DNA from: a virus
Direction: 5' to 3' (one strand)
Virus record (IMG/VR): IMGVR_UViG_3300029309_000041
Span: 23,635-58,200 of that record
Length of the DNA: 34,566 nt
This document shows positions 1 to 34,566 of the stretch, piece after piece. Positions within the stretch are counted from its first letter, which is position 1. Each line of letters starts with the position of its first letter. The position numbers and the translations under genes are program-made. A model generated the notes under the pieces. It did no database searches. It was not told the origin of the DNA and saw only the letters and a list, made by a program, of their open reading frames with translations.

Positions 1-104
1 AACATATCTAAATCTTGTTCTTTTTGCATAACTTCCCAACCTTTGTTGCAATTAGAACAGTTTTCTACAACTGTAAAGACTTCATCTTCTGTCTTAACTT
101 TCAT
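1..104 (-). CDS. Partial small protein with CxxC motif (cut by window edge)
   Basis: The first 34 codons of a leftward gene run off the left edge. The start follows directly on the 79-residue gene upstream, with an AGGT just before the ATG as a weak ribosome-binding site. The visible protein begins MKVKTEDEVF and carries a CSNC pair, which looks like half of a zinc-binding knuckle. The other half would lie outside the window. No family is recognised. Small zinc-knuckle proteins are common among phage early genes, but no function can be assigned. Confidence 0.55.
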   Translation of the reverse strand, partial: MKVKTEDEVFTVVENCSNCNKGWEVMQKEQDLDM

Positions 105-118
105 ACCTGTTATATATA

Positions 119-358
119 TCATTTCTTTCCTATATATTTGACTTGGTCAGTAGGTATTACCTGATACCCTCCTTTATTATACGCGACTGCAATAGTGTAA
201 TTTTTACTGACTTCTTGCTGGTATGACGTATCTTCAACAACCATAGGTTTATTGGTTATCAACGACGGGTATTTCTCACGATGCGCTCTATCCTGATCAG
301 CTATGTCTTTACAACGGTCACGATTAGCAACGTCAAGCTTTCCGTAAATCTTTCTCAT
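119..358 (-). CDS. Small hypothetical phage protein, 79 aa
   Basis: I do not recognise this protein. It starts at an ATG preceded by a strong AAGAAAGGAGAAAG leader, the same leader used across this genome, so the start is well supported. It is charged and hydrophilic, with no membrane segment, and the N-terminal half is rich in basic residues and Asp. It lies downstream of the hairpin terminator at 410-483, so it probably begins a new transcription unit with the partial CxxC gene. A TATAAT-like AT-rich stretch around 390-402 could be its -10 element, but no clear -35 is visible. Confidence 0.6.
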   Translation of the reverse strand: MRKIYGKLDVANRDRCKDIADQDRAHREKYPSLITNKPMVVEDTSYQQEVSKNYTIAVAYNKGGYQVIPTDQVKYIGKK

Positions 359-409
359 ATCTTTCTCCTTTCTTAGTTAGTACCTATATATTATATAAAG
401 GGAACAACG

Positions 410-483
410 CGGAAAAAAGCAGTGCTGAGAGCGGTAAACTAAACCCAAATTATTAAGGGTGACCTCCCCCTCTCTCAGCTTTG
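410..483 (-). terminator. Leftward intrinsic terminator with long branched stem
   Basis: On the minus strand, GCTGAGAG (472-479) pairs with CTCTCAGC (424-431). The flanking AGCA and TGCT extend the stem across a two-base internal loop, and a T-run follows at once (complement of 412-417). The roughly 40 nt enclosed include an inner ACCC/GGGT hairpin. It lies 55 bp downstream of the DUF1281 gene and upstream of the 79-residue gene, so it fits a rho-independent terminator or attenuator for leftward transcripts. The large structured apex is unusual for a simple terminator. Confidence 0.6.
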
Positions 484-537
484 CTAACCATTGCACCTGC
501 TATACGCACAATGTTATATTAGGAGGTTCTTAGGAAA

Positions 538-933
538 TCAAATATATCCTGCTAACTCCATTCCTGGTTCGTCATAAAATGCAGTGATAATTGCGTCAGG
601 ATAGAGTTCTCTTAGTTTTAAGATAACTCCTTCTGGTGGACCCCATGCAGTATTAAAAGTATATTCTACTTGGTCGTCCTCCAAAATAGTAACTTCACAA
701 TCGGAACTATTCCATTTAGTCCCCCAGTTTTGTACACGCCAATCCCACCATTTAGGCATGCTGAAATCGCTATCTTCTTTTTCGAAAGTAGGCTCTACTT
801 CGATTTTATCGTAATCAGGTTCAGGTAAAATTTTTGCAAAATCAAAAGGTGTCTCTTCCGACTGAATTTTATTAGCAATTTCTTCAGCATTTACGCCGTG
901 AATCTCTACTCTGTTAAAACACCAATTAGGCAT
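538..933 (-). CDS. DUF1281 / Api92-like ferredoxin-fold phage protein
   Basis: The 131-residue protein begins MPNWCFNRVEI, the signature opening of the DUF1281 (Api92-like, ferredoxin-like fold) family found in phages and plasmids. Other family hallmarks are the Trp-rich WWDWRVQNWGTKWN block near residues 62-75 and the FNTAWGPP segment near residues 93-100. The biochemical role of the family is unknown. Its start lies inside the end of the upstream zinc-ribbon gene, and the ribosome-binding site GAGGAGG is within that gene, so the two are translationally coupled. Its transcript probably ends at the hairpin at 410-483. The family call is confident; the function is not known. Confidence 0.8.
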   Translation of the reverse strand: MPNWCFNRVEIHGVNAEEIANKIQSEETPFDFAKILPEPDYDKIEVEPTFEKEDSDFSMPKWWDWRVQNWGTKWNSSDCEVTILEDDQVEYTFNTAWGPPEGVILKLRELYPDAIITAFYDEPGMELAGYI

Positions 934-1075
934 TACTACCTCCTCGTAACTGTAGTATTCGCATAGGAATAACTGTCATAGCGTTACAATCATCACAACA
1001 TCTACCTGTCGCCGCAGGCTCCGCATTATTGCCGTAGGGATCACCTATCGGCTGGTTACACAATACACATTGCAT
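926..1075 (-). CDS. 49-aa zinc-ribbon mini-protein
   Basis: This short gene encodes a protein with C3-x2-C6 at the N-terminus and C27-x2-C30 (plus C26), spaced as two zinc knuckles. It resembles a stand-alone zinc ribbon. An AAGGAG ribosome-binding site stands 6-8 nt before the ATG, and the 3' end overlaps the start of the DUF1281 gene by 8 bp, carrying that gene's GAGGAGG site. Both points support a real gene. It may bind nucleic acid or a host protein by analogy with small zinc proteins, but this is inference only. Confidence 0.65.
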   Translation of the reverse strand: MQCVLCNQPIGDPYGNNAEPAATGRCCDDCNAMTVIPMRILQLRGGSNA

Positions 1076-1100
1076 ATCTACTCTCCTTTCTTATTAGTTA

Positions 1101-1166
1101 ATAAAAGCGAATGTAGTGTGCTGGTATCTTAAATTAGTAGATAGAAGATTATCCAATCACACTACA
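1101..1166 (-). terminator. Long imperfect hairpin, probable leftward terminator or leader structure
   Basis: On the minus strand, TGTAGTGTG (1158-1166) pairs perfectly with CACACTACA (1112-1120). Inside, TGGATAATCTT and AAGATACCA continue the helix with two bulges, giving one hairpin of about 55 nt. It is followed by TTCGCTTTTATT, a modest U-tract. It sits between the 40-residue gene and the 49-residue zinc-ribbon gene, so it could end one transcript or control read-through into the next. Confidence 0.5.
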
Positions 1167-1227
1167 CTCTAGTTATACTTATGGTTTCCTATACAGGGTA
1201 ACTTCCAAAAGGTTTACTAACCTAGTA

Positions 1228-1262
1228 CTACTTTACTTTAGACTTACGCCAGAGTAAAGCAG
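1228..1262. repeat. CTTTACT inverted repeat, copy 1
   Basis: Arms at 1228-1237 (ctactttact) and 1253-1262 (agtaaagcag) pair with one mismatch across a 15 nt loop. The core is shared with repeats at 2037-2071 and 10885-10909. Confidence 0.5.
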
Positions 1263-1350
1263 CTTTACGACGACGCGAGGGCTTCACTAAGCCATTGGCT
1301 TCTATAGGGCAATCCTCACGCCATTGTTCTTCTAGTTTTTTAAGATCCAT
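1228..1350 (-). CDS. 40-aa basic hypothetical protein
   Basis: This short leftward frame (MDLKKLEEQW...) overlaps the end of the 55-residue gene by 11 bp. A GAGGAG lies about 13 nt before the ATG, which is longer than ideal. The C-terminal half is rich in Arg and Lys. No family is recognised. Its last codons coincide with an inverted repeat (1228-1262) sharing the CTTTACT/AGTAAAG core seen elsewhere in the window, so the sequence may be constrained at the RNA or DNA level as well. The coding status is plausible but not secure. Confidence 0.4.
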   Translation of the reverse strand: MDLKKLEEQWREDCPIEANGLVKPSRRRKAALLWRKSKVK

Positions 1351-1507
1351 TTTTGTTTACTAACTCCTCAATCTCATCATATATGATGTTAGTTAATACT
1401 GGGTCAGGTATTTCAGTTTCATTTAATTGTTTTGCTAAATGGCGGGCGATTGTCTCGATTCTGAGAGTGACCACAGTGCCATCAGATTTTGTTACTTGTA
1501 TGTCCAT
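1340..1507 (-). CDS. 55-aa acidic hypothetical protein
   Basis: The frame starts at an ATG with an AGGGAG ribosome-binding site 4 nt upstream and ends inside the next gene, as is typical of the packed phage layout here. The protein begins MDIQVTKSDG and has a helical, Glu/Asp-rich C-terminus. No family is recognised. It is short but well supported by its ribosome-binding site and coupled arrangement. Confidence 0.5.
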   Translation of the reverse strand: MDIQVTKSDGTVVTLRIETIARHLAKQLNETEIPDPVLTNIIYDEIEELVNKNGS

Positions 1508-1567
1508 AATTCTCCCTAATAGTTGTGCCCCTTTGAGTTATAGAGTAGGGGCAACACTCCAGTAAGT

Positions 1568-1963
1568 TTACTTCACTTCTTCAAAATATCCTTCATCAAT
1601 AAGACGTTTTCTGTAGAATCTAAAAATTCTAAGAGGATCTTGTCTTGTTGACAAAAAGCCATTTTTTACTGCAAGTGCAACACAATCTTGGGCTGTAAAG
1701 CCAGAAGAGTCGAGCTCCTCTTTCTTCGCATCCGCAACTGTATCTACTAAAGCAAGTAACTGAGATGTAGTTTTATCTACGTTTTCAGGATACTTGTTCG
1801 TATATTTATATAATTTACGAGCTGATCCTTTCCCAGTCGTAGTAGGCTCAGGAACCATGCCTAACTTACTTCCGTTAGTCTTAGCTTTCGCTTTGACTGG
1901 AGCTTTAGCTTTCGCAACTTTTTTGCTAGTTTTGACGCTAGCGGCAGATAATGCTTGTGCCAT
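1568..1963 (-). CDS. Lys/Ala-rich N-tail protein with possible winged-helix-like C-domain, 131 aa
   Basis: The start at 1963 is chosen over an ATG 10 codons upstream because AAAGGAG lies 6 nt before it. Residues 1-35 are rich in Ala and Lys, like histone H1-type or other disordered DNA-binding tails. Residues 45-131 look like a compact helical domain ending in an RIFRFYRKRLIDEGYFEEV pattern, reminiscent of winged-helix modules. Function is unknown. A DNA-binding or chromatin-like role is inferred from composition only. It is flanked by structured RNA elements, suggesting its own transcript. Confidence 0.6.
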   Translation of the reverse strand: MAQALSAASVKTSKKVAKAKAPVKAKAKTNGSKLGMVPEPTTTGKGSARKLYKYTNKYPENVDKTTSQLLALVDTVADAKKEELDSSGFTAQDCVALAVKNGFLSTRQDPLRIFRFYRKRLIDEGYFEEVK

Positions 1964-2036
1964 TATATTCTCCTTTCTTCTTTCTACACACACATCTTTC
2001 GATGCAACCTGTCTACCTTGTAGTAGAACATAGTAA

Positions 2037-2071
2037 GTACTTTACTTCAGAATAACCTGAGAGTAAAGCAC
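2037..2071. repeat. CTTTACT inverted repeat, copy 2 (strong hairpin)
   Basis: A 14-15 bp near-perfect stem is formed by 2037-2050 and 2057-2071 around a 6 nt loop (AATAAC). It begins exactly at the stop codon of the 73-residue gene. No U-tract follows on the minus strand, so it looks more like an operator, processing site or 3'-end stabiliser than a classical terminator. Confidence 0.6.
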
Positions 2072-2292
2072 TAAACCGAACGTTTATCAAACTCAGGATC
2101 TTGGGTGATATATTCACTTTTTGGACCATGTAGACGTTCATTACCAATAGCTATCGCTTCTTTTAGCTCTATTGTCATATCTTCTGGTCGAATACATTCA
2201 ACCGTTTCTATCAACATAGAGTCGAGAGCCTCGCGTAAATCATTGATCTCGGATAAAAGTTTTATCTTTAACAAAGTTTCTGTTTCAGACAT
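2071..2292 (-). CDS. Small helical hypothetical protein, 73 aa
   Basis: This protein (MSETETLLKIKLLSEINDL...) is predicted to be mostly helical and acidic, with heptad-like Leu/Ile spacing in the first 35 residues that suggests a short coiled coil. No family is recognised. Its start overlaps the stop of the 102-residue gene in a TAATG arrangement, showing translational coupling in a three-gene string with the 102- and 80-residue genes. The hairpin at 2037-2071 follows directly on its stop codon. Confidence 0.6.
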   Translation of the reverse strand: MSETETLLKIKLLSEINDLREALDSMLIETVECIRPEDMTIELKEAIAIGNERLHGPKSEYITQDPEFDKRSV

Positions 2293-2600
2293 TACTCAGT
2301 TCTCCATACTCGAACACCTGATATCTCGTTTTCTAATCTTGTGCGTAATATATATTTACGTTCAGGATCTTGACGCTTACCAAAAGTTCTTGAAGCTTGT
2401 GATAATCTGTTTTTTAATCGATCACCATTATCACCCGCCGCAACTTGTACAAAAAACGAATCACCTACTTCCATATTACCAAATGGATATTTAACATTCG
2501 CTCTTCTATCCTCTGGTAAAGGAATCCCTATATCTATAGTGACTCCTGTTTCTTTATCAACAATAAAATCATTAGATTTATTTATCTCTATTTCAGCCAT
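2292..2600 (-). CDS. Conserved small phage protein with YPFGxMxVGDSFFV motif, 102 aa
   Basis: The core KYPFGNMEVGDSFFV (residues 37-51) followed by a basic FGKRQDPERKYILRTR stretch and a C-terminal GVRVWR is a pattern I know from many small phage proteins of unknown function (DUF7303-like, from memory). It looks like a small beta-rich domain, possibly nucleic-acid binding because of its basic second half. It is coupled at both ends by TAATG overlaps. The gene is real with high confidence; its role is unknown. Confidence 0.7.
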   Translation of the reverse strand: MAEIEINKSNDFIVDKETGVTIDIGIPLPEDRRANVKYPFGNMEVGDSFFVQVAAGDNGDRLKNRLSQASRTFGKRQDPERKYILRTRLENEISGVRVWRTE

Positions 2601-2842
2601 TAATTTAACTCCTTATCATTTGTAGGAACAACGTGTAATATATTTCGTTCTTCCATATAGTTTTTCCAAAACATCAGGATAAGGGATGGATCATCCACCC
2701 CTATAAGTTCCTGACAACCTTGAGCTATCATCGTATCTGATACTACACGAGCCAGTTCGTCATGTCCTGACTCGTATAATGCCGACCAGACCATACCCAA
2801 TACATCCGCGTCCAGCGTGTATTTATTAGGGTTATCTGCCAT
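2600..2842 (-). CDS. Small hypothetical protein, 80 aa
   Basis: An acidic helical protein (MADNPNKYTLDADVLGMVWS...) with no recognised domain. It is coupled at both ends, sharing a TAATG overlap with the DUF932 gene upstream and the 102-residue gene downstream. The context is a run of small early-type genes, so a host-takeover or accessory replication role is possible, but nothing in the sequence shows one. Confidence 0.6.
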   Translation of the reverse strand: MADNPNKYTLDADVLGMVWSALYESGHDELARVVSDTMIAQGCQELIGVDDPSLILMFWKNYMEERNILHVVPTNDKELN

Positions 2843-3876
2843 TAAGCCACCTTCGCGTATTTAACAGCAAGGTCAAGGGCTTTCGATTTACGAAGTGCTC
2901 CTGCACCGAACCACGCACTATGTAGCGCATTACCTTCTGTATGAGACTCGCGTAAGTGATCCTCAACATATGTAACTGCATTTAGTGCGCCCCACCATGT
3001 ACCTTTAGAAGACTTCAGGTTTGCACCTGGTTGCTGCTCAAGAGCATCAACTACAAGTCTAGGATAGGCGTTAAACCTATCGACCAAAGGATCAAGTTGA
3101 CCAACAACTTTCCCTTGTTCTTTTAGTTTCAGCTCGTGCCGATACTCTTCGAAAGTAGTGGGTTGGTATAGCTCAGTAATAAACTCAAGCACGTTAGAGT
3201 GTTTAGCTTTCTGTTTAGAAAGATACTCAGCCGCTTGTTTAAACTCAGCCATTCTGCCTGCAGATAGTCCTAACGCCTCTTCAGCACTTTGCATAACATC
3301 GTCATCAAAGGCTTTTATATGAGGCATGCGGAAAGATGCTGTGCCCCCCAGACCTAGAGCAAATGTAAGCGTGTTGTTACATACAACTCTAATAGGCGTA
3401 AGCTTGATAGTCATCGATCTACCTACAACGTGTGGTTGGTTAAAAAGAAGATAACCTTTAATCTCGTCACCACCTGCGAGCTCAAAGTCTTCAGAGATTT
3501 TAGCTAACCCCCAAACTTCTTTTCCGTCTTTTAAACTACCTGCAGTTTCCATGGTCATGTGACCAGCTTCTGTAAAGCGTTTAAAAAACTTAAATACATC
3601 CTCATTTTGGATCGGAACGTAGTCGTTACCGCAATGACTTAGTACTTGGTTATCAGAATCACGAACAATGTGGAATGTATTAGGTGCTTGTATAAGCCCC
3701 ACATCTTCGCTCCATTCAGGCGCGTCTAGCGTATAACTAGGACGTTTACTAACAGTCCAGTCAAGCTTTGCCGCTTCCTGCATTTGTAATGGCGTTAGGT
3801 CGTTAGATACCTCGACACCCAATCCGTGCCAAGGCTTATCTCCCGTCCAAGCCATAGTTTCTACTTCATGTGCCAT
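2842..3876 (-). CDS. DUF932 / phage-plasmid-like TIGR03299 family protein
   Basis: The 344-residue protein opens with MAHEVETMAWTGDKPWHGLG, the typical N-terminus of the DUF932 (TIGR03299) family shared by phages and plasmids. Further family-like features are HIVRDSDNQVLSHCGNDYVP around residues 68-87, a LFNQPHVVGRSMTIKLTPIRVVCNNTL block near residues 145-172, and a C-terminal GTWWGALNAVTYVEDHLRES segment. The length is normal for the family. Its biochemical function is not established; proposed links are with DNA metabolism or mobile-element maintenance. The start has a strong AAGAAAGGAGAAAT leader, so it heads the leftward string of small genes. Confidence 0.85.
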   Translation of the reverse strand: MAHEVETMAWTGDKPWHGLGVEVSNDLTPLQMQEAAKLDWTVSKRPSYTLDAPEWSEDVGLIQAPNTFHIVRDSDNQVLSHCGNDYVPIQNEDVFKFFKRFTEAGHMTMETAGSLKDGKEVWGLAKISEDFELAGGDEIKGYLLFNQPHVVGRSMTIKLTPIRVVCNNTLTFALGLGGTASFRMPHIKAFDDDVMQSAEEALGLSAGRMAEFKQAAEYLSKQKAKHSNVLEFITELYQPTTFEEYRHELKLKEQGKVVGQLDPLVDRFNAYPRLVVDALEQQPGANLKSSKGTWWGALNAVTYVEDHLRESHTEGNALHSAWFGAGALRKSKALDLAVKYAKVA

Positions 3877-3904
3877 ATATTTCTCCTTTCTTATTGCACG
3901 TTAA

Positions 3905-3950
3905 TGATCGTAGCTGTTAAGCTACGCCGTATATTAAATAGTACACGGCT
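3905..3950 (-). other. Tandem hairpins in 72 bp intergenic gap
   Basis: CGTAGC and GCTACG (3909-3925) form a hairpin with a 6 nt loop. A second helix, GCCGT/ACGGC, lies beside it toward the VRR-NUC stop codon. There is no U-tract. Just inside the VRR-NUC gene is the 9-mer AAAGTAAAG (3954-3962), also found upstream of two other leftward genes. This probably is the regulatory leader of the DUF932 gene. Confidence 0.35.
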
Positions 3951-4338
3951 ACGAAAGTAAAGCAGTATAAAGAGCGTCCCATTCGTAAGGAATATCTAGA
4001 GTTAACAGACTATCAGATTTATAACCATTTTTAACGAGTTCTTGAGCACGTTCGATACCATCGATATGGTAGAGCTTCATTTGATTGTTTTTCCGAGCGA
4101 GTACGAACACCTGACCGCCGTGCATTGCACGTTTAGAAAGCCAAGCGACTTGCATTGGACGTAGAGTGAGTGAGTTACCTGAGTGAACTTCTTTAAGCTC
4201 AATCCAAAACTCTTTGCCCTTAACACAGCCATTAACGTCAGGTACACCAGAGCCTGTAATACCTGTCTCTATACGTTGCCAATGTACTTGTTTTATATTG
4301 TCTCTAAGTAGAGCCCACAGATTTTTTTCTTTTGGCAT
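3949..4338 (-). CDS. VRR-NUC-type nuclease, 129 aa
   Basis: This is a minimal PD-(D/E)xK endonuclease of the virus-type replication-repair nuclease (VRR-NUC) family. Visible active-site elements are E24, the GVPDVN motif with D34, E47-L-K49 in FWIELKE, and Q63 in the PMQVAW helix. Stand-alone VRR-NUC domains of about 100-130 residues are usual in phages and are thought to process branched DNA or act as Holliday-junction resolvases. The gene overlaps the upstream zinc-finger gene by 35 bp, and its ribosome-binding site is weak, so translation probably relies on coupling. The family call is secure; the exact substrate is inferred. Confidence 0.85.
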   Translation of the reverse strand: MPKEKNLWALLRDNIKQVHWQRIETGITGSGVPDVNGCVKGKEFWIELKEVHSGNSLTLRPMQVAWLSKRAMHGGQVFVLARKNNQMKLYHIDGIERAQELVKNGYKSDSLLTLDIPYEWDALYTALLS

Positions 4339-4963
4339 AATCTAATACTTCCGAAATTAATTTACCACTTTTCGTTCTTGATGGTGACATAGTAAAAAAG
4401 CCTTGATCTTCTGCTTCTACTTCGGTTATTTTTACAACTTTAGGAACCTCTCCTCTTTTTTCTTTATGATATCGCTCCATCTTGTCTGTCCAATTATGAT
4501 AACGAACACTGGTTAATTGTGGTAAACCTTTTTTCTTTCTATGATAGTTTCTTATACTTTTTGCCTCCCAATACTCTCTACCACTGTGTTTAGCTTGAGT
4601 TCTCCTTTCGTATCTAGCTATTGATAAAGCGTATTCACTACGTAATAACATATGTAAATCTTCTGTATCTTCTTGTACATAAGCTGTATAACCACCGTTA
4701 GCATCGTACGCACAATCAGCGTAAAATTCAGCTTGAGCTAATATATCAGGATCGACATAGTATTCTCCATAACTATTAGGTTGTTCTATAAAACGATGTT
4801 CAGTAAGGTCAGTAATACTGTATGGGTTTTTACGAGAATCATATTCATGTTGTCGTTTACATTCTTTACTACAAAATAATTCTGTCTTTTTAACATAGAA
4901 AAATTCTTCATAACATTGCCCACATATACGTGCAGTATCTGCTCTAACCTCGTACTCGAACAT
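4304..4963 (-). CDS. Zinc-finger-containing hypothetical protein, 219 aa
   Basis: The N-terminus (with the chosen start) carries ICGQC, then FCSKEC about 14 residues later: a C-x2-C...C-x3-C zinc knuckle followed by a basic helix, like small treble-clef fingers in HNH-type phage proteins. The rest is charged, Tyr- and Arg-rich, and contains no visible HNH or other catalytic motif. I chose the start at 4963 because it forms a TGATG overlap with the upstream stop; an ATG 5 codons earlier (4978) is also possible. No family is recognised. Its place between HTH and VRR-NUC genes suggests nucleic-acid binding. Confidence 0.65.
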   Translation of the reverse strand: MFEYEVRADTARICGQCYEEFFYVKKTELFCSKECKRQHEYDSRKNPYSITDLTEHRFIEQPNSYGEYYVDPDILAQAEFYADCAYDANGGYTAYVQEDTEDLHMLLRSEYALSIARYERRTQAKHSGREYWEAKSIRNYHRKKKGLPQLTSVRYHNWTDKMERYHKEKRGEVPKVVKITEVEAEDQGFFTMSPSRTKSGKLISEVLDYAKRKKSVGST

Positions 4964-5304
4964 CAGAACATATCCCATCCTGTATGCGGAGCTACTTTTT
5001 TATTATTATTTATGACTCGTACTTCATTAGACTCGAGCCAGTCAGTAAAAGCTAATCCAGCTTGTTTTTTATCTCCGTAAGTAGAGTAGAACTCAGACCA
5101 TTTATCTCTAGCTATTTTGACACCATAGTAATAATCGCCCTTACCTAATTTACATCTAGTTATTATTTGCCACATACGTTGTTTCGTAAGGTCATATTCC
5201 TCACCTAATTTTTCTAAAGTGCAATCTTCTTCTAACCATTTATCGTAAATTTTTCTATACCTCAAAGCATTTTCATCTGCTTTTTGTTTTGAGATTCCTC
5301 TCAT
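4963..5304 (-). CDS. HTH-containing small protein, 113 aa
   Basis: Residues 24-55 contain DCTLEKLGEEYDLTKQRMWQI, a sigma-70 region 4-like helix-turn-helix in which the second helix (TKQRMWQIITR) would read DNA. The rest has no recognised domain and no dimerisation region is clear. The gene is coupled at its start to the polymerase stop codon and at its end to the zinc-finger gene. It may be a transcription regulator or a DNA-binding accessory factor for the polymerase. The HTH is visible; the role is inference. Confidence 0.65.
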   Translation of the reverse strand: MRGISKQKADENALRYRKIYDKWLEEDCTLEKLGEEYDLTKQRMWQIITRCKLGKGDYYYGVKIARDKWSEFYSTYGDKKQAGLAFTDWLESNEVRVINNNKKVAPHTGWDMF

Positions 5305-7163
5305 TATATTTCCTCCGTCTCACCCCAGTTTGGTCCAAGCTCTGTATCTACTACAAGAGGAACAGCAAGTTCTACACAGTTTTCCATAATTCTTGAAACT
5401 TTAGCTGCTTGTTCATTATCCTCTATAGATATATCGACTTCGTCATGTACTTGTACGTGAGGAACTATTCCTTCCTCCCATAGACCTAACATTGCTAATT
5501 TAGTCATATCTGCTGCAGAACCCTGAATCAATCTATTTAGGGCTTTATATGTAAAAGATCTTTTTAATGTATCACCGTATTTAATTTTAGCTTCCTCTAG
5601 AGGTAGGGGAACGCTTTTATCATATTTATGTTCCCACAGATCGAAATGACACCTACGACCTGCGAGAGTTCTTATATAACCTCTATCGAGAGCCACACGG
5701 GTACAGTGATCCTGTATGCCTCTTATAAAAGGTACTTTTTCATGATACTGAGCGAGTAGAGTCTGAGCTTCAGCATCGTCTAATCCTAGTTCCCTAATAA
5801 GTTTTTCTTTACCCATTCCATAACTAAGTCCTAAATTAATATTTTTAGCCTGTTTACGGGGTATTTTAGCCATATCCGCTACTATCTGATGGAAATCTGC
5901 GTTCTTATCTCTATAGGCTTTTACGGCGTCCTCAGCCCCTATTAATCCTAGTTGGTTAGCGTAATGTACCGTAAGTCTAGGTTCTTGTTGGGAGTAATCG
6001 AACACACCCCATTGACAGCCCTCCTCTGGTATAAAGATAGAGCGTATCAAGTTACCTATCTCTGGGTCACGAGCAGGCACTTGTTGTAAGTTAGGGTTGC
6101 TGTAGCTGAAACGACCACTAACCGTGCCGCCTGAATCATTACGTAATGGGTGAGCTTCGGCATGGATTCTACCATTGTACGAATGTTCTGAAATCATTTT
6201 TTCTATAAATGTAGTTCTAGCTTTATTAAACTTTCTAGCTTGTACTATCATTTTAGGTAAGTCATGTTCGTGGTTTTCTAACCACTGTCTTTGAAAACTA
6301 GCCATACCTTTTTCAGTTCTAGGGTATGGTAGATTGTTTTTATCAAACACCTTTTGTAAAGATGCGTTAGCCCATAGGTTTACATCTTCCCCATATTTAC
6401 GTTTTATTTCTACTAATAGCTTTTGTTCTTTTAACGATAAATCTTTACTGATTTTATCTGCTTTCTCTTCGTCTACTCTAACACCCCTCCACCTCATTTC
6501 TATTAATAAAGGAATTAATTTACATTCTAAAGAATAGATTGACTCTAAGCCTTGTTGTTTAAGTTCTTCTTTTAATTTATGGTAAACCTTTAACGTAAGT
6601 GCTGCATCTTGCTCACCGTACGGTCCAACATACTTAGAATTAAGTTTATACATTTCTGACTTAGGGTTGATACCCCAAGCCAAGGCAGCGTCTTGTAGTA
6701 ACGACTCATCTTTTTTCTCTCCGCAATAAGTCTGTCCAAGTGAGTCAAGAGAGTAGGAGTATCGGTTTTCATCTACGATTGGAGCAGCAAACATAGTGTC
6801 AAGGATTTCACCCTTAACCTCCACTCCTTCTCTCCTTAACCACCCAACATCATATAAAGCGTTATGAAAAATTACTTCTCGTTTAGGAGAAGATAGAGTA
6901 TTTTTCACCCACCGCAAGACAACTGCCTCGTCAAGGTTGCCACCGCCTTCATGACGAATCGGAAAGTAACCTTTCCAATCTTTAGTAGCAACGCCCACTC
7001 CAACAATATGACCACGTCCTGTAGCCCATCCAGGACCAGACGTGAGTAAAAATGGGTCATACGTTTCTAAATCTACAGCGATACGTTCATCATCTGCAAA
7101 CTTAGGAAAGATCTCTGGTATTATCCAGTTACTTTCAGGAGCGAACATAGGAGACTGATGCAT
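5304..7163 (-). CDS. polA: Family A DNA polymerase with 3'-5' exonuclease (Leu762 type)
   Basis: This is the phage replicative polymerase. The exonuclease domain shows D31 and E33 (AVDLETYDP), D105 (HNALYDVGWL) and D186 (YGEQDAALT). The polymerase domain shows motif A D389 (DYSQQEPR), motif B K440 followed by NINLGLSYG, and motif C H573-D574-E575 (VHDEVD). Position 444, equal to E. coli Pol I Phe762, is Leu, a variant well known in marine viral PolA. There is no 5'-nuclease domain, and 619 residues is normal for phage PolA. The start is coupled to the upstream Lys-rich gene (TAATG). It works with the primase, SSB-like protein and helicases of this window. Confidence 0.95.
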   Translation of the reverse strand: MHQSPMFAPESNWIIPEIFPKFADDERIAVDLETYDPFLLTSGPGWATGRGHIVGVGVATKDWKGYFPIRHEGGGNLDEAVVLRWVKNTLSSPKREVIFHNALYDVGWLRREGVEVKGEILDTMFAAPIVDENRYSYSLDSLGQTYCGEKKDESLLQDAALAWGINPKSEMYKLNSKYVGPYGEQDAALTLKVYHKLKEELKQQGLESIYSLECKLIPLLIEMRWRGVRVDEEKADKISKDLSLKEQKLLVEIKRKYGEDVNLWANASLQKVFDKNNLPYPRTEKGMASFQRQWLENHEHDLPKMIVQARKFNKARTTFIEKMISEHSYNGRIHAEAHPLRNDSGGTVSGRFSYSNPNLQQVPARDPEIGNLIRSIFIPEEGCQWGVFDYSQQEPRLTVHYANQLGLIGAEDAVKAYRDKNADFHQIVADMAKIPRKQAKNINLGLSYGMGKEKLIRELGLDDAEAQTLLAQYHEKVPFIRGIQDHCTRVALDRGYIRTLAGRRCHFDLWEHKYDKSVPLPLEEAKIKYGDTLKRSFTYKALNRLIQGSAADMTKLAMLGLWEEGIVPHVQVHDEVDISIEDNEQAAKVSRIMENCVELAVPLVVDTELGPNWGETEEI

Positions 7164-7516
7164 TATTTCTTTTTCTTTCTAACAACCTTTACATTCTTTT
7201 TCTTAGGTTTCGGTGCTTTACCGCCTACCCAAGCTTCATTAACATCAGGCGTAGATTTATCGTCAGATTTATACGTTCCTTTTTTAGTTCTAGCTCTTTT
7301 GGGCTGTTTAGGCTCCTCAAACTTCGCTAACTCTACAGTAGCCTCTTCCATCTGTTTTGAAATAAGATCCTCTACTCCCTCCTTAACCATTTCCGATAAA
7401 ACAGGGTTTTCTTTTTTACTTATTACACCCTCTTCTATCTCTTCTTTAGTTAACTCTTGAGAGTCGTTATCTACTACTAATTTTGGTTTTCTTCTGAACC
7501 AGTCGAACCATCCCAT
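7163..7516 (-). CDS. Lys-rich small protein, 117 aa
   Basis: The protein starts MGWFDWFRRKPKLV, an aromatic and basic amphipathic opening, then has an acidic middle (residues 20-70) and a very Lys-rich tail. No family is recognised. It looks largely disordered apart from a helical middle. A GGAGG ribosome-binding site before the ATG supports the start, which lies 40 bp inside the Nmad1 gene. It lies between the polymerase and the modification genes, so it may be an accessory of either, but nothing shows which. Confidence 0.6.
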   Translation of the reverse strand: MGWFDWFRRKPKLVVDNDSQELTKEEIEEGVISKKENPVLSEMVKEGVEDLISKQMEEATVELAKFEEPKQPKRARTKKGTYKSDDKSTPDVNEAWVGGKAPKPKKKNVKVVRKKKK

Positions 7517-7833
7517 GACTCTTCCTCCATATTTTCATTAATATCACCTGAGTTGTTTAAGATATATTCTTCAACAAGTATCAAGTATCTACGTAAGTCT
7601 CTAATATCATCGAGTAAGCCAGCCTCACCTTTAAAAGCTTCGCCCGCTTCAAATACATCCCAACCATGTCGCTGAGATTGATGCTCGATCCTATCGAACT
7701 TACGTGCCAACATCATGAAAGCACCCACGCCACCGCGTCGCCTCCACGAATCTCCATAAGACTCTTCAGCTTTTTTCAAAGCTTGTAAGTCTAACTGCGC
7801 TATATCGCGCATATTTTCCCACTTATTTTCCAT
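7477..7833 (-). CDS. Nucleotide modification associated domain 1 (DUF1599) protein
   Basis: Residues 18-90 carry AEESYGDSWRRRGGVGAFMML followed by ARKFDRIE and a later DDIRDLRRYLIL helix. This is the pattern of DUF1599, renamed Nmad1 because it recurs beside phage base-modification genes. The fold is all-helical. Its reaction is not established. The gene follows the thymidylate synthase-like gene with an 11 bp overlap and a GGAGG ribosome-binding site, and sits two genes from the 5-hmdU kinase-like gene, which supports a role in thymine modification. The length (118 aa) is typical. Confidence 0.75.
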   Translation of the reverse strand: MENKWENMRDIAQLDLQALKKAEESYGDSWRRRGGVGAFMMLARKFDRIEHQSQRHGWDVFEAGEAFKGEAGLLDDIRDLRRYLILVEEYILNNSGDINENMEEESWDGSTGSEENQN

Positions 7834-8872
7834 CGTTTCCTCCTTCGTTATTAAGTGTCCAAGATAAATCTCTCTTTTTAATCCAATCGAAACAAGCTGT
7901 CATCCAGTCGTTCGGTAGAATTCTCATAACCTCTTTATAGGCTAATTCATAATCTCTCTTTTTATGTGCGTTAAATGTTTTAACCATGGGTACAGCTATA
8001 TTTTTAAATGCTGGGTTGTCCCATGTGTCGTCGTCATACGACGGCATATCCTCTGGGTGAATATTAAAAAACCTATCTAACTCCCAATCAAATACTTCAG
8101 GCTTAGTAATAAAATTCGTATACGCAATACCGTCTAATGTATCGTAAGGATTTTTTAAACTAGAGTACGTCCATGGATCTATCTCCACGCCTTTTACTCT
8201 CTCCCAAACTTCGTTATGGTATACGTGAAAGCTATCACTAACTTGTCTATATGTGCCCATACTGATTTCTAAATGACCTGCGATATATTCTTGTAACATA
8301 GACATATGTACTGCGTTCGCACCGTAAGCTCCCCAAAGCATATCATTAGAACGGTTACAAACCGTCATGTGTAATTGCTTATCTCGTATCTTAAAATAGA
8401 TACTTGTATTACACGGCACGTCTTTACTGTTCCTTCCAAGGTCTTTATTAGCGTCCCACATCTGTAAAACACAGCGTCTATCGTCGGGATTATTTCGTAA
8501 CATTTCTATAACCATTTTAATCTGGTCTTTATGGAAATAACTGCGCCACCTCCAACCGTACGCTCCCCATAAAGTTTCTCCGTCATCAGAAAAGTTCTCC
8601 ATAGATTTAACATATCGAGTTAAAGGGGCTAAATCTTTACGCCCCGCTAACATCCATAAACCCTCTATAAAATGGAAGAAAGGGTTAGCGTCTCTTATCT
8701 TTAGAAGCAACACTCTCTCCCAAGGCTTTTCGTACACCGTAGTCACAGGCTCAAGTGCCTCGTATGTTGTTCCGTTTCTACTTTCTTGTTCACGAAAGTT
8801 ACGAGGATCTTGAAATAAATCCAGTCCTAATAAAAAAGCATCGTTTACATTTCTAGCTTTTATTACTTTCAT
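7823..8872 (-). CDS. Thymidylate synthase-fold enzyme, probable dUMP (hydroxy)methylase
   Basis: The 349-residue protein has thymidylate synthase hallmarks: paired R132-R133, catalytic C154 in the VPCNTS segment, CNRSNDMLWGAYGANAV (residues 172-188), and the DSFHVYHNE block. The family transfers a one-carbon unit from methylenetetrahydrofolate to C5 of dUMP or dCMP. N186 matches the Asn that selects uracil over cytosine in ThyA, favouring dUMP. The residue after the catalytic Cys is Asn, not the usual His. Because it sits with Nmad1 and 5-hmdU kinase-like genes, dUMP hydroxymethylase (making 5-hmdUMP) is my preferred reading. Ordinary dTMP synthase remains possible. Confidence 0.8.
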   Translation of the reverse strand: MKVIKARNVNDAFLLGLDLFQDPRNFREQESRNGTTYEALEPVTTVYEKPWERVLLLKIRDANPFFHFIEGLWMLAGRKDLAPLTRYVKSMENFSDDGETLWGAYGWRWRSYFHKDQIKMVIEMLRNNPDDRRCVLQMWDANKDLGRNSKDVPCNTSIYFKIRDKQLHMTVCNRSNDMLWGAYGANAVHMSMLQEYIAGHLEISMGTYRQVSDSFHVYHNEVWERVKGVEIDPWTYSSLKNPYDTLDGIAYTNFITKPEVFDWELDRFFNIHPEDMPSYDDDTWDNPAFKNIAVPMVKTFNAHKKRDYELAYKEVMRILPNDWMTACFDWIKKRDLSWTLNNEGGNDGK

Positions 8873-9090
8873 ATTGAATCTTGGTACGCACTTGTTATTT
8901 CGTTAATTAAAAAACCTATCTCTTGCTCACTTAGTTGAGGCAGTTTCTTTTTGAGAAACCCCACTGCCATTTCATAACTTGCAGCGACCTTTAAATAAAA
9001 GGCTACTTCTAAAAACTGTGTGTAATATATGTCTACTATATCGCCATATTGCTCTAATAAATCAATGGCTACATCGCTCATTCCGCCCAT
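8869..9090 (-). CDS. Small hypothetical protein in modification cluster, 73 aa
   Basis: This helical, acidic protein (MGGMSDVAIDLLEQYGDIVD...) is not recognised. An AAAGGAG ribosome-binding site 6 nt before the first ATG decides the start over a second ATG three codons later. Its stop overlaps the start of the thymidylate synthase-like gene (ATGA), so the two are co-translated. The context suggests a partner of the modification enzymes, by inference only. Confidence 0.6.
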   Translation of the reverse strand: MGGMSDVAIDLLEQYGDIVDIYYTQFLEVAFYLKVAASYEMAVGFLKKKLPQLSEQEIGFLINEITSAYQDSI

Positions 9091-9102
9091 GTTTTCTCCT
9101 TT

Positions 9103-9984
9103 CTATTCTTCTACCAACGGTAGTTCTTTATTATATTTATAAACACTTCGTGTTCGACCCTCTTCGTTTAGTATCCGAGAGTATTTATCGAATTCACAAA
9201 GCCCTCCTTCTATTTCCCTCATCTCAAACCGACTTAAATCGATTAAGTTAGAGTTAAGTCTTTCGCGAGATATTTCCCACAAATTACGCATCTCATCATT
9301 CCATGGATGAGTACGCCTTGAAAAATCTAAATCTCTTCCTGCTAATCTATTGAGCCCTCGCATCGCCCCTGGACCAGCATTAGCCCATGTCAAAATATCT
9401 TTAGCGTCTCGTAGTAAATAGGTGTGTCGTAAATCAGTTATAACTTCGTACGCCATGAATGGACCCATGTACGGATAGTCCCGCAAAATCTCCCAAGATT
9501 TTTCTAACGATTCCGTAGCTAGTATTTGGTCTACGAGTTTTTCTCTATCTCCCCACATATGGGATATACACTCTGCTACGCCCGTAACTTTATCCATACG
9601 GTTAGGTGTTTTAATAATGTAGGCACCTGTTATCCATTGATCTTGTTTCGTTATTTCTTCTATAGCTTTCTTTCTATCCCACTCAATATGTAAGTTATGG
9701 CGTACTAAAGTTCTCCCTGTTTCTATAAAATTAAACCAACGAAAAATTACAGTAGCCATTAACACTTCAGGATCATCCCGCCATACATTACGTATGTGTC
9801 GTTTAAACCAACGAGTCGTCCTATCTTCTTCTCGAAATACCTGACAAAATTTAAACTTTTGTAGTATAAGGTCATCTGTCCACGGTGGCTCGTGTTGTAA
9901 TACTTCTTTATTAATACGTATGGTTTCCCTTTCATGTATCCAATAAAAGTATAAGTCGAGCCTATCCCGTAGTTCTTGAATCAC
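9103..9984 (-). CDS. 5-hydroxymethyluracil DNA kinase-like protein (HMUDK helical family)
   Basis: The N-terminal pattern YFYWIHERETIRINKEVL, then PPWTDDLIL (residues 33-41) and KFCQVFREEDRTTRWF (residues 45-60), is the signature I know for the 5-hmdU DNA kinase helical family, once called alpha-glutamyl/putrescinyl thymine pyrophosphorylase. Characterised members in phages with hypermodified thymine phosphorylate 5-hydroxymethyldeoxyuridine in DNA and so activate it for replacement by other groups. The length (293 aa) fits. It overlaps the methyltransferase gene by 4 bp (ATGA), and the thymidylate synthase-like gene is two genes downstream. The family call is good; the activity in this phage is inferred. 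Confidence 0.78.
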   Translation of the reverse strand: MIQELRDRLDLYFYWIHERETIRINKEVLQHEPPWTDDLILQKFKFCQVFREEDRTTRWFKRHIRNVWRDDPEVLMATVIFRWFNFIETGRTLVRHNLHIEWDRKKAIEEITKQDQWITGAYIIKTPNRMDKVTGVAECISHMWGDREKLVDQILATESLEKSWEILRDYPYMGPFMAYEVITDLRHTYLLRDAKDILTWANAGPGAMRGLNRLAGRDLDFSRRTHPWNDEMRNLWEISRERLNSNLIDLSRFEMREIEGGLCEFDKYSRILNEEGRTRSVYKYNKELPLVEE

Positions 9985-10850
9985 TTTTTAACAAGCCTCC
10001 ACGCACAGTTGTTAGCGACCTCAGGGTAAAATACCGCCGCCGCCATTCTTAAAAACTGTTTACCGAAACGTTCTTGTAACGTTATAAGTTGTTCCATACT
10101 CCATCCAGTGTGGGTTATTCGGTCATAGTCTTTGGTATAGTTATCCTCATGCATGGCTTTCTTTAATTTAGGCATTTGTATAAACGTACCTGTTACTGCC
10201 TCTATACGGAAGTTTCTTTCTAGTTCTTCTTTTAGTTCTTGAAAGCCCCACTCATAGACATGATCCTCGGGCAACTTATCGTTAGAGCCGTCATGGTTAG
10301 GCGTTGATATATAAGCAATAGCATCAGGTCGCATAACCCTTGCCGCCTCATCAAGCCAAGCGGGGACAAACTCTCTGCCCATGTGTTCAATAACTTCTGT
10401 CGACCAAAAGAAGTCTATACTTTCATCGGGTAAGTCTAGTATCGGATTAGTTGTTAAATCCTGTATACGTATCTCGCCGTTAAAATTCTTAAACCATGTA
10501 GATTCTTCTAGTTCTCCCCCACCGTTCGACCAAAAAGGGTTTTCTAATTGACACGCTGGATCGATATCGTACCCGTAATAAGAACGGATAACATCAGACT
10601 TTTTAATAACATAAGCCTTATACAACACTCTTAATGACCAACACTCACCACAACCTATTTCTAAAGTATCTAATGGTCTACCTAATAATTTAGATTCTTC
10701 TATAGCCAAACTAGCTATTTTATCGAATCTACTCATATGAGCTAATTCATCAGGTCGCCAGTTTCCTAACACACCTGCAGAAGCTAAATCCATCCGAGTG
10801 TTTTTGCTATCGTTTTCGTTAACTTTTAATTTTCGTCTTATAGATGACAT
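9981..10850 (-). CDS. Class I SAM-dependent methyltransferase, 289 aa
   Basis: Motif I LEIGCGE (residues 63-69), an acidic post-I motif YGYDID near residue 95, and motif IV FFWSTEVIEHM show a Rossmann-fold methyltransferase of the Methyltransf_11/23 type. It has no DPPY/NPPY motif of adenine or N4-cytosine DNA methylases and no PC motif of C5 enzymes, so small-molecule or modified-base O/N-methylation is more likely. The start has an AGAAAGGAGAAAAT leader, and the CTTTACTTT element lies 50 nt upstream. It heads the modification operon and is coupled to the kinase-like gene, so a late step in base modification is possible; other substrates cannot be excluded. Confidence 0.75.
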   Translation of the reverse strand: MSSIRRKLKVNENDSKNTRMDLASAGVLGNWRPDELAHMSRFDKIASLAIEESKLLGRPLDTLEIGCGECWSLRVLYKAYVIKKSDVIRSYYGYDIDPACQLENPFWSNGGGELEESTWFKNFNGEIRIQDLTTNPILDLPDESIDFFWSTEVIEHMGREFVPAWLDEAARVMRPDAIAYISTPNHDGSNDKLPEDHVYEWGFQELKEELERNFRIEAVTGTFIQMPKLKKAMHEDNYTKDYDRITHTGWSMEQLITLQERFGKQFLRMAAAVFYPEVANNCAWRLVKK

Positions 10851-10884
10851 ATTTTCTCCTTTCTAATATACACATTTAATTATC

Positions 10885-10909
10885 CTTTACTTTTAGTTGC
10901 AAAGTAAAG
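10885..10909. promoter_or_regulatory. CTTTACTTT inverted repeat upstream of modification operon
   Basis: A perfect 9 bp inverted repeat (10885-10893 and 10901-10909) has a 7 nt loop. Its minus-strand arm CTTTACTTTGC is followed 50 nt later by the methyltransferase ATG. The same 11-mer lies 50 nt before the ATG at 16222. On the minus strand, TTTACT and GATAAT are spaced by 18 nt and could be a -35/-10 pair. It may be promoter, operator or both. Confidence 0.45.
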
Positions 10910-10915
10910 AAGTTT

Positions 10916-12412
10916 TTATATTTGAAAGCATCTTGTTGTAGTAGGTTCTATCAAATATAAATTCTCTTTTGCCCTAGTAAGCCCAACATAAAACACCCTG
11001 TTTTCGTCGTCAGGGTTTTGTTGATATGTTTTATAAACTCTATTAGTTATATCTGTTAATAAAACTACGTTTGTAGCTTCGCCACCTTTAGCGGCATGTA
11101 TGGTAGATAAACGTATTCTAGGTTCTTTCGTAATTTTTTCTCCTCTTCGTAACATAGCCCGTATATAACTAACCTCTTTAGGAGTTAAAGAAGTAAGGGC
11201 ATCGTACCAATCTCCATCAGGTAGTTCGGGAAAACGTTCCTTTAAATCGGCTAGCGTCATCATCGCGTCAATTTCTAAAACATCTAGGGAGTTTACCTTA
11301 CGGACTTTTATAAATTTTAACAGATTGACGCATTCTGATAGGGGTAAACTATCTCCTTTCCTTAAAATCTGCCAATTTAACACAGCTTTTATTTTTGTAT
11401 CAGAAATACTAGGTCTGCCTTTAACTTCAAAAAACCATCCTTCGTTTCTACAATAATCATCGATTTGTTCTAATAAATAATTTGTTCTAGCTAATACTAA
11501 CCAATCACCTTTTTCCATATTAATAAGTTCGATAGACGGTTCCCACCTAACTAATCCTGTTTGTTTCCTAGGAAGCCATGCCTTATGAATCCTGGATCGT
11601 ACTTGATTAATACATCGACTAGCTAATTCATGAACCGCTGACGGTATACGGTAAGATTGTTCTAAGATCATTGCATCTTTAGAGTTTTGTATTAAATAAT
11701 CTACGTCTGCACCTGCCCACTTATAAATAGCTTGGTCATCATCTCCTGCCACATATACACGGTCAGCATACTGAATAATCTTACGAACCACTGCCCACTG
11801 TAATGGAGATAAATCTTGAGCTTCATCTACAAAAACTGCATCTAATTTAGGCACATCGCCTTTTTCTAAAAACAGTTTTAGCATATCCGTATAATCCACT
11901 AATAATCTATCTTGTTTAAATAAGTCTAACCCTCTTGCATATCGTTCTAATTCGAACCAACCTACTGCATCCTCTACATCGTGCCATTGATCTTTTAAAT
12001 CTACTTGTCTCATACGGGATAGATTTTCTATAAAAGCTAAACGATCATCGTGGCTCATTCCAAATAAATGTCCTGAGTCTGTACCCGCTCCGCCTGTTAA
12101 TCTTAAATTAAGAACTTGATTTAATTCTCTTATATCTTTTAAATCCATAACGCTTTCTTTAGAAAGACCTAATTGTCTAAACGCTAAAGAATGGAGCGTA
12201 CGGAAAAACGGTAAATCTTTACGAGTTAGTTCAAATTTATCCATAGCTCGTTGTTTACCTTCATTAACCGCTTTTTTAGTGAACGTAAAAAATCCTATCC
12301 TAGTAGGCTCTGTACCTTTTTCTAATTCATCTTCTATAAGACCTAACAATGTGCTCGTCTTGCCTGTTCCTGGTGGTCCAAGAATAACTTGTGTATGGTC
12401 AGGCAGTGTCAT
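10916..12412 (-). CDS. UvrD/Rep-type superfamily 1 helicase
   Basis: A 498-residue SF1A helicase. Walker A is G12-PPGTGKT-19, motif II is VDEAQD, motif III GDDDQAIYKWAGA, motif IV-like EQSYRIP, motif V STIHAAKGGEATNVV and motif VI FYVGLTRAKENLYLI. All core motifs are intact, so an active 3'-5' DNA translocase is expected. It is shorter than cellular UvrD (about 720 aa), with reduced insert domains, as is usual for phage versions. It is coupled by an ATGA overlap to the AlkB-like gene. It probably acts at the replication fork or in recombination, alongside the SNF2-type helicase at 16535-17977. Confidence 0.92.
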   Translation of the reverse strand: MTLPDHTQVILGPPGTGKTSTLLGLIEDELEKGTEPTRIGFFTFTKKAVNEGKQRAMDKFELTRKDLPFFRTLHSLAFRQLGLSKESVMDLKDIRELNQVLNLRLTGGAGTDSGHLFGMSHDDRLAFIENLSRMRQVDLKDQWHDVEDAVGWFELERYARGLDLFKQDRLLVDYTDMLKLFLEKGDVPKLDAVFVDEAQDLSPLQWAVVRKIIQYADRVYVAGDDDQAIYKWAGADVDYLIQNSKDAMILEQSYRIPSAVHELASRCINQVRSRIHKAWLPRKQTGLVRWEPSIELINMEKGDWLVLARTNYLLEQIDDYCRNEGWFFEVKGRPSISDTKIKAVLNWQILRKGDSLPLSECVNLLKFIKVRKVNSLDVLEIDAMMTLADLKERFPELPDGDWYDALTSLTPKEVSYIRAMLRRGEKITKEPRIRLSTIHAAKGGEATNVVLLTDITNRVYKTYQQNPDDENRVFYVGLTRAKENLYLIEPTTTRCFQI

Positions 12413-12990
12413 AGCCCTGTCCTAAAAGTTAAATTAATCCTTTCGTTAACGCCACTTACTCTAGGTACAGCATGTGTTGCTGACATCTGAGAAGCTCCGT
12501 CAAAAATTATTACATCGCCGTGTCTTAATATATAAGACCTGAACTTGCTTATGTCCACCCCCTCGGTGTTTATTTCGCTAGTATCAGTTCTATCTTTAAT
12601 ATTTCCAGCGTACTGCCTCCAATTAAATACTCGTGGCTCTCCGAAAGAGATAGAGACAACAAGGTCATCTTCTGTAGGAACAGTATCTGAATGATAAGGA
12701 ACGCCTACTTGACCATTTTTATAAAGACCACATAAACAAAAGGTAAACTCAACTTCACGTCCTGTAACTCTTTTAGTATATTCCTCTGCACCTTGTTTAA
12801 TCCATGCCATATTTTTACTCCACGGATCAGGTTCATATAACTTACCCGCATATTCAAAAGAAGATAAGCCATAAGCCCTTGTTGGTCTACCTACGACAGG
12901 TTTTCCATTAAATATTCTTTCTACTGGGTTATCCCATTTTTCGATATACGGCATATAATCTTTCATGCCTCCTCTCATATAAGTCATCAT
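12409..12990 (-). CDS. AlkB-like 2-oxoglutarate/Fe(II) dioxygenase
   Basis: The 193-residue protein has the iron site H100-x-D102 (PYHSDTV) and H173 (SATHAVPR), and the 2-oxoglutarate-binding R184-x5-R190 (ERINLTFR). The ISFGEPRVFNWR and GDVIIFDG strands are also typical of AlkB. Cellular AlkB removes alkyl lesions from DNA or RNA. The gene lies between primase and helicase genes with ATGA overlaps at both ends, so it belongs to the replication operon. Repair of the phage genome is the simplest role. Because a thymine-modification cluster is close by, oxidation of a modified base is an alternative; TET/JBP-specific features are not visible. Confidence 0.85.
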   Translation of the reverse strand: MMTYMRGGMKDYMPYIEKWDNPVERIFNGKPVVGRPTRAYGLSSFEYAGKLYEPDPWSKNMAWIKQGAEEYTKRVTGREVEFTFCLCGLYKNGQVGVPYHSDTVPTEDDLVVSISFGEPRVFNWRQYAGNIKDRTDTSEINTEGVDISKFRSYILRHGDVIIFDGASQMSATHAVPRVSGVNERINLTFRTGL

Positions 12991-14510
12991 ATTGGATTCT
13001 CATTAAATTCTGGTAAGTCGTGGGATTCGGTCTGAGCGATAAACTCTGTAATGTACCAAACATTAACACCCTTACCTTTTATGTTAAAAAAGTGTGGACT
13101 ACCCTCCATCTGTTTTAGTTTTGCTGTAAGTTTGTTTCTAGGATAATCTTTAAAATTATGCCTATGTAAATACTCCATAAGGTCAGCTAATCTAAAATAT
13201 GTTTTACCATTCTCTGTCCACGGTTTATGTAAAAGTATTTCATCCTTCTCTCTAGCAGGTCTTTCTGTACAAAAAGTTTCTAATAGCTCTAAGAAGTGTC
13301 CTTCTGTAGAAGATTCTTTAGGTACTTCAACTATCGTTAAACTATCTAATAGTTGCTGTATTATCTGTCTCCATACGTTTTCTTTTACTTTAGGAGGTAT
13401 TTTATTTAAAGCGTCCATACATTTACGCTGAAATCTGTTTTGGTTTAATAAATCATCTGTTTCTAATTCTAATCTCCCACCCTCAACATCTAAAAACCAG
13501 ATAGGTGGATCACTATCTTGTTTAGTTAAATTACTAAATAATGGCGTTCCGCCGTTAGCCCCTATACCATGTTTTCTTGTTCTACATAATGGACTATTAC
13601 AATGACTCGCTATAGGTTGGTCATTACATCTATAAAAATAATCTTTCCTTTTTAGTTGTTTAGTTACCGTAATAACTTCTTGTGCCCCCAATGGTGGTTG
13701 CATATATTGTAAGTTTACTTTCTCTAATCTTGTTTCCCACTCGTCTGGGTATTTTTTCCTTAAAAACACTCCAACGTTAAATAAACCTGAGTTCCTAGTT
13801 CCTTTAGGAAATCCCTGAACTATTAAATGTTGTATACATGGAGGGGCTTGGTCTAGCCAATCTATGTTTTCCGCTAAAGGACTAGCCTCTAACTTTTCTA
13901 TTTGCTCTACTGTTAGAGTTATTTCTTTAACTCTTTCTATAAATTCTTCTGGACTTAGAGCTTGACCCTCAGTTCCATAACCATACCTAGTAGAACTCTC
14001 TCCCCCAAAGTAAGGCATATTTAATGTGCTACCTCTATCCCCCCTATCTAACAACAGCTGTGTTTGTTTAGGGAATATCTCCGCTTGACCGTAACCTATA
14101 GAAGCCGCTATCTGCCTTAACTTTCTTTGTAATAAAGAGGCAGGCACGGGATCTTCTATGAACAAGTAAATATGGGCTCCTCCACTTTTACTACGACATA
14201 CGATTAATGGTAATTTATGTTTAGATAATTTTTTAGATAATCCTTTTAAGTCTAAGGAGTACTCATCAACATCTATAGCACCCCAAACGCAAGCATTGTT
14301 CTCGTCGATTGGGACGAGCCCAATGCTTTGTTCACCTGACAGGTGATTTTCCCATAATTGTAAAACATCGTCTTCAGATAACTCTTTAGATATAGTAATG
14401 TTTTTACCACCTGCTTTTCCATCTTCTCTCGATTCATTCGTAGCTGTAAAAGTTCCATATGCCTGCCGTAGTCCAGCGTAACGTGTAGCAAATTCCTCTG
14501 CTAACGACAT
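12987..14510 (-). CDS. Archaeo-eukaryotic-type (AEP) primase, TOTE-like
   Basis: The N-terminal domain has the AEP catalytic signatures: D80-x-D82 in GAIDVDEY, the SKSGGAHIYLF motif with H113, and EIFPKQ (residues 144-149). A Cys/His cluster (C295, H303, C304, C309, H314) forms a probable zinc site. Residues from about 330 make a helical C-domain resembling PriCT-type modules of phage primases. This architecture resembles the primase part of TOTE-type proteins. It replaces a DnaG-type primase. The start has an AAAGGAG leader. It works with PolA and the SSB-like protein next door. The family is secure; the subgroup is from memory. Confidence 0.85.
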   Translation of the reverse strand: MSLAEEFATRYAGLRQAYGTFTATNESREDGKAGGKNITISKELSEDDVLQLWENHLSGEQSIGLVPIDENNACVWGAIDVDEYSLDLKGLSKKLSKHKLPLIVCRSKSGGAHIYLFIEDPVPASLLQRKLRQIAASIGYGQAEIFPKQTQLLLDRGDRGSTLNMPYFGGESSTRYGYGTEGQALSPEEFIERVKEITLTVEQIEKLEASPLAENIDWLDQAPPCIQHLIVQGFPKGTRNSGLFNVGVFLRKKYPDEWETRLEKVNLQYMQPPLGAQEVITVTKQLKRKDYFYRCNDQPIASHCNSPLCRTRKHGIGANGGTPLFSNLTKQDSDPPIWFLDVEGGRLELETDDLLNQNRFQRKCMDALNKIPPKVKENVWRQIIQQLLDSLTIVEVPKESSTEGHFLELLETFCTERPAREKDEILLHKPWTENGKTYFRLADLMEYLHRHNFKDYPRNKLTAKLKQMEGSPHFFNIKGKGVNVWYITEFIAQTESHDLPEFNENPI

Positions 14511-14527
14511 ATGTTTTCTCCTTTATT

Positions 14528-15325
14528 TTAGAAGGGAGCATCTTCCTCGGAATCTGTAGGTATTTCTACTCCTCCGTCTCTTTGCTGCTCTTCTTTTACT
14601 TCTACCTCACCCGATCTAGCAGCGTTCATAAACTCTTTAGCTATATGCGCTGTTTCTACGTCGGTTGGACCCTCTTGATTTACAGTAAACCCGTTCCACG
14701 AACCTTTATCATTAGATTGTGATAAAGTTCCTAACGTATATTTATACGCGAACATAGGAGCAGATACTGACTGACCTTTGCTAGTTTGAACTCTTGCCAT
14801 TCTTAACATAGTCAACCACTTCCTAGAAGCACCTAACTGTGTGGATGTAAAAGCTACTACCGCTTGTTGTGGTGTAGGTTCTAAAACTAATATAAAGAAC
14901 TGTGCCGTTTCTACTATTTCGTTACCGTTATCTAAATATAATCTACGGGACTCAGGATCTTTTGTACAAGATTTTAAAATAGAAGCACCATGGTCAGCGT
15001 TCACTAAGCCACCACCCTTCTCTCTAGGAACCCACTCAATGTATTTTTTAACATACGCGCAAGGCACAACTGTGATGCCTTTCTCCCCGTCGTAGACTTC
15101 ATTAGTCACTGTATTAACAAGCATGCCTGCTTGTGCATCTGGGTTATATCTTCCGTCTTGTTTATTAAGTTGTGGGGACATTTGCTGAAGAACCCTGATA
15201 AACGGGATCGCAAAATCCTCAGTTGTAGTTTCTTCTAATCCTGTACCACCCGATAATAAATCATCGTCAAAAGTAGCGATTGCTGTTTGTTTCGCCTCAG
15301 CTAGGCTTGTTTTATCTTCTGCCAT
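14528..15325 (-). CDS. Candidate single-stranded DNA-binding protein, 265 aa
   Basis: The protein resembles a widespread phage family with TEDFAIPFIRVLQQMSPQLNK near residues 36-56 and NTVTNEVYDGEKGITVVP near residues 72-89, whose function is usually left unassigned. The C-terminal tail is acidic and ends EEDAPF, very like the DDDIPF tip with which bacterial SSB binds partner proteins. Together with its position directly before the primase gene, this suggests a phage SSB. No OB-fold can be proven by eye. It is preceded by an AAGGA site and follows a 191-residue gene after 4 bp. Confidence 0.6.
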   Translation of the reverse strand: MAEDKTSLAEAKQTAIATFDDDLLSGGTGLEETTTEDFAIPFIRVLQQMSPQLNKQDGRYNPDAQAGMLVNTVTNEVYDGEKGITVVPCAYVKKYIEWVPREKGGGLVNADHGASILKSCTKDPESRRLYLDNGNEIVETAQFFILVLEPTPQQAVVAFTSTQLGASRKWLTMLRMARVQTSKGQSVSAPMFAYKYTLGTLSQSNDKGSWNGFTVNQEGPTDVETAHIAKEFMNAARSGEVEVKEEQQRDGGVEIPTDSEEDAPF

Positions 15326-15329
15326 AATA

Positions 15330-15905
15330 TTAATCCTTCTTAATAATAGCTTTGGAACCTATATAGATTCCAAATGGTTCTGTTGGAATATCCTTTCCAG
15401 ATGTTAATTGCTCTTTAACAAAAGCTTTTAACGTACTTGGATGGACGGTTTGTTTTACCTCTGGTGATAGCCCCCTAGATTTAAGAGCCATAACAGTTTC
15501 ATCAACTACTTGCCCCTCCTCTCTACCAAACTTTAACGAAACTTCATTTTTAATTAAACCTTCGTGTCCGTTTTCGACTAACCATTGGTAAGCGAGCTCT
15601 TGATTAGCTTTAGATATATGAGCGTTATAAAACTCAGTAACAGATATTTTTTCACCTGTACTAAGAACTATCTCTGTAAGCCCTGCGGTTTGCATAGCCT
15701 CAGGTAACTCTTGTTCTGAAGTTAATCTAAACTCTTCTTTTTTAGCTTTTACAGCTTCTTCTAACTCTGAAAGTTCTTGAGCTAGTTGTAACTGTTTATT
15801 AGCTAACGTAGATACTAATGAAAGCTCTCCGTCATTAAGGTCGTTAAAAGTCTCGACTGTGTCTTGACCAGTAAGTTCCTCAAACGTTGGGTTTTCTTTA
15901 TTCAT
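15330..15905 (-). CDS. Coiled-coil protein of replication block, 191 aa
   Basis: Residues 30-65 (LANKQLQLAQELSELEEAVK...) form a clear coiled coil. The rest, with SEQELPEAMQTAGLTEI and VHPSTLKAFVKEQL segments, matches a type of conserved phage protein of unknown function often found beside replication genes. No catalytic motif is visible. Its start has an AGAAAGGAG site and overlaps the upstream stop in ATGA, so it is coupled to the 106-residue gene. It may be a scaffold or DNA-metabolism accessory, by context only. Confidence 0.65.
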   Translation of the reverse strand: MNKENPTFEELTGQDTVETFNDLNDGELSLVSTLANKQLQLAQELSELEEAVKAKKEEFRLTSEQELPEAMQTAGLTEIVLSTGEKISVTEFYNAHISKANQELAYQWLVENGHEGLIKNEVSLKFGREEGQVVDETVMALKSRGLSPEVKQTVHPSTLKAFVKEQLTSGKDIPTEPFGIYIGSKAIIKKD

Positions 15906-16222
15906 AATTCTCCTTTCTGATGTAGGTCGATATCGACAGGATAGTACACGCCTTCCTGTCTATCCCATTTAAGAATACTATAACGACCTCGATTAATAAA
16001 TGCAGCTATAGAACACGCGACTCCAATAGCTGCGGGATCTCCGATCAATAATAAGTAATCACCTTCTTTATAGTCCTGAAGTATTCTCTTCATTCTTCTA
16101 ACTGAAGGTGCTGCACTTAACATGATATTAGTTTGCGGAGGTAACAAAACTTCAAAATCACCATACTGTCTAGCAGATGCGATATTCCGCCCCGATACTT
16201 CTTGAACAACATATACCGTCAT
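15902..16222 (-). CDS. Small hypothetical protein heading replication operon, 106 aa
   Basis: This is the first gene of the leftward replication operon. It reads MTVYVVQEVSGRNIASARQY and has alternating hydrophobic strands and helices, with GDYLLLIGDPAAIGVACSIA near residues 74-93, like a small Rossmann-type or flavodoxin-like sheet. No known family is assigned. The start has a TTAGAAAGGAGAAAA leader, and the 11-mer CTTTACTTTGC lies 50 nt upstream. It may act early because of its position. Function is unknown. Confidence 0.65.
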   Translation of the reverse strand: MTVYVVQEVSGRNIASARQYGDFEVLLPPQTNIMLSAAPSVRRMKRILQDYKEGDYLLLIGDPAAIGVACSIAAFINRGRYSILKWDRQEGVYYPVDIDLHQKGEL

Positions 16223-16272
16223 TTTTCTCCTTTCTAATTTCTACAGGTTTTAAGATACTATCCTAATACGGC

Positions 16273-16281
16273 AAAGTAAAG
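16273..16281 (-). promoter_or_regulatory. CTTTACTTT element upstream of replication operon
   Basis: The minus-strand CTTTACTTTGC stands exactly 50 nt before the ATG at 16222, the same spacing as at 10901-10909. A TAGTAT about 12 nt after the 9-mer could serve as a -10 element. The shared word and spacing suggest a promoter or operator. Confidence 0.4.
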
Positions 16282-16472
16282 TGATATTACTTATATGTAT
16301 TTTAGGAAATAAAAATTTTACATCTAAAACTTTTTTAAAACTACTAATAGAAGTAATAATCTAATAGATTTTTTATCGAACGCAGTAAAACAGAGGATTT
16401 GAATTTATTAGATTTATCTAAAAATCTATTATAAATATTATTTATGAGAGGGCATGAAGGATAAATTTACGT

Positions 16473-16504
16473 TTGGACTATTAATATTCTCTAAAATATA
16501 TACT
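16473..16504 (+). promoter_or_regulatory. Possible promoter for the plus-strand helicase
   Basis: TTGGAC (16473-16478) resembles a -35 box, and ATATAT/TATACT (16496-16504) could be a -10 at 17-20 nt spacing. It lies about 30 nt before the SNF2-type gene. The match is modest in AT-rich DNA. Confidence 0.3.
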
Positions 16505-16534
16505 ATATCCTATTAGAAATAAGAAAGTTTCCAC

Positions 16535-17977
16535 ATGAAATATAAATTTAAAACGGAGCCATATGAGCATCAGCTTGAGGCGTTGAAACGATCCTGGGAT
16601 AAACAAGAGTTTGCCTATTTTATGGAAATGGGGACAGGTAAATCTAAAGTACTTGTTGATAACATAGCTGTGCTCTACGACAGAGGAGCTATCAATGCGG
16701 CTGTTATAATCGCACCTAAAGGCGTATATAAGAACTGGTCAGAACGTGAAATACCAACACACATGCCCGAACATATAATAAGGCGTATAGGCGTATGGAA
16801 TCCTGCACCAAATAAAAAAGAAAAACTACAGCTTACAAAGTTGTTTGAAGTCACAGACGATTTAAAGATATTAGTTATTAATGTAGAAGCTTTTAGTACT
16901 AAGAAAGGTGTGGCGTTCGTAGATAAGTTTTTACTAACCCACAACGCCATGATGGCAGTCGATGAATCTACCACAATAAAAAACCCGAAAGCACAACGGA
17001 CAAAGAACCTCGTTAAGTTGGCATTACAAAGTAAATACAGACGCATATTAACAGGTTTTCCTGTTACTCAATCACCACTAGACTTATATAGTCAATCAGA
17101 GTTTTTATGCTCTCAGTTGTTAGGGTATTCATCATTTTATACGTTTCAAAATCATTACGCGAAAGTAATAAATAGAAGCATGGGGCAAAGAACTTTTAGA
17201 CAAGTAGTTGGTTATCAAAACTTAGATGAATTATCTGATAAAGTAAACCAGTTTTCTTATAGAGTTTTGAAAAAAGATTGTTTAGACCTTCCAGATAAAG
17301 TTTACCAAAAAAGAGAAGTAGAACTTACTCCTGAACAAAAGAAAGTATATAACCAAATAAAAGATTATGCGATAGCAGAACTTGAATCGAATGAAATAGT
17401 TAGTGTTAGCTCGGTTCTAACTCAAATATTAAGATTACACCAAGTTACCTGTGGTTTTGTAAAACACGATGAAGGTGAAGAAATAGAAATTAAAAACAAT
17501 CGATTAGAGGAATTATTAAAAGTATTAGAAGAAATACAAGGTAAAACAATTATATGGGCTAATTATCAATACGATATAAAAAGGATTTTAAAAACATTGC
17601 ACGATATTGTAGGAGTTGATGCAGTAGCTACGTATTACGGAGGAACACCTGAAGAAGAACGTCAATCCATCATTGATAGGTTTCAAGATCCCAACTCTAG
17701 ATTACAGTATCTAATAAGTAATACTCAAACAGGTGGGTATGGAATCACCCTACACCAAGCAAGTAACGTTGTTTATTACAGTAATAATTATGATTTAGAA
17801 AAACGATTACAATCAGAAGATAGGGCTCATCGTATAGGACAAGTTAATAAAGTAACTTATATTGATTTAATATCGAAAGATACTGTAGATGAAAAAATTG
17901 TAAAAGCTTTGCGCAATAAGCTCAACCTAGCACAAGAGGTGTTAGGTGATGATAAATGGAAGGATTGGATTGGTTAA
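16535..17977 (+). CDS. SNF2/DEAD-like superfamily 2 helicase
   Basis: The 480-residue protein has Walker A G33-TGKS-37, motif II D143-E144 in AVDESTTIKN, and motif III LTGFPVTQSPLDLYSQ. The C-terminal lobe has QTGGYGITLHQASNVVYYS and the SNF2 motif VI QSEDRAHRIGQ. This is a complete SNF2-like ATPase/translocase, as found in many phages for replication or recombination. It is the only gene on the plus strand. Its ribosome-binding site is poor (AAGAAAG with no GGAG), unlike its neighbours. Its stop overlaps the opposing gene's stop by 4 bp (TTAA). The odd orientation suggests separate regulation or later insertion. Confidence 0.9.
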   Translation: MKYKFKTEPYEHQLEALKRSWDKQEFAYFMEMGTGKSKVLVDNIAVLYDRGAINAAVIIAPKGVYKNWSEREIPTHMPEHIIRRIGVWNPAPNKKEKLQLTKLFEVTDDLKILVINVEAFSTKKGVAFVDKFLLTHNAMMAVDESTTIKNPKAQRTKNLVKLALQSKYRRILTGFPVTQSPLDLYSQSEFLCSQLLGYSSFYTFQNHYAKVINRSMGQRTFRQVVGYQNLDELSDKVNQFSYRVLKKDCLDLPDKVYQKREVELTPEQKKVYNQIKDYAIAELESNEIVSVSSVLTQILRLHQVTCGFVKHDEGEEIEIKNNRLEELLKVLEEIQGKTIIWANYQYDIKRILKTLHDIVGVDAVATYYGGTPEEERQSIIDRFQDPNSRLQYLISNTQTGGYGITLHQASNVVYYSNNYDLEKRLQSEDRAHRIGQVNKVTYIDLISKDTVDEKIVKALRNKLNLAQEVLGDDKWKDWIG

Positions 17978-18447
17978 GACCTAAAATTTTCTAATTCCTT
18001 CATAGCTTCTTCCGCGCTCATAATACCGCCGCCATCAGCCATAAAACCCATTTTGTTTCTTACGTCTTCAGGTAACTTACCTAGCCCTTTATTATCTTCA
18101 GGAACAGGTTTTAACGCTTTACCTTCTGCCGCTCTTTGAGGTTCACGGGAAGCGGCTTCTAACATAGATTTAGCGTCGTCTAATAACATCAAAGCTTGTT
18201 GTACATCACCCCCTGTTCTACCTACTACAGCTTCTGCTAATGCTCCTGCATCTTGTTGCATAGACATACCACTGTCCTCGGGCATCGTTCTATCCATACC
18301 TGAACCTAACATAGCCTCATTACCCATAAGTGCTGCCATAGCTTCCATGGCTTCTGGAGGTGCCTCTCTTTTAGCATTTGGGTTACCCATAGGTACATCT
18401 GCTCTTTTACCCATCATCATTATTTCTTCTGTTGGTTTCATCGCCAT
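17974..18447 (-). CDS. Met/Gly-rich virion-region protein, 157 aa
   Basis: This low-complexity protein is rich in Met, Ala and Gly (MGKRADVPMGNPNAKREAPP...), with a C-terminal KMGFMADGGGIMSAEEAMKEL segment of a kind seen at the ends of phage structural genes. A helical middle (residues 85-115) is likely. It is not recognised as a known family. AAGGAG precedes the ATG. It is the last gene of the leftward virion block and meets the helicase gene tail to tail. It may be a minor virion or assembly protein, by position only. Confidence 0.6.
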   Translation of the reverse strand: MAMKPTEEIMMMGKRADVPMGNPNAKREAPPEAMEAMAALMGNEAMLGSGMDRTMPEDSGMSMQQDAGALAEAVVGRTGGDVQQALMLLDDAKSMLEAASREPQRAAEGKALKPVPEDNKGLGKLPEDVRNKMGFMADGGGIMSAEEAMKELENFRS

Positions 18448-18449
18448 AT

Positions 18450-19445
18450 TTATCTCCTTGGTCTAAACGACTGCGCGAATAGTTGTGTTAGTTTATCGTT
18501 TTGTTGCATCGGGGGCAAGCCTGCTAATCCCATATTCATAGGACTATTCGGTAATTTCATAGCTCCTCCACCTCTCATAGACATAAACCCTAAATTAGTT
18601 TGAGGTTCTTCTCCTGGTCTACTGCCAAACTCTGCTGCGGACATCGGTCGCACAAAAGTTGTTTGCTGTTGTGGAGGTGCAGGATTATATACTGCGTTTT
18701 GTAATGCAGAATTATAAGCCTGTCTTTGTTGTGTAATTAAATTACTTATGGGTGAATTAATCGGTGCAGGTCGACCGCTCACATCTGGCAATCTTACAGG
18801 GGGTGAAAATACACCAGGAGGTTGATTAGGATCATACGCAGGAATATTATCACGTCCTGTACTTGGTAATGATCCAACACCCCCTATAATAGGTAAATCT
18901 AATTCGTTAGCTCTACCTATAGCCCTTTCGTCATCACTATTTAATAAACCAAGTAATCCTGCGGCTAATTCTTCATTAGTTAAAGTTGGTGTATTGAAAG
19001 CTATCGGTGCTGCTGCTGGAGTAGTCACTGCTGGAGTAGTCACTGCTGGAGTAGTCACTGCTGGAGTAGTCACTGCTGGAGAAGTTTCTACTGGAAGAGC
19101 TTGTGTTATAGTTTCTTTAAAATCAATAAGATCAGGAGCTGTGGGTTCTGCGAACGTAGGAAAATCTCTATCGGAAACAGCTTCTATAGCTTTATCTTGT
19201 GGCATCATTGTACCTAAAACTTGTTCTACTACAGGAGGAAGAGAACCAATACCAGATTCGAAATCTGTTATTTGGTCAATCACGTTTTCAGCTACGTCTT
19301 TTTCGAATTCATTTGTTGAATTAGATAAATCTTGTTCTGCTAAATATTTAGCAACTTGTGACGCAATACCTGCGTTTATGTCTTCCAGATCAATATTTGG
19401 AAGAGCAAAGTTTCCTATATTTATACCACCAAATCCTGGACCCAT
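18450..19445 (-). CDS. Proline-rich virion-region protein with PAVTT repeats, 331 aa
   Basis: The N-terminal third is hydrophilic and acidic. Residues about 125-145 are four exact PAVTT pentapeptides, encoded by a 15 bp direct repeat. The rest is Pro/Gly/Gln-rich and probably disordered, ending in a basic RPRR. No enzyme motif is visible. It is coupled to the 1100-residue gene (TAATG), so it probably is made in step with it. A flexible linker or minor virion component fits; the exact role is unknown. Confidence 0.65.
   Translation of the reverse strand: MGPGFGGINIGNFALPNIDLEDINAGIASQVAKYLAEQDLSNSTNEFEKDVAENVIDQITDFESGIGSLPPVVEQVLGTMMPQDKAIEAVSDRDFPTFAEPTAPDLIDFKETITQALPVETSPAVTTPAVTTPAVTTPAVTTPAAAPIAFNTPTLTNEELAAGLLGLLNSDDERAIGRANELDLPIIGGVGSLPSTGRDNIPAYDPNQPPGVFSPPVRLPDVSGRPAPINSPISNLITQQRQAYNSALQNAVYNPAPPQQQTTFVRPMSAAEFGSRPGEEPQTNLGFMSMRGGGAMKLPNSPMNMGLAGLPPMQQNDKLTQLFAQSFRPRR
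19021..19080. repeat. Four tandem 15 bp repeats (PAVTT coding)
   Basis: Four identical copies of GTAGTCACTGCTGGA lie back to back, in frame with the 331-residue protein. The exact identity at DNA level points to recent expansion by slippage or recombination, and the copy number may vary between relatives. Confidence 0.9.
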
Positions 19446-22400
19446 TAGTTGTATGCTCCTATTGTTCTCTGTAATCTTTCAATATCTTGTATCATTTCTG
19501 TTGTCAATGTTTCTCTAGCTGTTGGTGTTTGTCTTTTTTCTACTGTATCGTAAAATCTAGCTGTGCTACCAATATCTTCATAATGTAATATACCATAATC
19601 AGCCAATATTTTTGCAATATTTCCTGCTTTTTTAGTGTCTTTTATACCATCAGCATAAGCTTTAAATAAGTTGTCATCAGTAAGAACTTTACTTAAAAAT
19701 TTAATATTACGGTCTGTAACAAGATTTTCTAAGGCTGTAGTTCTTCTACCAAACTGTGTCAGAGGTGGTATGAAAAATCTTCTAAGATACTCTGTTCCAG
19801 GATCAGACACTGCTTCTCTTATTTGTTGTCTTAATGGAGCCGCGCTTGTTAAATCTTGTGTAAGCCTCATGCCGACATCTCTCATAACATCAAGATTAGT
19901 AAAAAAATCATCTGGATTATCGATCAACCTACCCATTACTCCTTTAAAACTTAAATCATCACCAACTAATTGTGCAGGAGCAAACCCCTCGTTCATAAAT
20001 TGGTTTAATCTATTAACGTCAAATTTACCGTCTACTGATGATCTTAATAAAATATATTTTTTAGTTGCATCACTTATTTGTTTTTGTAGTATTTCTTTTT
20101 CGGCTCCTGTTGCTGATTCAAGTAAGTCATCTATAAAATTTAAATCATCGATTAATTCACCGCTTGCCTTTCTAGTTCCTCCTGTTCCTAATATTTCAGT
20201 TACTATATTAAAGGGGCTATCTTCTCCAAATTTAGCAGTAAGTAATCTATTCTTTCTATCTAAACGTTCTAACGGTTCAGTTATATTTTTAGCAAAATCT
20301 TGTCTAGTTCGTAATATCCCTTTAAATTCATCTTCGGGAAAAATAGATCTTAGTGTTGCTTCGTTTTCATCTAAAAAAGTTCTATAGTTTTTACTAAGTT
20401 CTACAGGGGATAAATCAGGGTCGTCAAAAAAGTTTCGTTTTATAAATTCAATAGTGTCGTTTCTAATCCTTCTTATCTCACTGTTACTGTTTGTGGTTTG
20501 TAAAAAATCAATAAGACTATTAGCTCTAGTATTTACTGTTTTACCTTTTCCTCCTGCAAATAAATATCCAACAACCTCTTCAGGATTTGTTCGTAATAAA
20601 TCTGTTATAGCACGATTGTTTGCTAATTCGGTACCATATTTTTGTACGTTTAATGTTTCAATAACATAATCTGCTTGGTCTTTAGGAAGATTTTTTCTTA
20701 TCGTACTAAACATAGTATTTTCAATAGACTCTTGTAAATCACGACTAAGTTGGAAAACTTTTTGTTGTCCGACACTTTTTCCTGGTTCTAATGTGCTAGC
20801 GAATGAATTAATCTGTGTACGAATATCGTTTAATTCTCTTATCGTTAAATCTCCGTCTTTATATCTTGTAAGTCTTTCTAAAATTTGTGGCTCGAATAAT
20901 TCATTAAAATTTTTATCTATTTCTTTACGACCTACATTTAAACCTGTTGTTTGTTTACCTGCGTCTTCGAAAGCTTTTATTTGATTTCTAAAACCTCTAC
21001 CTGTAAATTTTAAATTAGCTAATTCAGGTAAATCGAACGCCGTATTAACATCGTTAGCTAGTTGTTCTTTATAATTACGAGATATTTGGTTTAAACGGGT
21101 TGTGGTTCTAGGTATTAGTTTAGAAGAGGCTTGTATATCAACAACTTCATCTAATAAATTTTTACCTTGAGAAGCTGACCTCATGTTATCTATGTTTTCT
21201 TTAATAGTTGACATGATAACAAGACCTTGATCTTGTAAATTTTTAGATTTCCTTCCAAATAAATTAGTGAGAGATTTAGCTACGGTATTCCCTGTCGTAT
21301 CATTAGCTAAGTCTTTGAAAATACCGTCAAATAAATCTTGTATTAATTGTTCGTTACCGTCTAACATTTCTTTATATAAAATGCCGTATTCAGGATTGTT
21401 TATATTTGTCATTAAAATATTTTCTAAATCAGCAATATAAGAATCTTTTGTGGCTTGCGCTAAAGTAGGATTAAATTTTAATTCTTTACCTATTTCAGAA
21501 GAGAGTTTTTCTAAAGCTTCATCGATATCAAGGAGACTTGTAGGCTCCTCACCTGTTCTTGTTCTTACTGTTTTACCTTGAGCACTAGCTTGTTTAGCCT
21601 CTATAGCTTCTTCTATCTTTTTTATATCGGTAGCAGATAAATCTCTACCAGTGATTCCTCTATATAATTTAGGGAACCCACTTGTAAATGCAGATATTGC
21701 TGTATTCCCTGCAAAAGCTAACATGGCTACATATCCTGATTCTTCTAACATATTGGTTATATCTCTATTATGTACACCTGTTAAAGAACCACTTAATAAT
21801 TGTAAAAATCTTGTTGTTGCAGCTCCTCCTGAAAGTAAGAGATTTCCTGCCGTTCCTTCAAAAGCTTTACCTGCCAATCCTTTACCAGTAGGAGCGTCTT
21901 TTAAAAATTCATCAAAATATTTTAACCCTTTACCACCGATCAATACTTCTGCACCGATGACAGGTGCTTCTTGAACAAATAACTCTAATGCATCTGTTCC
22001 TGTAATTAAAGGTGAATCATATAACACAGGTTCTTTTCCTTCTTCTACGTAAACAATGCCGAGATCAGGATTAGCTGGATTTAAATACGCAAATTTTCCA
22101 GGAAGACGTTCAGCATAGGCACCTCTAGTTTCGGGATTTTCTATACGGCTCGAGTAATCAGTTCCTAAATACTGTTTTGCATAATTTAAATCTTCAGGGG
22201 TTAGATTGTACGGACCACGAGCCGCCATTCTCCTTCTGAATGAAGAGATTCCCTCTATGTCAAGTTCTTTACGAGGATCAAACCCACGAGCGGCTATTTG
22301 CATAGCGTTATCGTACCCCATAGGTTTCATGGGAGGCTCGGGTTCTAAAAAACTCTCTGGTAAATTACCTCTTAGATACGCAGTCTCTCTAGTGCGCCTG

Positions 22401-22747
22401 TCTGCTTCTTTATCATAGCGTTGAGCTCTAGCAGTGTATTCAGGAAAAATATCTGCTTCTGTTAAAGTAGACGGAGGTCTATTATAAAAACTTAATAAAG
22501 AAGGTACAGCTTGATTATATTCATCTACTTTTTGTTTTACTTTATCGGGACCTTCCAATATAGAAAGATAACTTTGTAAAGGTACGCTTTTAGCGATAGC
22601 AGCGGCTTTTAATTGATCTGTGTTATAAATATCGCCAAACAATACGTTAGGATTTTGATTCGAAATAGGTAATTTACTAACTTCTAGCGCACCGCGATTT
22701 ACAAGACTTTCTATGTCTTCTTTAGTAAGGGTTGTTGCATCCACCAT
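19445..22747 (-). CDS. Large internal-virion-type protein, 1100 aa
   Basis: This is the largest gene in the window. The protein is mostly helical and charged, with a Gly/Ala-rich hydrophobic region around residues 255-365 (including TGKGLAGKAFEGTAGNLLLSGG and a probable membrane-active helix), and a Leu/Asn/Asp-rich helical second half. It has no catalytic motif I can see, such as a lytic transglycosylase Glu site. Length, composition and place after other structural genes resemble T7 gp15/gp16-type ejection proteins of podoviruses. It is coupled to the 534-residue gene by a TGATG overlap. The role is inferred from position and size. Confidence 0.7.
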   Translation of the reverse strand: MVDATTLTKEDIESLVNRGALEVSKLPISNQNPNVLFGDIYNTDQLKAAAIAKSVPLQSYLSILEGPDKVKQKVDEYNQAVPSLLSFYNRPPSTLTEADIFPEYTARAQRYDKEADRRTRETAYLRGNLPESFLEPEPPMKPMGYDNAMQIAARGFDPRKELDIEGISSFRRRMAARGPYNLTPEDLNYAKQYLGTDYSSRIENPETRGAYAERLPGKFAYLNPANPDLGIVYVEEGKEPVLYDSPLITGTDALELFVQEAPVIGAEVLIGGKGLKYFDEFLKDAPTGKGLAGKAFEGTAGNLLLSGGAATTRFLQLLSGSLTGVHNRDITNMLEESGYVAMLAFAGNTAISAFTSGFPKLYRGITGRDLSATDIKKIEEAIEAKQASAQGKTVRTRTGEEPTSLLDIDEALEKLSSEIGKELKFNPTLAQATKDSYIADLENILMTNINNPEYGILYKEMLDGNEQLIQDLFDGIFKDLANDTTGNTVAKSLTNLFGRKSKNLQDQGLVIMSTIKENIDNMRSASQGKNLLDEVVDIQASSKLIPRTTTRLNQISRNYKEQLANDVNTAFDLPELANLKFTGRGFRNQIKAFEDAGKQTTGLNVGRKEIDKNFNELFEPQILERLTRYKDGDLTIRELNDIRTQINSFASTLEPGKSVGQQKVFQLSRDLQESIENTMFSTIRKNLPKDQADYVIETLNVQKYGTELANNRAITDLLRTNPEEVVGYLFAGGKGKTVNTRANSLIDFLQTTNSNSEIRRIRNDTIEFIKRNFFDDPDLSPVELSKNYRTFLDENEATLRSIFPEDEFKGILRTRQDFAKNITEPLERLDRKNRLLTAKFGEDSPFNIVTEILGTGGTRKASGELIDDLNFIDDLLESATGAEKEILQKQISDATKKYILLRSSVDGKFDVNRLNQFMNEGFAPAQLVGDDLSFKGVMGRLIDNPDDFFTNLDVMRDVGMRLTQDLTSAAPLRQQIREAVSDPGTEYLRRFFIPPLTQFGRRTTALENLVTDRNIKFLSKVLTDDNLFKAYADGIKDTKKAGNIAKILADYGILHYEDIGSTARFYDTVEKRQTPTARETLTTEMIQDIERLQRTIGAYN

Positions 22748-24351
22748 CAGTTAATTTGAAGATCAATACCATCTAAAATACTTTTTTCCTCTGTCCCTTC
22801 TGTTTCTTTAGGAGAATCGAAAGCACCTCTTTTATGGCTTTTGAATTTTTTATATGTTTCAACATCTTTATATCGTGTTCCGAAGTTTCTTTGTGTATAC
22901 TTATCGATGTCTAACCAATTATCTTCACCTTGTTCATTTTTCGAAGGGATATAATAATCACCTAAAGTTGATTGAACTATTGTGTCAGATAAATCATACA
23001 CACCTAAACCGCTTTTAGGTAAAAATACAGGTATTCTATTATTGTTTCTTTCTTCTACGGCATCGCCAAAAGATAATATACGTTCTTTCAAAACTAGAGG
23101 ATTTTGGGATGCTCCGAAACCTACTATTTGTAAAAACAAAGCTAAGTCTCGGTCAGAAAGTGTTCTTCCTGTCTGACCTGCTGAAGCTGCAGCAGCGTAT
23201 GCAAGTGTTAGCATATTTGCCCTTAGTTGGATATTGCTGTAGGCTAAACTTCCTAGATACTGTTCATCAGCAAGGTTGATGTTTAATACACCTTCTAATT
23301 TCTTAGTAGCTGCATCTATGTCTTCTTCGTTTCCTGTTGACAAAGCTAACCATAGTTCTTGAGAAGCCACTCCACTGTCTTCAGGATCTTGAGAAAAACT
23401 GTTTTCTATTTTTCCACGAGATTTGAATACTTGGTCTATATTAGCATATAGGTCGTCCACAAACCCTAAAGCTGTAGTAACTGTAGTAGCTGGGTTTAAA
23501 CTTGGGTCTTCTATTGCTTTATCTAATTCTTTTACAACCTTGTTTATGGAGGAATAGGTGCTTAATAAAGCATCATCATTTTCTTTTTGTGTTTTAGTAA
23601 AATCAAAAAGTTGTACATATTGTGGATCTTTCAAAAAGCTAAAATCTCTACTATCTCCACCTGTTTGTGCTGCATCTAACCAATTACCTCTGCTTACTTC
23701 ATTAGCATAAGCAAATCCATCTTCATTAGCTTTAGGGTTTTTAGGATCAAAAACTTTAAATCTTTGTTCTTTCGGTAAAAAGAAACCTCTTCGAGTATCT
23801 AAAACTCCAGCTTTGATTTTATCCGCATCTATTAAAGTTACTTTTTGCGCTGATTCAGGTTCTAATTGTTCTTTTATGAATTGTCTTTTCGTGCCTTCTA
23901 TGTCTCTTCTATTCGCTAAATCAGCAACTCTTCTATCTATTGCTGTCTGTGCGTACGCAGCTCCTCCTCTGTCTCCTAAGCTACCCGCGATCAAAGCATC
24001 AATACCTAAAGGAAGTAATTCTTGAAACAAAGTAGGATCTTCTCTTTCGGCTCCAAAAGTTAAATCAGCCTCTGCTAAAACTCGATCTATTCTATCATCT
24101 CCAGTAGGAACTCTTTGTTTTACTGCAGGTTGTGGTAAAAATCTATTACCTAATGCACCTATGATTCCTGGAAGAAATGCAACAGCAGGATTGATTTGTC
24201 GTCTACCGCTACCGCCTCCGCCACCACCTGCGCGCGGAAAGTTAATCGGTGCAGGTCTAAGTTGTAACTGTGGTATAACTCCACCTTGTCCACCTGCATT
24301 AAATTGTGGAAAGCCTAAAGTTCCTATTCCGCCTCTTCTTCCGTTCGCCAT
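22747..24351 (-). CDS. Virion-region protein with Gly-rich N-terminus, 534 aa
   Basis: The N-terminal 70 residues hold a Gly-rich linker (residues 41-49) and a short hydrophobic NPAVAFLPGIIGALGN segment. The remainder is a charged helical protein with Ala-rich NMLTLAYAAAASAGQ near residue 390. No known domain is recognised. The adjacent genes and coupling suggest it is an internal virion or ejection protein co-produced with the 1100-residue protein. It could alternatively be a tail component. Confidence 0.65.
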   Translation of the reverse strand: MANGRRGGIGTLGFPQFNAGGQGGVIPQLQLRPAPINFPRAGGGGGGSGRRQINPAVAFLPGIIGALGNRFLPQPAVKQRVPTGDDRIDRVLAEADLTFGAEREDPTLFQELLPLGIDALIAGSLGDRGGAAYAQTAIDRRVADLANRRDIEGTKRQFIKEQLEPESAQKVTLIDADKIKAGVLDTRRGFFLPKEQRFKVFDPKNPKANEDGFAYANEVSRGNWLDAAQTGGDSRDFSFLKDPQYVQLFDFTKTQKENDDALLSTYSSINKVVKELDKAIEDPSLNPATTVTTALGFVDDLYANIDQVFKSRGKIENSFSQDPEDSGVASQELWLALSTGNEEDIDAATKKLEGVLNINLADEQYLGSLAYSNIQLRANMLTLAYAAAASAGQTGRTLSDRDLALFLQIVGFGASQNPLVLKERILSFGDAVEERNNNRIPVFLPKSGLGVYDLSDTIVQSTLGDYYIPSKNEQGEDNWLDIDKYTQRNFGTRYKDVETYKKFKSHKRGAFDSPKETEGTEEKSILDGIDLQIN

Positions 24352-24352
24352 A

Positions 24353-25504
24353 TTACATAATCGGCATATTCATGCCATAAGTATTAGTTCCAGCAGTAGT
24401 GCCGTACATATTAGAAAAACTACCTATTCCGCCCATACCGCCCATACCGCCCATACCACCGCCATAAAAATTAGCCCCTACTGTGCCCATAGTTTGATTA
24501 GGATAAAAAGGCTGTCCTGAAACTCCAAAATCTTGCGGAGCACTACTGCCTGCAAACCCAAAACCACCTGCCATCGGTCCGAGGGCAGATACTACCGAAC
24601 CTACATTACTTAAAGTTGTTAAAGGTAAATTATAAGTGCCTACAAAATCAGAATATGCCCTATCTAATTCAGATTGATTTCTACCTCTACCTAACGACCC
24701 TATACCTAAAGTACGGTTAATATCTTGTCCTTGTAATCCTGATAGTAAACCGCCTAAACTTTGCATGCCTGATCCAAAACGTGACAGACCTGCCGCGCCT
24801 ACGTTACCTAAACTTCCTAGCCCAGAGCCTATATTTGAAAATAATTGTCCTGCTCCTTGATCTCTACGTCTAGCTCCTTCAAAACTGGTTAACGCGTTAC
24901 GAATATTATCTTGGAAACCTTTACTACGTATAGCTCCTACTGCTTCTGTAGCCCCTCTACCTACCCTTTCTGCTAAATCCTGTTGTGTTAACCTACCCCT
25001 AGAACCTCCGAAAGCTCCTGCGTCAATAGCTCTATCCCTTAAACCTATATCGCTTTTAGCTAATCCTTCACTAATATCTGATAAAGTTTGTTGTACTACT
25101 TGATCTTCGAAAGGATTTTGAAAACTTGAAACTGTTGTAGGATCAAAATCTCCACGACCTGCTTGCGCTGCTGCTCCTGCTTCACCGAAAGCACCTAATC
25201 CTGCGCCTTGTATATTTCTTAAATCTTCTACACCTGTAGAAAAAATATCTGAGGCATCTCTTATAAATGGTCTATATGAGCCGATAGCAGCATCAGAAAG
25301 CTCCATAGCATATTGTTCTCTAGGATCAAATTGTGCTATTCTTTCGCCTGTATATGTAAAAGGAGTAGCATCGGGTGCACCTATGTTTCGAAATTGGTCT
25401 TGTAAAAAACCACCTAAAAACGGAAATATACCTTGTGATAAAAAATCTCCTACGTAACGAGCAGGAGCTTGTGATGAAAATTCTCGTTCTGTCCTATCAG
25501 CCAT
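24353..25504 (-). CDS. Virion-region protein with AGAFGGSRG motif and GGM repeats, 383 aa
   Basis: A helical N-terminal half with SDIGLRDRAIDAGAFGGSRG (residues about 142-161) resembles structural proteins found beside internal virion proteins in environmental podophages. The C-terminal third is Gly/Ser/Phe-rich, with GMGGMGGMGG encoded by a short tandem repeat. No enzyme motifs are seen. Its start overlaps the end of the 275-residue gene by 8 bp. It may be a T7 gp14-like ejection protein by position, which is inference. Confidence 0.65.
   Translation of the reverse strand: MADRTEREFSSQAPARYVGDFLSQGIFPFLGGFLQDQFRNIGAPDATPFTYTGERIAQFDPREQYAMELSDAAIGSYRPFIRDASDIFSTGVEDLRNIQGAGLGAFGEAGAAAQAGRGDFDPTTVSSFQNPFEDQVVQQTLSDISEGLAKSDIGLRDRAIDAGAFGGSRGRLTQQDLAERVGRGATEAVGAIRSKGFQDNIRNALTSFEGARRRDQGAGQLFSNIGSGLGSLGNVGAAGLSRFGSGMQSLGGLLSGLQGQDINRTLGIGSLGRGRNQSELDRAYSDFVGTYNLPLTTLSNVGSVVSALGPMAGGFGFAGSSAPQDFGVSGQPFYPNQTMGTVGANFYGGGMGGMGGMGGIGSFSNMYGTTAGTNTYGMNMPIM
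24430..24456. repeat. Three tandem 9 bp repeats (GGM coding)
   Basis: CCGCCCATA is repeated three times without change, in frame, encoding MGG units near the C-terminus of the 383-residue protein. Confidence 0.8.
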
Positions 25505-26324
25505 ATCTTTGGTTTCCTAATTCATTAAAAGCTTCTAACCTAGCAATACCTTTAGCATGGTCACCGCCACCTACCTGATCTACTGCAGCTTTAGATAACA
25601 TAAACTCTCCATTACTTGCCATAACTGGTATTAAATCGTCTTTTGGACCACCTGGACCCTTAACGTCTCCTCCATCTAACATAGGATTAGCAGCAAACAT
25701 TCGTCTATCTAAAACTGCGTCAGGCTCTCCTCCATCTTTTAACATTTTATATGTAAAAGGATTTATTGTTGTTCCACCTACTCTTAAATCTCTATTAGAC
25801 ATACTTCTACCGCTTCGACTTGCTCCTGGAACTATAACACCTCTTCCTCTAATAGGTGCTGATGTTTCAGGATCTAATAACCCTTTAAATTTTGATAATT
25901 GTTCTAAATACATACTTACTTCATCTGCTGTATCCATAAGAAAATCTCTACGTCTTTCTCTATCAATTTTTCTATCTTGTTTAAAAAATTCGTCTTGAGA
26001 CGGAGCTGTAATTTCTAAGTCGGGATCAATATCCTCAAATAAATCGCCTATCCCCCCACCTACGTTTTTATATAGTTCACCTCCATGGTACATTTGTTGA
26101 GGTTCTTCTTGTTCTTTACGAAATATTTCCTCTAATAATTGATATTCGAAAGGGGTTATATCTAAACTTTCTAAACCTACAGGAGTATATTGAAGACCAC
26201 CGCCTCCTGTTTGTGTTTGCGCAGACACACCACCACCTCCTCCTGTTGTTTCAGGATCGAAAGCTTGTTTAGCGGCTGAAACCCCTGTTAAGAATTTACC
26301 TATAGTGGCTAATGTCTCTATCAT
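25497..26324 (-). CDS. Virion-region protein with GPGGPKDDLIPVMASNGEF motif, 275 aa
   Basis: Residues about 214-240 read GPGGPKDDLIPVMASNGEF then MLSKAAVDQVGGG. This short motif recurs at the end of many phage tail and internal virion proteins (usually as GPGTxxSDxIPAxLSxGEFV). The N-terminus is hydrophobic and Gly/Gln-rich, and the middle is highly charged. No catalytic site is visible. It is the first gene of the virion string after a 130 bp gap. A virion role is likely from motif and context; the exact position in the particle is unknown. Confidence 0.65.
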   Translation of the reverse strand: MIETLATIGKFLTGVSAAKQAFDPETTGGGGGVSAQTQTGGGGLQYTPVGLESLDITPFEYQLLEEIFRKEQEEPQQMYHGGELYKNVGGGIGDLFEDIDPDLEITAPSQDEFFKQDRKIDRERRRDFLMDTADEVSMYLEQLSKFKGLLDPETSAPIRGRGVIVPGASRSGRSMSNRDLRVGGTTINPFTYKMLKDGGEPDAVLDRRMFAANPMLDGGDVKGPGGPKDDLIPVMASNGEFMLSKAAVDQVGGGDHAKGIARLEAFNELGNQRYG

Positions 26325-26454
26325 CTTAATTTTAGCATATTGTTCCCAGTATGTTTTTAGCGGATAAAGCCGTCTCCGAAGGCTGCAGTAAAGAACTGAT
26401 TAGTCGATTATACTTCATGATTATTGACTCTGTATATATTTAAAAATTTAAAAA
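26325..26454 (-). promoter_or_regulatory. 130 bp gap with possible promoter and hairpin before virion genes
   Basis: On the minus strand a good TATAAT (26408-26413) lies 84 nt before the next gene, but no clear -35 is visible. An AGCC/GGCT hairpin with a TTCGGAGAC loop follows near 26370-26390, then TTTATCC. This could be a promoter with a leader hairpin, or a weak terminator for the curli module. Confidence 0.35.
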
Positions 26455-27576
26455 TTAACTACTTTGTTTAATAGTTATCGTATTTGCAGAACCTCCGTTT
26501 ACTTTTACAACGTTTTCTACACCGTTTTGTAAAAGAATTAAGGTGTATGAGCTCGAACCGTCTAAATCTAGCCTAAAGCTATCCCCTACAGCTCTTCTAA
26601 TACTGACTTGTTGCCCTGTTATTATCGTAGTTATTTGAGTATCTTTATCTTGCCCTATTTCTGTACCTGCTATTCTGATACCTGTGGCTAATCTATTTAA
26701 TTCATCTTCTTCCTCAGCTATCGCTAAAGCATCTATTATTTTTAACAAATCTTCTAAAAAATTGACATCGAGATAATTAATATCTAATTCAGTAAATTCC
26801 AATTCTTGTTGATTATCTAAAAAATCTTCTGCCAAAAAATCTATATCTAAATCTGAAAAATCTAGATAATCTGCTGTACCTTGTAATTCAGCTTGTTGTA
26901 ATGTGTTTTCTGCTTCTTTAGGAGGGTTTACAATTAACATATTATCAATGAGCTCTAAAGTAATATCTAAAATTACTGGTTTAGCAGGAGCTTGTTCATA
27001 CACTGTCGCCACCGTAGATTGATAAGGTTTATTAAGAACGACCATACCCATAGCAGTTTCTACCGTTATTTCACCACTAGAAGTGCCGTCAAAATTAGGC
27101 AATAAGATAACTAATGACCGTCCTAATTCGTCTACAGTTATTGTAAAGTCAGTTCCACGAATACCTATCGTCGCACTGTTCGTACGTATTTTAATATTCT
27201 TTTTTCTTACTTTATTTAATTTACCAGTAACGAATCTTGCTGTACCTTTTGCAAAGGTTAAAGCCATTTTAGATTTATCTGGATCAGGATCAAATATAAA
27301 CTCGTCTATTAATACTTTAGAATTTTCTGTAAGTCTTATCTGTGTTTCATCTATAAAAGTAATACCCATACGTCCATTGGCAGTCTCTACTTTGTCATAA
27401 CTTAATATGCCAAAGTCTATTTCCGCTCCGTAAGGTTTATCTCTTACTACTTGTGCGTTACCGCGTAACTCACTAATACTGCCTATATCAGCAGCCTGTG
27501 CTTGTGCCTTGGTCGTTTTGAATGACACACACAGAGCTAGTAGTAGAACCGTTACTAATAATCTTGAGCCAATCAT
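26455..27576 (-). CDS. Secreted FecR-domain protein, 373 aa
   Basis: Residues 1-28 are a signal peptide with a basic start, a Leu/Val core and an AQAQA cleavage region. Residues about 32-160 form a FecR-like domain: GSISELRGNAQVVRD, LSYDKVETANGRMGITFIDE, TQIRLTENSKVLIDEF and NSATIGIRGTDFTI. FecR domains occur in periplasmic or surface proteins that sense or bind envelope ligands. The C-terminal half is acidic and ends in a beta-rich tail. The gene begins 89 bp inside the curlin-like gene in another frame, so the two overlap unusually far. It ends the curli-like module; its role there is inferred. Confidence 0.8.
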   Translation of the reverse strand: MIGSRLLVTVLLLALCVSFKTTKAQAQAADIGSISELRGNAQVVRDKPYGAEIDFGILSYDKVETANGRMGITFIDETQIRLTENSKVLIDEFIFDPDPDKSKMALTFAKGTARFVTGKLNKVRKKNIKIRTNSATIGIRGTDFTITVDELGRSLVILLPNFDGTSSGEITVETAMGMVVLNKPYQSTVATVYEQAPAKPVILDITLELIDNMLIVNPPKEAENTLQQAELQGTADYLDFSDLDIDFLAEDFLDNQQELEFTELDINYLDVNFLEDLLKIIDALAIAEEEDELNRLATGIRIAGTEIGQDKDTQITTIITGQQVSIRRAVGDSFRLDLDGSSSYTLILLQNGVENVVKVNGGSANTITIKQSS

Positions 27577-28201
27577 TATCTAATGTGCTTTGTTGTTGTA
27601 TGTTAAATGTTCTATTGCTTCCTGTATGATCTAACCAAAAATACCCACCCGCATATCCGTCACCGTCGTATGTAACCGTGTTATCCGATCCATCAATATC
27701 CATGTAGTTAGTAGCTCCATCAATATCTATGGCAGCAGTTATGCTATTACTAGATCCATTAATAATCCAATCAAGATCAAGAGTACTAGCTAGCGCAACA
27801 GTGGCGTGATTAAGTGTGAAAGTGTTGCTATTGCCTGTGACGTCGACATTTACATTAGATGAGTCTGCACCATAAGTGTTTGTCTTATCTGTGTTCATGT
27901 TGAAAGTATTGCTGTTACCGTCAAATTCAAAGAAGCCAGTGTATGAATCTGCTGTAATATCTCCTAAGAACTTGTTACTATCCCCAATCTGATTTATATC
28001 AAGAGTCATAGCTGTGCCGTCTAAGTCTAAGGCAGTCATTGTGCCTGCTACGGCATCAGAGCCGCCTATTATATTGCCTGATCCAAGTTGTTCTAAATCC
28101 ATATTAGAATTAGAACTTCCAGAACTTTGGTCAATGTATATTTCGTTATCTGCTCCGTATAACGTCGAAGATAACATCAGTAATAATAAAAGTTTTTTCA
28201 T
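27488..28201 (-). CDS. Curlin-repeat (CsgA/B-like) secreted protein, 237 aa
   Basis: The ATG at 28201 is chosen because GGAGG lies 8 nt upstream and it overlaps the CsgG-like stop by 4 bp. Residues 1-16 are a signal peptide. The mature part has degenerate curlin repeats: QLGSGN (38-43), QIGDSN (71-76), DGNSN (94-98), TGNSN (122-126), NGSSN, DGSDN (170-174) and TGSNR, spaced by short alternating hydrophobic/polar strands. Curlins form amyloid fibres on Gram-negative cells. The first two repeats keep the Q-x-G-x-x-N core; the later ones lose Gln. Two C-terminal Cys (C225, C237) are unusual for curlin. It is likely a substrate for the CsgG-like pore. Confidence 0.75.
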   Translation of the reverse strand: MKKLLLLLMLSSTLYGADNEIYIDQSSGSSNSNMDLEQLGSGNIIGGSDAVAGTMTALDLDGTAMTLDINQIGDSNKFLGDITADSYTGFFEFDGNSNTFNMNTDKTNTYGADSSNVNVDVTGNSNTFTLNHATVALASTLDLDWIINGSSNSITAAIDIDGATNYMDIDGSDNTVTYDGDGYAGGYFWLDHTGSNRTFNIQQQSTLDNDWLKIISNGSTTSSVCVIQNDQGTSTGC

Positions 28202-28986
28202 TCTCTTATCCTCCAATAATTATTTTCTACACCCTCTTTTATTGTTTCTAATACCGCTTTTTCAATCGCCATTTGCAAGGCAATGCTGGTCGGCTCGTTT
28301 TTTACCGCACCTCCTTCAATTTCGATTAACTCTGTACTATCTGAAACAAACCTAAACACATCGTTATCTAACGACGCAGACAAGACTGTCTTTGTTACTA
28401 AGACTTCTGTAAGTATTCTTCCCGTACTTACTGAGACTGTTCTTAAACTAACTGTAATTATGTCTTCTCTAAACTGTCTTGAAATACCTATTCCTAAGTT
28501 TCTAGCCCCCATGCCGCCACTAGAAATATTAGCTTGATAAGACAAAACACCTCCTGTCATTATCATGTCTCCAAATTTTAAAGGCATAAGCTTTTGATCC
28601 TCATCAAAAGTTTCTCTTGTTGAACGTATTAACTGTCGTTCTTTAGTTACGGAATCTAAAGAAACTCTTTCTACTACTTCAAAAAATCCTGAGTGTTTAA
28701 GAGCTCGTATTAAATATGCATGGGGAGCTTGTGTAATAGCTGTACTAAAAGTAGCGTACTTAGAGTTAGACCTACGTTGTCCTGTTTCATCTTTAAAATC
28801 ATTAGCGTATATAGAAACTACAGGTTTTCTAATAGGTTCAGGAACTTCTCCTATATCAACATATAATCCTACAACTTGAGCCTCCTTCAAACGCTCAACT
28901 GGAGGTAAGTTGTTGGCTAAAGGATCAATCATTAGCGTACAACTAGAAAGTAAAACCACCAATAGGCACAATGACTTCTGTAACAT
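28198..28986 (-). CDS. csgG: CsgG-like outer-membrane curli secretion lipoprotein, 262 aa
   Basis: The start at 28986 has GAGG 8 nt upstream. The leader ends in LLSSC, a lipobox with lipidated C16. The body follows CsgG closely: VSIYANDFKDETGQ, TFSTAITQAPHAYLIRAL, then VTKERQLIRSTRE, then GGMGARNLGIG, and VSVSTGRILTEVLVTKTVLS. CsgG forms a nonameric outer-membrane channel that exports curli subunits. Near the E. coli pore constriction (Tyr51, Asn55, Phe56) the phage protein keeps Phe but has one extra residue and differs around the Tyr and Asn sites. It is coupled to the CsgF-like and curlin-like genes. The family call is strong. Confidence 0.9.
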   Translation of the reverse strand: MLQKSLCLLVVLLSSCTLMIDPLANNLPPVERLKEAQVVGLYVDIGEVPEPIRKPVVSIYANDFKDETGQRRSNSKYATFSTAITQAPHAYLIRALKHSGFFEVVERVSLDSVTKERQLIRSTRETFDEDQKLMPLKFGDMIMTGGVLSYQANISSGGMGARNLGIGISRQFREDIITVSLRTVSVSTGRILTEVLVTKTVLSASLDNDVFRFVSDSTELIEIEGGAVKNEPTSIALQMAIEKAVLETIKEGVENNYWRIRE

Positions 28987-29419
28987 TGCCGTCCTCATCT
29001 GTTATGGTAACCTTAACTTCTTCATCTGTTATCTCATACTCTATGGTATTTCCATCTAATTCCATAGAGCCACTTTTATTAGTGTCTTCTCCAAACAAAG
29101 CCGCTTCTACTTGCCTAGCAATATTAGCATAGATACGTGAAGTTAGATTCCTCATGAATCTTGCTTCTACTGTGTTGTTATCTTCCCTTTCTATTTCATC
29201 TTGCAATGCTTTTATTTCTTCTGCTAATGCTTCTTTACGATTTGTCTCTTGATTTTCTATAGTTAAATAATGACTAGACGTACCTACACCACTAAACGAA
29301 GGGTTTTTGAATTCATGCACCATTTCATCAGATTGTATTTTATGTGTAAATAAAACTAATGCTGTCACTATCAACACAGATGAGATAAGTAGTAGTTCGT
29401 TAGGAGTTTTAGGATCCAT
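28943..29419 (-). CDS. csgF: CsgF-like curli assembly factor, 158 aa
   Basis: After a hydrophobic segment (residues 9-25) comes MVHEFKNPSFSG (33-44), matching the start of mature E. coli CsgF, TFQFRNPNFGG, the part that plugs into the CsgG pore. The C-terminal region with NTIEYEITDEEVKVTITDED and a VTEVIVP strand parallels the CsgF end. A charged helix (62-80) is inserted between. CsgF couples secretion to nucleation at the cell surface. The N-terminus looks more like a signal anchor than a cleaved signal. It overlaps the CsgG-like gene by 44 bp, which supports the pairing. No CsgE is seen in the window. Confidence 0.8.
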   Translation of the reverse strand: MDPKTPNELLLISSVLIVTALVLFTHKIQSDEMVHEFKNPSFSGVGTSSHYLTIENQETNRKEALAEEIKALQDEIEREDNNTVEARFMRNLTSRIYANIARQVEAALFGEDTNKSGSMELDGNTIEYEITDEEVKVTITDEDGNVTEVIVPIGGFTF

Positions 29420-29769
29420 CAGTCTTTACGTTGATCTTCTCTTTCTGCCTTAGCTATTTTGTTGCTATCGATAAGCTGAGGTACTCCTAATATAGTTTTG
29501 ATCAAAGTATCCTGTCTGATAATTTCATTATCTAAACTACGCACTCTATCAATTAAAGAAACTAATATACCATGTTGAGAATCTAATTTTGTTCCTAATC
29601 TCTGTTCCATTTGTTCTATCTGATCTGCAACCTTATCATCAAGCACATCTACTTTAGTTTCCATGCCGTCTATTATTCTATTTATAAGTTTCCATATAAA
29701 GAAACCTAACCCTAATGCAGCAGCTATCGGGAAACCGACTTCGTTTATAAACTGTACTGCATTTTCCAT
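29419..29769 (-). CDS. Single-TM coiled-coil protein, probable lysis accessory or second holin, 116 aa
   Basis: A hydrophobic helix (residues about 12-29, GFPIAAALGLGFFIWKLI) near the N-terminus is followed by a long charged coiled coil (36-95). This plan is seen in phage haemolysin-like (XhlA/BhlA) and other lysis-associated small membrane proteins. It sits between the three-TM holin-like gene and the CsgF-like gene, sharing coupled starts. It may help form the membrane lesion or anchor the module; no motif decides. Confidence 0.6.
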   Translation of the reverse strand: MENAVQFINEVGFPIAAALGLGFFIWKLINRIIDGMETKVDVLDDKVADQIEQMEQRLGTKLDSQHGILVSLIDRVRSLDNEIIRQDTLIKTILGVPQLIDSNKIAKAEREDQRKD

Positions 29770-30245
29770 TAATCTGCTTTATGAGACGCTCCGAAATAAA
29801 AACTAATCACAGCACTGGCAAGCCCCCCTAAGTAACCAAGAACAAGATTAATTAAGGCTTCGCTATTTTGTTCTGGTGGTTGTATAGTTACAAGAAATAT
29901 GTACCCCATGAACCCACCTACAACAGCTATACCCATGACCCGTGCTGTCCAGTCTTTACTGAATTTACCACGTGCATCTTGTACGTCTTCCGTTTCTAGT
30001 TTAAAAACATCTACATCAAGTTCTTTCATTTTTACTTCAAACTCTTGTTCAGCTTTTTTAAGTGCAAGCATCTGTTCAGGTGTGGCTGTCTCTAACGCTT
30101 TCTCTATAGCTTTAGGCTCGTTTTTGCAACCCAATACCTCAGATATCATGTTAGCCGCCATTCCGCCCATAGGACCACCTAAAGCACTGCCTAGTGTAGG
30201 AGCTACTGCCCCAACAACATTTTTTAACAATCCAGCTATCTTCAT
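29769..30245 (-). CDS. Holin-like protein of the GTA 3TM type, 158 aa
   Basis: Hydrophobic stretches at residues about 8-40 (Gly/Ala-rich), 104-123 (VMGIAVVGGFMGYIFLVTI) and 131-152 (LVLGYLGGLASAVISFYFG) surround a charged helix (55-90) containing ATPEQMLALKKAEQEFEVKM, a hallmark of the GTA_holin_3TM family. Such holins permeabilise the inner membrane to release endolysin. The C-terminal GASHKAD is short and hydrophilic. It overlaps the thermonuclease gene by 4 bp. The lysozyme is encoded about 2.5 kb upstream, separate from the holin. Confidence 0.8.
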   Translation of the reverse strand: MKIAGLLKNVVGAVAPTLGSALGGPMGGMAANMISEVLGCKNEPKAIEKALETATPEQMLALKKAEQEFEVKMKELDVDVFKLETEDVQDARGKFSKDWTARVMGIAVVGGFMGYIFLVTIQPPEQNSEALINLVLGYLGGLASAVISFYFGASHKAD

Positions 30246-30670
30246 TTTACCTCCTCGGGATTAAATATACCTTTTTCTATAAGAACATCTCTATTACGCA
30301 TGTGTTCGGCTTCTACGTCTTTTTTAGATTGTCCATGATAAGCAACTGCTAGGTGGCATTTAACCATAAGTTTATTAAGATTCATGCCATCAACAACAAC
30401 ATCACCTAAGACTCTACCAAACTTACCTCTAGAGTCCTTGAGCTTTGTTTGTATAACAACTTTTTCTCCGTCCTCTATAGCTTCTCTTAGGAAAGTCCCA
30501 GCCATTTTTCCTCTAGCCTTCTCATCTTTGTTACGAGTACGTGACTCGGGAGTATCAATACCATATAGACGAACGCGAGACTTATACAAAATATCGAAAC
30601 CAAGATCCAAAACAACATCGATAGTATCCCCATCAACCACTTTCTCGACTGTGCAATTATATTCATACAT
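30242..30670 (-). CDS. Staphylococcal-nuclease-like (thermonuclease family) protein, 142 aa
   Basis: The protein has the SNase fold motifs: VVDGDTIDVV with D15 and D18, VRLYGIDTPE with R34, D39 and E42, and RGKFGRVLGDV with R86, equal to the R35/D40/E43/R87 active site and metal ligands. All key residues are present, so it should be a calcium-dependent nuclease. There is no signal peptide. Phage versions may degrade host DNA or process phage DNA. It is coupled to the basic-protein gene upstream (TAATG) and to the holin-like gene downstream (ATGA), so it is expressed with lysis genes. Confidence 0.88.
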   Translation of the reverse strand: MYEYNCTVEKVVDGDTIDVVLDLGFDILYKSRVRLYGIDTPESRTRNKDEKARGKMAGTFLREAIEDGEKVVIQTKLKDSRGKFGRVLGDVVVDGMNLNKLMVKCHLAVAYHGQSKKDVEAEHMRNRDVLIEKGIFNPEEVK

Positions 30671-30840
30671 TATTTACGCTTCCTGCTAGTTGATCTAGCT
30701 TGTTTGAAATTCTTTTTAGAGGGAGCTCCTCTAGATCCAGGTTTTCTCATACGTTCGCCACTACCTGATTTTATGCGTTTACGTTTAGCGTGTATGTTTG
30801 CCCACAGTCCTGGTCTTTTACTTTTAGATTTCTTTTTCAT
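30670..30840 (-). CDS. Conserved 56-aa basic phage protein (KRPGLWANIHAKRKRI)
   Basis: This frame encodes a highly basic peptide with the phrase PGLWANIHAKRKRIKSGSGE followed by RMRKPGSRGAPS. I recognise this phrase from many phages, where a short protein of this type is usually unannotated. Its stop overlaps the thermonuclease start (TAATG), which strongly supports coding. It could bind nucleic acid because of its charge. Function is not known. Confidence 0.75.
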   Translation of the reverse strand: MKKKSKSKRPGLWANIHAKRKRIKSGSGERMRKPGSRGAPSKKNFKQARSTSRKRK

Positions 30841-31137
30841 TTAACACTTCCATCTTCTTCTTGCTTGTCTCAACCTAGAGTTAGGATTTTTAGCGGCTTT
30901 AGGAAATTTTTTCATTTGTCCAGCAGAACGAGCACAAAAAGATTTACGTCTTTTTGCTGCTTTACTACCTTTTTTTACTTTTCCTGTTACAGCAGTTTTT
31001 AATTTTGATCCAGGATTAGCTTTTCTATAGGCTCTTACACCTTTAGCCGTCATTCCTGCGCCTTTTTTAGTAGGTCTAAAATTAGCGTTTTTGCCTTTGG
31101 TAGTTCTTTTAATGTTTTTAGCTTTTTTTCTTGCCAC
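30841..31137 (-). CDS. Basic protein, DUF6321-like, 98 aa
   Basis: The protein is Lys/Arg-rich and carries MTAKGVRAYRKANPGSKLKT (29-48), RRKSFCARSAGQMKK and a C-terminal NPNSRLRQARRRWKC. This pattern matches a small basic family shared by phages and large eukaryotic DNA viruses that I associate with DUF6321, from memory. Two Cys remain (in FCARS and at the very end). It probably binds DNA or RNA, perhaps within the particle. The 3' end abuts the next small gene. The role is inferred from composition. Confidence 0.65.
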   Translation of the reverse strand: MARKKAKNIKRTTKGKNANFRPTKKGAGMTAKGVRAYRKANPGSKLKTAVTGKVKKGSKAAKRRKSFCARSAGQMKKFPKAAKNPNSRLRQARRRWKC

Positions 31138-31417
31138 TTTTACCTCTTTTTGGGAAAGTTCTTACATTAGTTGGTTTGCCCCCAGGATTCCCTGCAGCTC
31201 TTTTCCTACGTACAGCACTTTTTCTTTGCGATTCTGTCATACTTTTAGCTTTTGATCTGGGCACACATTTAGGATAAGCTCTTTTACTACCGCCTTTTGC
31301 AGATTTTCTACCGCACTTTTGAAACTTACCTTTTTTCTTAGGTGCACCTATATCTACCCAATCTCCTTTCGGTCCCTTTCCAAACCATGCAGTAAGTCCT
31401 CCTTTAGGTTTAGCCAC
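31118..31417 (-). CDS. Basic protein with WFGKGPKGDWVDIG motif, 99 aa
   Basis: The opening GGLTAWFGKGPKGDWVDIGA is followed by KFQKCGRKSA and AYPKCVPRSKA, a two-Cys pattern, then SMTESQRKSAVRRKRAAGNP and a Lys-rich tail. It resembles another small basic family shared by phages and large eukaryotic DNA viruses. The paired Cys may bind metal with partner residues or form a disulphide. It overlaps the genes on either side by 20 and 8 bp. A nucleic-acid-binding virion protein is a reasonable guess. Confidence 0.65.
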   Translation of the reverse strand: MAKPKGGLTAWFGKGPKGDWVDIGAPKKKGKFQKCGRKSAKGGSKRAYPKCVPRSKAKSMTESQRKSAVRRKRAAGNPGGKPTNVRTFPKRGKSGKKKS

Positions 31418-31706
31418 TTTTCTTCCTCGCTTTCCTAATAGATTCTTTACCTTTTTTAAATATACTTGCTACTTGTGTTTTACCCATGACTTTAGCTCTT
31501 TGTTCTCCAACAGTAAGTATTTGTATTTTTCTAGCAAATGGTTTTTTAACTTTTTTAACTTTTGCAACAGTAGCTCTAGCGTCGGCAGGGGTTGCAAATT
31601 TAATACTAACTGTGTCTTTAGGATTTTCATCAGTATATAATCTTCTTCCACTCCCTTTAGGTTTTTTACCTGTGCCTTTTTTAGGATCACGCTTTTTCTT
31701 AGGCAT
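31410..31706 (-). CDS. Basic protein with GRRLYTDENPKDTVSIKF motif, 98 aa
   Basis: The middle SGRRLYTDENPKDTVSIKFA then DARATVAKVKKVKKPFARK, and ILTVGEQRAKVMGK, form a pattern I know from phages and large DNA viruses (DUF5824-like, from memory). The core seems to be a small alpha/beta domain, with Lys-rich tails at both ends. It overlaps its neighbours, showing coupled translation. DNA binding is likely by charge; no enzyme motif is seen. Confidence 0.65.
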   Translation of the reverse strand: MPKKKRDPKKGTGKKPKGSGRRLYTDENPKDTVSIKFATPADARATVAKVKKVKKPFARKIQILTVGEQRAKVMGKTQVASIFKKGKESIRKARKKSG

Positions 31707-31894
31707 TATCTATACCCGCCCCCACGTTTTTTATAGGTGCGCACTAACCACCCATTTGCATAAGCACTTGGATAGACTTTAAACTTCTTTTTAGCTTCAG
31801 CTTTTACTCTCGCATATAAAGCTGGATTAGTAGGAGTTGCGCCTTTCTTTTTAGTACTTTTCTTTTTCTTAGCTGGCTTTCTCTTAGCTGGCAT
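31706..31894 (-). CDS. 62-aa basic protein with YPSAYANGWLVRTYKKRGGGYR
   Basis: After a Lys-rich tail, the compact domain NPALYARVKAEAKKKFKVYP followed by SAYANGWLVRTYKKRGG is a recurring phrase in small phage proteins. It may fold as a short helix-loop-helix. Its TAATG-type coupling with the next gene supports expression. It is part of a run of five basic proteins. The function is unknown; nucleic-acid binding is plausible. Confidence 0.65.
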   Translation of the reverse strand: MPAKRKPAKKKKSTKKKGATPTNPALYARVKAEAKKKFKVYPSAYANGWLVRTYKKRGGGYR

Positions 31895-31895
31895 A

Positions 31896-32573
31896 TCAGT
31901 CCTCCGCGTATAAATTGTTAAACGTAATATTTGGATCTAAATAACTTTCATGACCCTCTGCAGAATGTCTAGTTTGTGAAGGGCAAAAATCTGGTGCCCC
32001 TTCTCCTGTTTGCCATAATGCAGGGCTTGTTGCTCTTACTCTATTATTAGGTAATGCAACTAAGTTACCTTTCCATTTACAATCTTCCGTAATATATAGA
32101 ACATGTGATTGTTTATGTTGCGCAGGGCAATCAGCAATCTCATTTTCTGTGTAATCTACAGTAAACATATATTGTCCAGTATAAAACTTTCCATCTATTT
32201 TGCATAGCCATGGGCTTGAACTTACCCTATCTAAAACTACTACAGAATGATGTCTTGACTCACAATCCCATGGCTGAACCAAATGATCTTCCATGGGATC
32301 TCCCCATTCTTCTAAAGGTATATCGGCTACTAAACCTTGTATTGGCATTCTTGCCCACATAGCTCCTCCGTGTATATTACCCTCTTCCCAGTCTTCATAT
32401 TCTGTTTCACAACCTGTAAAAACAACTTGAAAACTTAATGATCTGTCAGTAATAGTGTTTACAGCGAAAGCTATTGCATGCAAAAACTCTCCGTGGTACT
32501 TACTATGATTAGCAGTAAATTCCCTTCTCACCCAACATTTAAAATGTGGAATATTGCTAATTAAATATGACAC
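31896..32573 (-). CDS. Unrecognised Trp/His/Cys-rich protein, 225 aa
   Basis: I do not recognise this protein. It begins MSYLISNIPHFKCWVRREF and is beta-rich with many Trp, His and Cys residues, as in WDCESRHHSVVV, CKIDGKFYTGQYMFTVDY and CKWKGNLVALP. There is no signal peptide. Its position between basic-protein genes and the lysozyme suggests a virion or structural role. His/Cys content could bind metal, but no clear catalytic triad or known fold is seen. The gene is well supported by length and close packing. Confidence 0.65.
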   Translation of the reverse strand: MSYLISNIPHFKCWVRREFTANHSKYHGEFLHAIAFAVNTITDRSLSFQVVFTGCETEYEDWEEGNIHGGAMWARMPIQGLVADIPLEEWGDPMEDHLVQPWDCESRHHSVVVLDRVSSSPWLCKIDGKFYTGQYMFTVDYTENEIADCPAQHKQSHVLYITEDCKWKGNLVALPNNRVRATSPALWQTGEGAPDFCPSQTRHSAEGHESYLDPNITFNNLYAED

Positions 32574-32690
32574 CTATCTTTTTTTGCGGGTCATTTTTCT
32601 TTTGCTAGCACCACCTCTTTTTTTACCTTTAGATGATTTCATTCCCATTTTTCCACCGCCTCTGGCGTATTTTGGTCTTTTTCCTGGCAT
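32574..32690 (-). CDS. 38-aa very basic peptide
   Basis: A short frame between the lysozyme and the 225-residue gene encodes MPGKRPKYARGGGKMGMKSS and a Lys/Arg-rich tail. An AAAGGAG site lies 5-6 nt before the ATG, and the frame fills the gap exactly, so it is probably real. It resembles the nearby basic proteins in composition and may also bind nucleic acid. Confidence 0.65.
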   Translation of the reverse strand: MPGKRPKYARGGGKMGMKSSKGKKRGGASKRKMTRKKR

Positions 32691-32691
32691 T

Positions 32692-33135
32692 TTATTCTCC
32701 TTTTAACATTTTTTCTTTTAACCTTACTGATCTATTTCCTACTTGGGCAGCCCATTTAGAATCCATCATCTCTATGGCTGCTTTTTCCCAATCAGAAGCT
32801 TGAACAGCAGTTATAAATTTAACAAATTTGCTCAATCTAGGCAAGCCTAGATTAAACGCCATATTAGCTAATACACGTTGTCTAGTGTCGTTTAACTCAC
32901 TCCACCATCCCATGTTTTTATCTAATTCTTTGCAGACAATGTCTATATCATTATTGAGACATTCTAAAATTCTTTCTTCTGAAACAGGTGTGCCAACAGG
33001 TTGTCCATATTCTACATCTGTTTCTAACACTAAATGACCTACTCCAAAAGTTGGATAGCCAAGGTGATCTAAATATATTTCGTATTTATACCCCTCGTCT
33101 TTAATTAATTCTTCTACTAACTTATTTCTGTCCAT
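32692..33135 (-). CDS. T4-type lysozyme (GH24 endolysin), 147 aa
   Basis: This is a muramidase that cleaves peptidoglycan. It has the T4 lysozyme triad: E14 (KDEGYK), D23 (YLDHLG) and T29 (PTFGVGH). The helical domain shows MAFNLGLPRLSKF and the C-terminal WAAQVGNRSVRL segment. The length is close to T4 lysozyme (164 aa). There is no signal peptide, so it probably needs a holin such as the one at 29769-30245, although that gene lies far downstream in the same direction. Its nearness to tail genes leaves a virion-associated role possible. Confidence 0.9.
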   Translation of the reverse strand: MDRNKLVEELIKDEGYKYEIYLDHLGYPTFGVGHLVLETDVEYGQPVGTPVSEERILECLNNDIDIVCKELDKNMGWWSELNDTRQRVLANMAFNLGLPRLSKFVKFITAVQASDWEKAAIEMMDSKWAAQVGNRSVRLKEKMLKGE

Positions 33136-33458
33136 TATATATTTACGGAGGTGGCTCCATTTGTCGATACTGTTAATTTACCTAAAGATGCAGTAGCCTC
33201 TACTCCAAACTCTCTTCTCTCATATAAACTTACCCACTCCTTACCCGTCCAAAGCTGAAGCTCTTGGGCAGTCAGGTTCCATATAATATCACCTTGTTGA
33301 AAACTATTGTTATTACGTTGTGTTTCGTTTACGGAAAGTGTCGAATCTATGTCTACTTTGTTTAAACTGAGTTCTAAGACTCTTACTAACCTATTAAAAG
33401 TTTCTGGTGATATCTCTCCTATAGCTATAGGTAATTTAGTTTCTAATAATTTACTCAT
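33135..33458 (-). CDS. Small structural-region protein, 107 aa
   Basis: The protein has a helical start (ETFNRLVRVLELSLNKVDI) and a beta-rich middle with QQGDIIWNLTAQELQLWTGK, a phrase like those seen in short tail-region proteins of marine phages. No family is assigned. It is coupled to the tail gene upstream and the lysozyme downstream. A minor tail or fibre-adaptor function is inferred from its context. Confidence 0.6.
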   Translation of the reverse strand: MSKLLETKLPIAIGEISPETFNRLVRVLELSLNKVDIDSTLSVNETQRNNNSFQQGDIIWNLTAQELQLWTGKEWVSLYERREFGVEATASLGKLTVSTNGATSVNI

Positions 33459-34566
33459 TATCTTCTACCGTTAGGATAAATACTCATTCTAGTTGCACCT
33501 ACTCTAAACCCTACACCCGCTCTTGCTCCGACACTATTATCATCATCCGACTCTATTCTTAATACAGCTTGTCTTGCTCTTATTCTTGTGTCTATTTTAG
33601 ATGTGTTGCTTGTACAGGTGCTAGTGGTTGAGGTTGATAATGTTTCTGCTGGAAAATTTCTAGTTTTAACAACAAAATTTATCGTTTGACCCGTTCCTCC
33701 ACTACCTGTAAATTTTATATCGGGAATTATTCTATTAATAGCTAGAAACTCTTCACCGTCAGCTAAGTCAAAATCACTAGATTCTATAAAAACATTGTCC
33801 ATAGGCGAACCGTCATCATCATTGCCTGTTTCGTGATTATATAAATACCCTGAAGAAGTTGCCATAGGGTTATCAAAAATGCCCTCATCTATCCAAGAAG
33901 TTCTATTAAGTTGACCTATTGTCCAAGATCCCTCTTCATAATTGAATACAACGTATCTATCTATTGTTTGAGAACTGGCAGAACAGTAAAACCACCCTAC
34001 CTCATCAAATTCTTTATTTAAAAATCCGAAGGTTTGGAACGCCTGCCCTTCATTAAAATCACTGAATACGTAATTTTGAACAGTACAGGGCAGATCCTGC
34101 ACTTGACCATTATAATTATAAAAACCTTTTTTATCCATCCAAAAAACACCTTTAGGAGAGTTTATAGGAGCATTAGGAGAAATTAGACCTACACCTTCAT
34201 TTACTAAATTAATCCCAAATGTAAAAGGCTGTCCTACGAATGTCATGGAGTATAGGGACGTGTCCGTCCACACCAACGTTTCTTGTCTAGCCCTAATGGC
34301 TCCTATAATAGACGAGCCTGCAGAGAGTCTTAATGACCCTGCTGTGTTTGTAGGAAGAGGTTCCCACTGCGTTACGTTTTCTTGGTCACTAAAGGCAATA
34401 AGCATAGGGTCAATGTTTCCTGTGCGAGAACTTCCTGATATTGGATCTGCACCAAAACAAATTACGTGTCTATCTACGTCGCTAACTAAAACTTGTAGAG
34501 CTTTAGTCGGAGCTAAGTTTGCTCCAGCTAAATCGCTTAACGCTGTGGATCTTGTTGTTCCCAACG
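33458..34566 (-). CDS. P22 gp10-like tail/DNA stabilisation protein (partial, N-terminus missing)
   Basis: The gene runs off the right edge; the first visible codons are internal (a TTG at 34564 is not a credible start). The beta-rich protein carries repeats like ETLVWTDTSLYSMTFVGQPF, then GVFWMDKKGFYNYNGQ and GWFYCSASSQTIDRYVVFNY, and ends RVGATRMSIYPNGRR. This propeller-like pattern matches phage stabilisation proteins of the P22 gp10 type, which close the portal of podoviruses after DNA packaging. It supports a podovirus-like particle. The exact family name is by resemblance. Confidence 0.7.
   Translation of the reverse strand, partial: LGTTRSTALSDLAGANLAPTKALQVLVSDVDRHVICFGADPISGSSRTGNIDPMLIAFSDQENVTQWEPLPTNTAGSLRLSAGSSIIGAIRARQETLVWTDTSLYSMTFVGQPFTFGINLVNEGVGLISPNAPINSPKGVFWMDKKGFYNYNGQVQDLPCTVQNYVFSDFNEGQAFQTFGFLNKEFDEVGWFYCSASSQTIDRYVVFNYEEGSWTIGQLNRTSWIDEGIFDNPMATSSGYLYNHETGNDDDGSPMDNVFIESSDFDLADGEEFLAINRIIPDIKFTGSGGTGQTINFVVKTRNFPAETLSTSTTSTCTSNTSKIDTRIRARQAVLRIESDDDNSVGARAGVGFRVGATRMSIYPNGRR

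Follow-up and report, generated by a model that had tools for sequence, protein, structure and literature searches.

A putative phage promoter class with a conserved box at the -35 position, and a sigma-region-4-like protein as its candidate reader

Why does one 11-nucleotide sequence recur ahead of two operons in a phage genome, and which protein might read it? We analysed a window of 34,566 nt, the whole stretch considered here, which belongs to a viral record of 58.2 kb. The explanation that we favour, at a probability of about 0.58, is that the sequence marks a phage promoter class and is read by g5304, a small protein encoded in the same window.

The box and its promoters

The 11-mer CTTTACTTTGC lies on the minus strand at 10899-10909 and 16271-16281, each copy preceding the ATG of an operon start, as the first-pass annotation had reported. 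The window and the whole record contain no other exact copies, and in 300 dinucleotide shuffles the mean was 0.033, with two or more copies in only 2 of the 300. A search allowing two mismatches gave no excess (19 matches versus 17.4 by chance), and the signal therefore sits in the exact core. The 9-mer core CTTTACTTT is indeed present at 3954-3962 (minus strand) upstream of a DUF932-like gene (2842-3876, minus strand; phrog_1221; the name DUF932 is that of the first-pass annotation). There it overlaps the end of the preceding gene (3949-4338), within its final codons, and the ATG at 3876 is 77 nt away. In addition, two sites had been missed, with CTTTACTCT at 1253-1259 and 2062-2068 (minus strand), and a further site is located just left of the window, at record position 23227. 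CTTTACT occurs six times on the minus strand of the window: five copies are wholly inside the non-coding 3.9%, and the sixth is at a gene end. The frequent copies inside genes that had been named as evidence against a regulatory element were thus not found.

Promoter-like elements accompany the box. At the 16222 operon (16252-16281, minus strand), the box at 16281-16271 contains TTTACT at 16280-16275, and a spacer of 17 nt separates this hexamer from the -10-like TATCTT at 16257-16252. At the 10850 operon (10879-10909, minus strand), the box at 10909-10899 contains TTTACT at 10908-10903, followed after 18 nt by the -10-like GATAAT at 10884-10879. The promoter of the DUF932-like gene (3933-3962, minus strand) combines CTTTACTTT at 3962-3954 with a -10-like TTTAAT at 3938-3933, at a spacer of 17 nt. 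The two variant sites, at 2039-2068 and 1230-1259 (minus strand), also have a 17-nt spacer, ahead of TAAAGT at 2044-2039 and 1235-1230, respectively; the former is upstream of the gene 1568-1963, and the latter is about 140 nt upstream of a leader at 1090. The leader GAAAGGAG at 16227-16234 (minus strand) belongs to the gene 15902-16222, and further GAAAGGAG leaders are present at 10863-10856, 3890-3883 and 1977-1970 (minus strand). The hexamer TTTACT differs from TTGACA at -33 and -30. From the sequence, there is good support for reading CTTTACTTT(G/C) as the putative upstream element that defines a class of phage promoters, with TTTACT at the place of the -35 hexamer. A generic sigma70 scan was uninformative, since it found fewer sites than in the shuffles (33 versus 59.4; 41 versus 58.4), and among the three boxed sites it picked up only the one at 10909. 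Scans for intrinsic terminators gave none at 1230-1260, 2039-2068 or 10885-10909.

Is the distance to the start codon part of the signal? The two copies of the 11-mer had been placed exactly 50 nt upstream of the ATGs at 10850 and 16222. The distances are equal, but their value is 48 nt, as counted from the 3′ end of CTTTACTTTGC. In the relatives, the distance from the box start to the ATG varies, with the commonest values of 58-77 nt at the 16222 site, so a fixed distance to the ATG is not what defines the signal; the conserved spacing is that between the box and the -10 element. The equality at the two sites is in part a coincidence.

The first gene of the 16222 operon (15902-16222, minus strand) is Pam3 gp32-like (Pfam PF23992), and it is followed in order by 15330-15905, 14528-15325, a primase gene (12987-14510), 12409-12990 and a UvrD-like helicase gene (10916-12412). 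The second operon starts with 9981-10850 (minus strand), a weak methyltransferase match, and continues with 9103-9984, the thymidylate-synthase-like gene (thyA) at 7823-8872, 7477-7833, polA (5304-7163) and g5304; the names polA and thymidylate synthase rest on our reading of the sequence and not on a library match. The suggestion that the boxes serve early genes gained no support: the operons behind two of the three sites are for replication, repair and nucleotide functions (primase, helicase, polA, thyA). Other sites form a second class, which combines a perfect TATAAT with weaker CTTTA boxes and is the better early candidate.

Conservation among relatives and replacement in sister phages

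Contigs of these phages are common in viral metagenomes: each of three protein scans returned at least 80 loci, those of the last one coming mostly from sister phages. For site conservation, we used 44 non-redundant relatives among at least 80 loci, after removal of near-duplicates and with sufficient upstream DNA required. The box at the 16222 site is kept in 42 of the 44 (it is missing in L046 and L068), with positions 2-9 invariant, so the lack of conservation that could have undermined the motif did not occur. The -10 element at this site has its T, A and T in 41, 38 and 38 of the 42 relatives. The DUF932-like gene retains the box in 31/33 relatives (exact in 26), and the 10850 site carries an exact box in 17 of the 38 relatives having upstream DNA, while many others are without the intergenic stretch. 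Base 1 of the box is C or G, and one relative, L114, has G in 4/4.

The enrichment is equally pronounced. CTTTACTTTG occurs 80 times on the gene strand and never on the opposite strand, as compared to 1.6 and 2.2 in the shuffles, and the box with TAnnnT at 17 or 18 bp was found 73 times versus 0.4 expected. Of 199 sites, 113 have TAnnnT at a 17-bp spacer. Once repeated upstream sequences had been dropped, an exact box preceded 133/340 leaders, as against 2/327 control windows.

In all 29 of the sister-phage loci, both the gene-strand box and g5304 are absent. The orthologous promoter there is TTGACA/TTGCAA among the matches listed, which do not cover all 29 and exclude some sister rows, L181 and L185 included. 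Therefore, the box replaces the canonical -35 element. The conserved sequence, the -10 box at 17 bp, the position ahead of the leader, the strand bias and the absence in sister phages all favour the phage-specific promoter that had been suggested for these sites.

Could the host sigma factor alone account for the box? In that case, the sites would be plain host-type promoters, at which a housekeeping or alternative sigma itself prefers a CTTTACT-type -35 element, with no phage factor involved. The 17-bp spacer and the TAnnnT boxes are sigma70-like, and the perfect-TATAAT sites keep CTTTA-type boxes, as a host preference would give. Moreover, HTVC027P, which has no g5304 match, carries TTTACT 18 bp upstream of TATAAT at the orthologous gene. 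However, nine near-invariant bases exceed the usual conservation of a -35 hexamer, and at spacer 17 the carriers show TTTACT 197 times and TTGACA 0 times. The box also persists in phages spanning a G+C content of 0.32 to 0.51, presumably with different hosts, and the promoters of AT-rich marine phages that lack g5304 have TTGACA. Considering also the pairing of the box with g5304, described below, we regard the host-only explanation as unlikely, although it keeps some weight.

g5304 as the candidate reader of the box

The protein g5304 (4963-5304, minus strand; 113 aa) has a helix-turn-helix resembling both Mor and sigma region 4, with the recognition helix TKQRMWQI. The window protein scores below the curated cut-offs of both families, with 19.6 bits against Pfam PF08765 (Mor; cut-off 24.9) and 14.8 bits against PF04545 (Sigma70_r4; cut-off 24.1). 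At E values up to 0.1, Mor is matched by 33/35 of the g5304 orthologues (best 2.7e-6) and Sigma70_r4 by 29/35 (best 4.8e-6). The best solved-structure matches are to RpoD region 4. In the comparison of folds, sigma4 chains appear at middling Z scores of 3-4.4, level with other helix-turn-helix proteins; assignment of a family by fold was dropped, as such matches tie many helix-turn-helix families. The recognition helix aligns with sigma70 residues 583-591, and T583, R586, Q589 and I590 are kept in 35/35 orthologues. The position of sigma70 E585 is Q in all 35, and that of R588 is W in 30 and H in 5. The sigma70 substitutions E585Q and R588H are described as relaxing the specificity at -33 (PMC2613000).

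Does the box travel with g5304? In the reverse test, a scan with the motif alone covered 76 records among at least 119 stretches. Among the matches listed, g5304 is encoded in 21 of the 23 motif-rich records (three or more sites) and in 8 of the 53 motif-poor records, a co-occurrence that follows shared descent. Both motif-rich records without g5304 end short of its expected place. L089 encodes g5304, yet its unmasked DNA has no box upstream of its 1703 gene. We found no match to g5304 among named phages, where the window DNA itself has just two weak matches, and a profile search of genome contigs found one phage contig, inside a Marinimicrobia MAG.

Another phage activator might read the box, with g5304 merely co-travelling. 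Three other genes, thyA, 7477-7833 and 9103-9984, co-occur with the motif nearly as well as g5304, and they too are lacking at the 29 sister loci and found in most of the lineages that carry the motif. However, library searches recognised no DNA-binding fold in their products, and g5304 is the only Mor-like match in the record, which makes a different activator improbable.

Still less probable, and in our view very unlikely, is that the boxes are operators of a dimeric repressor or activator covering the promoter, with the dyads as full sites. Exact 29-bp dyads are present at three sites (the two variant sites in the window being two of them), and a 25-bp dyad at one site, 10885-10909, joins the box to its inverted copy CTTTACTTTTA on the plus strand, inside the spacer, and recurs in relatives. 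However, most sites have a single box, and the two dyad spacings differ by 4 bp. Moreover, the second arm of the 29-bp dyads occupies the place of a TATAAT-like element elsewhere, which makes it a possible -10 box of the TAAAGT type. A promoter for a single-subunit phage RNA polymerase would fit a long near-invariant motif upstream of several genes, but the distinct -10 box at 17 bp and the lack of a PF00940 match in the record (though control genomes gave none either) leave it a negligible prospect, and a chance repeat is ruled out by the shuffle counts, the motif enrichment and the comparison of leaders with control windows.

We therefore return to g5304, whose link to the box we infer from the sequence patterns, and propose the following scheme. 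The RNA polymerase of the host, carrying its housekeeping sigma, would recognise the -10 box, and a phage protein, most likely g5304, would make or help the contact at -35, acting in place of sigma region 4 or next to it. Its binding is predicted to centre on TTTACTTT in the box. In this manner, the host polymerase may be moved onto the replication, repair and nucleotide genes, and the mRNA from the boxed promoters would carry the GAAAGGAG leader. Since one boxed promoter is upstream of g5304, the protein would boost its own production. A broader proposal, which we hold tentatively and place somewhat under even odds, is that in a widespread group of marine phages a sigma-region-4-like protein, free-standing and about 60-145 residues long, takes over the -35 contact at the CTTTACTTT box; the changes in its recognition helix, Q585 and W/H588, are of a kind known to alter how sigma70 reads the -35 element.

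Comparison with known systems

In the literature searched, which covered few subscription journals, we found no account of this promoter class or of such a regulator, no free-standing sigma4-like phage protein, and, in the five papers that contain CTTTACTTT, nothing on phages of bacteria. If the proposed scheme is correct, the box and g5304 form a compact route to redirect bacterial RNA polymerase. One could then test whether a natural base change at -33 is accounted for by the residues at positions 585 and 588 of sigma70. In uncultured phages, the motif also offers a means of tagging operons and their temporal classes.

How does the arrangement compare with those already described? It shares the TAnnnT -10 element, the 17-bp spacing and the position ahead of genes with sigma70 promoters (TTGACA-17-TATAAT), but TTTACT is placed inside an invariant nine-base box and TTGACA is absent at spacer 17. 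In Bacillus subtilis, YvrI with RsoA constitutes a system with a free-standing sigma region 4 protein. The -35 reader would likewise be a separate chain in the phage, but no Sigma70_r2 partner for g5304 was found in the phage record.

Mor of phage Mu is described as a small helix-turn-helix activator that works with the host RNA polymerase at Pm, a promoter with a -10 element and no -35 consensus (PMC4287176). g5304 weakly matches Mor, of the Mor/C family, in sequence. In contrast to the Mor dimer on its dyad centred at -43.5, the boxes of these phages are mostly single and located at -35, and the dyads, present at a few sites, are not upstream of the -35 element.

At the middle promoters of T4, a case of sigma appropriation, the MotA box is described as replacing the -35 element, in that it replaces the -35 element and the -10 element stays, and replication and nucleotide genes are under this control (PMC6755090). 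The MotA/AsiA system resembles the present one in the phage-specific box at -35, the retained -10 element and the control of replication and nucleotide genes; it differs in that the MotA box is centred at about -30, while 17 bp separate TTTACT from the -10 element, which puts the hexamer at the normal -35 place. TGCTTTA presumably resembles the MotA box, but identity with it was dropped, as the spacing differs. If g5304 does read the box, one small protein would do what T4 does with two.

A conserved promoter class ahead of phage operons

The 11-mer CTTTACTTTGC lies at 10899-10909(-) and 16271-16281(-), with no third copy in the 58.2-kb record and a mean of 0.033 copies expected by chance in shuffled sequences. 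The first-pass annotation had placed it 50 nt before the ATGs at 10850 and 16222; both copies and their equal spacing hold, but the gap is 48 nt. Its further observation, that the 9-mer core CTTTACTTT precedes a DUF932-like gene (ATG at 3876), is borne out at 3954-3962(-). The CTTTACT heptamer occurs six times on the minus strand, five times entirely within the non-coding DNA (3.9%) and once at a gene end.

Five boxes are each followed, 17 or 18 bp behind TTTACT, by a -10-like hexamer: TATCTT for the 16222 gene, GATAAT for the 10850 gene, TTTAAT for the 3876 gene, and TAAAGT at both the 2068 and 1259 sites. The genes behind the boxes carry the GAAAGGAG leader. In addition, an exact 29-bp dyad is present at three sites, two inside the window and one at record position 23227, while the 10909 site has a 25-bp dyad, whose inverted box, within the spacer, is seen again in relatives. 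Because the second arm of the 29-bp dyad occupies the place where the relatives have TATAAT-like boxes at other sites, part of this symmetry may simply be the TAAAGT-type -10 box. The sixth CTTTACT, at 26387-26393(-) between genes 26455-27576 and 25497-26324, has no -10 box at 17-18 bp, and a GC-rich hairpin-like stretch lies behind it.

With the primase (12987-14510) as the query, at least 80 related loci (67-100% identical) were obtained, and the removal of near-duplicates left 44 for the conservation counts. The box precedes the 16222 orthologue in 42 of these 44 non-redundant loci (L046 and L068 lack it), with positions 2-9 invariant, the flanks mostly variable, and the T, A and T of the -10 box retained in 41, 38 and 38 of the 42. 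It also precedes the DUF932 orthologue in 31/33 loci and, in its exact form, the 10850 orthologue in 17/38. Across the 44 loci, CTTTACTTTG has 80 copies on the gene strand and none on the opposite strand (shuffles, 1.6 and 2.2), and TAnnnT follows CTTTACTTT at 17 or 18 bp in 73 cases, versus 0.4 expected. Moreover, among 340 distinct leaders from 80 loci around the g5304 gene (the best matches listed), 133 have the exact box upstream and 66 more a one-mismatch box, as compared to 2 and 5 of 327 control windows; TAnnnT stands at spacer 17 in 113 of the 199 sites. The boxes constitute a real, conserved, phage-specific promoter class, and we are highly confident that these sites are promoters.

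The distant carriers L104, L105, L113, L376, L378 and L379 retain the box, usually as AGTCCTTTACTTT, with deviating -10 boxes (CATCAT, TATCAT, TAGAAT and TATGAT) and, frequently, a GTAGAAT-like stretch in the spacer. In L114, the first box base is altered throughout one phage (GTTTACTTT at 4/4 sites). Elsewhere in the window, a 15-nt tandem repeat at 18998-19102, within gene 18450-19445, yields a repeated five-residue stretch, and small, very lysine/arginine-rich proteins cluster at 30670-31894 on the minus strand.

A candidate reader of the box

The gene at 4963-5304(-), directly behind polA, encodes g5304, a 113-residue protein with a helix-turn-helix. Among the group A loci, all 64 that extend past polA by more than 800 nt encode it. 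Outside group A, 27 of the 29 loci fetched through g5304 have the gene-strand box, including lineages with differing -10 boxes (CATCAT, TATCAT and TAGAAT). Since this set was fetched through g5304, the reverse, motif-only scan of viral contigs was performed. Among the matches listed (76 records), g5304 is encoded by 21 of 23 motif-rich records (three or more sites on the same strand), versus 8 of the remaining 53, although co-occurrence inside one lineage is not independent evidence record by record and other genes of the region co-occur with the box almost equally. The two motif-rich records without g5304, G017 and G065, are fragments ending at the syntenic place of the gene. The phage contig L089 has g5304, yet its unmasked DNA contains no box ahead of the 1703 gene. 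This contig, which carries the operon as well, was assigned to a Candidatus Marinimicrobia MAG, which is a weak host hint or a misbinning.

At E values up to 0.1, Pfam Mor matches 33 of 35 g5304 members and Sigma70_r4 matches 29, with the window protein scoring under the curated cut-offs of both. Among solved structures, the profile matches RpoD region 4 best (E 0.0029). The structure prediction is of fairly high confidence (pLDDT 84), although the fold matches are of middling strength and tied with each other. The record contains no detectable sigma region 2 gene, and its only Mor-like match is g5304. In the alignment to E. coli sigma70, T583, R586, Q589 and I590 are retained in 35/35 orthologues, R584 corresponds to K or R, E585 to Q (35/35), and R588 to W (30) or H (5). 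According to PMC2613000, R584 and E585 contact -31 and -33, and E585Q and R588H relax the specificity of sigma70 at -33. Compared with TTGACA, the phage hexamer TTTACT has other bases at -33 and -30 but the same C at -31; judged from the alignment, the residue changes would fit the hexamer change. As a candidate, g5304 is likely the reader of the box. A locus of phage DSL-LC04 (L085:12405-12662) is annotated, doubtfully, as an 'RNA polymerase sigma-G factor', and the g5304 profile has no match there.

We propose that the host polymerase would read the -10 box, while g5304 would supply or strengthen the -35 contact at CTTTACTTT, thereby activating the operons of replication, repair and nucleotide genes, including the one that encodes g5304. 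We assign this whole explanation, with g5304 as the reader, a probability of about 0.58. A second site class combines a perfect TATAAT with a weaker CTTTA-type box (CTTTATT, CTTTATA or CTTTACA) 17 bp or so upstream and the identical leader; it occurs in L004, left of the window near record positions 21518 and 20315, as well as in L118-L120 and L130. In the g5304 model, these sites may be early promoters, active before g5304 accumulates. They are also the chief support for the rival explanation, in which the host sigma itself favours CTTTA.

The -35 swap and related systems

Most of the sister phages (L174-L202), reached through a second primase scan, share the 16222-primase-helicase-polA operon. 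Both CTTTACTTT on the gene strand and g5304 are missing in 29/29 sister loci. In the loci whose upstream sequences could be read, a part of the 29, a TTGACA or TTGCAA-like box lies upstream of the orthologous 16222 gene, followed by a TACACT-type -10 box and then by the leader of the carriers. When distinct sites with spacer 17 and GGAG behind are counted, TTTACT and TTGACA number 197 and 0 in the carriers, and 0 and 2 in the sisters (15 TTGACA at spacers 16-18). The A+T content alone is insufficient to explain this swap: TTGACA promoters occur in phage psg01 and in the Pelagibacter phages HTVC027P and HTVC023P, and carriers with a G+C content as high as 0.51 still have the box. On the other hand, HTVC027P has TTTACT 18 bp ahead of TATAAT at the orthologous gene; the word promoter is absent from the accessible part of its transcriptome paper (PMC12753301).

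Among known systems, those nearest to a host polymerase assisted by g5304 are Mu Mor, which acts at Pm (PMC4287176), and the sigma appropriation of T4 (PMC6755090). In both, the phage box lies off the normal position of the -35 hexamer, unlike the box described here.
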